Below are positions 1 to 64,000 of a DNA stretch of 64,000 bases, one piece after another; the stretch's first letter is position 1, and every line of letters begins with the position of its first letter. The DNA is from Bryum argenteum (taxonomy: Eukaryota; Streptophyta; Bryopsida; Bryales; Bryaceae). The stretch is taken from NCBI GenBank assembly GCA_037043015.1, contig CM073329.1, positions 8,448,648-8,512,647 of the forward strand, read 5' to 3'. The position numbers were made by a program, and so were the translations under genes. The notes beneath the pieces are model-generated. The model was not told the DNA's origin, made no database searches, and saw nothing but the letters and a program-made list of their open reading frames with translations.

Positions 1-3000
1 GCTGAAAAGTTGGCCTCGGATCGGGAATGCCTTGGACAGTGTGCTCTAAATTGAGGTGATACTTACCTGTCGCATTATGTATGGCCTGTGATTGTGATCC
101 GAAGGCAAGACTTAGGCGACTTGCAAAACCTCGAACTGCAGTTTACCAGCGGTATGCTCAAACCAGAGCTTTGAAGGAAGAAGAGCAGATGTCTGAGTGC
201 TCTTTCAAGGTAATCATGAGCGAATAATCTCCTGAATATGTCGGGAAGAACGATGGAGTTTTACCTTTTTTATGCAATTAGGGCGGGGCTTTAACGAGTT
301 GACCTGAATTACCTTTTTGTGCAGCCCATTGTGGGAAGGAGACCAGACGCTGGCTCACCTCTCTCTCTTCCCATCTTTGATCGCATCGGTGAGATGAAAC
401 AGCGAGTTTTTCTCCGAAAACGAGTACATGACCCCTCCCAACACTTTCTTCTGTAATTCATTTCCAGGAAGGTATAATTACAAAGGCTGAGTATCGTTCT
501 TATTGGCACGAGTACGGAGAGTAAAAACATAATTATGTAACTACAGGCACGAAAAATGATTGAAAAAGAGGAATTGGAACAGTGCTCGTTCTGGCCCAAT
601 GTCAACTCGAGCTCGGTGAGTTTGAGCAAAGAGGCCTATCAGCCAATCCAAGACCGACTTCAAGAGCTTTTGGTACGTACGTCAATGTCAATCCAATTGT
701 GCCGATGCCTTGATTCTGTTCTAAAATCTGGGATAGATACATGTTGTACGTGTTATCAATCATAGAAGGGAATCATTTATTTGGCGCACGGGGATGCAGA
801 AGAAAAGGCACGAAAGAATTGCACAAGCAAGGGCCAAAGAAGCAAAAGATAAAGGACTCACTTTCAAGCCCGCAATCAATCAGAAATCCCTTCTTCTCTT
901 TAAAAAGGTACATCCACATCATACTCAGAATATAAATTTGTTTTCTCTTTTCATTCTAATGTGGAGCCTTACGAGCTGGCACGGTTACCTTCTTGTCATC
1001 TTCTACATACCACAACATTCTGTAGCCTAACATCTCAACCAGGTCCCAATTCTTTTGTGGTGTATTTTTCCTCCGCTGGTTTGTGTTGCATACTACATTA
1101 ACTGTTTTGTCTTGTTATAATGTATGTGATGCTTGTCGTTCTTCCCTCATGGTTATTTTCAGCTCAGAGACTTCAATTGCCAATTGTGCAGAAAGGTTTA
1201 GAAGCAATAGAAGTATCAGATCGTCTGACCAGCTGCACTTCATCACAGTCCGATAGATACGGAGAATATCAGGTACCTTCTCCTGCAATTCACTAAGCCG
1301 GGTGCAAAGAAAATGTGGTGGAAATAAAGCCAAATTAAAGGTAGTGAAAGTGCCCTGGGTAATCTCATCATGTTTATTGGTGTAATCATCATTATCAAGT
1401 TTATGAATACCAACCTAACAAACCCGTTTGCTCTACAGGCCAGAATGTACAAGCCAAAGAATGAGTGCACGTTTTCTCCCGAAATAAACCCCAATACCGA
1501 TTACATCTTGGCCAGATCTGAACTTGAAGGATGCAGCTTTTTGACGCGCCAGCAACAATTTCTGCAAAAATTGCAGGAAAGGAAGGTGGGTGAACTCTGA
1601 GTTGGGAGTTTTCAAATCCTCTTTAAATTTAGAGGGCATGTGTTGTGCTCCAAGGACATTTTTCTTTCAAGGAAAGCTGAAGAATGTCAGGGTGTGATGC
1701 AGAGACAAAAGGAGATGGAATTAGCAAGCGGATTCACCTTCCGACCCGACACTGGAAACGCTTCTATGATTCTACAATATTCCTCAGCGGATAATTACGA
1801 GGAAACTCTTGATGAGCGATTGGAGAGGCTTTCTCACCGAGACAACCGACGACGTTTTCATATACGCCAAAGAATTTCAGTACGTGCTTCCCACTTGCAA
1901 GATCATTCACTGAAACCGAGTGTAAATTACGTCGTGGAAGTTGGCAAAGCGAGATTGCACCTGGTTGAGGATGTTACATGACGCTCTCTTTTTAAGCAAC
2001 TATTTTCAAATTAACGGTGTATGTTCTGGTTGCAAAATTATGCAGGAGAACTACTACTCGCAATTCAAATTTCGGCCAAAGATCGACCAAATGTCTCGCA
2101 TTATTTCTGAACCTACAGATCTTCAGGAACTTTATATGGTAAGACAATTTCTTTAAAAATTGCTCGAAACATGCTCGAGAGTTTCAGTAAATTGAGCCCG
2201 AGATGTGCTCTGCAGAACGAAAAGGGTAAGCGGACCAAGCATGCCCTCCAACAAGCTGCAGAGCAAGAATTCGTGCAGACTTGCACGTTTCGCCCAGAAG
2301 TAAGTAAAAATATACTCCTCTAGTAACAGTAGAGGTAACCTCACGAGTTTGTGTGGTCACTCAGAATCTCATCTATGTTGCAGCAGTACCCACTGCCAGT
2401 ATGCGAGTTTCTTCCAATCACTAATTGCGTTGCTTGGCCAGGTCAATGTTCGAAAATCATCAAGCTCGATCGAAGATGTTCTCAAGATTCGCAGGAATTT
2501 TCGCCAGGTAACTTCTGCTGAACTCATACATGTTTGTCAGCCACACAGCTCCAGTTTCAAATCTTCAACTGAAGTCAGAGAACACGGTCTACTGTTCCAG
2601 GAAAAAGCAAAGATCTTTCATCAGCTCCGTATTGAGAAAGAGCTGCAAGAATTGAAGGAATGCACATTCACACCTGATGTTCACCCCGTACCTCCCAAAG
2701 AAAAGGAGCCCGTTGTTATCAAGGGCTTAGGACGACATTTGGAGCTTCAGGATCTGGCTAAACAAATGAAGAAGGATCAGGAAGAATGGGAGCGCAAAGT
2801 CTTCTTCACTCATGTAAGCAAGCATTCAAACCAATGCTAATAATCATCAAAGTGGAGTTTATATCTCCAATATTAACCCATGACAACACGCAGGTGTATG
2901 ATCTTCCAAGACGACAGTACACGATTCCTCAACCATTCACATTCCACACTGGAAGCGCAGCTCACAAGGCCACAGCGCCCGAGAAAACTGCCGTCAAAAA

Positions 3001-3139
3001 GAAGAAGAAAGCCGCCCCGGTGCCTGCACCCTCTTCCCCGACCACTGTCAATGAAAGCGAGAACACCTTAAAGGTACTAGACAGTTGCAGTACCATGTCA
3101 ATATGCACTTCCTCGGTTGAGAAGAGGGAATTAGAATAG
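1..3139 (+). CDS. Partial multi-exon gene of repeated C/F-x-F-x-P motifs (3' part)
   Basis: The 5' end lies outside the window. Exons I can phase: ?-209, 325-388, 547-672, 800-907, 1168-1272, 1439-1585, 1691-1879, 2046-2138, 2216-2299, 2442-2507, 2601-2813, 2894-3139 (TAG stop). From 547 on, all are phase 0 with GT-AG borders and give about 458 residues. The link between 388 and 547 is unresolved: a candidate exon near 477-499 reads into TGA. The protein repeats a module with a C/F-x-F/W-x-P core: CSFWPNVN, LTFKPAIN, CTFSPEIN, FTFRPDTG, FKFRPKID, CTFRPE, CTFTPDVH. Several are preceded by charged helical stretches such as ARAKEAKDKG. The tail is Lys/Pro/Ala-rich and probably disordered. I do not know the function. 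Similar motif arrays are common in protists, so a cytoskeletal or flagellar role is possible, but that is inference. AATAAA at 3571 could serve as its poly(A) signal. Confidence 0.7.
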
Positions 3140-3622
3140 AGGAGAACCTCGCAACTTCTTACAAGTAACTGCGAAGTCTTACGCCGGGGACTCACAAATG
3201 CATGGAAATCCTCAATTTCTCTTTGATAAAAGCATCTGACTGGATCACATAGTAAGTGTGGTGCCTTTGTAGCTGGTAGCTATCGATTGAGACTGGTAGC
3301 CAATTTAACAACAGCCATGCCGAGATTGGAAAAATTGTGACGGGCTTCATCGAGGTAATGAGTTGTACCGAAGGACATACTAACAGCCGAATTCCTATCA
3401 TATTCAACATTTGCCAATTGAAGTGTCTTCGAGCAGTTACAAAATTGTTTGATTTTCCCACTCAAGGATGTGTAGCAGTTCATAATCTTACTCTGTAGGT
3501 CTAGTGATTTGTATCCTTCGGGTAATGATCTCTACCCTTTCAAATTCTACAGGGGTGTAATAGTGTAGCAAATAAAAATAGGACAGTCACTAATCACTTC
3601 GAAGTTATGGATCGCCATATGA
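3140..3622. other. Convergent intergenic / 3' UTR region
   Basis: This 483-bp gap separates the stop codons of two converging genes. It contains a plus-strand AATAAA at 3571 and no credible coding frame. I see nothing else in it. Confidence 0.6.
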
Positions 3623-6600
3623 TTAAGGGAGCCTTCCATACATCTGAAGATGCTCAAGGACTCCCCCAAGCCCAAACTTCTTGACGGCCGCCATGCCCCG
3701 CCGGAATCCATCGCCATAGACGGGAGATGCATCGTTTTCAATTTGGTGGAGGTAAAACTCTCCCAGCTTTTCTTGGGCGGGACTCGAGAATGCTCCGATC
3801 TTTTTCATTCTCTTCAATTCATTTGTCAACCAGATGTGAGACATGACTTGACATATGCCCTCCTCCGTATCAGGCCGCAAGAGAGGAAAGTCACCTACAT
3901 CCACTCACCACGAAAGGTTAGTTACATAACACCCACCATTAAATCGTCGTGTTTTGATGGGGCAGAAACTTCGATAGCAACGCACCTGCCAAACGTAGCC
4001 ATGCGTGCATGAGCTCATGAGCCAAGATCGATCCCGTGAGCAACCTACAAAATCAACCACCATCAGTGATCAGGCAAGTCACAAAACTTTCCAGAATGTT
4101 GCAATTAGAAAACAAGAAATGTGTGAGTGAAGCGTCACCTAGGGAGGCCATAGAGGACCAGGATGGCTGTGACTTCACAACATCGAACCAGTTTTTTTGG
4201 CTCGAATCTCATTGGATATGGTGATCTTGGGTTCCCACCAAACGCCTGCATCACGGCATCCTCGTCAAAAACGACATCTACTTTGCTGATTGTTGGCATT
4301 CGAGATGCAAAGAACGAAAACTCACCGTAGTGATAGTTTGCTCTTCTGACAGGCAAAGCCCTCGCGTCTCCGCAGTATGCGTACCCTGCCGTGAGATCAT
4401 CACGAGAATCAGCTATGCACTTTTCACACTCCTTCAACTGCTGCAAGTACTTAAATGTTCGATAGTATGAAATATGTCAAGAGGTATAGCACCTCTTTCT
4501 CGCCCTCACGGGCCTCGTTGAGGGCGGAGCGAGCAACCAAGAGCATGGGAACTTCCTGGTCAATCGGCATGCTGCCATTCTTGTAGAATTTGAGAATCTC
4601 GCGGTACAGGGGTTGGCATTTCGTGGTGTCCACCACGGCCGTTTCCAAACACTCGTGACACAGCTTACGTCCATCTTCCAATGTCGAATACTGCGACCTC
4701 CCACTCTGCAATCCTAATGCTGTCAGTATCCCATTCCATTACTTAACAAGCATTGATTTCCTCATGGGTGTCGGTGACTGTTTTTTTACCTCATAGCGGT
4801 CACAACTGCAGCACCTCGGGGTGCCATCATCTTCATGTCGAGGACAATACTTCTGGTTCCAGAACGGATGACATCGGTACTCTATCAAGCTTGCTGCATT
4901 TGCAGGAATCTGCAGACGATCCCACCAATGTTACTAAGGAAGTGAACTTCAATGTGGAGGGAGTAATCGATGGCTTGAATGAGACGGGTCACAATTCTTA
5001 CAAATTGTGAGCAGACGTCGCATCTGGGGTGAAATAGCTCCCTGTAGCAATCGCGGTGGTATGGTTCTCCTTCTTCCACTGAAAACTGTTGACGGTACAC
5101 AATTCATCATTTCAACTTCATTTTTGTACGGGTTTAGGGTTTATGAACAGGCAATTTATTGACCTTCTTCCAATGTGAAGGATTATCTAACACACCAACT
5201 CACTTTGAACTCTTATGCTTTAATCTTAAATGAACAACCTCAAGTTGTTATCCAAAAGGACAAAATTTAACATTTAGTGCGCTTAGGAGGCAATCTGTGT
5301 ACAATATTAGACTTTCGCATAACTGATAGTTTTAAATTTTTGAATTTTATACATTTGTTAATGAAGTGTTTTGTTGTATACAAATAATATGGACATTGCA
5401 TCACTACAAAGGAACCTCTATAGAGTCGCTCTATATCTTGGGTGGTGTTGGTGATCGATCATATTGAAAGTACAACATGAAGAGTAGTGACATGTTCATT
5501 GTGATAAGTCCAAGTGCATCTTTTGTTTACCCATTTTTAGAGTTCATGTAACTTGCCCAAAGGTTTGTATGCATGTGCACTTTCTATATATGATGGTTGA
5601 CCAACATGAAGAATATACGTACATGTTTTACACATTCTTTTCCATCACTTGCTTTCATTTCAGTTTTAAACAACTATAGGTTTGATTGGTTCGGTTCCTT
5701 TTAAATGTTGAAACAACATTTTGTTATAGAAGCATTTCTATCTGAAATGTTCACTGGAGAATGGTTTCAATCACGCAATTGAAGAAATGGGGAGAATATC
5801 ATTGATACCTCGCGGTCTGTAATTGGTTTGTTGCATGTTTTGCAACTAAAACAATTTGGGTGCCAATGCTTGTTTATGCAAGTCACGAAGCGGCCATATC
5901 CTAGAGGTTGCTTACATCCAGCACAATTCCCCACTGTTGGAGGTTTTCTGAAGCATGTCCACACCACATGTAAATCCACTTGCTTCCTTTCATTGCTATT
6001 GAATGAAATGCAAAACTTTTAGATGAGAGATTAGTAAATAGAGATGTACGCACCCTCCATGAGAAGGCCGAAAGGTGGGCATTGTGTCTGACATAAAGCG
6101 CGGAGAACGATAGAGGTCCAAGCTCTCTCGCATTGCCATTGCTAGCTCCTCATCTTCATCGTCAAGTGGATATCTTCGTCGTCCTATCAATGTTTCAATA
6201 CAAATCTAGCCCTTAGAACTATAATCAAACACAGAGTGATACATATTAATTGTTTTTCCAAAATTTCCAAATTTCACCAACTTACAATTATATCAATTTA
6301 ACTCATTCCAATTTTCAGAAGTCCCCTTCACCGTCTTGCCAATTCACTTAGTCATTCCTACAAATTCGCCAAATACTACTGACTATTATTAATTGAAAGT
6401 TTCAAATTACCAACATCTGGAATGTATTACAAATTGTTTGATGTACGCATATCACCAAATATTGAACGTAACAATGTGATCATAAGAGTTTGATCCAAAT
6501 AGATGTGAACTTCAGGAGGCTCGAGTGTTTTAACGAAAATAATTCCAAAAACACATATTTAAGTAAGAACTCATGTTACCTAATTCACGAAATAGAAAGG

Positions 6601-8677
6601 TACCTTACAGAAACTTAAGATCTCAAAAAATATTTAAAAAACTAATAATAATAATCTAGAAATAGAGAGTAGAAAGGACTATCACAAGATAGGAGTTGAC
6701 CCAAAACTAACATTCAAGAATTTCAAATACTAGGCTCCAACATTCTACAACATAGTAAACAATTCCATTTTCCCAATTCCATCATTCTCTAAATCTTGAT
6801 TGGCTCTAAACTGTATATCGTATCTTACATCTAGATGGCACACTTAAATATTTTGAATTAAAAAAAAAAAAAAAATCACAAATAGGTAACATGAGGATTT
6901 ACATGTTTGCTGAAATTACATATTTAGTCTACTGTATTATTTAACTAAATATGGACTGTGGGCTTATTTCTGGACTTCAAAATACGGGAGATCCACCCAT
7001 CCATGACCCTAGAATCTACACAACTTGAGGAATATTTTTCATAGAACCCAAATTTAGATATTATTTTTAGAGCTTTTTGGTGTTAATTGTAGACTGTGAC
7101 TTGAGGAATATTTTTCATAGAACCCAAATTTAGATATTATTTTTAGAGCTTTTTGGTGTTAATTGTAGACTGTGGACTGTCCAGATTTAGTTAATTGTTT
7201 CATTCTACTTCCTTCTTACAGGCATGCTCTTATGAAACAGATGGAGTTGCAGAAATGATGGATGCAGCTTTTCAAAAGCACATATTCCATGCCAATAGCA
7301 ATTATTGTCCAGGCTTGTGACTCTGTCATCGTTCCTTTCAGTGCGAGGACAATGATTTGCCATAGTCTCACTTCTCAAGATTTCAATAAACCAAATTGGA
7401 CTCTATGGTTGGAAGTTCTCAAAATCAAATCTTACAAAAATTGCTAGTTATTTAAAAACAGGATTATTCGGAGGTTTTTACCTTCAGGGGTTAAATCTTC
7501 AATTTCACATGCCATTTTGCATGGAGTCATCTAGAGTGCACAAGTGATCATAATGTTCCCATGCCAAATTTCCAACATCTAGCTACTTTATCATGCCATA
7601 AGCTACATAATGAAAGTAGTTTTCCAAATCTCAACATTCTTATGATAAATTTACATAAAAATTGGTGGGTACACTAATTAGACGTTCGATTTCCCATAAT
7701 TGAATTAGACAAAACTTTGGTAAAAAATTTGAGATCACTTCTGGAGCATTGTTGAGCATCTCTTTTCAGGGTTAATTTTTTTTCTTTCGGCTCATTTGTA
7801 AGTAAATGTTGACTCTTCCCGCAAATTTTCTCATTCCAACTCTTGCCAACTGCACCAATTCACCTTTGAACATCGCATAAAGCGCCAATCGAGGTGTGTT
7901 CTGGGAGCCTTTTAGTGCAGTGGAAATGGAAAACATCGCTGATAGAAAGGGTCAGTGGGAAGACACAGAAATGACGGAGGAAGAGGAAACAGGAGCACTT
8001 ACTGAAATGTTCTTCTTGCTCGAGAGCAAGAGCAATGGCGCGGTCAGTGTCCTCCGAAGACAAAGCGCCGTAAGGACGCGGCACCGAAGGGTGGTGGTTG
8101 TAAGTGGGCCAGTCGTTGCTGCTGCTGTTGTTATTGTACGACGACGGGCGGTCATCGAAATCCACGTACGCCGGCGCATCGTATCCTCGATACGGCCTCT
8201 CGCCAGGATAATACGATTCATACGAACTCCCTGCTGCCCCTCTCCGCGGATCCTACACACCCAAATCCCCATTCATACCCCTGATCAATCCTCATGCCAC
8301 TCAATCGAACCCGAATAATGGATCGAAACCCACACTCTCACTACCATTCAATCACTCACAAACATTCTATCAGAAGATGGACCAAATATTTGCGGTGATA
8401 CAAGTTGAGCACAAAATCAGCGTGATTGCTACTGAGTTAGAAAATTCGAACTTGCAAAAATCTTTTTTTCTTGCGGAAGGACAGTAATTATCCTAGACTG
8501 GGTCTGTGCAATTCAGAGTGTGCATGATTATTGCGGTACCTGGAAGATGTGGGGGCCATACCAGCCACTGTGGCGTGACCAAGGATCGCCCTCCGAGTAC
8601 CCGGGATATTCGTCGCCTTCGTCATACCGGTACCTGAACGAGCCAGGGCTGCCGAATAACCGGTCGAACCACGCCAT
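3623..8677 (-). CDS. DA1: DA1-like LIM-domain ubiquitin-activated peptidase, 11 exons, 569 aa
   Basis: Exons in transcript order: 8677-8540, 8252-8003, 6183-6054, 5995-5809, 5085-5002, 4909-4790, 4705-4493, 4440-4326, 4280-4139, 4044-3986, 3894-3623. The total is 1710 nt with phases agreeing at every junction. The start MAWFDRLFGS matches the DA1 N-terminus (MGWFNKIF in Arabidopsis). Two ubiquitin-interacting motifs lie at about 113-127 (DTDRAIALALEQEE) and 137-153 (DEDEELAMAMRESLDLY). The LIM domain starts at C197-x2-C200 and includes HWHPNCFSC and CYRELFHPRCDVC. A further Cys cluster reads PRCCSC. The zinc peptidase motif is HELMH at 469-473 (HEMMH in Arabidopsis), followed by EEGICQVM and the conserved end DASPVYGDGF. 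DA1 proteins are ubiquitin-activated peptidases that limit organ and cell proliferation by cleaving growth regulators. All visible zinc and catalytic residues are intact, so the gene looks functional. The LIM part is split over exons 4 to 6, and the last 90 residues form one exon. Confidence 0.93.
7023..7174. repeat. Tandem 2 x 76 bp duplication in DA1 intron 2
   Basis: The unit starting ACTTGAGGAATATTTTTC at 7023 is repeated at 7099 with no difference that I can see. It lies inside the 1.8-kb second intron of the DA1-like gene (6184-8002), which is otherwise AT-rich with no coding signal. The identity suggests a recent slippage or unequal exchange event. Confidence 0.85.
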
Positions 8678-9045
8678 GATCCAATCCTCCGCGCGGCTAT
8701 GGAGCTTCCAAAAAGAACACGAACGCTGTCGACAATCAGGAAAAAGAACCTCGAGTCAGAAAAAACACTAGCACCTCTCAAATGCAAATCTGCACTGCTC
8801 CCAAAACTACTGGAACCCTGACCTCGATCGATACAAACAGAATCTGCCAGAATTCGCCTTACTGGATCAATTCAAGAGCATGTTGTTGCACATGGAAAGC
8901 TCGCAAGCTCGGATTGTTAAGAAGAGTTTTTGAGGGAGGGGAGACTGAGTCTATGGGAGAAAGTAGGGAGGGGAGATGGGGGTGGTGGCAATATTCCAAG
9001 GAGTTCGGCAGGGCGAGGACACGGCAGAAAGCGATATAAGAGGTC
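8678..9045 (-). promoter_or_regulatory. Probable core promoter and 5' UTR of the DA1-like gene
   Basis: Read on the minus strand, a TATA-like CTTATATCGC lies at 9031-9040. It is followed by pyrimidine-rich CTCCCCTCCCT patches (about 8930-8985), which are typical of plant core promoters. The inferred transcription start is near 9000, giving a 5' UTR of about 320 nt. This is inference from sequence composition and position only. Confidence 0.35.
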
Positions 9046-9177
9046 ATGGACACACCAACAGGAGCAGCAGGAGCAGGGGAACAATTGATTGCTACAGTGC
9101 AGTGAGTGCGTTGTAGCTAGTTCGTGATGCTTCCACAAGGGAAAGCCGCCCTATGGCTCCCTGGCTCCATGGCCGGA

Positions 9178-9423
9178 CACTAAATCCAATCCATGTTCCC
9201 CCTTGGAATTTCCAAATATGGAGGGAGGCTAATAAAAGGCTGCCCGGTATTTTTTTGTGTTTAAGGCCTTGAAATTCCAAGGAGAGGCCCCCTAGGGTAA
9301 AACGGGGGTGCAGACCCCAAATTTCACAAAAAAAATTTTAAAAAATTATCTTGAGGGGGTCAAAAATGAAAAAACAAAAATCTGGGGCGCCACCCAAGTG
9401 GGGAACATGGATTGGATTTAGTG
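9178..9423. mobile_element. Short element with CACTA-type terminal inverted repeats
   Basis: CACTAAATCCAATCCATG at 9178 is mirrored by its exact reverse complement ending in TAGTG at 9423. The inverted match runs about 24 bp and continues imperfectly to CCTTGG/CCAAG, bounding 246 bp with no coding capacity. CACTA ends are the mark of En/Spm elements, so this may be a non-autonomous MITE. The 3-bp flanks (GGA and AGC) do not form a clean target duplication, and a simple foldback is the alternative. Confidence 0.6.
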
Positions 9424-9819
9424 AGCGGCGGCTCCATGTACAAGCCCTTGGTCCACATTCTCGATCATACTGTAGTCCCTTACACTTATACTTACTTCCG
9501 TCCCATCCGGTCCCGGCCCTCTCTTGTCGTCTTTATTACTTTGGTCAATGTCACTCTTTGACCGTGTATCTCATCCTCATTTCTTTTTACATAAACTCAT
9601 TTCTAAAGAAAGTAAGTGAGCTGATTACTTTACCCCAAACGGAGAGGAGTCAATTTGCTTGAACAAGATATGTTCTTTTTACAAAAGCTGAAAGTGAAAT
9701 ATTTCTCAAGATCAGTGCGGTGAAGTCTTAATATAAGTGGTTGGGTAGACACATTAGACAGGTTAGAAACAAGATCTGACGGTTATCTTTCTCATAAGTT
9801 GTGTTTACTGATTTCAGAT

Positions 9820-9900
9820 ATGGCCGTATGCATGTCACACCATAGAGCTTCAACATCGAGGGGCATTTTGCACGTCACACCATAGAGCTTCAACATCAAG
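9820..9900. repeat. Direct repeat, two copies of a ~45 bp unit
   Basis: GTCACACCATAGAGCTTCAA occurs twice about 46 bp apart. A third, weaker relative lies near 10247 (GTCACATCGTAGAGCTTC). There is no coding potential. Confidence 0.7.
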
Positions 9901-9929
9901 CGGTTGTTCAGCCGACAGAATCTGACCCG

Positions 9930-10025
9930 TAGCTCTCACGATCTGTAGCTCTCACTATCCGTAGCTCTCACTATGCATAGCTCTCACGATCCGTACTCTC
10001 ACTATTCGTAGCTCTTACTATGCTC
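9930..10025. repeat. Minisatellite of GTAGCTCTCAC(G/T)AT units
   Basis: About six imperfect head-to-tail copies of a 15-16 bp unit (core GTAGCTCTCAC), degrading toward the right end. Function unknown. Confidence 0.8.
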
Positions 10026-10904
10026 AACGTTTCACTTATATTTTGATGTGAAACTGATCACAATCTTATGATACATTCAAAAAGTGAATTTTACAATTCA
10101 GATCACAATCTGCATAAATGATTTTGTGCTTTGATAGATTTGGTTGGTGGACTAATCAAGCAGTTCTAAACAAGATCCTTCTCTGTTGTATTTTTCATAA
10201 GACAGTTGTGTTCATGGATTTCACAGATTTCAAATATGGCCATCTGGAGGTCACATCGTAGAGCTTCTCCGCTGGAAGTTAATTGATGTGGCTGATCCAC
10301 TAATGAATTATATAAAGATCAAATCAATCAAGAGTTGACTCATCACTTAGGGGTGCTTTACGCTACCGACAAATGGGACCACATGTGAATATTGAAGACA
10401 GTTTCTTAAAATCTGGGATTGGGCAACAAAGTGCTCTTGGGACTCTGAAGTACCTTCACCAACACTACCTTGACAAAAGTAGATTGATCTACAAGTTTGA
10501 GGTCCCCAAAGTATGCCATATATTCCAAATTGGATAATGATGTTTCTTGGTTCAAGTTGCGATTTTTCCAGTTAATATTCCTTCTTCCTAGTTTCTCAAC
10601 TGAATACACCTCAAAATCCATACTCCAGAATTTGATAGAACTTGGTTGGTAGACTCATTCAACAATTACAAATAAGATATCACAATCAAAGTTTTACAAA
10701 ATTTGCACATTGATTTCAGAAAGTTTCATCCAGAGGTAGTTTTGAGCCACTCGCTTTAGAGATAAAGTAATATCAACACAAAACAATGCTGCACAAACCA
10801 TGGGTACAGGAGTACAGAGAATATGCCGTATTTGTTCCAGAAATCTTCCACATACATCCAAATTTTTTCTACTTCTAAAATATTTTGAATCTTCTAAAGA
10901 TGGA

Positions 10905-10949
10905 TATCTACAAGTGCACGGGAATATTTCAGCTATGCACTTGTAGATA
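10905..10949. repeat. Perfect 14-bp hairpin
   Basis: TATCTACAAGTGCA at 10905-10918 is followed, after a 17-nt loop, by its reverse complement at 10936-10949. It has no nearby gene and could be a relic of a small inverted-repeat element. Confidence 0.7.
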
Positions 10950-11795
10950 GCTGAAAGAAGTACTACAATAACGTATAAATTCAGCCAAAAGTACATAGCT
11001 GAAATATACATACAAAAATGTTCCTGTACACCGATAACCTTGGTTACAAACTTTTTTTAAGAAAGTTGCCTGGATGTTGAGCGAACCTTTTTGGTGGTGC
11101 ATCCACACAGATCAGATCTCGGACACCATATAATGAAACATGAGGAGGGTGTCGATGGCTGCAACTCCCGAGGCAATCGATCTTGGCCGGTGGACAAGGA
11201 GATGCAGCCAACTCAAACAGACACTCATCTCGGCGTGTGCGATTTGCGCGATTCCTGCCATGGATTCCTGCCGTTGGTTATTATCACCCCACCATATCTG
11301 CACTAGTTAACTTCCCATTTCCCATTGCAGCAATGTTTTGCATGCTTTTGTTGCCGAACTTGCAGTGTAAGTAGGTGGATAACTTTTTACATTTGAGTGC
11401 ACCGAAGCGGGGGTTTTGTCAACCTGATGCATGAAACTGCTCGTTGGGTGGGTTCCCGAGGAGTCCCGAGGACTACGGATGCCACAAAACCTGGGAGGCA
11501 TTTAATGTACCTCTTGTCGATGTAAGAAACGGTTTTACTTTTTGTATTGTTACATGTCACTTCATGTGAGCTGGTGAATTGCAGGAAACATCCTTTCAGT
11601 TGCGTATGAATGATGATTTTCTCTTTGGGTCATGGCCATCGTTGCACTGAACTTCAACGTGGAAATATCGACATTCAATCTGCTTTTTTGTAAATTCCGG
11701 CCTTGATAAACAGTGGCCCCCACCCATTCTCGCAACATACTGGTGCTCCCAATTGTACAAGTTCACGTTCAAAGTTGAAGAACAGTATTTAAAAT

Positions 11796-11926
11796 CTGCC
11801 CAAAACTGCCCAAAACTTCCCAAAACTGCCCAAAACTGCCCAAAACTGCCCAAAACTGCCCAAACCTGCCCAAACCTGCCCAATTCTGCCTAAAATTGTC
11901 CAAAAACTGCCTAAAACTGCCCAAAC
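11796..11926. repeat. 11-bp minisatellite (CTGCCCAAAA type)
   Basis: Eleven or twelve copies of an 11-bp unit, consensus CTGCCCAAAAC, with substitutions increasing toward the right end. Because 11 is not a multiple of three, open frames across it are artefacts of periodicity. Confidence 0.9.
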
Positions 11927-12054
11927 TAGGGTCTATGCTAGTTTATTCTCGAAAGCTGCCCAAAATTAAATAAGATAGCAAGACCTTCAAAAATTCACCA
12001 AAATTTGAGATTTTACCTTTATTCAAGTTTTGTTTTCCGTACTTGAAGAAAAGT

Positions 12055-12331
12055 TTTTCATGCATGATCTCACCGTTTGGATCTTTCATCCAATTATTCT
12101 TCACATGCCAATTTTATTATCAAAGAGGGGCCCATGAAGTTAAATTTCAGCATACCTCCATGTAAAAATTCAAGCATTTCTTTAGGCTTTATAGGTCGCA
12201 TGAGGGTAAAAATTGCATGGACATGTCCCTAGCTCACTCAGGAAGAAGAAATTCAAGAGCCAGAGTTCAAATTTACTCTTAAAATTGGTTTTTGGGCTCA
12301 CAAAAACTTCGAACCCATTTTGCAATAAGGG

Positions 12332-12397
<66 letters not shown>

Positions 12398-12605
12398 TTT
12401 GAATGTTACAATCTCACAAGTGGTAAGGAATTTGAAACTAGGTTTTGGTACACACATACATGGACAAGTTAGGTATGAGATCTTGCGGTTACATACTTGA
12501 GATATACGTCAAATGTTAAAAAAATTCACCATGCACTGAAAGAGGGTGGTTTTGAGGAGTTTTGGCAATTTTGGGGGCTTTTGACTTTAGGGGTTGGTAG
12601 GTGGT
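12055..12605 (+). repeat. Dispersed repeat copy with an internal 58-bp poly(A) tract
   Basis: This matches 48655-49145 over most of its length: CATGATCTCAC, then TAAAAATTGCAT(G)GACATGT-like text, then AATCTCACAAGTGGTAAGG. A run of 58 A residues (12332-12389) sits where the other copy has only about eight. The tract is therefore an internal expansion rather than a retroposon tail. The right end carries a diverged TTTAGGGGTT terminus like other members of the family. Confidence 0.7.
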
Positions 12606-13276
12606 TGTGCTCTTAGTTTGGGATTTGTGTGGAAACTCAATGTTTCATGGAATTTGGCCGTTTGAACTAAAGCAAGGATCTAGGAGTAGAAAGTGAGGAG
12701 TGTTAGGTTGTAAAATGTAGATTTTGACTCATGATTGCTTTGGTGTCGTGATTTATTGGGCCTTTAATATTTTAGCCATAAGGTAGGATGCTTGAAAATC
12801 AAGTGAGATTGAAACGGTAGACTATGAGCATTTAAGCAGGAGGTATATTGTACTTCCCATTACGTAGATTCCAGTGTGCCCCTTGTAAAGTTTTTGGATG
12901 GTTTGGATTTAGATACCTCCTAAGGTTTCCACTATCAAAATTTATAAGTGATTCAAAATAAATCCAAAATTCATGAGTCCAATTAATCCACTCTCCTGAT
13001 TTTTCCAAATTTGAAACCCAACCTAATCAAGTTCTTTGAAGAGTTAGAAGCAAAAATATGATTCGTATTGTATGACTGCATACCATCAAATGATTGCAAG
13101 GGGCACGAACCATGATTCGTATTGTAAGAGTGTGTACAATCAAATATTTGCAAGGGGGAGAACCATGTGAAACACTTATTACGCCTCACAATCCATTTTT
13201 GAAGGAATAGCCAATTTCAATAGCACGTTCGGAAGTGCTCTCAATGCTAAAGTACTAAATTGTTCAGGGCCCATAA

Positions 13277-15160
13277 TGTGAGGTTAAATCCCGGTGTTCC
13301 GATTTCTAACTCACAAATGGGCCGTGGAGGTGGGTGCAACAAAACAATCCTTCCAAGCAATGGACGGCCTAGCAACAATTCAACCAATCTTCTCAACCTA
13401 AACTCTCAAGTTCTGAAGTAAATTGGGCAGCGCTTCCGCGCTTGGCCCAAATTCCCAAATTTTTAACCTAAATTCATAAATTTAACCCAAAAATTGGGCA
13501 GCGCTTCCGCACTACCTTTAATTGTGGTGTCTACTAACCTCTAATTATTAAAATCAGCAAGATACGCAAGGTACAACATCCCATCCAAGACAACCACCAA
13601 CAACAAGCGCATGCAACACCACTTTAAATAATCACAAACAATTTTTGGGCAATTATCATTGCCATTTTTGAAATAGAGGTTCACAAAATTAACACCAACA
13701 ATCAAACAAAACAAGTAGGAACTAGTTTTCAGTAAGGAGAATAGGGAGGGGGGAGCTCCCTCTCTAATATCCCCTGTCAACCCTCCGTATTATCACGGAG
13801 GGGACATGGTTTTGATGGAGCTGTGGCCTTGCTCGTCGTGACTGGCTCGAAACTGTTGTCCACCTCTGCTGCGTCGCTCCCCGGCCTCGCGGAATGTCCG
13901 CCTGCTCGTCTCCGCCTTCCGCTGCTGGGTGCGGCCAGTACCTCCTCCTCGCCTCGCTGCTCCGGCCACCGACCAACGCGATACAGCGCTGGCCGTCGAC
14001 CGCCCTCGTCAATGCCGGAATCGGAGTTGGTCCTCGTGCCGGTCAAGTCGGCTCTCGTTCCGCCGAATCGCTGTCCGGCGATGCGCCAGCCTCACCGTCG
14101 GTGCAGCTGGTGACGTTGCCGCCGGGTCGGTGGATGCGGTGCCGATCCGCTCCTCCGTCGATCAGGCTGCCTGCAAACTGCCGATCCTCCTTCTGTTGGT
14201 CGTCGTCTCGCCTGCCGTGGAACCGCCGCTCCGGTCCTGCTTGGCCGGCTGTCGATGTCGCACCGCTCTGGTCGTCGTCGCCGTCTCGCAGTCGATGGTG
14301 GTTCGGCTGCCGTTGTTGGCGCCGGATCGCTCCGGCGTCGATGCTGCTTTGGCAGACGGACCGCCTACTCCTTCGAACCGCAACTAGTCTCGCCGTTCGT
14401 GCACCTGAATCCGGCTCCGACACGGCTGCTGGACTGGCCGACGTCGATTCCGATGATGTTGCCGGTGCTGGTCCGTCGCATCGTCGAGCTTCGGATCGCC
14501 GCTTCCGGCCAGATCCTCCTCGCGATCCTCGTGACCGCCTTCGACTCGCCTCAGCGTTGATTGCCGCTCCCACAGCCGCTACCTTGGTGGTATCGGCCCC
14601 ACTCCAGATCAATCAATTCTTCCTGCAAGAACCCTCATGCACCCACCCAAACAAATCCACCACGAACGCGACCAAACTAACCTAGATCACACACACTCTT
14701 TTTCCACAACATGCACACTTCTTGCTCCAAACACCGCACGCTCAAAAAAACTAGCCTAACGGCCCTGACCTGACTCTCTCCCTCCCTGGTTGATCCAGGG
14801 AGGTTGAAGCAAAAAGCTTCATCCGTCCAATTGGGCGGATTTCATCCGTCCAGTTGGACGGACTTCCATCCATAGTTTTTCCTAACCAATTAGGCAAGAT
14901 AAAGGCACCAAACTTCACATTAGGGGTTTTGTAGAAGGTAAGGGCAAAATGGGGCAACCCGACCCCTACTTAGGAATACGTAATCGCTAAAACATACTAA
15001 CAACTCGCCATTTAATATATTGGCGTTCATCAAAAATACCAATTTGGTATAAATTAGAGCAAGAACGGCCGCTTGTGCCAAAACCCCCTTTGAGACCACG
15101 GGTATTCCGTGAATCCACGAAATGAGCTAAAAAGTCTAATTAAACCATGGAAACCTGACA
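13277..15160 (-). mobile_element. LTR-like segment A of a Ty3/gypsy element
   Basis: The left end TGTGAGGTTAAATCCCGGTG resembles the start of segment B at 16793 (TGTGAGCCTAAATCCCGGTG). Both continue with a shared GGTGGGTGCAA...CTTCCAAGCAATGGAC block and GGGCAGCGCTTCCGCGC motifs. Both are followed on the right by the same pol 3' flank (GGTTCACAGGT...CCATCTGCGGGGCAT). The middle of segment A is a GC-rich block absent from segment B, so these are LTRs of related but not identical elements. The exact right boundary is uncertain. Confidence 0.55.
13790..14650. other. GC-rich block inside LTR-like segment A
   Basis: A sharply GC-rich stretch in an AT-rich surround, open in several frames on both strands (for example plus 13894-14685 and minus 14612-14043). 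The translations are low-complexity R/S/D/P-rich and I recognise no domain, so the open frames may only reflect the scarcity of stop codons in GC-rich DNA. It could be a captured host fragment or an LTR-internal variable region. Confidence 0.5.
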
Positions 15161-15317
15161 ATTACGCGCTAAACCTTGCGGGGAATGTATTCCCGCTAGA
15201 GTGAACTGTTTCGCGGGTTCACAGGTATCGACCATCTGCGGGGCATTTTTGCCTAAAAATGCAATGGACTCAGGGTCTCGAAGCTGGTAGGCAAATGCTC
15301 CCATTGGGCTCGCACGG

Positions 15318-16792
15318 TCACATGTGGTACAACTTACACCGCTCGGCATTTGTGCGAGCGGGGAAAGGAGCGCCATCTAATGTCGCGAGTTGGACGGTGT
15401 TGTTTGGACGGACGTCCCGTACTTCAAATGGGCCTAGCCATATGGCATCGAATTTGCCCGGAAATTCCATCCTTGTGGCATCTTGGAGCATGATTAAGTC
15501 TCCTGGGGCTAAAACCCGCTTCTTATGAAGCTTGTCAAAAGCCAACTTGCGGCGCCGAGATATTGTCTCAATATGTTGAGCGCTAAGGCGCCGCGTCTCG
15601 CTCAACCCTTCAAGCATGAGGACTCGATCGTGGATAGAGTCCGAAATGAGGAGTCTAGCCTCGATTGCTATGCGCAAGGAGGGGATCTCGATTTCGATGG
15701 GTAAAACCGCCTCTATCCCATAAACTAGGGCAAACGGGGTTTACTTTGTGGTGACCTTGAACGTGGTCCTATATGCCCACAAAGCGGCATTGAGTTTGGT
15801 ATCCCAATCCCGTTTGTTGTCATGGATAGTCTTCCTCAAAATCCTCACGATGGTTTGATTACATCGTTCGGCTAGGCCGTTGGTTTGAGGATGGTAAGGG
15901 GTGGTTTTACGGTGATCAATCCCGTAAGTCGTGGTAAGTTCCTCAATGAGGTCATTGAGGAAATGGGTGCCCCGGTCGCTACCCAAAACCCGTAGCACCC
16001 CGAAACGAGAAAAAACATTCTCAAACAAAAAGAGTGCCGTGGTTTTCTTATTTGCCACTTTGACCGCCTTGGCCTCTACCCATTTGGTCAAATAATCGAC
16101 CGCGAGAATGATGTACGCCATTTGGCGTGATGAGGTGGGGTGCACGGGGCCCACATAGTCTATTCTCCACTTCTCGAAGGGAAGCAAGGGTAACGAGGGT
16201 ATTAAAGGGAACTCCATGTGGAGATCATTCCGAGCAAACCGTTGGCATGCGTCACACTTGGTGGCGTGCCGGTGGGCGTCGGCGAACATGGTGGGCCAAA
16301 AGTACCCGGCTCTAAGGATTTTTTGGGCCGTGAGACGGCCCGAAAAATGCCCGCCGCAAATGTCATCGTGGCATGCTACAATTATGCGTGATGCCTCGGG
16401 CTCACTAACACACCGGCGTAGGACCCCGTCAATGCCTCGCCGGTACAACTGGTTTGCTATAATAGCGTAGTGGCGGCTATTGACACGGATTTTGCGCCGC
16501 TCATTGGCATCTAGGTGGTCGGGAAGTTTTTGCGTACTCAAAAACTCCGCAATATAGGTGTCCCACGTGGGGGTCACGGTGATGGAGAAAAGGTTGGCAT
16601 CGGGAAGCTCATCCTCGATGTCAACCATACCCATTGCTTCGGACAACCGTGAGAGGTGGTCCGCTTGAAGATGCAAGCGACCGGGTTTGTACTCCACGGT
16701 ATAATCTAGCTCCTCTAAGAGCAAAACCCATCGGGCCACCCGACCGCTAAGGTCGGGTTTGTTAACCATGTAGCGTAACGCTAAATGGTCGA
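15318..16792 (-). pseudogene. Ty3/gypsy pol fragment: RNase H end plus integrase
   Basis: Reading leftward, the frame opens with the end of RNase H (PGRLHLQADHLSR). It runs through the integrase HHCC zinc finger (C-x2-C as CDACQ), then the catalytic core with IDYVGP, SDRGTHF and NGLAERCNQ, which supply the D-D-E residues, all present. It ends with a gypsy C-terminal stretch (ETISRRRKLAFDKLH, LGPFEV). One in-frame TAA at about 15738-15740 interrupts it just before TPFALVYGIEAVLPIE, so it is a single nonsense change in an otherwise intact frame. The right side is cut by LTR-like segment B at about 16793, so protease, RT and most of RNase H are missing. Confidence 0.85.
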
Positions 16793-18365
16793 TGTGAGCC
16801 TAAATCCCGGTGACCCGGTTTTTAAGCCACAAGTTTGGCCGTGGGGGTGGGTGCAAGTAAAACGACCTTCCAAGCAATGGACACCAAACTTCATACATAC
16901 ATGCAATTTCTAGTTTGAATTCACAAAGAGACACAACCATTCACTCAAGTCTCCATTTAATGCAAAATAAGTAGCTCCAGCAATGAATTGAGTCCGCCAA
17001 GCCTCCCTAGGAGGTTCAAATAACCCTCATCTGACCACCCGGGGCCTAGGGCTCAATTATGGCCACGAAATGACCAAAAGGAACACTTAAGGCCTCTAAA
17101 ACACATATGGACTAAGAGGTCCAGCACACAATTTAGGGCTGAAAAGGGGTTGCAAATCACATCAAAGCACTTTCTACCTCAAGCCTAAGCACCCAATCAA
17201 CATATGAGTGCTAACAATCAACTAAACATGCAATTCTCCACCACTACACAATTTTAGGGTTAATTGGAGAATTTTGGGCAGCGCTTCCGCGCGGTTCCCT
17301 CACACGAATTCAAATCGTGACACAAGACAATCAAATCAGCATACACAAGCAAGAAAACACACAATCATACATAAAACTATAACACAACATCACCAAATCA
17401 AGCTGCAACCCAAACATGTTTTTGGGCAACAAATTGCCATTTTCCAAAGCATTCATGCATCTAACCCCACTAGGGTCGTTGCACACACAATCTAGCTACT
17501 CAAGAGTGTCACAATCACATCAAAGGAGGATGAAATGGGGCTTCCCTCAATCTGCCGCCACCAGTAAGGTCCCTTCGGTAGAACGACGATTTCTCCCTCG
17601 TCCTTGCTCCAATGGGGGCGAGCTTGGTCCCGTTAGAAAGAAAACTCGACAATGCTCCTGGATCTCTAAGGCACGCCCCCCAATTCCTTGCCAATCGTGA
17701 GATCTCGTCCTTCAAAGCCGACCCTTGAACTCTGCCGTCACCAGTAAGGGTACTTTGGTAGAATTGTGATTTCTCCCTCGTCCTTGCTCCAATGAGGGCA
17801 AGCTTGGTCTTGTTGGAAAGAAAACTCGACAACGCTCCTAGATCTCTAAGGCAAGCCTCCCAATTCTTCGTCAATCGTGAGATCTCGTCCTTCAAAGTCG
17901 GCAGCCACTCCCAAATTGAAAACTCCAACCCTTCTATCTTCTCCTCCAACCTACCCACACTCACACCCACATGCAACGAATCCACACGTCCTACTTGCAA
18001 GTTTTTTTTTGTGTTAGACCACCCAACTCTATTTTGCATAGCTACAACCTAAGAAAACTTTCACACACACACACACACACCCTCTTCCCCCACACATGGG
18101 AGAGAGAGACAGACACACACTCTCTCCAACCCAAGCCTAACGGTAGGGAGAAAACCAACTCCACTACATCCATGATCCATCCAACATTTCATCCACCGGT
18201 CTTCTAACCCTTTTCCACTTTCTAACTTTTTAGAACTAAAACCATTGAGGATTTTGATTCTAACAAGTCCGGATTAGCGAGATAAGACTCCAAGACTTTC
18301 TACTATATGCCGAGGTTTGAAACTAAAAGGGTAAAACATAAGAATAAACATTATATAACGCGCGT
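16793..18365 (-). mobile_element. LTR-like segment B of a second Ty3/gypsy element
   Basis: It starts TGTGAGCCTAAATCCCGG and abuts the truncated pol of the neighbouring element. It shares with segment A the GGTGGGTGCAA and CAAGCAATGGAC blocks, the GCAGCGCTTCCGCGC motif and a TTTTTGGGCAA...ATTGCC foldback. Its right side passes into the pol 3' flank at about 18366. A CA microsatellite lies at 18062-18080. End positions are approximate. Confidence 0.55.
17515..18039 (-). CDS. 174-codon frame inside LTR-like segment B, with an internal duplication
   Basis: A minus-strand open frame whose second half contains a tandem duplication. A unit of about 182 bp (first copy near 17550, second near 17732) encodes KDEISRL-x-NW-x-ACLRD, then GALSSFLSN and IGARTREKS, twice. 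The heptad-like N-terminal part (GRLEEKIEGLEFSIWEW) suggests a coiled coil. Translation is unproven. Retention of the frame across the diverged duplication is suggestive, but an LTR-internal chance frame remains possible. Confidence 0.3.
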   Translation of the reverse strand: MQNRVGWSNTKKNLQVGRVDSLHVGVSVGRLEEKIEGLEFSIWEWLPTLKDEISRLTKNWEACLRDLGALSSFLSNKTKLALIGARTREKSQFYQSTLTGDGRVQGSALKDEISRLARNWGACLRDPGALSSFLSNGTKLAPIGARTREKSSFYRRDLTGGGRLREAPFHPPLM

Positions 18366-18600
18366 ATATAATCAAAACCTTGCGGGAAGGGTTTTCCCGC
18401 CGAGGTGAACCATCTCAAGGGTTCACAGGTGTCGGCCATCTGCGGGGCATGTTTTGGAGAAACATGCTACGGGCCTAGAGTCTCGAAGCTCGTAGGCAAG
18501 TGCTACCCATTGGGCATGCACGGTCAAATGTGGTATAACTTACTCCTCTCAGGGTTAGTGCGAGAGGAGAATGGGGCACCATCTAACGTGGCGTAATCGG
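18366..18600 (-). pseudogene. Pol 3'-end remnant fused to RT by an internal deletion
   Basis: On the minus strand the RT frame reaches a GHFGWYRDIM stretch and is then followed directly by LDGAPFSSRTN...KLYHI-type sequence. That matches the end of the integrase frame in the neighbouring element (LDGAPFPARTNAERCKLYHM, 15318-15400). The whole RNase H-integrase part between these points is missing, so the element carries an internal deletion. Confidence 0.65.
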
Positions 18601-20517
18601 CCATGATATCCCGGTACCACCCAAAATGACCAAGAGCACTTTGAACGCCCTTGCCAAAGTTGGGGTTTCAAGCTTGAGGATTACCTCAACCTTATCGGGG
18701 TCCGGTTCTTTGCCGGCTTTGGACACCACATAGCCCAATAAAACTCCCTTTTGGACCCCGAGGTAAACCTTGGTGGGATTCAAAGAGAGACGGTTTTGAC
18801 GGAACCGTTTAAAACATTCACGCAACATTGCATAATGGTCAATGGCGTTTGTTTGGGTGCTAAAATCAACAATGAAGACCGACATGGACATATGAAGAAG
18901 GTCAAAGAAAATTGAGGTCATGACTCTTTGGAATGCCGAGGGTGCGTTGCATAAACCGAAGGGCATGACCACGTAGATGAATGTTCCCCACGGGGTGGTA
19001 AATGCGGTTTTGTGGTAATCATTGGGATGGATGGATACTTGGTTGTATCTCGAGTATCCATCTAAAAAAGTGTAGAGTTCATGACCCGCCACCTCATCCA
19101 AGGTTTGGTTCACAAATGGAAGGGGGAAATGGTCCTTTTGGGTGGCTTTGTTCAATCGACGGTAGTCGATGCACATCCTCAACTTCCCATTTTTCTTCTT
19201 CACAAGCACCATAGGGGACACCCAATCCGTGATTTCCACCGGTTTAATGAAACCCGCCTGTAAGAGCTTTTCCAACTCGGCTTTGACCACGAGTTGGAGG
19301 CGGGGGTTCATTCGGCGTTCCTTTTGCCGGACCGGTATAGACCCCGGAAGTAGGGGGATCGTGTGTTGGGCAATCTCCGGTGGAATGCCCTTGAGGTCTT
19401 TATAGGACCAAGCAAAAATATCCCGGAATTCGAGGACAAGACCCTTGAACCTCTCAATTTCTTCCGGGGATAATTGAGCCCCCATTTTGATGGGGCGGGG
19501 CTCTTCGCCCTTTAGCGACACGTCCACATCTACGCAATCGTTGATTGGGACCGTGACCGGGTTGGTGGGGCTATGATACCAATCACTTGGCATCGCGGGG
19601 TAAATAGGTAAATCGGAACCCACCTCCAAGTTAGTGGAGGTTTTGCGGAAATGAAGGGGAGGAGGGAGTATTTCGTCTTCTTCCATTAGCCCTTCAAAAC
19701 CGAGGCTTTGGGTTCCGTCTATCTTGAGGTTGTAAACCACCTCATAGTCAACCTTGTCAACCACGGTTGTTACCCCGGGGTATAGGCCTACCGGTTCTTC
19801 CAAAACCCTCATGGTAGTTATGACATTCACCGATTGTAACCTAGGGGTTTCAAGGTCGTCGGGATGATCCCGAAGCCATGTGGCGAATTCACCGTCATCC
19901 TCCCAATCATAAAGTCCCGGCCCAAGGTTTCTAATCGGGCCTAAATCGATGGGATTAATCCCCGGGACCAACGCGGGGTGTATAAGGTCCACGTGTTCAC
20001 CATCGGTGGATGACATGGTCTTAGGCACTTCTCCAAGTGTTCCTAAGGAGGTGGGTACCCGACACCCGATGGTCACCATTGATCGATTTTCCGGCGGACC
20101 AAATTGCAACGTTGATTGATTGATGGACCAACGCTCGTCGGCGTTGGCCCTTCTCAACCAATCTCTCCCTAAAAGGATGGGATAAGCGGCCTTACTAGCC
20201 TCAAGCTTCAATACATGGAAAGTCAATGGGTAGACTTCCCCTCCCGCTTCCATGTGGCAATTGGCGATTTCGCCAAGCGGAGTAATTGGACGTTGGTCCG
20301 CCACCTTGACAATGTAAGAAGAAGGGCCGGTAATATCTAAGCCTAGCTTAGCCATCGTGATGGAGGACATGACGTTGATGCCACTACCGTTGTCAACAAC
20401 GGTGCCCGGGATGATTCTATCCAAAATAGAGACATCAATCTCGAAGGCACCGTCATCTACCAACGGGCTAGTGTACATTTTAGCGGCCATTACCACCTTC
20501 CGAGGTCTCCGGGGCAT
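18583..20517 (-). pseudogene. Ty3/gypsy protease-reverse transcriptase frame
   Basis: An uninterrupted frame of 644 codons. The aspartic protease has a V-V-D-N-G-S-G active-site loop (near residue 42) and a PILLGRDWL flap-side motif. RT follows with LVKKKNGKLRMCIDYRRLN, TLDEVAGHELYTFLDGYS, MPFGLCNAPSAFQRVM and GVLLGYVVS. The catalytic box reads VFIVDFS where active elements have F/Y-x-D-D, so the first of the paired aspartates is lost. The frame ends early by fusion to the pol 3' end. The element cannot be autonomous now. Confidence 0.88.
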
Positions 20518-20573
20518 TGTCGCCCTTCTTCTTGAACTCCTTCCTCGAGGAGGGGCTACCCGGATAAGTTGGG

Positions 20574-22645
20574 CTATGGATATATTAGCCCTAATGGTGC
20601 AAAGATCCGTCCAAAGGTCATAATCGCCGGGTTGAACACCCGGTCTACTCGAGCCGCTCGCCCTAGGGGATCCCGGTGTCCGGACTCCGCCGTGTCTACA
20701 AACCGATAGAGGTCCTCTACCTCATCATCAAGAGGTTCTAATTGGATACCCTCCATTGAGGGTTGGTCCAAGGGTGGATCCGGGGAAAACTCATGCAATT
20801 TGCTCCTCAAAAACTCCTTCACGGCCGGGATATCCGGTTCCTCTTCCGAGTCACTACCCTCTCGGGATATTGTATCAAGAGGTGGATTATTGGCCCGTTG
20901 TTTTGCGTGTCATGACCGCCACATGGTGTTCAACCGGTTCCCCCACTACCATAGCAACCACGGTGTCCACCTCCTCATGTATGATTAAATGCATACTTTG
21001 ATGTATAGGGGGGTGGGCCGTGTTTGGGATGACCCCCGTGGTCGAAGGACCACCGGGAGGTACAACGCTATTCCGGACGTCTTGGGAGACCATAGGGTTG
21101 GCGTATACCGCCGGCGGTTGAGCACTAGGGGGGACCGGTTGCATCCCCATGTAATATTGGACCGGGGGATTACTTGGTCCCGCACCTTGGCTTTGGTTCG
21201 ACGGTGGTGGAACATAACTAGTAGGAGCCATTGGATACCATGGAGTCGGGTATGTTTGTAAAAGGTACCCTTGTGCCGGCTTATCATAGAAGAAGTCTTG
21301 GGTGAGGGTTGAGGAGCTTGAAGCCCCCGGAACGGTTTCCGGCTTTGCCTTTTTTTGGCGGAAACACCGCTCGGTGGGGTGGTTGTCCCCACAATTGTCA
21401 CACACCACGCCGGTCTCCACCCAACACTTTCCCGGACCAATGGGGTGAAATCGCCCACACATGAGGAGCACGGTGTCCCTTTGGTAATGGTGGATTACCC
21501 CCGGTTGGTTTGGGCGGTGTAGGCCGGCTATGTGGTGGGACATACGGGCTTGGATTAGGTGGACTTGGGCAAAATTGGGGAGTATGACCAAATTGCCGAC
21601 AATTTGTGCACCAAAGGTTAGACGGGTGCACCCCGGTTTCACTTACAGGTGGTGGTGCATTCATGCTTTTAGCATTAATGGCCATGGTCAATTGGTCCCC
21701 TAGAGACTTGATGGTGTTCATCATATCCACCTTAAGATCATCATTGGCCTTTTTAAACCGTTCCTCCAATTCCGCCAACCGGTCCACCTTAGGAGGTTCG
21801 GTTGGGGGTGCCATTGAAGTTGAGGAGCCGGTGGCCTTGAATCAAGGGGGTTGGGTTGAACATAACCGGAGGTATATGGTGCCATAGGCCTAGATGGCTC
21901 CCTCGGGGTTTGACCCTCCCTATGAGGGGGTTCATAGTGAGTGGAAATAAATGAAGGGGGGGGCCACCGATCGGGCCCACATTCGGTTATTCTCCTTCTA
22001 CGCTCTCAACTCGCGAGCGTGGTTTGGGCATCACCCACCGTTCGGGGCATGGAGTTCAATACATCCCGGATTGTGGATTGTTTGTTGAATCTTGGATGAA
22101 ATAATACCGGATGGTGTCATCTGGCAGTGGTTGGTTGCCCACGAACTTGTTACCACCGTATTAAACCGGCGATATACTCCGCGATACCCGGTGGGCCCTT
22201 GCCTTATCTCCGTGAGGGCCACCAAGGCATTTTGTTGCCCGGTGCCGGGCCTAAATTGCCTTTAAAAAGCCGTTTGTATGGTCGGCCAATCCACAAACGT
22301 TCGGGCGTGTGTGCGAGCGGTACCACTCATATGCCGCTCCTCTAATGTAGTGGAAAACCAAACCAACCAATAGTCTTCTTCGGGAATGACATTGGTCACG
22401 AGGGTTTCAATATACCTCTTAATATGATTGGAGGGGTCCCCGTGAGTCATCCCGGAGAAACTCGGAAGGTGACAAGATGCCCGTGGCGCTAACCCCACGG
22501 GCATCACTATTGGAAGCCCTCGTGGAGCCATCATTGCATCCGCCGGCCGGGAGAGCAACCGGTACGACGCCGGGTTGAATGGTTGCGCCATGAGAATAGA
22601 ACCAACTGGGACCACCGGAACCGGCGAGTTTTCACCAAGTCCCAC
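20574..22645 (-). pseudogene. Frameshifted Ty3/gypsy gag with two zinc knuckles
   Basis: The minus strand carries the gag capsid signature in several frames. The first part (22645-22262) includes LPSFSGMTHGDPSNHIKRY and EEDYWLVWFSTTLEE. The next (22225-22031) includes ALTEIRQGP and YRRFNTVV. Two knuckles follow: CTNCRQFGHTPQFC (C-x2-C-x4-H-x4-C) near 21600 and a shortened CDNCGDNHPTERC (C-x2-C-x3-H-x4-C) near 21400. The frame changes at least four times across the region, showing decay. It lies directly upstream of the protease-RT frame, as expected for Ty3/gypsy. Confidence 0.8.
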
Positions 22646-24496
22646 CTTCCAAATCCTTAGATTGGACTCCTACTAATCGACTAAATCTACTTTGGGTACC
22701 CTTGTGTGATGGTAATTCACGTTACGATCTTCCCGATGGGAGTGTTACCATTGGCGATTCTTTCCTTTGGTCGTCATTGAATTTTGACACCGGAGAATTT
22801 AATGCCAAGGTCACCCCATCAATGTAAATTCAACGTAGGTAAATGGGGAACTTGGGTGAACAAACCACACTACTAACTAGTAGGTGGAAAACCCGATCCT
22901 TGTTGGACTAAGCTAATCGATAGGTCCCCTTAATGGGCCGCAAGACAATTCTAAGTGTGACTTCCTAATCTTGCAGGTAAATGAGATGACACGATGAAGG
23001 TAAACCCAGTAATGGGCATGGTAAAAAATCACAAATGATAACCTTTGACCCGTAGAAAACCCCTTCCAAGAGTGCCCAAATAAGAGGGGAAGAGATCGGC
23101 ACCAGACTTCTCCCGGCTATGGGCGGATCTCCCTGCGTCACCGCGCACGTCTCGCCGAAGCGGGGAAGGCCGCCTTTAGCCCCCACGGTGCCCTCAAGTT
23201 TAGAAGACGGAAAGGAAAGGTAATCATTGATACCGAGTTATGCACCAAGACACCACGTCGCTTTTGCCCACACACCCTTCCTTCCACTCACACTCCCACG
23301 GGGAGGAGTGAAGGTAATGGATAAAAGTGGTTTGTACCATGCCAATGTCCCAAGTACCGTGTCGGTCCCACAATTACCAAGTCCCCTAAATTCCTTAACG
23401 CTTAGTCTAATTGGTATGAATTAAGAGGCCCAGAAAATACCGAGAACTTACTAAGCTAAATTCAACCTAAATCTAGCAACCGGGACCTCTAAGGACCCTA
23501 AAAAGACCAAGGAAAAAACATGGCAGCATACGAAGACTTCCAATTTAGGCTTGGTGAATTTTAACACAAGTTTCTTTTCACAAGTGTAAACGGATGGTCC
23601 TTCGCCCCTTACCGTGATGGTGCACGTCTCGAGAGTGGTAACCACTCAAGAACCCCGTGCCGGTTCTTGAATGGGCGGCATCACCCGGTCCACTCCCAAT
23701 TTCCCGATTGGGCTTCCGGACCCACGAGAAGGTTACAAAATTTTTAAATGATTAAGTGAAAACAAAAGGTTGGACCACAAAAGTCTCGATGGACGGGTGA
23801 AGGGCAACATGTGGGTTCAACCTGCAAAAACAAACTCTCAAAACCGTTGGGGCATCACTGCCAACGGTCTCAATTGCAAACAATAAAAATGGTCCCGCCG
23901 GCGATTAACCCGATCTCACCATATACAAAAGCCTATGGAAAAAATAGCTACTACACACGAATAGAAGTCACCCAACAACGGTGAACTTCTATTTTTGGTT
24001 GGAAAATTGCCAACCTAAACACGAGTGAATCCTCACCCGAATGGTGAGAAGAATTCACTTTCGCCCCCGAGGGGGCTACGCCGGTGTCCCTTCCTACTAG
24101 CGTTGGGCACGAAGTGTTAAAAACACTCACCCGGGCGCTTTGTGAGAGATGGCAGATTACTATAAATAGTAATCTGCCCTCAATCTCCCAAGACTACAAT
24201 AGGCAAGGGGGAGACCCCCCTTGACGCTCAATATTTGAGCGGTAACTCAAGCCAACCCCCAAAAAACTCCCTTGGTACAAAAAAAAATTCAAAAACGCCC
24301 ACAATTTACAACACAAGTGGGTTAGGCCAAATGGCCAACAACTCCACTTCGTGTCCGGATCAGCCGGCTCACTAAGTTACCTGCCCCCCACAAAATTCAA
24401 CAACAACAATCACAAAAACCTTGTCCGGTCTTGGCTACACAAACAACCCACGGTTACTTGCATATAACCCAAACACATGCAAGCAAAACATAACCC
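22646..24496. other. Upstream part of the Ty3/gypsy element (leader / LTR candidate)
   Basis: About 1.85 kb with no coding frame. It continues the gypsy element beyond gag on its 5' side. I could not recognise a primer binding site or match it end to end with LTR-like segments A or B, although a TTTTTGGTTGG...ATTGCCAACC foldback near 23993 resembles one in those segments. It ends where the proposed 15-kb DNA element begins. Confidence 0.4.
24151..24178. repeat. Perfect 13-bp hairpin with a 2-nt loop
   Basis: GGCAGATTACTAT is followed by its reverse complement. Smaller foldbacks flank it: GTGTTAAAAACAC near 24115 and CGCTCAATATTTGAGCG near 24216. Three hairpins within 130 bp suggest a structured LTR or leader. 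Confidence 0.8.
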
Positions 24497-24540
24497 AAAC
24501 ACGCAATTAAGCAATTACGCACTTGGGCAAGTGCACTTTT
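24497..24540 (+). repeat. Left terminal inverted repeat (candidate)
   Basis: It contains CAATTAAGCAATT (13 bp exactly shared with the right end in inverted orientation), GCACTTG, and then AAGTGCACTT. GCACTTG-GG-CAAGTGC forms its own hairpin here. Confidence 0.55.
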
Positions 24541-25129
24541 TGGCATGCAATTATAAAAAACTTATCCATCCAATTAATTTTTTGAATCTTCTAGATTGAA
24601 ATTTGCAAAGGACTCTATATTCTGGTTATATTGTAAGACCTGTAACATAAAAAACTGACATCTTTGAACTTTCGCGGCTACTGGAAAATTATGTGGTTAT
24701 AATATATCCAATGAATATACATCATCACTTTAATTCCAGTATCTTTTGGTCTACATAACCACAATAATAATCACGTATGTTTGTCCGTATTTGCATTCAA
24801 TGTACATACAATGTTTATTTTGGACTTTTATTGAACCATAAATTATCTTGGTTTAAAGTGACAACATCATTCGTCTACTACGTCACGTCAACCATATTCA
24901 AAGTGTACAACCTCTTGATGTACAATAAAATTCACGAGGAACATAGACATCAAGAAAATATAATACTTATATAATAATCCAAATGTCGTAAATACAAACC
25001 AACATTTCAATCACTCTATTATATTCTACTGTGCCAAACAAATGCACACCTCTTACACATTGATCAGAATATTGATCTACAAAGATGAAAGGCCAGTTGC
25101 ATGGCTCATTGCGTTCTCTACCATAGCAT

Positions 25130-28100
25130 CTACCATTTCATCGGCAAGACCGATCCATCCGATGTGCCAATGGTTGTGTGTTGTTCATATGTATAGTTAC
25201 CTGACTCTCCTCTCCTTACGTGTCTTATTCCATCTGCATCAAAGTAGAAGCCATCTCTGAACAAATATCCTGAACCAAAGGTCTCTTGGAAAGAGGCATC
25301 GCTAGTTGACTGGGTCCCGTCGTATTTCCCCTGCATCATGGATCCTTGCTCCATTGGAGTCTCTCTAGACGACCTTCCAACCAATCTCTGCATGACGTGA
25401 AAATGATCAAGAGTATGATCTCCCCCTTCTATCTCAATAGAATGATCATCTTCTTGGGTCTGTGAAACTCTGTTTTCGTCCTCTATAGTCTCTTCGCCAT
25501 TCGTATCCATTCGTAGTGTCCTCTCACTCGCTACAACCTCAGATTGAGGTGTTGATGGAACAACGGTCGATGTATGGAGTTCACTCGGCGGTCCTTCAAG
25601 TTCCGGTTCTGGTACTGAATCATATTCGGATACCGTAAAATCGGCCCCTCCATCTCCCTCTTCTGTTGCCACTTCTTCATCATCTTCATAACCGCCACCT
25701 GATGCAGGAGAACTGGAGGATGCCGGTGTACGATCCCGTGGCCTTCTTATGTTGAAACCTAAGCGTTCGTACTCAGATTCCGTATTGTCCTGCGTTGGGG
25801 CTATTGGATCACCCTCACTTGTTGCCTCATCGCCGGCCCGATTTCCTGGAGACATTGCAACTCTTATTGGAATTACAAGTTGGCCTCCCAACTTTTGTGA
25901 TAACTCATCATGAAGAAAAGAATCCCTCTTGCTACAATCGTCAATGACAATGACGTCGTTTCCTTTGAATGTTGACGTCAATACTGTTGGGACGGCGGTT
26001 CCAATGTTACATGCCACGAGACCCCAACCACGAGGCATATATGCTCCGACCAACCTCACCAATTCTATTGGAGATCTCTCGAGAGGATCGGCTTCAACTG
26101 GCCTTCTGGGATTTCCACGGCGGTCGTGGAACACAAGAGGAAGTGGTACAGTCGAAGCTACAACATTCAACTTCGCTGTTGAATTGGTAGGATGATGTAG
26201 GTAAATAAGAACGTCGCCGGTAGCTTCCACCGTCTGAATAAAAGAGTTGGTGTCTTTGATGTTTTGTGCATAATCCTTCGGAGTATACCGGAAGGTCCAA
26301 CATCCCCGAAGATAAGAGCAATCTACCGGAAGCTTGAACTTCACCAACATTTCCGCCGTGTAGTATACGCCAGGCGGAAGCAAAAACACGACATTCCATC
26401 GGTCGATGTTTGACATCCATAACTTCAATTGGTCAATGATTTTCATGTACTGGTTATCAGACCAGACATCGTCTCCGTATCGACCTCCACCACGGCGACA
26501 ATCTATAACCCATAGGTATGACTGCTTGAGTAAGACAGTATCTTGACGGAATAGGCCTCTCCTATATCGAACAAGAAGAGTCTCTACATCATTATCGCCT
26601 GGTAACTTGACATTCATCTTCCACTCCCAAGTTTGTGCGCTCAGTAGATCTTCGGGTATAGGAGGGGTATAGTAGCCGACCCCCCCTTGTCCAACATCCT
26701 TAAAATGGTTGCTGATGATTGCAGGAATGAGGTCACGTATATCGTCGAGTTCAGACACATTCTTCACATCTGGAGCGGCCCACTTAGTCTTCATAATCGG
26801 ACTCAGTAACGTGCCAAAATCTTGGAGTTGCTCAAGCCCCCCGGGAAAATACTTTGATACGGATAAGACAAAAAACTCCTCCGTCGACTTTGGTGACGAC
26901 GCCCCGCTTCTCCACCATCAAATAACGAATCATATTCTTGACCTTCCGCCCATGATCCGCTCCACCGCGCGTAAAGAGTTTGCGACTTCGGATCCTTCAC
27001 TTCAACCCCATCAAAGTAATATTTACGAGGGGTCTAATTCCATCCGCCAGACGACCTTTTTGCGCGCGCACGACTTTATAATGCCTAAATATAAGGAATT
27101 GGAATCCTAGTCAATGGCTTAAACCATTGAGGAGTCATCCGCAATCGATTTGGCCGTGTATCTACGGTATCATCAAGGTCCTTTTTGTGAGCCAACTCTT
27201 TCCATCTAGTCTCATCGGCGTTGCTATGAAAGAGGAAGCCATTCTCATAGTCCTTGCATACCGAAGAATACCTTCAAAAAGATTCGTCACTTGGATTCCA
27301 AACGATGCGTCAAGTTCACCAACCTAGATGCCAACGTCTTTCGAGTGACAATTTTATCATCTTTGGGTATCCTCCTCGACAAAGACTAGTCGCAGCCCAC
27401 CAAAGCTCGTGCTTTCTCCGAGCGTCGTCCGCGCGAATCAAACTATTTGGCCTTCCGTAGTATTCCCATATCTCTCGAAGCTTTTTTTGGATCTTGGGAC
27501 ATTGTAGAAAGGTGTTTTCCGCATGAGCCGCCATGTTGAGCCGTACGGACTTCAAAATGTATATGATCGGATCATCAAAAACCACAAAGGAAGACTTCCG
27601 CTTCATGAAAGTTGACTCGCACTCAAATCGGTTCAGCCTTCCCTTGTCCTATAATGCTCCCTGCGAAGCTTACAGCAGCAGCTACAACATGTTGACCATC
27701 GACAGCTCCCCGGATGATATGCTCCTGCAGCCCACGTGATCTTAGAAGCCGCCATTGTCGTGTCCCGGATGTGGGAGCGCATGAGTTATATACTCGTGTA
27801 AATTCTTGTGCGGTACCCTTGGTCGGAAATGACACTCGCTCCATCTGAACTTGACCATCATCCAATGTCTTATGGATAATGTATTTCACTGGACGAAGTA
27901 CTAGGTTGGCCACATCATTCCTCTTGAGATGATCGTGTAGCATGTTGTAAACTTCCCCCACCCTCTTTTCCGATAACAAACGATGGTTTGTATCAGGATT
28001 CCTCGGCGCAATAATATTATCAATATGGGCATAGAACTCAATCTCTCCCCATAGTGATCCTTTTGCAATATCCGCTCTTGTCGCACGGGGGCATTCACAA

Positions 28101-29202
28101 ATCGGAGTGGTGCAACACCGGGATAACAATTTGCATTTTTGTCTCGCCCATTCGCATCCTCATCCGAATAGTACAGGTGACTCATCATCTACTAGTGATA
28201 TGTGCACTGAAGCTCCCGTTGTTGATGTTGAAGGCCTTTCCCCGCTTTGGGATGATCTCCGCCCCTACGAGAGACATGATGTATCCGGCTCAGAGTAGAT
28301 CTCTTCGACCGAACCTCTACCGGTTGTATACGGTACAACTACCGATCCGGGCATCACACCTTCAACAACAGTCTCGCCACGGCTACCGTCATCCGGCTCC
28401 TTCCTCCACGCAATGATGAACTTCTTCCAAACGACATGTTAATAGCGGCATTAGAGCCACTTGGCGATCATGGGAAATAGACATTTGTATTTTGGGAGGC
28501 ACCTCTAGCCTCGCTTCAAGGGGACGACCACGCTTCAAAGATTGGTAGGACGAGAATTTCTTTCAACATTAGCAACTTGTGCCATCTGGTTCTTTCTTGA
28601 GACGCTTCGCAAACTCGTTGCGGGAATACTTGAATCGACAATGACTTATAATCCAAGTTTGTGCGGCTTCGCAAATACTCGGAAAATAGGATCGGCCTCG
28701 GTTGGCACCGCCGAGCTCCTGGGTGGGCCGCTTGGACCGGATTCACCGCTTTCAATGCCTCAAACTTTGTATGATCCTTCATGAGCCTCGTAAGATGCAT
28801 CTTCTGCTCCTGCTATAGTCCAATGCATGCGTCAACATTCTTCCGCCGAGCAACACGCACGTCCGGATGTGTAGATGTCCAACCCCTCTTCACAGCATCA
28901 ATGTGATTCAGCAATCGTGGCGTTTTGAGCAGTATTGCCGGAACCGGTTTAAAAATCAACCTCTTCGACAGTAGTGTTGGCTGCGATTCACAACCGGGTT
29001 CCGATTTGCAAGTGATGTATATCTTGTGCGAAGGAAGGGTTCGTATATTAGTGACCTCGCCAAATCTCTTCCCCAATGCCGTTGCGTGATGTCCCTCGAT
29101 AATTGGATATATTGTTATCCATAATACGACTTTGTTGGCATCTTCCGCAATCAACCACCAACCATGCTGAATCCACGGCATTTGAAGAACGATTTCTTCC
29201 AT
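25130..29202 (-). pseudogene. Decayed gene: ParB-like part and DNA methyltransferase-like part
   Basis: Successive minus-strand frames read 29202-28813, 28800-28516, 28129-27623, 27606-27316 and 26794-25130. The first two are separated by one in-frame TAG. Later joins need frameshifts or unrecognised introns, so the gene is probably broken. The 28129 frame holds RGAVDGQHVVAAAVSFAGS, like the [V/I]DG-x-HR-x-AA core of ParB/Srx domains, followed by FVVFDDPIIYILKSVRLN. The 26794 frame (554 codons) has VVFLLPPGVYY at about 136-145 where N4/N6-methyltransferases have DPPY. Then come ERSPIELVRLVGAYMPRGWG and GTAVPT...GNDVIVIDD at about 240-286, matching the KP-x-EL / FxGxG / G-x-x-VIGID order. Catalytic PPY and FxGxG are both altered, so activity is doubtful. 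The C-terminal third is acidic and disordered. Both domain calls are inference. Confidence 0.45.
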
Positions 29203-32200
29203 GGTGCGTCTTCAAAACTCAAACCTGAATTTGAACATGTAATAACGGATACAATCAATATCTTCAATTTTTGTAAGAGTATAGATGTCAAAAATCATAT
29301 ACATACTCAAGTAAAATGTTATTAATCAAGTAATTAAGCTTATAATGATTAAGTAATTACTTATGTACTAATATTTTTTATTTTTTATAGTTTTTACCTT
29401 AAAAAACTAATACTTAATTTCTACATTAAGTTTAATTGACCTCTATCTAGCGAGTGTACATCCAAGCTTGCAACTAGGCCTTAGCCCATGACAATTTTAA
29501 CATACATATATGTTTATTTTTAACGGTAGAAATTAGGTGTAGCATTATAAAAAAAATTGTGTAATTATTCTCTTATATACATGTCCATTTAAATGGCGGT
29601 GAATGTCTTATATACTCATGCCATGGCAACATACTCAAGTTGAAGATTAGAAATTTGGTTTTGCATAAACTAATTTCATAAACTAATTTTGATTAAATAA
29701 TGGCCTTTTTGTGGATATCTTCTCTTAATTCATCTATTATCCCCAGTTATCATGTACAAAATACAAACCTACAATACATTTGAAATAACTTACGAATATA
29801 ATGGCAACTACTATGATACATAAACAATTTCACTTTCGGATAAATAGCGCTTTTCTAGAATTTCAACTTTTACACACTCTTCTGTCTTATAGCAAATCAA
29901 GAACATCAAGACTAATTCAATAATCAGAACATGCAATTGCTAGCTTCATAGACTTATCTTGAGCTAGCAAACTCATCGACTTGATCTGGTTGATCATGTC
30001 TAAGTACATGAATGTTGATCCCTATCCTAAGGGCATGCATAGAACAACAATCTCCTAATGATTTTTAAATGCTTCTATTTGTAAGAAACCTCTGATAATA
30101 AAATTAACATTGAACCCTACCACCTAAATTCAAAAGCGCCACGATCTAATAGAGATGGCTTTACAACTACTTCAACAACTAGAGCCCTTTTACCTCAATC
30201 ACAAGATTGTTTGGAAAGCTTTTCTTTTGCAACTCTAACTGAACAACAACCCTTAATACAACCTTCAACGCAACCTTCAACATAAAATTTGTGACAACCT
30301 TTGATGAAATTCTCGATGTCCAACCTTTCTCAAGATTACAAGAAGACATGCATCGAAGCATTCAATTTTGAATAATTGTCATTTTTCTCGATTATTCTAC
30401 TTCATCGTCAAACACTCATTTTATACAATATGGGAACAAGTACGTACTTTTTAACCATGCTATAGATACTATTATCCTTTTGATATGATATTATTTGTAC
30501 ATTTTTGAAGTTATTTGAAATTTTCTAAGATTTTTTCATTCTAGGATATTGTATACATTTCAATCTACACGACACGGTGATTCATTAACAACTAGATTGT
30601 TTATAGTATCCATATGCTAATATCTATTTGTAACAATACCGCTTGATTAAGTACTCATACTATTTTTGTTTCTACATCAAAGTTACTAGAGCTACATTCT
30701 AGATGGCAAGTCAATGACAATATTCTTACATACTCTCAAGATAGACCTTCTAGAAACAAATCGTAAGAATACCATGCCTTTCGTACAAATTTATTTGGGT
30801 CTTAGAAAACTTCTACGCAATGGATCCTTCAACATGAACAAACCAACGAGGTGGTCTATCGAACTCAAGTTTGTGTTTGATGGAAAGACCTGTGAGAAAC
30901 CAAAGTTCATCATTTATTATCCCCATTTTTCAAACTCTTCTACAAGTCCTACTAAATTTCCAAAACCAACAATAGTTTTCGAGGTTTTCTCCAACATTGA
31001 TCAAGACTTTTCTTTCAAACTTTAAAAGGAATTCAAATGCACATTTCATACTCGCATAGCATCATCTTTGGTTCTTGACTTTCCAAAAGTAGCAATAGTA
31101 TACAAAACTCTCTCGAACACTCGCTTCAATGCACAAAGATGTACTTTTGATGGAAGCCCAATATTAAGCTCTAATTCTGAAATTTGGTTACTGATTCCAA
31201 CATTGAAAACTGAAAATCGGTTCCTCACAAGAATTTTCAGTAAAAAACATAATAGTTAACTTGCAACTTCTATTTGTCTATTTCAAGATCATCAAAAACT
31301 GAGATAAAAGGGCGGTTTCGGATATGTTTACTTACAATTGACACTCAATTGTTTGAATTGACAGCAACGAAGTTCCTTCAAAGCTCTTCCTCACTCCCGC
31401 CAAGCACTTGCCAATATTGGTGGAGCGAAGTCCAACCCTTCTCACTCGCTTCTGATAATGAATACAACGTCATTGAATTAGAAATTTAGCATATTGCTCA
31501 AAGCACTCATTTAACGAACATAGTATATAATAAATTGCTGACCAGTCAGCTCAAGTCAAACCGGTCGAGAGTTAGAATTGTAGCTGCTGGACATGGTCAT
31601 CACTTCTAGGTCTAATATCCGTAGAAATTGCTTCTTGCAGATACAAGGCCCAGACACTGAAAGAATGATAAATCCCACTGAAAGCAACAGCCTACAATTA
31701 CATACATCCGCTTTGAACAATTACGTCTCCTCAAATTATGGTACATGCAAACCGATGAGACAAAAGGAGCTTCTCGAGGTTGTTGTGAACTCACAACATA
31801 AACCCCGAAATTGAACCCACTCCTCTTTTGCCAGAAACATCACCCTCCAAAACCCTTAGCCAATCACATGCAATTGTATCATCTAGTACCTAACTTAACC
31901 ATGCACATGATACCATAACTTAAACTCAATTTCCTCAATATTTGTGGAATTGTAATAATCAAAGTTAGAAGAGGAGTATCTTCCGCATGTTATAGAATAG
32001 AAGAAATATTTTTACGTTCACAAAAATCCTTATTAGAAGCATACATGATTTGAGGCTAGTTACAATTTTGTTCTTAGATGAAAAAGACACAAGATTATAT
32101 AACTTCTACCCTTTTGGACGTATACACTCCAAAGAAATGTCCGCAAGTAAGTTGAAAGTCAAATACAATGCCCTATTTCAGCTGTAAGAAAGGCATGTAA

Positions 32201-32536
32201 CAAATTAGTCTAGATATTCAAAAAGCTAAGAATGGGCCGCATACAAAATCTCAAGAAAGTAGAATTCCAGTTTCACATGATTTTTAAAAAATATTTGCAA
32301 TTTAAGAGGTGCTGACAAAAGCTCTGTGCGATTGACCTAACTAACTGCGTTTCTCAAGAAACTTTCATCCTCTACAAATGCAATACATTCTAACCCAAAA
32401 AGCATAAAAATTATGCATCATCTGTATACATAAGAAAAAGAAACCATCACATGGTCTGCCAGACATATGATACCAAAAATGAATTCACACTCTCCCAAAA
32501 TTGAGGAAGCTCATTGAATTTAAAAGACTGACTCGT
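29203..32536. other. AT-rich spacer inside the candidate DNA element, no gene seen
   Basis: Upstream regions of the two diverging genes. Only short frames are present, such as plus 30714-31025 and 31593-31814, with no recognisable domain. I see no tandem repeats in this part. Confidence 0.5.
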
Positions 32537-32670
32537 CAGCTTGAGTTGGGGCCAAGGCTCGGGCACGGGCACAGGCTTGGGCTCGGGCACAGGCTTGGGC
32601 TTGGCTTGGGCACATGCTTGGGCTCCGGCACGGGCACAAACATGGGCTCGGGCACGGGCTCGGGAATGGA
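32537..32670. repeat. G-rich tandem repeat of GGGCTCGGGCAC units
   Basis: About ten degenerate copies of GGGCTCGGGCAC / GGGCTTGGGCAC. It is strongly strand-asymmetric, with G runs on the plus strand that could form unusual structures. It lies directly before the first palindrome pair. Confidence 0.8.
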
Positions 32671-32694
32671 GCGAATCGAGAGGGGAGAGGGGAG

Positions 32695-33250
32695 AGGTCT
32701 GAGGCCTCCGACCTGTTAAAGCTGTTGTATTGAGGTAATCGAGAGGGGAGAGGTTTGAGGCCTCCGACCTGTTAAAGCTGTCAAATTTGTGTGTCATTTC
32801 TTCATGTTTCTATCTTCACGTTTCTATCGTAGAACAGTAGGTCATGCGAGTTAGATGAGCCTTCAGTTAATTAAATGATCACGGTAGGTAGTACAAGTTA
32901 AGCTATAAACCAATAAAATTTCAACGACTTCGTCGAAGACGTTAACCATTAACTATCCAATTTTCTATAGTCAAATGTCTTCATTTTGTATATGTCCTTG
33001 GATATCCAGTTATACTGAGGCCAGAGCAAGGAAGAGGCATCTTAATCAATTGTCACCTCCATGAACTTAGAATGGAAGCTTGTGTACGTCATATCTTTAA
33101 CCAAAGCAATAACTTGAGATGAATAAGCATCAAGAATGAGGTGAAAAAGAGAACCCACTGATTTGACATTCTTGCACAACCAAACTTCCATATATTTTGT
33201 TCAGGAAATAGAGTGACTGAGGGAGGGGAGAGGTCTGAGGCCTCTGACCT
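32695..33250. repeat. Three degenerate palindromes, AGGTC-x-GAGGCCTC-x-GACCT type
   Basis: Near-palindromic 20-mers occur at 32695-32714, 32751-32770 and 33231-33250, each preceded by GAGAGGGGAGAGG-like purine text. The first two lie in a direct repeat of about 56 bp that also includes GTTAAAGCTGT. The shared core GGTC..AGGCCT..GACC is the same as in the perfect palindromes at 34225-34533. Confidence 0.75.
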
Positions 33251-33282
33251 CTTACCTTAGCAGGCTGTCAAAGCCACCCTAG

Positions 33283-33415
33283 CTAGCCTTGTCGAAGCCG
33301 ACAGACCTTGTCGAAGCCGATGGACCTTGTCGAAGACAGAACTTCTCGAAGCCGACGGACCTTGTCGAAGGCGACGGACCTTGTCGAAGTCCACGGACGT
33401 TGTCAAAGCGCAGAT
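33283..33415. repeat. Tandem repeat of CCTTGTCGAAG(C/G)CGACGGA units
   Basis: Six or seven imperfect copies of an 18-20 bp unit containing TTGTCGAAG, ending near 33415. It has no coding meaning that I can support. Confidence 0.8.
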
Positions 33416-33694
33416 GTTTCTTCGATGCACAGGTTTACTGCATGAATCGTTAACACACCATTAGGCTTCTGGCTCATTGTAAAATCATGCTTGCTTTGCT
33501 GCTTCTCTTACAGTACATATCATGTAACGCTGTTGAACGCACCCAGAGTTTCGCACGCCGCGAAGGAGCTAGCAAATGAGTCCGATCGCAGAAGCTCAGA
33601 TCGAAGGCAGGCTCAACCAAGCCAAATGGAATGGTCCTAGTTCGTCGTAGCTGAAGCTCAGTGGGGATTTCGACAGCACAACCTTCGACTTTCC

Positions 33695-33910
33695 AGGGTG
33701 TTCTAAACCCTAACAGCGGACCAGCCTCGCGAGATTGGAGGCAGGCTCAGTAAACGTCAAACCCTAACAGCGGACCTTGCGAGATCGAAGGCAGGCCCAG
33801 TAAACGTCTCGCGATGTCGCCGACATCGAAGGCAGGCTCAGTAAATGTCAAACCCTAACAGCTGACTAGCCTTGGGAGATCGAAGGCAGGCTCGATAGTC
33901 AACGTCAACC
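33695..33910. repeat. Three-copy repeat with CCCTAACAGCGGAC and GCAGGCTCAGTAAACGTC
   Basis: About 65-70 bp units, each with AAACCCTAACAGC, a GCGAGATCGAAGGCAGG block and AGTAAACGTC. GCAGGCTCA also appears at about 33607. The region is GC-richer than its surroundings. Confidence 0.7.
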
Positions 33911-34224
33911 GCGGAACCTTTGTACCACGCTTATATCTCCTGGTTGAGAGTCACTGTCCACGGCGCCTTGATTATCCATCTGAAGACTCCGCCTTGTCGC
34001 TCTGTACAGAAGCCGAGATACCTATTGTACTTGGTAAGTTGTCATTCCCATATCAATCGCTACTAACAACTAATAATTGTACTTAGTCTGATATTGTACT
34101 TGGACTAATATTTAATGGTCTGATATTGATATGATGTGAAAATCTGCCAGGTGCCACAACTACATACCACGAGAAGGTTTTTAAAGAGGCTCCGTATTAG
34201 AAATCACAAGGTACTCATTGCTAT

Positions 34225-34533
34225 GGGGTCTTAGGCCTAAGACCCCTCACCTTTTTTAAAATTAGGGTTTCTGGGTGGCTTGGGGTCTTAGGCCTAAGAC
34301 CCCTCACCTTCTTTAAAGTTAGGATTTTTAGGTGGCTTGGGGTCTTAGGCCTAAGACCCCTCACCTTCTTTAAAGTTAGGATTTTTAGGTGGCTTGGGGT
34401 CTTAGGCCTAAGACCCCTCACCTTCTTCAGAAATTAAGGTTTCTAGGTGGCTTGGGGTCTTAGGCCTAAGACCCCTCACCTTCTTCAGAAACTAAGGTTT
34501 CTAGGTGGCTTGGGGTCTTAGGCCTAAGACCCC
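34225..34533. repeat. Six-copy array of a perfect 22-bp palindrome
   Basis: Each copy is GGGGTCTTAGG followed by its exact reverse complement. The copies start at 34225, 34282, 34339, 34396, 34454 and 34512, so spacing is 57-58 bp. The palindrome is unchanged in all six while the linkers vary (for example AAAGTTAGGATTTTTAGGTGG). Conservation of the palindrome over the linker suggests a selected binding site or a hairpin, though recent amplification is the alternative. Confidence 0.93.
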
Positions 34534-34734
34534 TCACCTTCATTATATATTTAGTAAAATGCATGTTCTACTATAACATTGTTCTTTTACCTTCTTTTGG
34601 AAAATTATTTACATGAAGGTCAAAAAAGCCAAATAAATCTCTAAAATTTTGAATGAGCGTATAACCTTGAATACCTACTTAAAAAAAAAAATGAGGAGAA
34701 TGTTAGAGTAACAATGAAGTCTCCCTTAGCACCA

Positions 34735-34992
34735 TTAGAACTATGTCTTTTACTCAAAGCCCCAAAAAACTTTTTATTCAACTTCAAATGTTACGATCTT
34801 ACAATTGGTAAAGATCCAACGGTTGAAATTTTACTTGGTATAAGTGAAGGTAGTAAGGTTCAAGATCGTTTTCTTAAAGATTAAACTTCTAAAAAAATTA
34901 AAGTGAACCATGCCTCAACTTGTACAAGGTGGTCAAAAATCACAATCTTGATTTTGAAGGTCCCAAAAATGCATGGGTGTTTTGGGGTTAAG
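34735..34992. repeat. Relative of the TTAA-type MITE family
   Basis: It contains CAAATGTTACGATCTTACAATTGGTAAAG, here read in parts: ATGTTACGATCTTAC and AATTGGTAAAG match the family core ATGTTACAATCTCAC and AGTGGTAAGG. It ends TTTGGGGTTAA, like the termini at 49145 and 62536. The left end was not identified. Confidence 0.5.
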
Positions 34993-35986
34993 AAATTTTA
35001 CTGTATTGATCACTTAGCTCTATGACCACCATTCTATTGGAGTTTGAGCTTAACCTTCAAAGGCTCAAGGAGTTTGGAGAAAAGCTTAGATGTGTTATAA
35101 AATATGTATTCCGTAATTTTTATAAAATTTGTTCAAAATACATAATGAAGATTATAATGCTTAAATAGTTGAAGTATGACCAACAATTCTAGACCAAGTG
35201 AATCCGATATTTTGCGTATGAGGACGAGGCTTTAAGTAAACCAAATAGGGTATGTAGGAGGATGGTAGCTGCTTACAAATGAAACATAGAGATCTAATGT
35301 TTTTTGGTTAATGTTTTTTCAATTACAAGATGTAATACAAACTTTCTTTTATTCCATTTAGATTTTCTTTGTAGAACATATTAAATCCACAAAAAAATAA
35401 AACATGATTTGACAACGTTCAAACCTAAAATGTTTAGACTTCCAATGTTTGCACAATTTTTTCAATATGCTAAAAAAAACACATAAATATAGTATAATTT
35501 TTCACTACAAGATATGGAGTAGAACTATCATTTGGTCGTTTAGGGGTTGGGGAGAACTAAAAGTATAGGTTCTGACATATAATTATGAAACCTTTGTACG
35601 AAATTCAACATTCGGTAGTGGGATAGACGTGATTTTGTTATACTCTAATAGTACGTTGAAATAAGTACATTCATATGTTTTTAATGTCCATACATTGTGA
35701 CAATTATATAAATCTAATGGATCTACAAAATTTTCTAGGTTAGAAGTTTGAATAAAAAAATAAATCACTAGCACTACACGTGACCAGGTTAAGCTGCAAA
35801 CAATGGAATATTAACATAAAATCTAATTTATGTAAAATAAAACTCGAACTGTAGTAGAAGGTGAACACATGGTAGTCTGTCCAGAATGAAGCTTGTTACA
35901 TAATTTACATACTACCACGTTGACCAATTCTTACCCTTTTATTACTATTTTCTGAATATCAGGTTGATAGTCAAGCGATAGCAACT

Positions 35987-38900
35987 ATGATGGAAAACAA
36001 TACTATAGAAACTCATGTCGCAATCGGAGACATCCCAGGAGGTGATATCTTGTTCAATAGTTCAATAGGTTCACGATTACTGCGGGCGGCACGAGCGAGA
36101 CAACTACATGATGGATTAAATGAGATATGCAAATCTCAACAAAATAGTAGGGTAGAATTGCTTTCCGGTACGGGAGCGGTGGTGGGCATGGCGTTTATGG
36201 ACAATGCATTCAAAAGTGGCATGGAATTGAACGGAATGAGATTGTTTCCCTCTGAGGTGGCAGTACGTGTCACTCATGTAGATGATGAATTACACTGGAC
36301 CGGAGATGTAGTTGGAGAACGATTAGGATTGTCTAGGGGACAGACGATCCGTTGGGACCGCTCTTTGGTACGTGTAGTGGCTTTGGATTCCAATATTCTA
36401 CACGCACGAGGTGAAGACGGATCTCAAATGCCACATGTACCGATGATGACTCCAATATTTGATTTCCATGAGGAGTTTCACACACCAAGCTCCAATGAGA
36501 CATCACAAAGAAGTAGTCAAGCTTCAAATCCCGTACATGAAAATTCACCATTTTCCCAGCCTCCTTCTAACAACATCCGAGATCTACCACATGTAGATGG
36601 GCTGGCATTTGTAAGACAAACGCGTCGACGGTATTCTATGCAGAATCGGACAAGGCGAGTCGCAAGGGAGAGAAGACCAACTGATGGTGCACAAGCAAAA
36701 GTAACATTGATAAGCGTGCAAGATGCAATAGCAAAAGGTGGATGCAAGAGAAATTGTTTAACAAATATTCCGGCAAGGTACATCTTGGACGTGCGGTATA
36801 ATGCATGGGGGTCTATGTATTCAATCCGGAGTACATGGGTGAGGCAGATGTTGGTTTCATTCTATACACAAACCAATGGAAATCGTAGAGATAAGTTTGT
36901 GACAAAGTTGGACGGCAAAGAGGTTTGCAATGCATGCTACGTTGTAGCGGTTGGATATTCACAACGGCGTTTCAAGGACTTGAAAAAAGATTGTTTGATA
37001 TATGGTAGGGTGACAGCTATTCACGGTAATACCCTTTCAGATCCAGTTAGAGAGAGTACTAGAATGTCTGCTGCCGAGGCATGCTTTAAGTGCTTTGTGG
37101 ATGAAGCCGGTTGTCCTCAACCCCACCGATCCATTCGACGCAAGAGTGACAAGGAAGTCCTGCCGCTTATTCTTCTCCCCATGAACACAGTAAAATCTGA
37201 TGTATTCAATTACGTGAACGACGAGGTGAAGAGAATTTGCAACGGCGAAACCATATCCATGAGCTCATTTCGGAGGATGTGGCGCCTAAGGTATCCCCAT
37301 GTCCAAGTACCCCCATTCTCTAGGTTCTCAAAATGTTATCATTGTTGGGAGTACAAATGTGCCATGGAAGGGACAACCAATGCCGATGCCAAGATAAGGA
37401 TTAAAGAGGTGTTCATGTTACATTTGCTCAATCAAATGGAGGAACGTAGACATTATTGGATATTCAAGAGGTCTTGTTATATCAACCCTGAGATGTACAT
37501 GTGTATCATAGTAGATGGCATGGATCAGAATACAACCATGATACCCCGGATACGTCAGACCGTGAAGAATATCGAGCACCGGTTCGTGAAGACCCATCTA
37601 TGCGGGGCCTTGGTGCATGGGATTGGATTGTACTGTGATGTGTGGTTCGGAGCTCACCACAAGCATGATAGCAACCAAGTCGTGAGCACATTATTACATG
37701 TGATAGGGGACGTATTACGGAGGAAGGGATTCTTGCCACCAACATTACGCATCCAAGCGGACAACTGCACACGCGAAAACAAAAATATTTATATGTTCGC
37801 AATGTGTGCAACTTTGGTTGGATTGGGATTTTTCCAGGAAGTGGAACTATCCTTCCTCATCGTGGGTCATACGCACGAAGATATCGATCAACGGTTTAGT
37901 TGTATCTCAAACACCTTGAAGAGGTCAGACGTGAACTCTTTAAAGGAAATGTTTACTCTCATTGAACGGGGAACGTCCCCCACGGAGGCATTCGTAAGCA
38001 TACGACTATTAGAGAATGTATGGGATTGGAAGAAGTTCGTAACTCCGCACCTATTGACGGGATCAGATTCATTGGTTGGCATTACATTTCCACACCACAT
38101 GAGATTCTATTCTAGCAATCGGGAGGGTGCTTGTAAGGTCCGGGTTCAACATAAGCACTATTGCAAGGATGCTTGGGGACCGGAGAGAGGAGATCAAACT
38201 TTGAGATCCATCCCGAATAGGGTCGACCGACCCGATTTCGCAACTTTATATGCAGCGGATGAGCGGGAGCTCAAGGCGTTGGACGATTTTATTGCGTACA
38301 AAGATAGGTGTATTCAAAGATTGCAATACGTGGAAGTCAACCGTGATGCAAAACATGAGGCACAGAGATTGAAACAATATTTAGCAGAGTTTCCAAAAAA
38401 AGACCGCAAGGCCGATCACGAGACATCACCGTTTTGGCCATCCTATGAGTCCAACGCCCAACCTTCAGGATGCTTCTCTTCGATACCGAGGGAGAATACT
38501 ATTGCTGAAACTCGCGAGATAACCGTTGTTGATCAGATTGTAGACATGCTCCCGAGAGCGCAGAGGCTCGTGGATACTTTGGGCCACGAAGGGAGAGACC
38601 ATCAAATCAAGATCGCATCTTTCGCACGACGAACTAGTCGACATTGCGTCTATGAAGAAATCTCAGTACGAGACCAAGAAGGAGGTAGCAGCGATCCGTT
38701 TCCATCATTTAATCCCGATACTGACATCAATACTGGTCAATTTGTTGCATTGAGTGTTGTTCGAGAGGAGGTAGAAGCAGGCATACCCTTTTATTTAGGA
38801 AAGGTGATTGAAGAGGGGAAAAACTCATGGAGATTAAAGATAAAAGTATGTTGGTATTGCCCTATTATGAGAGAAGGGTTCGTTGAAGAACCGGGGTCCA

Positions 38901-39184
38901 CCAGACAACGCTATGCGAATTGCATGGAGTCCTCGTGGCAGCCATCTGGTGAGAGACACAGTTGGGTACCGAAGGAGGCATGTATCTTTTCATGGTTTGA
39001 CGAACAACCCGTATCGGAGAATGTCGTTCAACCGTCGGAGAAGCGCATAGTACACGGAGTGCAGGTAGAGAAGAGAGTTTGTATTCCTCAATCCACAAAG
39101 GCACACATTCTGGAATATATAGCCATGCAAACGGAAGCTATTGACAACGAACGCTTACAAGCAGCCTTAAATACCAAGGAGTAG
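35987..39184 (+). CDS. DDE-transposase-like protein, 1065 codons, VGHTHEDID family
   Basis: One uninterrupted frame. The N-terminal part has a VVGMAFMD...GMELNG stretch, then a basic linker (RRRYSMQNRTRRVARERR). A Cys-rich middle follows, with CNAC, CFKC and CYHCWEYKC that could bind zinc. The core has IIVDGMDQ (D510), IQADNCTRENKN (D592) and FLIVGHTHEDIDQRF (E631, D634). The spacing D-81-D-38-E is typical of an RNase H-fold DDE domain. The C-terminal part (GQFVALSVV...FYLGKVIEE...KVCWYCP...RYANCMESSW) resembles a small beta-barrel reader. I know this VGHTHEDIDQ signature only from uncharacterised, repeat-associated eukaryotic proteins. The frame stays open upstream to a possible splice acceptor (CTGAATATCAG at about 35952-35962), so a 5' exon may exist. 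It lies at the right end of the candidate element and reads outward. Confidence 0.7.
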   Translation: MMENNTIETHVAIGDIPGGDILFNSSIGSRLLRAARARQLHDGLNEICKSQQNSRVELLSGTGAVVGMAFMDNAFKSGMELNGMRLFPSEVAVRVTHVDDELHWTGDVVGERLGLSRGQTIRWDRSLVRVVALDSNILHARGEDGSQMPHVPMMTPIFDFHEEFHTPSSNETSQRSSQASNPVHENSPFSQPPSNNIRDLPHVDGLAFVRQTRRRYSMQNRTRRVARERRPTDGAQAKVTLISVQDAIAKGGCKRNCLTNIPARYILDVRYNAWGSMYSIRSTWVRQMLVSFYTQTNGNRRDKFVTKLDGKEVCNACYVVAVGYSQRRFKDLKKDCLIYGRVTAIHGNTLSDPVRESTRMSAAEACFKCFVDEAGCPQPHRSIRRKSDKEVLPLILLPMNTVKSDVFNYVNDEVKRICNGETISMSSFRRMWRLRYPHVQVPPFSRFSKCYHCWEYKCAMEGTTNADAKIRIKEVFMLHLLNQMEERRHYWIFKRSCYINPEMYMCIIVDGMDQNTTMIPRIRQTVKNIEHRFVKTHLCGALVHGIGLYCDVWFGAHHKHDSNQVVSTLLHVIGDVLRRKGFLPPTLRIQADNCTRENKNIYMFAMCATLVGLGFFQEVELSFLIVGHTHEDIDQRFSCISNTLKRSDVNSLKEMFTLIERGTSPTEAFVSIRLLENVWDWKKFVTPHLLTGSDSLVGITFPHHMRFYSSNREGACKVRVQHKHYCKDAWGPERGDQTLRSIPNRVDRPDFATLYAADERELKALDDFIAYKDRCIQRLQYVEVNRDAKHEAQRLKQYLAEFPKKDRKADHETSPFWPSYESNAQPSGCFSSIPRENTIAETREITVVDQIVDMLPRAQRLVDTLGHEGRDHQIKIASFARRTSRHCVYEEISVRDQEGGSSDPFPSFNPDTDINTGQFVALSVVREEVEAGIPFYLGKVIEEGKNSWRLKIKVCWYCPIMREGFVEEPGSTRQRYANCMESSWQPSGERHSWVPKEACIFSWFDEQPVSENVVQPSEKRIVHGVQVEKRVCIPQSTKAHILEYIAMQTEAIDNERLQAALNTKE

Positions 39185-39639
39185 GTTATTATCATAGTAC
39201 ATTTACCGCGGTTTGTATGGTAATTGATATGAAGTGTTTATGTATGAACAAGTTAAATGTTTCCAATGAAGGTATAGAGGTAGACGTAGAGTCAGAAATG
39301 ATTACAATGATTGGGGTAATACCAATATTTGTATCTACAAGTATACTTACAAATGTATTATGTTTATTATTTTCCGGGTACTATGTATGCTTACAAATGT
39401 ATCATGTTTATTATTTTCCGTGTACTATGTCTCATGTTGCAAGTAGGACTTCACCATATTAAGTGACAAATATTACAAATGATTCTTGAGGACATTGGGT
39501 AGAACTATTCATTCTCTAAGATGTATCATTGTACAAAACTATAATTATGGTTTTCAACTACTGGAATTTTTTACGAAAGAACCCATCCTCCAAGCCATAT
39601 ATTTGGGTTTTGAGGTGCACATTCAAGATTACTTACATA

Positions 39640-39685
39640 AGTGCACTTTTATACATACAAGTGCACAATTGCTTAATTGAGTGTT
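39640..39685 (-). repeat. Right terminal inverted repeat (candidate)
   Basis: Read on the minus strand it begins AACACTCAATTAAGCAATT and continues GTGCACTTG. A subterminal hairpin, GTGCACTT...AAGTGCAC with a 10-nt loop, lies at about 39641-39666, the counterpart of the left-end hairpin. Confidence 0.55.
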
Positions 39686-42600
39686 CATATCCCATATCAT
39701 AAATCATTCTCTAAGTTCTAGTTTTAACATCAATAGTATAATTGCCACCAATGTTCCTAAAAAGCTCCATGTTAGAGCAATTAATATTTTCTTAACAAAC
39801 AATCATAAAAATAAATGATATTTCTTCACCAATCTACTAGAGAAGATGGAAAATCATTGTTCCACTTGCCTCTATCAAGAATGAACTCTTCCTGAATACC
39901 TTCTCCCTCTATTAAGAATAACTCTTCCTATGAAGCCTCTTCTTTGCTATGTTTTAAGACATATTGCACAAAAGTGATCAATCAAATAACTTACTTCCTT
40001 AATTTTTTTCATAGATATGCAATTCTTTTAACAAGCAACATGAGTGGTAAAATAGCACTAATGACCACAATAAATCTCTTAAATAATATTTTTTTCCCCC
40101 ATTATTAGGAACATGCAATTGTGAAATTGTAGAAAAAAGGTATTTGCCATGCCTCAAAAAGTGTTGCTGGTTTTTATATGGTTAATGATCCAATCTTGTT
40201 CAACATTTATAGTTCCAAATGTAATTATCAAAATCATATAATAAGAACTCGGAACAAGTGTCTTTTTTAATCTTTAAGAGAAGATAATAAGTTTTGGTAA
40301 TAACAATACAACAAAGTTTTTCACTCAAACAGCCTCAACGTAAGAATAATGTTGCCAGTAAGAACAATGACTACCTTCGGGCCATGTAAATTATTAGAAG
40401 GCTCTAAGATATGTGATGATAAACTTAGATCTCATATTTCCCAATCAAGGTTTTGAAAGATAATTATCTGTTTGAAGTTAGAAAACTCACTCATAATAAA
40501 ATATTTTAAAAAGAATCATCCAATAATTGCAACCTTAATTGTCACCTCTTAATTGTTCAATGGTCACCATAATATCTCTTTGTTTGAGAAAGATAATCAA
40601 AATGTGCCTTTTGCACATAATTTTCATACTCAGATGTTCACAAACTTTATAATAAATGTGTAAAGGGGATCTTTGTAGAATATCAAGTGTGCCAATCACC
40701 AAACGTTGGTTTTCAACAATTTTTAAAAATAATATTCTAAGCTCCTCAAGTTTCATAGGCATGACCATTTCTCCAAGAGCCATTCATTATTTGAATGAGA
40801 CCCATTTCTTTCCTATCTTTAGTCACTTTCAAGACAAGGCCATCTAGTATGCAATTTTCAAAGTGTATAATAGTGACAACATCAAAAGTTGTCAAAAGAT
40901 GCCAACTGGCGGCCCTCTAGCACTTTTGGATCACATTTCAATCACGTTTAGTATAATACCCATATTCCATTGCCAAGAGATAATATTGTTCAAATTGGCA
41001 ACTGGTATTAACTGAAACTCTGGTTTGGAAAAAGGTAAAACCTAAATACTTATTACATTAATATTTTGATGTGATAATTGTATTTGAACCTTAAATAAGG
41101 TAATCTCATTAATCATATGAGCACTAGCAACATTTTTTGAGTCATGGCAAAGATCTTTGTCTATGCTTTTACTATTGTATGTTGCTTATATTGAAAAGAG
41201 AATGATCTCTCTCAAAATTATTATCATTATTACCATCATTAGCAATCAGTTATTTTTTAAACCAACTTCATTCATTTAAAAAAAATTAAGAGAGTAATTT
41301 ATTTATGCATTATCTCTTAGTTCTTACGGACTATGTATTAGAACTTGGTAGAGGAGGAGGCTTGTTGTTGTGGATAGTTACAAGTAAACGAATGATTTCC
41401 TTATTCTCTATTATATGTCTTGAGCTGCTTTTAGTCATAAAACACAATTGTTTAAAACGGTCATATGTCAAGTTTTATTTTTTAAAATTTCAATTTTTTT
41501 AAAAAATTTATCACTTTTTTAAATTATTATTTTTTCTTTTTGTAGAGTAAATATGCTACTAACAAGCCTATTAAGATCAACTTTTTAAACATCAGCTAAA
41601 AGTTTGTTCACCTTCATTTTGGAAACACCCTTGCATCCAAAAAATGCATCAAAAATTTCTTGTCTCAAATAGGGTAAAAATAGCCCATTAATTTATGAAA
41701 AAGAAAGAGTCCATAACTAGATTTCATGCAATAAAAAATATGCTATACTTCCTTCACTTCTTAGATCAAGTGAAGATTATTATCACAACATTCTAGTTGG
41801 CATTTAGCTTAAGATAAAGTTGAAATCCAAAAACATAAGAAGGAGTTGTAGGTCCTCAAATAGGATGTATTTATTGAGTATTTTAACTATTTTTAATACT
41901 AAAACATTGTTCTAAATTTTAAAGCCCATATCAAAATTATTTCAACTCGAAGTTGTTGAAATTAATCTCAATAGCATACATTCATTATATTCATGAACTA
42001 ATAAATTAGATTTCACGTAATTGGCTTGCATTGGTAACATATGCCTCTTATTTGAGAACTCTTAAACTAGATTTTCCTCAACTAAAGTGCATGCATGCCA
42101 TAAATCCATAGTTATTAATTTAGATAGATATACAATTTTTACCACACACATTGAACTGATTTAGGGTCCAACCTAAGTAATTTTGTTATAAAGCTTGAAA
42201 TGAAGCAATTATGGCTTGTCAAAGTTTCAAACTGTGATACAAAATTTTCAATTTTTAAAACCTTGTTTGATATCCTTGGGTTAAAAACACAGTCATAAAA
42301 GTGAAAGTTGGGTTTTTGTGGAACATCACTTTTGCAAACTTATGGTCTTCAAGAGATCCTTCAATTATAATTGTACGCTTTAATATTTTTGGAAGTATGA
42401 GAGTCGTTGTCATGACAATTTCCTAAGCATGACAATTTCTTCAAAAGTGGTCATTTTATAGGTGAGCCACATGACTTTTCTCTCTTTATTCACTTTCAAG
42501 TGGTCATTTTAGCACACTATTGTCATAGTGTACAATAGTCACAACACCAATAAATGTCAAAAGATGCTACTTGATGGCCCTTCAACAAGATTGGATCTTA

Positions 42601-42985
42601 TGGCATTGAAAAATTATGGTCTTGATTTTTAAAAGACTTCAAAAGTTTGCATATTTTATCAATGAATAACATAACTTGTTAACATCCTTGTAGTTCGTAC
42701 AAGATACACAAAAGTAAATCCAATCTATAAAACACTAGGATTTTAGTAAGCAAGGTATAGTTGACAAACTCACTAGAGCTTCTTTTTGCATTTATATTAT
42801 ATGAGTTCACTAGAGGTTCTTTTTAAGTATATAAGTCTTGCATATTGTAACTATTGAAGCAAATGTGGTTGTTAGAAAACTCTTAAATGACACTCTTGGT
42901 AAGGTTGAGCATCTCATATGTTCTTAACCAAGTAAATGAGGATATTATCAACTCACTCAAATAGGAGGATTTATCCTTTGAATAT
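39686..42985. repeat. Large AT-rich dispersed repeat, copy 1
   Basis: It matches 50786-53150 nearly throughout. Shared examples: GCCACCAATGTTCCTAAAA / GCCACTAGTGTTCCTAAAA, TGTCAAAAGATGCCAACTGG, and ATGCATGCCATAAATCCATA. The part from about 42180 also matches 55670-56440. An internal subunit (GTGTACAATAGTCACAACA plus GTCAAAAGATG) recurs about 1.67 kb apart within the copy. No coding frame survives, so the family and its origin are unknown. Confidence 0.75.
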
Positions 42986-42989
42986 GAAA

Positions 42990-45900
42990 AACAGATTGCC
43001 GAAACAACAATCGTGTGCTGAAACGGAATTAAGAGATGGTGTCTTATCTCGGAAGAATTCAAACTAAGTTATGATTCCCGCAATTAGAAAGCGGAGTGTG
43101 CAAGTCCTCACGCTTGGAATGGCAAAGACTCAATGAATGAAATACCTACAATTGACGAGCACAATGCCAAAAGATTCAGCTAAAACCATGAATAATTCAA
43201 CACATGAAATAAAACCTATAACCACTTTAAAGAAGAAAGCAACAACTCCGACCTCACATCATGAACATTGGCACATCTAAGAAACTAATGCAGATGCAAC
43301 AGAATGAAACGCACAAACTTACAAAAGAAACTCACCAACGCGCCGAATTGCGCGTATGGACGTCGTAGGTAGCTTCTTGGCAAAAATTGCGCACCTCTAG
43401 GCATACGCGGAACACCTCCTGTGAGAGCTCGTAAAGGCTCTCTTGTTTTGTTATTATTTATTTGTTACTTTTATAAATCTAATGTTAACAAGCAATGTTT
43501 TTATGAGGTAATCTGATGAAATTTAAGTTAAGTATGTTATGAATACAATATGCATGTTAGAAGATGGTTGTTACAAGGTCTTAGATAGGACGTTTGGTAC
43601 TACTTTAAGGTTTAGGTTAGATTTAGTATGGAAGGACTAGAGGAGGAAAGATCCCGTCTAGTGAATTCTCGAATTAAGAATATGGTTAGTTGCTTAATTT
43701 AAGATTGAGTGTTTTACCACGGGCCTTGCGCAATTAGTTTTTAATGTTCATGTTTGTATTTATGGCTTGATTGTCTTGGTTTTGTTCATTTAACTTCGTG
43801 AAAGTAGTTGCGAGTTACATTCATTTGTGAAGGTTCTTCAAGATGGAACGCCGTGGAGGAGCACTATTCATCCATAGAGGCCTAGTTAAGGCTTGAGCCT
43901 TAGTTAAGGCTTGAGCCTTAGTTAAGGCTAGGGTGAGCCGCTTCTTTGACGACTCTGATTTTGTACTTAATAGCTTGTTTCCAAGCTTGTTGACCACTCA
44001 ATCTAGTAAGAGTAGGAGGAGGAACGCCATGAGCCTTCCTCTCCTCCATCTTGTTTGTCTCATCAATCTCTTATTTGTCTACCTTTTCTTTTTTGTAATG
44101 CTTAATTAGAGTAGGAGTAGGAAGGTAGGTGGACTACCCTCTCGATTTTGTTTCTCTTGATCTCTTCTTGAATTGCTTAGTTGTTGGTAGAAGGAGGCCG
44201 TGGGCCTCTTCTATCAATTCTCTCAATCCTCATTAAATACCTCTCAGTTTCTTCTACCTCAGTACCTCAGTTTTTGTCCAAATACTTCAAGATTTGAGAT
44301 GATGGTAGATTCCCTCAGTAGCTTTCTATTGGTATATGCCATGTCTAATTCCGAATTATAAAGAGGGAGAAATAGCCTCCCAAAGTCGGGGTGTTGGAAG
44401 AGTTCCCACCCCGGCAGTGAACAAATCAGCGGTATTCAAATGACAATCAGTCATAGAGTTTTTGTCCAATGCTTTTGAGATTTCTAGAATAGGTAGAGCT
44501 CTAAGAAAGCTTTCTAGGGTATATGGCATGCTCTCATCTGATTGTTAGAGAGGGAGAAATCGGCTCCCAAAGTCGGGGTGTTAAAAACGGTTCCCCCCCG
44601 GTAGTGGCGAAAAAGAGCCACAGTCAAATGGCAATTAGTCCTGGGTTTTCAACCCTATGCTTTTGAGATCAAGGGTGCATGCAAAATGAAGTTAGCTTTC
44701 TAAAAAGCTATGGCGCGCCTCATTTGGAGTTACGACGAAGAAAAGGTGATAAAAAAACTAAAGGTCACTTCCAAGGCATCCGGCCGGTGGTTCTTTCCTT
44801 CTTCTTTCTTTTCTTCCTCATTCTCTTCTTTTCTCCTCCTCTCATCTTCTTTCCTTCATATAATCTCGTTTCTTAAAACCCCTTGTGACCAAAAGCCACT
44901 CCATGGTGGTTTTTTCGCTCACATTTTGGTGCGTTTGCCGGGAGGTGGGTGTTCCAGTTCTAACTGGTTTGAAGGTTTGTGTTGGTTTTGTAGAAAGCAC
45001 GGGAGACCTCCACACGCTTGCGCAACACCTGTAACAAAACCGCGACTGGAAAGGAAGAAAGTAGACACGGAGCGACGTAAACGGCGCTGCTCAGCTTTTG
45101 AAAACCTATAACTAAGAATGAAAAAGAAACTGCAAGCACCGCCCATGCGCCTCAGGCGCACCTGATCCTAACGAGCAAGACTAACAACGAGAACCTTGAG
45201 AACTTCAACTCCGATAAAAAAAACCCTGAAAACGAAACCCGACGACTAGGAAGGAAGAAAAACGACAGGGAGTATACAGAGTTGCGCAACGAGGAGAAAC
45301 AGAGGAAGAATGACGGCAGAGGGGGGGTCATCATGACCCTCAAACTCCGTTTTTCCAGAAACTTCAGTTTTAGGTAGGATTTTTGTGATATGCTAAATTT
45401 GACTGTGATTATAAAACGCCCAAGGATCGAAATGGGAAGAATAAGCCCTTTTAAAAAAATGGTTGCGCAGCAGATTAGCTAGAGATTTGTTAGAGTTAAC
45501 CGAATTACAGCTGTCTAGGGTAGAGGCTGATACTCAGACAAGCGCTGTCCGGATTGCGGAAGGGTATCAACCAGGGTAGGTCGGCACTGTACAACGACCA
45601 GAGTAGTGATGCAGCAAGAATCCGAGCAAACTGTGTTGCTCAACCCGGAAACTGTAGGCGAGATGGAGGTCATCACGCCCCTTGACTCGATTGTGGTAGC
45701 AATTGTGTGCGGGGCTGGCGAATCCGGATCCCCTCTGAGGAAGAAGGAGCGGATAGAGGAAGGCGCTAGCGTCTAAGTCAAATGGTTAATTACATAGAGT
45801 TTTTACTAGGCCAATAGGCTAGTAGTAGGAGGCAGTTAGGGAGTCCGGATTAGAAGAGCAGGAGAAGTCTGCCGGAGTAGATAGGTATCCCAGCTTCTCT

Positions 45901-46375
45901 TGATCACGTAAAATGTGGATCTGAGAGAAGTTCGGATGATTTTGGGTATCTCTTGAGAGAATGTTCCTCTCTTGAAGTCTTTTACACTGTACCTGCTTTC
46001 ATGCCCGGAATCCATCACTGTGTTGTTTGCATTTCCGGGATTCGTGTGTGTGTGTGCTCTATTCTTGGATCGGCCCCTCGTTGTTCGTAATGTTGTCTTG
46101 TGTCCGGGTCTGGACTTAGCAAGTAGAACTAGTGTGTGGCTCGAGAAGACCGTGTTGCAGCACATTCGGACAGTAGGTTTTGCCAAGATCCAAGATCTGG
46201 ACTGACTCTGTAAAAGAAGGTTCTCTTGCGAGTTAGAACCACCAGGACGGGTAGTCCGGATTGGATCCACATCTGTGGTAGCTAACTCTCTATCGTTTGG
46301 AATAGCCGTCCGGAAAGTTGTGATCATACCCTGAGTTCTGTTCGGGAGTGTAGTGATTCGGATAATTAAAAAATG
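42990..46375. mobile_element. Insertion of ~3.4 kb interrupting repeat copy 1
   Basis: Copy 3 of the dispersed repeat passes without a break from GGATTTAACCTTTG to AAGTTGGGATTAAAATATAA (about 56428-56480). In copy 1 the matching halves lie at about 42970 and 46507, so roughly 3.4-3.5 kb is inserted. The insertion is GC-richer than its host. It includes a GGCTTGAGCCTTAGTTAA tandem (43885-43935), a 187-bp tandem (44271-44720) and short open frames such as 45609-45776 and minus 46327-45836 with no recognised product. I found no terminal repeats, so its class is unknown. Confidence 0.5.
44271..44720. repeat. Tandem repeat, ~187-bp unit, about 2.4 copies
   Basis: Units begin near 44271, 44459 and 44645 and share TTTTGAGAT, AGAGGGAGAAAT, CCCAAAGTCGGGGTGTT and a C-run (CACCCCGG / CCCCCCGG). 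They diverge by about a quarter by eye. No frame is conserved between units. Confidence 0.75.
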
Positions 46376-46479
46376 TTGCTAATAAAAAGAACTCCAAAAC
46401 TTCATACTTTTCAAATAGAATCATTTATAGCTAACCAAGTTTTTTCTTTTTTTCAATGTGTTTAATTATACAATAAGTT

Positions 46480-46900
46480 CCCGTAATCACAATTGTAAAA
46501 TATCTTAAGTTGGGATTGAAATATAATCTAGAAATTATTAGAGTGTTGAAAATGATCGATAGGATAGTATATCATTGATTTTTATTGTTGTATGTTTGTG
46601 ACTACTTATACACAAGAAACTAGAAGTTTTAACATCAAATAGGAAATGAAGGTGAACTTAACAGTAAATAGGGTGTCAAGTGATTGACGTTTTACGTTCT
46701 ATGTCTATGTGAATACTAAGTGAATAATATTTCATTACATAGACTTAGTTTAGTATAAAATAATAAAAATAATAAAAAACAACTATGTGTGTGCTATTAA
46801 TGTAGTTAAAAAAATCTAAAGAAATCTCATGTGTTATTATCCAAGTATTTGAAAAGATAATTATTTGAGTTTATGAAGTGGATTTCAAAATTATTGCCCT
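46480..46900. repeat. Continuation of the dispersed repeat after the insertion
   Basis: AAGTTGGGATTGAAATATAATC, read in parts as AAGTTGGGATT and ATATAAT, then GTTATT...CAAGTATTTGAAAAGATAAT, match 56450-56600. This is the right half of interrupted copy 1. Extra sequence relative to copy 3 is present in between. Confidence 0.6.
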
Positions 46901-48654
46901 TTGAGTGCTTTCAAAGGTAAAAACCATAAAAGTGTGATATTGTGGAGTTTTTGGTCATATCAAAGAAATCAAATATATTAAAGACGACATGCATGAATTT
47001 TAAAAATGTGCTACTTTAGAGGCATAACTAACTTTATCTCTAAAATGGCACGTTTTGGAACGCAACCAAAATGCCACATCATGGATTTGGTGAAATGGCG
47101 CATGAAATACTGCCATTTTAGTGAAATTGAGGTTCTATTTTAGAAAATTTAAAATTTTATTACTTTTACTATTATCATTGGTCATTAGTTTTACACTCAT
47201 TTAACTATTGTCACTATTAGGATGGCTATTGTCACTATTAAGATGCAATGTTTAGTATACATAGTAATGCTCAAAGTTTGAAAGATTGAAACAAAGGCAA
47301 GTGGTTACCAAGTTTGACTTCTTTACCAACAAATGTGTCAGGTTGCTATTAACCTTCTTATTTCATGATATAGGTAACCTCCCAATGTAATAATAAAATA
47401 AGTCTTTATTATTTATTGCAATGTTCATTATTGAATTATTCAATAACACAATATAATCATTAGAAGATAACCATCTTAAATTGTGCAACCATGCACAAGT
47501 TGGTTGTTCACCTATTTTGTATTTTTTTGTTTTTGCTTCACTCTATTTTTAGCCAAAAAACACATTCTCAAATGAAATGTTGTAGATGGAAATGAAGGTA
47601 AGTTATTCAAATGTCAATTTGTTCAATCTTGCAGTAGAATTTTTGTAGGTCATGTGGGTCAAATTTGGAGTAATAAGGCCTCATAGATAGCAAGATCATA
47701 ACGTATTAGTACTATGAAAAGACCAGAATACTTCATCATCTTTCACTTTTAAGTGAAAAGGCTACCAATAGACTTATTGCAACAAAAAAATCGTCAACTA
47801 GAGAGTTGTTCACCTTATCAACAACTTTACTTTAAAAGTTTTATCATAAAGTTTCTTAGCTTAAATAATAGCCTTGCAATGGTGAAAACTACCCCCTAAT
47901 CTACAAGGAAAAAGAGTCAAAAACTAGACCCCTTAGACTAAATTGGACCAAATATATTCCTCACATCTTAGATGGATTTAAGGTTTGTACAGCATAAACC
48001 CGATCCAAATTGGAATCCAACCTAAGATACAAAGGTGAAATTGAACAGGGGATGAAGTAGGACTAGCTCCTCAAAAACCATGTTTTTTCTATAATAATAT
48101 GCTTTATGGATCTATCTCACATAATAATAATAAAAGTCATTTTTCCTATTTTCCGAAAACCTTCCAATTACTAATCATTGATTGTTCTATTGATTTTTCT
48201 ATATTTGTTGGAATACTTACCTTATTCTCCAAACAAAATTAATACAAAGTCATCAATAATTGGCACACCTCACTTGTAATAGATCATGATTTTGGAGGTG
48301 GGCTATAGTTCAAGTTATAGGGAGCTGGGATACTAAACTTTGAGAAATACATAACTAACTTACACCCCAACACAAATAATAGTATTTGATTTCTAGTTAT
48401 TTTCTTAATTCCTAAAGTAGAGAGAGGTCAGATTGTGGTCGTGTGGGTTTAGGCAGCCTATAATTTACTATTTTTAGCTCTCATGATATTGAAACCATTT
48501 GCAAGTTGTAGAATTTTTTTATTCCTTTTAAAAAAGTTGTTTCTCGCTTCAAAGTTCCTCATAGTTAAGGAGATATTTAATTGCAGTATATTCAAAAATT
48601 CATAAAAAATTGAGATTTCGTTTTTTTGAGAGTTTTGTTTTTTATACATGTGAG
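46901..48654. other. AT-rich DNA, no gene seen
   Basis: Only short frames full of stop codons. Weak similarity to neighbouring repeat segments is likely, but I cannot define boundaries. Confidence 0.5.
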
Positions 48655-49145
48655 TAGGGTCTTAAGGCATGATCTCACGGTTCAGATTTTTAATTCAGTT
48701 ATTCTCTACATGACATTTTTATTGACAAAGATTGGCCTTTGTAGTTGAATTTCAACATACTTCCATGTGAATAAGCAGGCATTTCCTTAGAATTTATAGG
48801 TGGTGTGAGGGCAAAAATTGCATTGACATGTTCCTGACTCATCTAGGAACAAGAATTTGAAGAGCCTCAAATCAAATCTTTTACCAAAATGGTGTGTTTG
48901 ACCCTCAAAAACTAGTGTCCCTTTCTAATACAAGGGAAAAAAAATCTTATTCTCCAAATTTGAACATTATGATCTCACAAATGGTAAGGAATTTGAATGT
49001 GAGATTTGATATACATATACGCATACTAGTAAGGTACTAGATCCTAAGGTTACATAGCAAAATATATATGTCAAAATTTGAAAATTATCACCTTGTATAA
49101 AAAGAGATTAGTTTTTGGCGGCTTTAATGGTAGTTTAGGGGTTAA
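48655..49145 (+). repeat. TTAA-type dispersed repeat copy
   Basis: It aligns with 12055-12605: GCATGATCTCACGGTT near the left, GCAAAAATTGCATTGACATGT in two blocks, and ATGATCTCACAAATGGTAAGG. It ends TTTAGGGGTTAAG at 49134-49146, like the terminus of the short element at 62269-62536. The left terminus is not recognisable. Confidence 0.65.
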
Positions 49146-50785
49146 GAATGTTTCTTTACATCTATGGAAATTCATTTTTACCATAAAAATAGTAGAAAAG
49201 CTCATGAGGCAACTATTACAGTAATGACTCAAGCAACTATAATTTATTCATACATTGTCCTTTACAACTCGTTTACAATTATTCGAGTGATTCCAAATAT
49301 GTTGTAATGATTGAATGGTTTTTCTATAGACGTCATATTCCAAAATCTCCAAAATAGGCTAGTCTACAAACTTTTTTTCAGCAGACTTAGTCTACATTGT
49401 GCGAAGGAATACATGATTCTTATTACCTCAAACATCTTGCTCATATTTTTTTTCATGTAGATAGCTAAGTTGAGCATGCCCATGCAAAATCTTAGACACT
49501 CATTTGGCTCTTTGAACCTTCATGCAATTTCTTTATTTGAAAGAGGTAGAAATCAAGGATTTTGTAAACCACGCACCACGTTCATTGTATTTGGTTCAAA
49601 AAAGAAATCAATGGTAAGTAGGTACCTTCATGAGTTAGTGCATTCTGGAGTTTTAATATGAAGTTCAAATATTGGCAAATTTTGAAAGAAAAAATTATAA
49701 TATTACAGGAAAATTTGAATCTAGCTTCTGTGATTTTCGAACGGTGCCCTTGTAGAATTGGTAAAAGGTTCAACTTAGGTCACTTGGAGACCTAAGTACA
49801 AAATCAATCACGAAAAAATTTCAGGAAAGAAGAACCTCAAAAAAAAGTTAAAAATAAAAAGTTCTTTTTTCACGCCTCAAGGTTGAAAGCTAAAGTTTTC
49901 TTTTAAAAACTCCAAAAGTATAGTTTAACTTTGCAAATTTACTCACAAACACCTTGGGAACACCTTTGGCAAAAATATTGATTCTAACACGTCTTCATCT
50001 AGATTCTCAAAAAACGCAAATTTCTTTAGTGAAGAACTTGGTCGTTTAGGGTTTAAACGATATTTAGATTCACTACATAAGAGTTGTTCAATAGTGTGAC
50101 GTGGAGATTAGTGTAACGTATAACTTTTGGTAAACAACACTATTTCTCAACTCTCTAAAGATTAGTGTTCACTTTGGGCTCCCATTGCAAGCATTTAACA
50201 AGCATTTGCACAATATGGCACTTTAGCTCCGCTTAAATAGCACATGGAATAGTGCCATTTTAATGAAATTGAGGTTCAATGAGTTATTCCACTTGCAAGG
50301 AAGTGTGCATAGACACATTTAGTGTTATGGTTTGACAATAAGTGTTGTAATAGTATGGTGATGTGTAGCATTTAGTATTACAGTTTGTAATTAATGTCCA
50401 TAACAGTAATTAACAACTCTTCTGTAGGAGGAATATGTGGAGTTTCTACCAACTTTTTCTACAAAAAAATTAGTCATCGTTAAGCACTTTCCTCCCATGT
50501 TGCTTAAAACGATATGGAAGTGTATTTTGAATTCTCTTTGTCTCTACGTCTTTTAAAGGGGCTATATTGTAGGACATAAGGGTATCACTATGTATGCAAC
50601 TTCAATGAGAAGAGGCTGGTACTGTAAATGTCTCACTATATTTAGATAGCATGTTGGATTGTCTTGTGAAAATTTCACATGTTTCTATTAATCATTGCAT
50701 TGCACGTTTAATCATAAAGAATTCACTCATTTAATTGTCTTTATGAAATTTTATCTTATTTAAATTATATCAAAAAATCAATTAT
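49146..50785. other. AT-rich DNA, no gene seen
   Basis: No credible coding frame, tandem repeat or RNA gene was recognised. A short CATATGGCACTTTAG-like patch near 50210 resembles text near 47040, suggesting repeat debris. Confidence 0.5.
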
Positions 50786-53700
50786 ATCATATTTCATATC
50801 ATATTATTCATTCTTTAAATTTTGGTACTAACATCAATATTATGATTGCCACTAGTGTTCCTAAAATCTCCATGTTAGATCTATTGAAGTTTTGATTGAA
50901 TGTTATTTCTTCACCAATCTACTAGAGATGATTAAGAATCATCGTTTTGCTTGCCTCTATGAAGAATTAACTCTTTGTCAATGCCTTCTCACTTTACCAA
51001 GAATAACTCTTTTAAAAGAAAATTCTCATTTGCTAAGTTTTAAGACATATTGTACAAAAGTGATCAATTAAATCACTTACTTGCTTAGTTTTTTTTTAAA
51101 GATTTACAATTCAAATAACAAGCAACATGAGTGGTAAAATAGTACTAATCAATAGTAAATTTCTCAAAAAACTATTTTTACCCATTACTAGGAACATGCA
51201 ATTGTAAAATTGTAGAAAAAAGGAAATTGTCGTGACTCAAAAAGTGTTATTGGTCTTCATATGGTTACAAGGCTCTAAGATTTGTGATGATAAACTTAGA
51301 TCTCATATTTCCTCAATCAAGGCTTTGAAACATTATCATTTATTCGAAGTTATATAATTCACTCATGATAAAAGGTTTATTGAAGAAAAAATTCAATAAT
51401 TGTAACCTTATAAGTTTTATTGTTCAATGGTCACCATAATTCCCCTTTGCTCAATCAAAATGTGGCTTAGCACATAATTTTCAAACCGGGATGATTACAA
51501 ACTTTATAATAAATCTATAAAAGGGGTCTTTGTAGAATATCAAGTGTCCCATCACCAAACATTGGTTTTTAACAATTCTTTAAATTAATATTCTAAGCTT
51601 CTCAAGTTTCAAAGTCATGACAATTTCTCCAAGAGCCATTCATTATTTGAATGTGACCCATTTCCTTTCTATCTTTAATCACTTTCAAGACAAGGCCATC
51701 TAGTATGCAATTATCAAAGTGTACAATAATTTCAACATCAAAAGGTGTCAAAAGATGCCAACTGGTGGCCTTGTAGCACTTTTGAATTTTATTTCGATCA
51801 CATATATATTTGCAAATATATTAGTATATTACCCATTTTACACTGCCAAGGAATGACATTGTTTAAATTGGCAACCTAATTTTAAACTGAAACTCTGGTT
51901 TGGAAAAAGGTAAAACTTAAATTCTTATTTTAATGATAATTTTCATGTAATGATTATATTTGAACCTTAAATGAGGCTATTTCATTAATCATTATGAACA
52001 CTAGCAACATATTTTGAATTATGGCAAATACCTTTTTCTATGCTTTTACTATTGTATGCTGATTATACTGAAAGAGATTGATCTCTCCAAAATAAATTTA
52101 TCATCATTACCATATTTAACAATCATTTATTTTTTAATAAAAATCATATATCTAAAAAATATCAAATTATAAAAATAGATTGAGACATTACAAAAATATC
52201 AAATTATATTGTAGATTGAATATGCTACTAACAAGCCTATTGATGATAACTTTTTGATTATAAGCAAAAATGTTTGTTCACCTTCATGGCTTCATCTTGA
52301 AAACACTCTCGTACCCAAAAAAAAATCGAAATAATATCTTATCACAAATAATGTAAAAATAGCCCAAGAATTTATGAAAATAAAAAAGTCCAAAAATAGA
52401 TCTCTAGCAAAACAAATATGCCATACTTCCTTCACTTCATAGATCAAGTGAAGATTATTATCACAACATTCAAGTTGGAATACAACTGAGCAAAAGCGTT
52501 GAAATTCAAAGAATTGGGAAGGAGTTGTAAGACCTCAAATACGATGTATCCATCGAGTTTTTCAATATTGAAAAATCATTCTAAATTTTAAAGCCTAAGT
52601 CAAAATTATATGGATTGAGATTTTTTCAACTAGAAAGTTGTTGGAATTTATCTCAATAGCATACATTCATTAAATTCATGAACTAATAAATTGGATTTCA
52701 CATAATTGGCTTGCATTGGTAACATATGCCCCTTATTTGAGAACTCTTAAACTAGAGTGCATGCATGCCATAAATCCATAGTTATTAACTTAGATAGATA
52801 TGCAATTCTTACTACACACATTAGACTGATCTGGGGTCCAACCTAAGTAATTTTTCTATAAAGCATGAAATGAAGCAACTATGACTTGTCAAAGCTTCAA
52901 AGTGTGATACAAAATTTTCAATTTTTAAAACCAAGGATATCAAGAGGTTAAAAACAAGGTCATAAAAGTGAAAGTTGGGTTTCTATTAAATACCAGTTTT
53001 GCAAACTTCTGGTCTTCAAGAGTTCCTTCAATTATTATTGTACACTTTTGTAATTTTGTAAGCATGAGAGTCGTAGTCATGACAATTTCCTAAGCATGAC
53101 AATTTCTTCAAAAGTGTTCATTTTATAGGTGAGCCACATGACTTTTCTTTCTCTAGTCACTTTCAAAGGGTCATTTTAGCACACTTTTGTCATAGTGTAC
53201 AATAGTCACAACATCACAAGTTGTCAAAGATGCCAACTGGTGGCCCTCTAGCTCTTTTAGATCACATTCCAATCACATATATATTTGCAAACTTTTAGTA
53301 CATTACTCATTTTACATTGCCAAGAGATGACATTGTTCATAGTGGCAACATATATTCAAAGTGAAATTGGTCTAGAAAAAGGATAAAAAATAAATTCTTA
53401 TTGCATTGATGATTTTCATGTGATAATTGTATCTGAACCTTAAATAAGGAAATCTCATTAATCTTATAAACACTAGCAACATTTTTGAGTCATGGCAAAC
53501 ACATTTTTCTAAGCTTTTACTATTGTATGTTGATTATATTTCAAAGAGATTGATCCCTCTAAAACATTTATCATCATCATTACCATTACTAACAATTATT
53601 TATTTTTAGATGAACTTTGTATATTTATTAAAGTTAAGAGAGTAAGTTTTTTATACATTATATCTTAGAACTTGCAGATTATGTATTAGAACTTGATAGA

Positions 53701-53960
53701 GGGGGAGGCTTGTTGATGTGGATAGTTACAAGCAAAATAATGATTTCCTAATTGTCTATTATATGTCTTGATCTGTTTTTGGTCATAAAACACAATTGTT
53801 CAAAACCGTCATATGTGAAAAAGAAAATAATCTGTTTAGATTTTAGCCATTCATGTCAAGTGGATGAGATTCATATTCTTGAGGCTTCATAGATTGTGAG
53901 ATTGTAATGTATTACTATAAAAACAAATAACTAATTTTACTTTAGAGTGAATATGCTACT
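50786..53960. repeat. Large AT-rich dispersed repeat, copy 2, with internal re-duplication
   Basis: The first 2.35 kb parallels 39686-42530. At about 53210 the text jumps back to the sequence equivalent to 40870 (GTCACAACATCACAAGTTGTC then GATGCCAACTGG). It then repeats a segment equivalent to 40870-41460, including AGAACTTG-x-TAGAGG-x-GGAGGCTTGTTG. It is therefore a head-to-tail partial copy rather than a simple duplicate. No coding frame. Confidence 0.7.
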
Positions 53961-55669
53961 AACAAGCCTATTGAAATCAAATTTTTATATTTGAGCTATG
54001 AATGTCGCGAACACGGTAAAAATAGCCCAAGAATTTATGAAAATGAAGTAAATCTCCAAAACTAGATCTATTGCAATATGGCTTGTCAAAGTTTCAAACA
54101 GGGTTGCCACGTAGGGCGTATTGAGGTGCTCGGGCAACCTTACAAGGTAGACAAGTTGTCTTGGGCAAGGAAGCGTGCCTGCCCCATTTGATTGTAGGAG
54201 GCATGTAGTTTTTTGTTGCAAATTCATTTTTGCAATCTAAAATCACGTAGGATGTGACCTGTCAGTCTCTCATGGAGTCGGGACGGGTATCGTGCGGAAG
54301 TGAGGGTTCGGATGGTGTTTAGGTAAGTGCCAAAAATGCAGGGCGGGTACCCTTTGAAGTAGGGATCATTAAAAATTCATAGGGAATACAGACCTATAGG
54401 CTAGATTTTACTAACAAGAAACCAAAACCATTGAAAGTTCGAAAATTAGGAAATGAATAGATAATAGGAGGGATGGGCTGATTTTAACACTTGCATTGGC
54501 TGAATAGAATCCTATAAACATGATGGAATTATAAAAAGAATCATAGAAGAATCAGAGGTATGTCATCATTTGTGCAAAAAGGTTATAATTACATATACGT
54601 TTGGATTACTATTTTTAATATTCTTAGTGATAATATTTTTACAATGATAATCTTCTAATTTTTATGGACTATGGTTACTTCCAAATACTAAAGAATAAAT
54701 ATTTAAGTTCTTTGGGTTTATACAAATATATGCTTTGCTTGAAATACACAAATTTTTTTTAAAAACTAAATTCAAAGTTGTGTTAATATTTCAAGTGCTT
54801 TTGTCAATTTCTCGACGTGAGCTAGATTTCAATTCTCCTTATTGTTTCAAGGTTATGCAAGAAACAAAAATTGGGCTACATTTGGATGCAGTTACGAGAT
54901 GTGTTTAATAAGCATGGAGGGATGGAAGTCTTTTTTAAATCATTGTTAAGCTACACTTCTAAGCTTTTGTTTTCTAAAATTGAATAAAGAGGGGAGGGGG
55001 TTTGGGGGTGAGGTAGCTATAGTTTTGAATAACAGTGGGGATTGGGAGTTTAAAATGTGGTAGCACAAAGCTTCAACAAGAGAGGGAAATCGGAGTGTAG
55101 TAGCTCAAATTTTGAATAAGAGGGGGGATTGGAATGTGGTGGCTAAAATTTGAATGAGAGGGCGAATTGAAAGTCGGAAGGTTTGGATCCGCCCTCTCTT
55201 TGGATCTCCCCCCTCCCTTCTCCACCTTCTCTGTAACCGCACCCCCCAACCGTTTGAAAACCTACCCTACCCTTTCAGGAACCGACCATGCCGTTCCAGG
55301 GACCCACCTTGCTCTTCTAGGAACCTGCTTTGCTCCTCCAAGCAATTGCCTTGCTGAGAAGGAGTCCGCCTTGCTCCAAAGGATATTGGCCTCGCATTGA
55401 GGGCATTCGCAATGCAATTTTGATACCAGCCCTATAATCAATCCCACGCGGTGCTTATGTGGCGGCCATGTGGCTAAGTTTTTACCCAAACCCGTGCCAC
55501 ATCATCCTGTTTTTTTACCTCAACTAAAAATCAACAACCCTTTGACCACATCGGGCGAGCGAGAGTTCAATCAAGCGAGGGAGAGTTCAATTGGGCGAGC
55601 GAGAGCTCAATCAGGCGAGGCAGGCAAGTGGGCGGACGCGCAGCGTGCTTGCCCTCTTTAACAACCTTT
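53961..55669. other. Mixed repeat DNA between copies 2 and 3
   Basis: No gene. It contains a degenerate repeat of about 60 bp (54963-55160, GAATAAGAGGGG...GGAGTGTAGTAGCTC), a Pro/Ser-like repetitive stretch (55225-55390, CCTTGCTCTTCTAGGAACC units) and a 20-bp tandem (55551-55620, GGGCGAGCGAGAGTTCAAT units, four copies). Confidence 0.6.
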
Positions 55670-56620
55670 AGTTGGTTTCAAATTGTGATTCAAAATTTTC
55701 AATTTTTGAAACCAAGGATATCAAGGGGTTGAAAACATGGTCATAAAAGTAAAAATTGGGTCTCTTGTGAAACACCAAGTTTGCAAACCTCTGGTTCTTA
55801 AGAGATTCTTCAATTATTATTGTACGCTTTTGTATTTTTAACAGTCTCCTAGGCATAACAGTTTCCTAGGCTTCCTAAGCTTGACAGTTTCCTTAGCATG
55901 GCAATTTCTTCAAAAGCAGTCATTTTATAAGTTAGCCACATGACTTTTCTTTTCTCAGTCACTTTTAAGTGGTCTTTTAGACACTATTGTCATAGTGTAC
56001 AATAGTCACAACACCAATAAATGTCAAAAGATGCCAATTGATGGGCCTTTAACAAATTTGGATGTGATGGCATTGAGAAATTATAGTCTTGGTTTTGAAA
56101 AGACTTCAAACCTTTGCATCTTTTATGAATGAGTTGAATAACTTGTTAACTCCTCTTGTGGTTTGTGCAACATACGCAAAAGTAAATCCAATTTGTGAAA
56201 TACAAGGAATTTAGTAACCAAGGAATAGTTGACAATCTCACTTCTTGCATTTATTTAATATGAGTTGATTTGAGCTTCTTTTAATTACATAAGTCTTGCA
56301 CTATTGTAAGTATTGAAACACATGTGGTGGTTACAAAACTATTTGATGATACTCTTGGTAGCCTTGAGCATCTCATGTGTTTTTAACCTAGTAAATGAAG
56401 GTATTATGAAGTCACTCACGTAAGAGGATTTAACCTTTGTATAGTTAAAACATCTAAAGTTGGGATTAAAATATAATTTAAAATGATTAAATAGAATTTA
56501 GTATTAAAAAAACTAAGTATGTGTTATTAAAGAAGTTAATCAAAATCTAATGAAATCTCACGTGTTATTAATCAAGTATTTGAAAAGATAATCATGTTAG
56601 ATTAAGTAATTATGAGGTTT
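55670..56620. repeat. Large dispersed repeat, copy 3 (3' part)
   Basis: It matches 42180-42985 and then 46500-46880 without the 3.4-kb insertion. Examples: CACTATTGTCATAGTGTACA, ACACCAATAAATGTCAAAAG and TCACGTGTTATTAATCAAG. It provides the uninterrupted site used to infer the insertion in copy 1. Confidence 0.75.
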
Positions 56621-58065
56621 AGACTTAAATACTTTTAGGAATTTTTAATTTGATCCAATATTTTTAAATTCAAATGTATGGATTTTCCAAGTGCTAAACT
56701 ACAAGATTAACAATTATAATCTCAAAGATGTGAAAATGGCATTATTCTGTTAAAATGGCGATTGTGAATATAACATCTTGGAAAACACATACAACAAGAC
56801 TTTTTTCACATATAGTTGCGACTCACCAATTTCAACTAATCAGAGGTAGATAGCAACTCCAAATTGCTTAGCACTAAAATTCTTGAAATTCTTTTCCTGG
56901 TGCAAGTAGGATTTTGGACCGCATGAACTCTCGTAGTTAGTTTTTCCTAATCTTAGTTAAGAAAATTATTTTATTTGTAATGGGAGCTAAAATGAAGGTT
57001 GTGGTTATGGATGGTTGCATTTTAGTTTACTTCACGTAGAAGCAAGGAGTTAATGAAGGGTCCCTCCAAGCAACCTTTTATTGCAAACTTGCCCAAATCA
57101 TCATTACGTGTTCCATTTTTTTTTGAAGAGCTTAGTGTTGAGTTTTAGTATATTTCCACCCAATGCAAGCCTCACACGTACTATTGAAAACCTCAAATTA
57201 TATCAAGAAAAATAAGAAAATGGTAGGTAACTATATTGGGCAATATATCATCAAGATAGGTTGCATTTTTTATAGAGTTTAAAGTTATAAAGTTTCTTCA
57301 AAGTCTATTGCCTATTTATTTCTTTAGGTGCCCATTCTTCATAAAATGCTTGGATCTCCCAATTTATGATGTGAAAAAACTTTATTGATTTTCAAAAGCT
57401 TCTCATACTATAAGTTTACAGAATCCCACATATATAGATTTCTATATTATTTTGTGAAAATCTAAACCTTCATTGACTTGCCAATTTTGGAAACTATTTG
57501 AAGCTTCCTATCCCCTTGGGCTTTAATGGGATGTTGTTCATTTCAATGATTTTAAACATGCAATATATGAGAAGATTTGTGTAACAATTCTTTTTATCCG
57601 CCGTCTTACCATCTACTTTATTGAAATTCAATATCTAAGATCCTTATTCCATTATCTTTGGTTCTATAACTTTTGGATTACCTTCTAATAAACTCAAACA
57701 TAAGTTTATTTCTCAAACTTTCAACTTAATTCCAATTAACACTAGCATGCCCTCGCGACGTTGCCGCTCTTATATATTTTGACCATGCCCCTCTTGTTTT
57801 TCTCCTAAATTAAAAATTTGGTCCTTCTTTAGATTTATGGTGATTTCAAAGCCAATGATACTTGGGAGTTTAATATCTCAATATCCATCGACCCCTTTTG
57901 CGATTCGATTGTTTTCCACAACTTTACAAAAATACCTGCTTCCAACGACACCTTATTCAGCCCGATCCGACCGGCGGTATCTAAATCATAATGTCACAAA
58001 ATAAAACAAAAAAAACAAACAAACGTCCACTCTTAAAAAATAGATTATATAAACTTGGGGACGCT
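56621..58065. other. AT-rich DNA, no gene seen
   Basis: No coding frame, tandem repeat or recognisable RNA gene. It separates the repeat cluster from two foldback structures. Confidence 0.5.
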
Positions 58066-58205
58066 TAACATGGGGAGTCAAGCAGTTCATGGAACCCAAA
58101 ACAAAATCCCTCTTATGTAATCGCTTCATTTCTTGAAACATCTTGAATAAACCAATCACATAAGAGAGTTTTTCGGCCCCATGAACCACTTAACTCCCCC
58201 TATAA
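58066..58205. repeat. ~140-nt foldback with ~55-nt arms
   Basis: GGGGAGTCAAGCAGTTCATGG at the left is mirrored by CCATGAACCACTTAACTCCCC at the right (here given as 20-nt parts of longer arms), and CCCTCTTATGTAAT by ATCACATAAGAGAG. The arms are about 55 nt with scattered mismatches and a loop of about 28 nt. Size and imperfect pairing resemble a plant miRNA precursor, but I recognise no known mature miRNA, and a small MITE is equally possible. Confidence 0.6.
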
Positions 58206-58483
58206 AGGGTCCCTTGATGATGTAAGGGAATACACAATAATTTACAGTAAGGTGGCCTCAAATGGCGCAATTTTTAGAAGTCACAAGCTACCAATGCAAG
58301 CAATTTTTGCTCATGGGGAAGATTAGAATAAAGCTAAAGCACATGGAATCATCATCTTTGTACTTTTCTACATTGAGTTCTAAATTTCCAAAGTTGAAAA
58401 TATAGATGTCCATAAGATGGTATGCCAAAGTGACACCATATGAGGTTTGGAGCGAGTACACAATACTCTTGTATGTAGAAGCT

Positions 58484-59440
58484 ATTATGTACAGTCCCCT
58501 ATACATTCCTTACGAATTCCTTCTGGAGGGAGTTTTTAAAAAGAACTTTGAAAATTCATTGTAAGCTCAAAAATGATCGGATTTGAAAACCGTAAAGTTT
58601 TTTGAAATCACATTTGAGTGTACTATGATATTGTGATAAGATATCAATTCCCTTCTATAACATCATTCAATCTATTACAGTTACTCTCTACACCATATGC
58701 CATTGACTAGTCCTACTTTTAGGTTTAATTACAATGCATATTTCAATTAAATTTTTGAAATGAGCTTCCAAAGTTGTTCTTAAGATACTTGAGCGCATGC
58801 TTGAATGATAAAAAAAAGCTCCTATTTTGAATGTTGTGGTTTGGAGTGGTTTCTTAAGAGTTTCCAATCTCAAAACTCAAGATGGAAATTTGTCTTCCTT
58901 TGAACTTGGAGAATACTCGAAGAATACTAGATGAATTTAAACTTAGCATGAGCTCTATCATTCTAATAGTCTACAACAATCCTTCAAATCCTCGGAAGAT
59001 ATTTGTCGTAGTGAGAAAGACTTTCACAAGTTTTGGGAAAAGTTTATTAGTTATTATGACTTATTTAGAAATTCCTCCAAGCCAAAAATCAAACATGACA
59101 TATATCAATGATACCACAAATATACACCCAAGTATCCCAAGAACAACTTTGGAAGCTCATTTCAAAACTGCAATTGACATATATATTGTAATTCACGCAA
59201 AAGGTAGGACTAGTCAATGGCATATAGTGTATAGAGTAGTTGTACTATGTTGAATGATAGTATAGAAAGGAATTGATATTTGAACACAATATTATAATAA
59301 ACTTTGATGTGACTCCAAAACACTTTACAGTTTTCAAATCCTATTATTTTTGAGCTCACAATGAAATTTCAAAGTTTTTATAAACTTTCCCCCAGAAGGA
59401 ATTCATAGGGAATTCGTAAGCAATGTGTAGTGTACATGTG
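58484..59440. mobile_element. Foldback element with ~300-bp inverted arms
   Basis: The arms are about 58500-58800 and 59115-59410 in opposite orientation. Shared stretches include AGGACTAGTCAATGGCATAT, CTTTGGAAGCTCATTTC (as reverse complements) and GAATTCCTTCTGG near the outer ends. Weak matching continues outward through CTTACGAATTCC and ATGTACA. Arm identity is about 80% by eye. The 320-bp centre has only short frames. The structure suits a non-autonomous foldback or MITE with long TIRs. The exact ends and target duplication are unresolved. Confidence 0.8.
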
Positions 59441-59475
59441 AGTGAAGATTGCCAGACCTCCATTTACCTTTATAC

Positions 59476-59857
59476 TATATAAATATGATCACTTTGTGAA
59501 ATGATGAACAAAAGAGCACATGTGGCAGCCAGGTAAGCAAAACATGAGCGAACCAACAGAAACGGAGTGACAGAGGCTCCCCATGGCAGCCACTTGGCAA
59601 TCCACAAAAGGCAATCCACTTGGCACGACGGCCATCGAAAGCCGTGGCTCGTCACCCAACATGCGATCAGATCGCCACACCCAGCTGATCATCAACTGAC
59701 TGATGACTGCAGCAGCAGCAGCAGCAGCAGCAACAATTCCCCCACAACACAACACTCGAATCGATCCCGAAAGCCCTCCGCACATTCCTCTTCGCCACAC
59801 CACAACTCACTCATTCCTTGCATAGCATTCCTGAGCACTAGCAATTGATCATCAACC
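59476..59857 (+). promoter_or_regulatory. Probable TATA box and 5' UTR of the cyclase-like gene
   Basis: TATATAAA at 59476-59483 lies about 375 bp before the start codon, so the inferred transcription start is near 59510. The inferred 5' UTR carries a (CAG)n run at 59709-59729. Inference from position and motif only. Confidence 0.4.
59709..59732 (+). repeat. (CAG)7 microsatellite in the 5' UTR
   Basis: Seven consecutive CAG-type triplets followed by CAACAA, upstream of the start codon of the cyclase-like gene. Confidence 0.9.
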
Positions 59858-62800
59858 ATGTTCAGCGCCAATGCTCACCCCTCCATCCTCCTCTCGTCTC
59901 CTCTCTCGTCCCCAATCTCAAACCAACCCAGCTGCTCATACGCTTCGCATCGCCCACTTCGCGCGCTTCGATCCCGCACGCTGAGTACCCAGCTCCACAA
60001 ACCACAATCAGCCCGCCACAGGTACTGGAATCGCTTATTCATCTGGTTTCTGCGTCCCTGCAGTTTCGTTAGAATGGCTGCACTTTTCGAGGGATTAGTA
60101 TCAATCTTTAGTGACATTACAGAGATTGTGATGTTAAAGAGAAGCAATGGCGTCAGGGATTGGAATTGACTAGAAAGAGAGGGTAACATTACAGGGATGG
60201 TGCTGTTACAGAGAAGCATTGGAAGGATTACAATCAACTAGGTAGAGAGGGTGACATTACAAGGATTGTGATGGTGGTGTCAAATTGCAAGCAAAAAGCC
60301 AATGCTACGGCACGGCAGTCTTGGTATGTAACAATGGCAAGTGCTGGGAATAGGAATTGCCCATAAGTGTGGTTGTGTGAATTTTGCTCTGCAGAGTACG
60401 GGCGATGGCGCAGAGTCCGGATTTGGAGGAGGATACGAGGAAAGAGGTGTTCGAAGTGGCAGCGGACAATATACTCAAAGAGGATGGCTTGGAGACCAAG
60501 AAGAAGTTCGACAATGGTAGTACGGATTCAGAGAATGTAGGGGTGGCGGATTCGGAGGTGAATGGAGGGGCTAAGAGTAAGAAGAAGGGAGAGGATGAGG
60601 CGACTATGCCGGAGGAGCTGGAGCTGGCGCAACGCCATCCGTTGGACCCGCACAAGCCGAATTTCAGTGAGCTGCTCCCAGAGGCGCTCCGGCCTTACCC
60701 GAGCTTCGAGGGGTGGTTTGTAAGAATATGGGATCCAACTGCGAATTTTAGTGCCGCGGTGATTCTGGCTACGAATTACGCTACGGATGAGAGCCAGGTG
60801 ACGCTGTTGTTCGCGCCGGGGAAGAATGTGGAGCGCGAGGGCGGACGTGATGCTATCAATCATGGCTACACTTATGCTGTTGCTGCCAAAACCAAGGTTT
60901 GCACTCTTCCATCCTCCTCCCATTTCACCATCTCTCGCATCCGTTCTCATTCGACCATCATCTTTCTTTGAGCTTGAATCCATCCCCCATTCGACCAATT
61001 CTCTCTGTGCCCGGCTTGAATCCATTTTAATGTTGGAAAAGTTTCACAAGTCATCCACTTATTATCCACCTTCTTAAGAATCTCATTTGGCTAGTTCTGG
61101 GTAATACTCGTGTGGTGACATTAAGGTTTTGAATCAGAAAAATTCCCGAACCTGCAGAAATGAATTGGTAGTTTGACACTTTGTTTTGGCTGACTTTCAA
61201 CCAAATGCCAGATCTTCCTGATCAATGATTCATCCCCATCTAACCATTTCTTTCTTTGAGCTCGAATCCTTCCCCATTTCACCATCAGGGCATTTGGACA
61301 TATACAGGAAACTTGGATAATTATGTTTGCGGAGTGTGTACTCTGTTTATCGGAATTGCATAAATAGAATTTCTTGGGGACATTTCTGATGATGCCTATA
61401 CTTTGTCCAAAAAATGTATTAGGAAGCCATGGTGAGTTACTTTTGAATTTCTGGAAAGTTTAGAAGTGGCTAACTGCGGCACCTTTCACCTTGAAATCCA
61501 TCCTCTTTCTATGAGCTTGAATCTATCCTCATTCTGCAACTCTCTCTCTATGAAATGGAGTCTTGGAGTTAGGGTTTTGATGCTGTTGTTGTGGTGATGT
61601 TCCAGGACGCTAAGTTCTTGAAGAAGGAGAATGACGAGGATTGGGGCGATGATAAGGGCGAGAGGCCGGAGGGGTTTGAATGGGACGCCGGTGAAATTGG
61701 GGGTTTCAGTGTCACTCCCCACCACATCGACCTTGATTTCACCGTCGAGGGCTACCACTTCAAAGCGCATCTCACCAACGAGGTGTGCCCTCTTCACCTT
61801 TTCCCTCTTCAAAGGCGCGTGATTTTCATCATAAAATATCAAATCTCAAAGTTCCTCAAACTATTTTCCTTTCTTGATGATGAAAAACTTACCTTGTTGG
61901 CTAAAAATGAGGAATTGGAAGTTTTAGAAAACCACTGTGAATAGACAATTGTATGGATACTTTTACAATCTAGATCACTAGATCCTAAATAGTTTACCTT
62001 GTACATTGAATGCACACTAGATCATTGGTTCTTTTCACAATGTTAGAAGACATTCTTGTATGAGGCAATTCTTGAGGAATGTAAATCAACTTGTAATCCC
62101 TAGATACGCACTTTTATCTTGCTACGCACTTTTATCTTGCTACGCACTTTTATCTTGCTACGCACTTTTATCTTGCTACGCACTTTTTTCTTGCTAGCCA
62201 AGGATTACATGAAATAATTGAATGGGGATCCCACTGGCGATGTTTCACATGTGGTATATATTCACTAATTAACCCCTAACTCTCCTTGTTGCAAATTGGT
62301 CTAAGTCACAAAATTTGACCTTCCTTTAGATTCAGCTCAAAAAATCTCAATCTAAGCATTATTTGAAAGATTCAACCGTAAGATCTCAAGGTTCACTTGA
62401 CATTCATCTCACATACAAAATTTGAACCGTTCATTCTTCCTCATTTGTGAGATTATAATGGTCAAAGTTGGCTGAGTTTTTCTCCTGTGGGAACCTCCAA
62501 AACCTGTTTCGGGTTTTAAGGAAAGTTAGGGGTTAAACATTATTTGATAAGAGTTACAGCTTTTTCCTGTAATTGATTTATTTGGTGGTTTGTAATATGT
62601 TGTGTGGGTGTGGGTGTGGGTGTTGCAGCTGCTGTGGGATGCTCATAAATCTGAGAAGGGTCCAGAAGGATGGGCGCGCTTTGTGACCATAATCCCCACT
62701 CACTGGTATGTGTACAGTCTCGGCTCAACGGTGGACTACACCTTCTCCAACGCCGAGAAAGACATTCACCATGAAGGCTCGGCATATGGGCATGTGGAGA

Positions 62801-64000
62801 AGAATTGGGGTCAAACCTTCCCTGCTGGCCATGTCTGGTTACAAGCCTTTGCACCTGATAACAATTCCCAGGTACAAAACTTCTTCTCTTCCAAATGTGC
62901 ATTACCAATTATATGTATTCTAGTAACATACTCCCTCCACGTCTCACTTAAATACCCTGATTTTAGCATTACAAGGAAATAAGATTCAAATTTGCAAGAA
63001 CCTCAATATGCAATTTGTGTAGTAGATATATACGACATGAATGGCACACATGGCACACATGTAAAGGTTATTGGACGAACAATTAGGATAGCTCAATATA
63101 TTCTGAAATGACCGAAGAGGCTCATACAACAACATGAAGTGTTTCAAGTATATCTTAGTGAGAATGAGGGAGTAGTGAGAAGGGGGAGTTTTTTAGTTTT
63201 GGGGATTTCTTTGAAATTATAAGAACAAAGTAAACTCACTGTTTTGACATCGTAGTTATTATGTGTAGTATATGTTTGTAATAGGAATGGAGATACATAT
63301 CATGGTATAAGTGTTCATTGTTGTTGGTTTTGACAAACTGATTGCGTCCATATGCGAACATATGCATAACGTCCAATAATCTATACATTGTTCACACTTG
63401 CATTCCCTTCAATTTGAGTATTTGTAGAAAGGAATGAAATTATTAGGTTATAATTTAGTCTTGTTTCTATTTCTCTTCTTCTATAATCTCACCACTGAGA
63501 TAAGAGCTGTTGATGAGATGGGTGCTTACAGTTGTGGGCATTGGAATTTGCAGCTGTGTTTGTCAGGGGCCTACTTCAACACTCCAAATGAGACACTAAG
63601 CTCACCCTACCTTTTTGTATTGGGATATCGGTCACCGAAGGTGCAACTTGATTTCCGCACAAACGACATTGGAATTGTTTTCAAGGACAAAGATGCTAAA
63701 CCCCGCGAAAGTAGTTTCTCCATCACCGCCGTCGGCCCCTCGCATACTATTGAGGTAACATATAATTGCTTCTTACATGTAGTTCCAACCACTTTTATGT
63801 CCATTGAGCATGTTTGAATGTGAGATATCACATGTCTTTTTTTTCGATTTTTTTGTTTTACTTATCGTTATGGCATGGGTGGTTCAAATGGGTTTAACTT
63901 ATGGCTTTTTTTTTATTTGCAGTTGAAAACGAGTGCTCCATTCGACACATTCTCGGACACCGTATTGGCACCCATGACAAAAGTAGATTGGGAACCCGCA
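59858..64000 (+). CDS. Plastid-targeted tocopherol-cyclase-like protein (5' part, runs off the window)
   Basis: Exons: 59858-60021, 60395-60896, 61606-61782, 62629-62871, 63554-63754, 63923-beyond 64000, all with GT-AG borders and matching phases. Residues 1-55 (MFSANAHPSILLSSPLSS..., rich in Ser and Arg, no acidic residues) look like a chloroplast transit peptide ending at VRAMA. An acidic linker follows, then PYPSFEGWFVRIWDP, similar to the HSGYH..FFEGWYFKV entry of tocopherol cyclase. FSVTPHHIDLDF comes next, then GHVEKNWGQTFPAGHVWLQ (about 336-354), the counterpart of SEKNWGAGFPRKWFWVQ in VTE1. Tocopherol cyclase closes the chromanol ring of tocopherols in plastids. Here sequence identity is low apart from these anchors, so this is a diverged relative with unknown substrate. 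It is not necessarily VTE1. Intron 3 carries a minisatellite and a MITE. Confidence 0.72.
62105..62195. repeat. 18-bp minisatellite in intron 3
   Basis: Five copies of TACGCACTTTTATCTTGC head to tail, with the last copy altered (TTTTTTC). It lies within the intron between 61782 and 62629. Confidence 0.95.
62269..62536 (-). mobile_element. 268-bp MITE flanked by TTAA
   Basis: The left end TTAACCCCTAACTCTCCTT and the reverse complement of the right end (TTAACCCCTAACTTTCCTT) differ at one base of 19. TTAA at both ends is the likely target site, as for piggyBac-type elements. The interior, read on the minus strand, contains ATTATAATCTCACAAATGAGG, here split as ATTATAATCTCAC and AAATGAGG. This links it to the dispersed copies at 12055, 34735 and 48655. 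Non-coding. Confidence 0.8.

Follow-up and report, generated by a model that had tools for sequence, protein, structure and literature searches.

This locus of Bryum argenteum raises the question of whether a 64,000-nucleotide stretch of DNA (the window; contig CM073329.1, positions 8,448,648 to 8,512,647, assembly GCA_037043015.1) contains one mobile unit with two genes and, if so, of which kind. Positions 24498-39685 of the window are a terminal inverted repeat (TIR) DNA transposon, one among many copies in the host plant genome. The copies very probably form a family of large two-gene DNA transposons of the cut-and-paste type, with a DUF7869 transposase and an accessory second gene (gene 2). 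The features of the window copy are the following:

24494..24497, + strand: left flank 4-mer CCCA, without match to the right flank
24498..39685, no strand: whole element, 15,188 bp, ends set by comparison with other copies
24498..24522, + strand: left terminal inverted repeat, 25 bp
24519..24534, + strand: left subterminal inverted motif GCACTTGGGCAAGTGC, from sequence reading; motifs of this class occur in 69 of 70 ends
25130..29202, - strand: decayed gene 2; another copy carries an intact relative (L038:2732-6847, 1371 aa)
33287..33891, + strand: additional short tandem arrays in the intergenic region, with periods of 19 and 50
34224..34545, + strand: palindrome array between the genes, period 57, 5.6 copies; its 57-bp units carry the 22-bp palindrome GGGGTCTTAGGCCTAAGACCCC
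35987..39184, + strand: intact transposase gene of 1065 aa, with DUF7869 covering residues 532-715 and with D510, D592, and D632 or D634 as the candidate triad
39643..39664, - strand: right subterminal inverted motif GCACTT...AAGTGC, as read from the sequence
39661..39685, - strand: right terminal inverted repeat, 25 bp
39686..39689, + strand: right flank 4-mer CATA

Many copies were recovered when the genome was searched with the ends, and their alignment fixed both the element ends and a 4-bp duplication. Allowing up to 3 mismatches, the 25-base end pattern occurred 191 + 196 times genome-wide, compared with 0 for the reversed control, and CAATTAAGCAATT occurred 168 + 171 times, compared with 2; the inverted ends do bound one unit, as the original prediction had proposed. 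The TIR is about 25 bp long, with the consensus AACACGCAATTAAGCAATTATGCAC drawn from 41 end pairs; six right ends were covered to a depth of only 6 bases, leaving 76 ends beyond position 6, and positions 7-19 are fixed, as the ends were chosen by that 13-mer. Element ends begin with AACAYGC (termini AACAC..GTGTT), and the matching subterminal motifs that had been noticed in the window recur as a GCAC...GTGC inverted motif immediately internal to the terminus in 69 of the 70 ends for which 40 bases were read. The predicted right end (39685) was retained, whereas the left end, placed at 24497, was moved to 24498 by comparison with other copies, whose ends match the sequence from that base at up to 98%. 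The 34 end pairs spanned 3.4 to 23.9 kb; lengths around 11.5 kb formed a cluster, and 11 to 17 kb was a common size. The internal palindrome array was likewise confirmed at 34224-34545, and a counterpart with a 58-bp period was present in another copy (L037, 5377-5527).

Among the other end pairs, 35 of 40 were flanked by exact 4-bp target site duplications (TSDs); cross-pairing of the flanks, used as a control, gave 17 of 1560. Their sequences are varied, 13 of the 35 being all A/T, and palindromic CAC-NNNN-GT(G) sites are preferred. As the duplications are 4 bp and exact in these proportions, the 8-bp duplication read earlier from the window flanks (CATAACCC/CATATCCC) was excluded; none of 34 end pairs had flanks matching over 6, 7 or 8 bp, and 8-mers with one mismatch lying within 3 bases of the ends occurred in 7 of 1122 cross-pairings, a control for the chance level. 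The window copy itself has no target duplication, its flanks being CCCA and CATA.

The window copy is old and worn. On the left it is flanked by a gypsy-associated repeat, which continues beyond the junction in all 12 copies read (those with a match reaching query position 302, from 39 other scored matches), each of them diverging from the window just beyond the junction, and its right flank is unrelated to this repeat. As the two flanks differ in this way, the window copy probably combines parts of two insertions through recombination, which would be the simplest account of the differing contexts. Two other readings of the left junction were rejected. The left end might have belonged to the gypsy LTR, a case foreseen in the original prediction, but its first bases match other element copies, and beyond the junction the 12 repeat copies carry a different sequence. 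An insertion of the gypsy element at the element edge, suggested by a terminal CA at 24497, was discarded because the repeat continues beyond that point in those 12 copies.

The two outward-facing genes seen in the window also form one unit elsewhere: 26 of 30 gene-2 loci had a transposase locus within 30 kb instead of lying apart, and the orientation was outward in all 26. Conversely, 17 of 42 transposase loci had no listed gene 2, and in four small copies (3.4-3.8 kb), three of them with exact TSDs, neither gene was detected. In two copies (L031+032 and L035+036), window-type transposases (94%) were accompanied by a gene 2 with only 57% and 53% identity to the window type, represented by L038; the element is thereby a case of block exchange between the halves of a two-gene element. 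A gene 2 was retained in place in both exchanged copies. That the window unit is an accident, with unrelated repeats facing each other by chance, would suit a copy lacking a TSD and flanked by different contexts, but has a negligible probability, as these ends come back genome-wide with TSDs, the two genes lying in matching order and at similar spacing; the 26 of 30 outward gene pairs and the 35 of 40 exact TSDs rule it out.

The intact DDE-like frame predicted on the right corresponds to the 1065-aa gene, whose product resembles DDE/D-type transposases. Against Pfam, it matched DUF7869 (PF25273) with 173.7 bits (curated cut-off, 26) and no other family, and it matched nothing in NCBIfam. In the alignment rows covering them, D510, D592, D632 and D634 were invariant and E631 was variable (low-confidence model); the invariant aspartates fall in a segment resembling the RNase H fold, the AF2 models of the transposase and gene 2 being too weak to fix folds. 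At least 151 DUF7869 matches were present in the genome, 150 of 1810 first-look candidates having been scored. DUF7869, a Pfam domain of unknown function that is common in the B. argenteum genome, thereby gains a likely role as a transposase core. A viral origin was discarded: when viral contigs were scanned with two patterns from each protein alignment, no relative could be confirmed, and residues 370-1130 of gene 2 gave a single match to phages, at E 5.

The decay ascribed to the left gene was evident in the genome search, with 26 stops within its match over residues 162-1349. Gene 2 matched no known family (Pfam, NCBIfam and PDB hits at chance level only), and its AF2 model had no Foldseek match at E ≤ 0.001. 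Its ParB-like and methyltransferase-like parts, as labelled in the original prediction, were unsupported by every test made (profiles, motifs, structure search), and it is improbable that gene 2 is a ParB-methyltransferase fusion modifying the element DNA. By eye, a TNHR...VDGQH pattern is conserved in 8 of 8 rows, and an ERSPIELxRLV...GWGLVAC...VIDD pattern has the position that the final motif takes in beta-class methylases; one phage methylase aligned at the ERSPIEL pattern (rank 5 of 122, probability 1%). However, Pfam held no match of either kind up to E 10, NCBIfam had none and PDB a single chance match (E 1.6), none of the 8 rows contained DPPY-like or FxGxG-like motifs, the score of a methylase motif profile (12.6) lay below the mean of its 40 column-shuffled versions (15.5), and E. 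coli YbdM (annotated as ParB-like) ranked 74 of 132, a weak test with a single sequence. In the literature searched, the combination of ParB, methyltransferase and DDE transposase in a eukaryotic transposon returned only one unrelated paper.

Gene 2 could also be a passenger or captured host DNA, hitchhiking without a part in mobility. The swapping of gene 2 between elements (L031+032, L035+036), the exact TSDs of three of the four small copies with neither gene detected and the 17 of 42 transposase loci without a listed gene 2 all point this way, but the reading is unlikely given the outward pairing in 26 of 30 loci, dN/dS values of 0.14-0.26 between subfamilies, the long gene-2 relatives present in databases and the gene 2 that stays put in both exchanged copies. 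From its repeated pairing with the transposase and purifying selection, gene 2 is most likely an accessory to element mobility or expression; as a large conserved protein (about 1370 aa) without recognised relatives beyond its own kind, its role beside the transposase is directly testable. In the proposed mechanism, the DUF7869 transposase would recognise the terminal repeats of 25 bp together with the GCAC/GTGC motif immediately internal to them, excise the element through putative catalysis by D510, D592 and D632 or D634, and insert it into the target with a stagger of 4 bp, palindromic CAC-NNNN-GT(G) sites being favoured.

No description of this family was found in the literature searched, which did not cover Repbase, and several named types differ from it. 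A transposase accompanied by a gene for DNA modification occurs in Zisupton/KDZ and TET-bearing fungal transposons (PMC12730594), a likeness resting on the unsupported gene-2 labels; KDZ identity was rejected, as the transposase has DUF7869 as its only Pfam domain, gene 2 matches at chance level, and TSDs are 8 bp in Zisupton and Dileera and 7 bp in Kyakuja, compared with 4 bp here (0 of 34 end pairs matched over 7 or 8 bp). The 8-bp TSD of hAT elements was equally absent from the 34 end pairs, and the 3-bp TAA/TTA TSD of PIF/Harbinger contrasts with 4-bp TSDs of varied sequence. EnSpm/CACTA elements share large size, short TIRs and CAC near the end, but they start with CACTA/CACTG and have 3-bp TSDs, according to the available part of PMC10741241, unlike the AACAYGC ends and 4-bp TSDs here. 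Ginger, as described in that same part, has TSDs of 4-6 bp, a range including the present one, together with TG..CA ends, a transposase resembling gypsy integrases and TIRs 40-270 bp long; the Bryum element has DUF7869 and AAC..GTT ends, and 5'-TG..CA-3' termini are absent from it (AACAC..GTGTT).

The element might instead belong to a new superfamily, its DUF7869 transposase being non-homologous to Sola transposases and the 4-bp duplication a coincidence of mechanism, a reading with a substantial chance that falls somewhat short of even. In its favour, the transposase matches only DUF7869 in Pfam and nothing in NCBIfam, DUF7869/PF25273 was not mentioned in the literature searched, the AACAC..GTGTT ends were matched to no named type and the second gene matches at chance level only. 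Slightly more doubtful is the fuller proposal that these plant DNA transposons form a new superfamily in which DUF7869 would be a transposase core without an earlier name, its partner of ~1370 aa would be a new accessory protein with no kinship to described families, and elements would trade whole gene-2/left-end blocks between transposase halves. Against a new superfamily, the Sola range given in the available parts of PMC10741241 and PMC3627910 accommodates the length of the TSDs, the AT-rich target, the length of the TIRs, the element size and a DDD-like set. Sola elements have a DDD transposase, 4-bp TSDs and TIRs of 11-1124 bp, with a moss member known, and measure 2-9 kb, some over 15 kb (PMC10741241); in amoebae, Sola2 elements combine 12-21 bp TIRs with 4-bp TSDs rich in A/T (AWWT; ATAT, AAAT, ATTT), and some have one near-identical and one different half (PMC3627910). 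The Bryum element shares the 4-bp TSD (35 of 40 exact), its ~25-bp TIR falls within the range, and its sizes are compatible, although many exceed the usual 9 kb; it differs from Sola2 with its AT-rich sites in that its TSDs are all A/T in 13 of 35 cases, and the Sola DDD set may have a counterpart in the invariant D510, D592, D632 and D634. A second gene like gene 2 does not appear in those parts of the Sola descriptions, whereas the half-identical, half-different Sola2 elements resemble the gene-2 pattern. As Sola fits the TSD, TIR and size, the original view that no named plant superfamily could be assigned was too strong. Compared with these published descriptions, the Bryum element appears to work like a Sola-type DDD cut-and-paste transposon, and may be a member of that superfamily.

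The element occupies 15.2 kb of the window and is bounded by inverted ends:

Window 24498-39685: element; inverted ends, each about 25 bp long
Left end of the window copy: AACACGCAATTAAGCAATTACGCAC, then an inverted GCAC..GTGC motif
Right end of the window copy, reverse strand: AACACTCAATTAAGCAATTGTGCAC, then an inverted GCAC..GTGC motif

Copies were searched across the genome (258.8 Mb, 25 contigs). A LEAFY SAM domain encoded there (106.9 bits), matched in the PDB at E 0.01 by a single entry, named GINLFY, indicates a plant; LEAFY is known only from land plants and closely related green algae. The 13-mer CAATTAAGCAATT occurred 168 + 171 times, compared with 2 for its reversed control, and the 25-base end pattern, allowing up to 3 mismatches, 191 + 196 times, compared with 0. 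Within the first 100 places of the 13-mer listing (denoted L), neighbours less than 30 kb apart formed 34 convergent, 2 divergent and 1 same-strand pairs. The convergent pairs spanned 3.4 to 23.9 kb, with a cluster near 11.5 kb. At L001 + L003 and L002 + L008, the 13-mer lay inside two other repeated sequences rather than at element ends. Ends were read at both sides for the 34 convergent pairs, six pairs from the 25-base pattern search and the window copy; the inverted GCAC..GTGC motif was present in 69 of the 70 ends for which 40 bases were read. Four copies (L010, L012, L015, L019) were small, at 3.4-3.8 kb, and had the family's ends with neither gene found inside; they look non-autonomous and probably form a separate group.

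Directly outside the AAC..GTT ends, 35 of 40 non-window pairs had an exact 4-bp target site duplication (TSD), compared with 4-bp agreement in 17 of 1560 cross-pairings of flanks from different copies. The 8-bp duplication of the original prediction was not upheld: in the first 34 pairs, flanks matched over 4 bp in 30, 5 bp in one and 6 to 9 bp in none. The pairs lacking an exact TSD were L011, L015 (one end mutated), L022+023, L047+048 and L093+094 (TAAA/AAAA). Thirteen of the 35 exact TSDs were all A/T, and these 35 sites showed a palindromic target bias (CAC left, GT right), the pattern predicted if the ends are joined by two transposase subunits at a 4-bp stagger.

The window copy itself has no TSD (CCCA left, CATA right). 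The repeat that forms its left flank gave 40 scored matches including itself (98 candidates) and adjoins frames encoding reverse transcriptase and integrase domains; in the window, a gypsy-type remnant with these domains (15744-24497, minus strand) adjoins the element. In the 12 other repeat copies read, the sequence continues past the junction in mutually similar form (AATGAATTCGG or near it), so the element interrupts the repeat and a left end belonging to the gypsy repeat is rejected. The right flank does not continue this repeat and, in a search skipping very common words, matched only itself and a paralogue at window 50787. The two sides are therefore different contexts, accounting for the missing TSD, and recombination between two insertions would be the simplest account of the window copy. 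The region to the right (39686-56450) is duplicated within the window, at spacings of about 10.7 kb and others.

Matches were merged into at least 42 loci for the transposase (the right gene, a DUF7869 protein) and at least 30 for gene 2 (the left gene). A transposase lay within 30 kb of 26 of the 30 listed gene-2 loci, all 26 facing outward with none inward or on the same strand, and the chance of such a neighbour at a random place is about 1%. The predicted unit of two outward-facing genes is thus confirmed. These 26 loci paired with 25 of the 42 listed transposase loci; 17 had no partner among the matches listed, from which at least one known partner, at L028, is absent. Further pairs, more widely spaced, lie at C8:12997494-13019023 and C4:3614944-3644939 (G000), where the transposase is 93% identical and gene 2 41-45% identical.

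Gene 2 had been read as carrying ParB-like and methyltransferase-like parts. Neither received support from Pfam (to E 10), NCBIfam, PDB sequences, Foldseek with a weak gene-2 model or home-made profiles, and DPPY-like and FxGxG-like motifs occurred in 0 of 8 aligned gene-2 rows. What is left is short resemblance by eye, TNHR...VDGQH (8 of 8 rows) and ERSPIELxRLV...VIDD; gene 2 is accordingly treated here as a conserved but uncharacterised protein with a putative accessory role.

Between subfamilies, dN/dS was 0.08-0.14 for the window transposase and 0.14-0.26 for the intact gene 2 of L038, with dS near saturation. Within the window's subfamily the ratios were higher: the transposase gave 0.18-0.27, with 0.65 for a single decayed copy, and gene 2 gave 0.38 and 0.48. 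The identity filter used lowers these ratios. In L031+032 and L035+036 the transposase is of the window type (94%), but gene 2 shares 57% and 53% identity with the L038 type and the end on the gene-2 side is different as well, which suggests that the gene-2 half moves as one block.

The family combines the inverted ends, 4-bp TSD, target bias and two-gene layout with conserved aspartates. The DUF7869 protein would bind the element ends, cut with a candidate DDD site and insert with a 4-bp stagger, while gene 2 would help mobility or expression. DUF7869 scored at no fewer than 151 places genome-wide, many in frames outside the listed element-transposase matches, such as a C1 group whose matches cover positions 54-192; several transposon lineages with DUF7869 therefore probably live in this genome.

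Among named groups, hAT, KDZ, CACTA, Harbinger and Ginger each differ from the element in a tested feature. Sola, compared by description only, agrees in TSD, terminal inverted repeat length and element size in the passages of PMC10741241 that describe it, and Sola2 of amoebae, as portrayed in the relevant passages of PMC3627910, shares with this family AT-rich 4-bp TSDs and half-exchanged elements.
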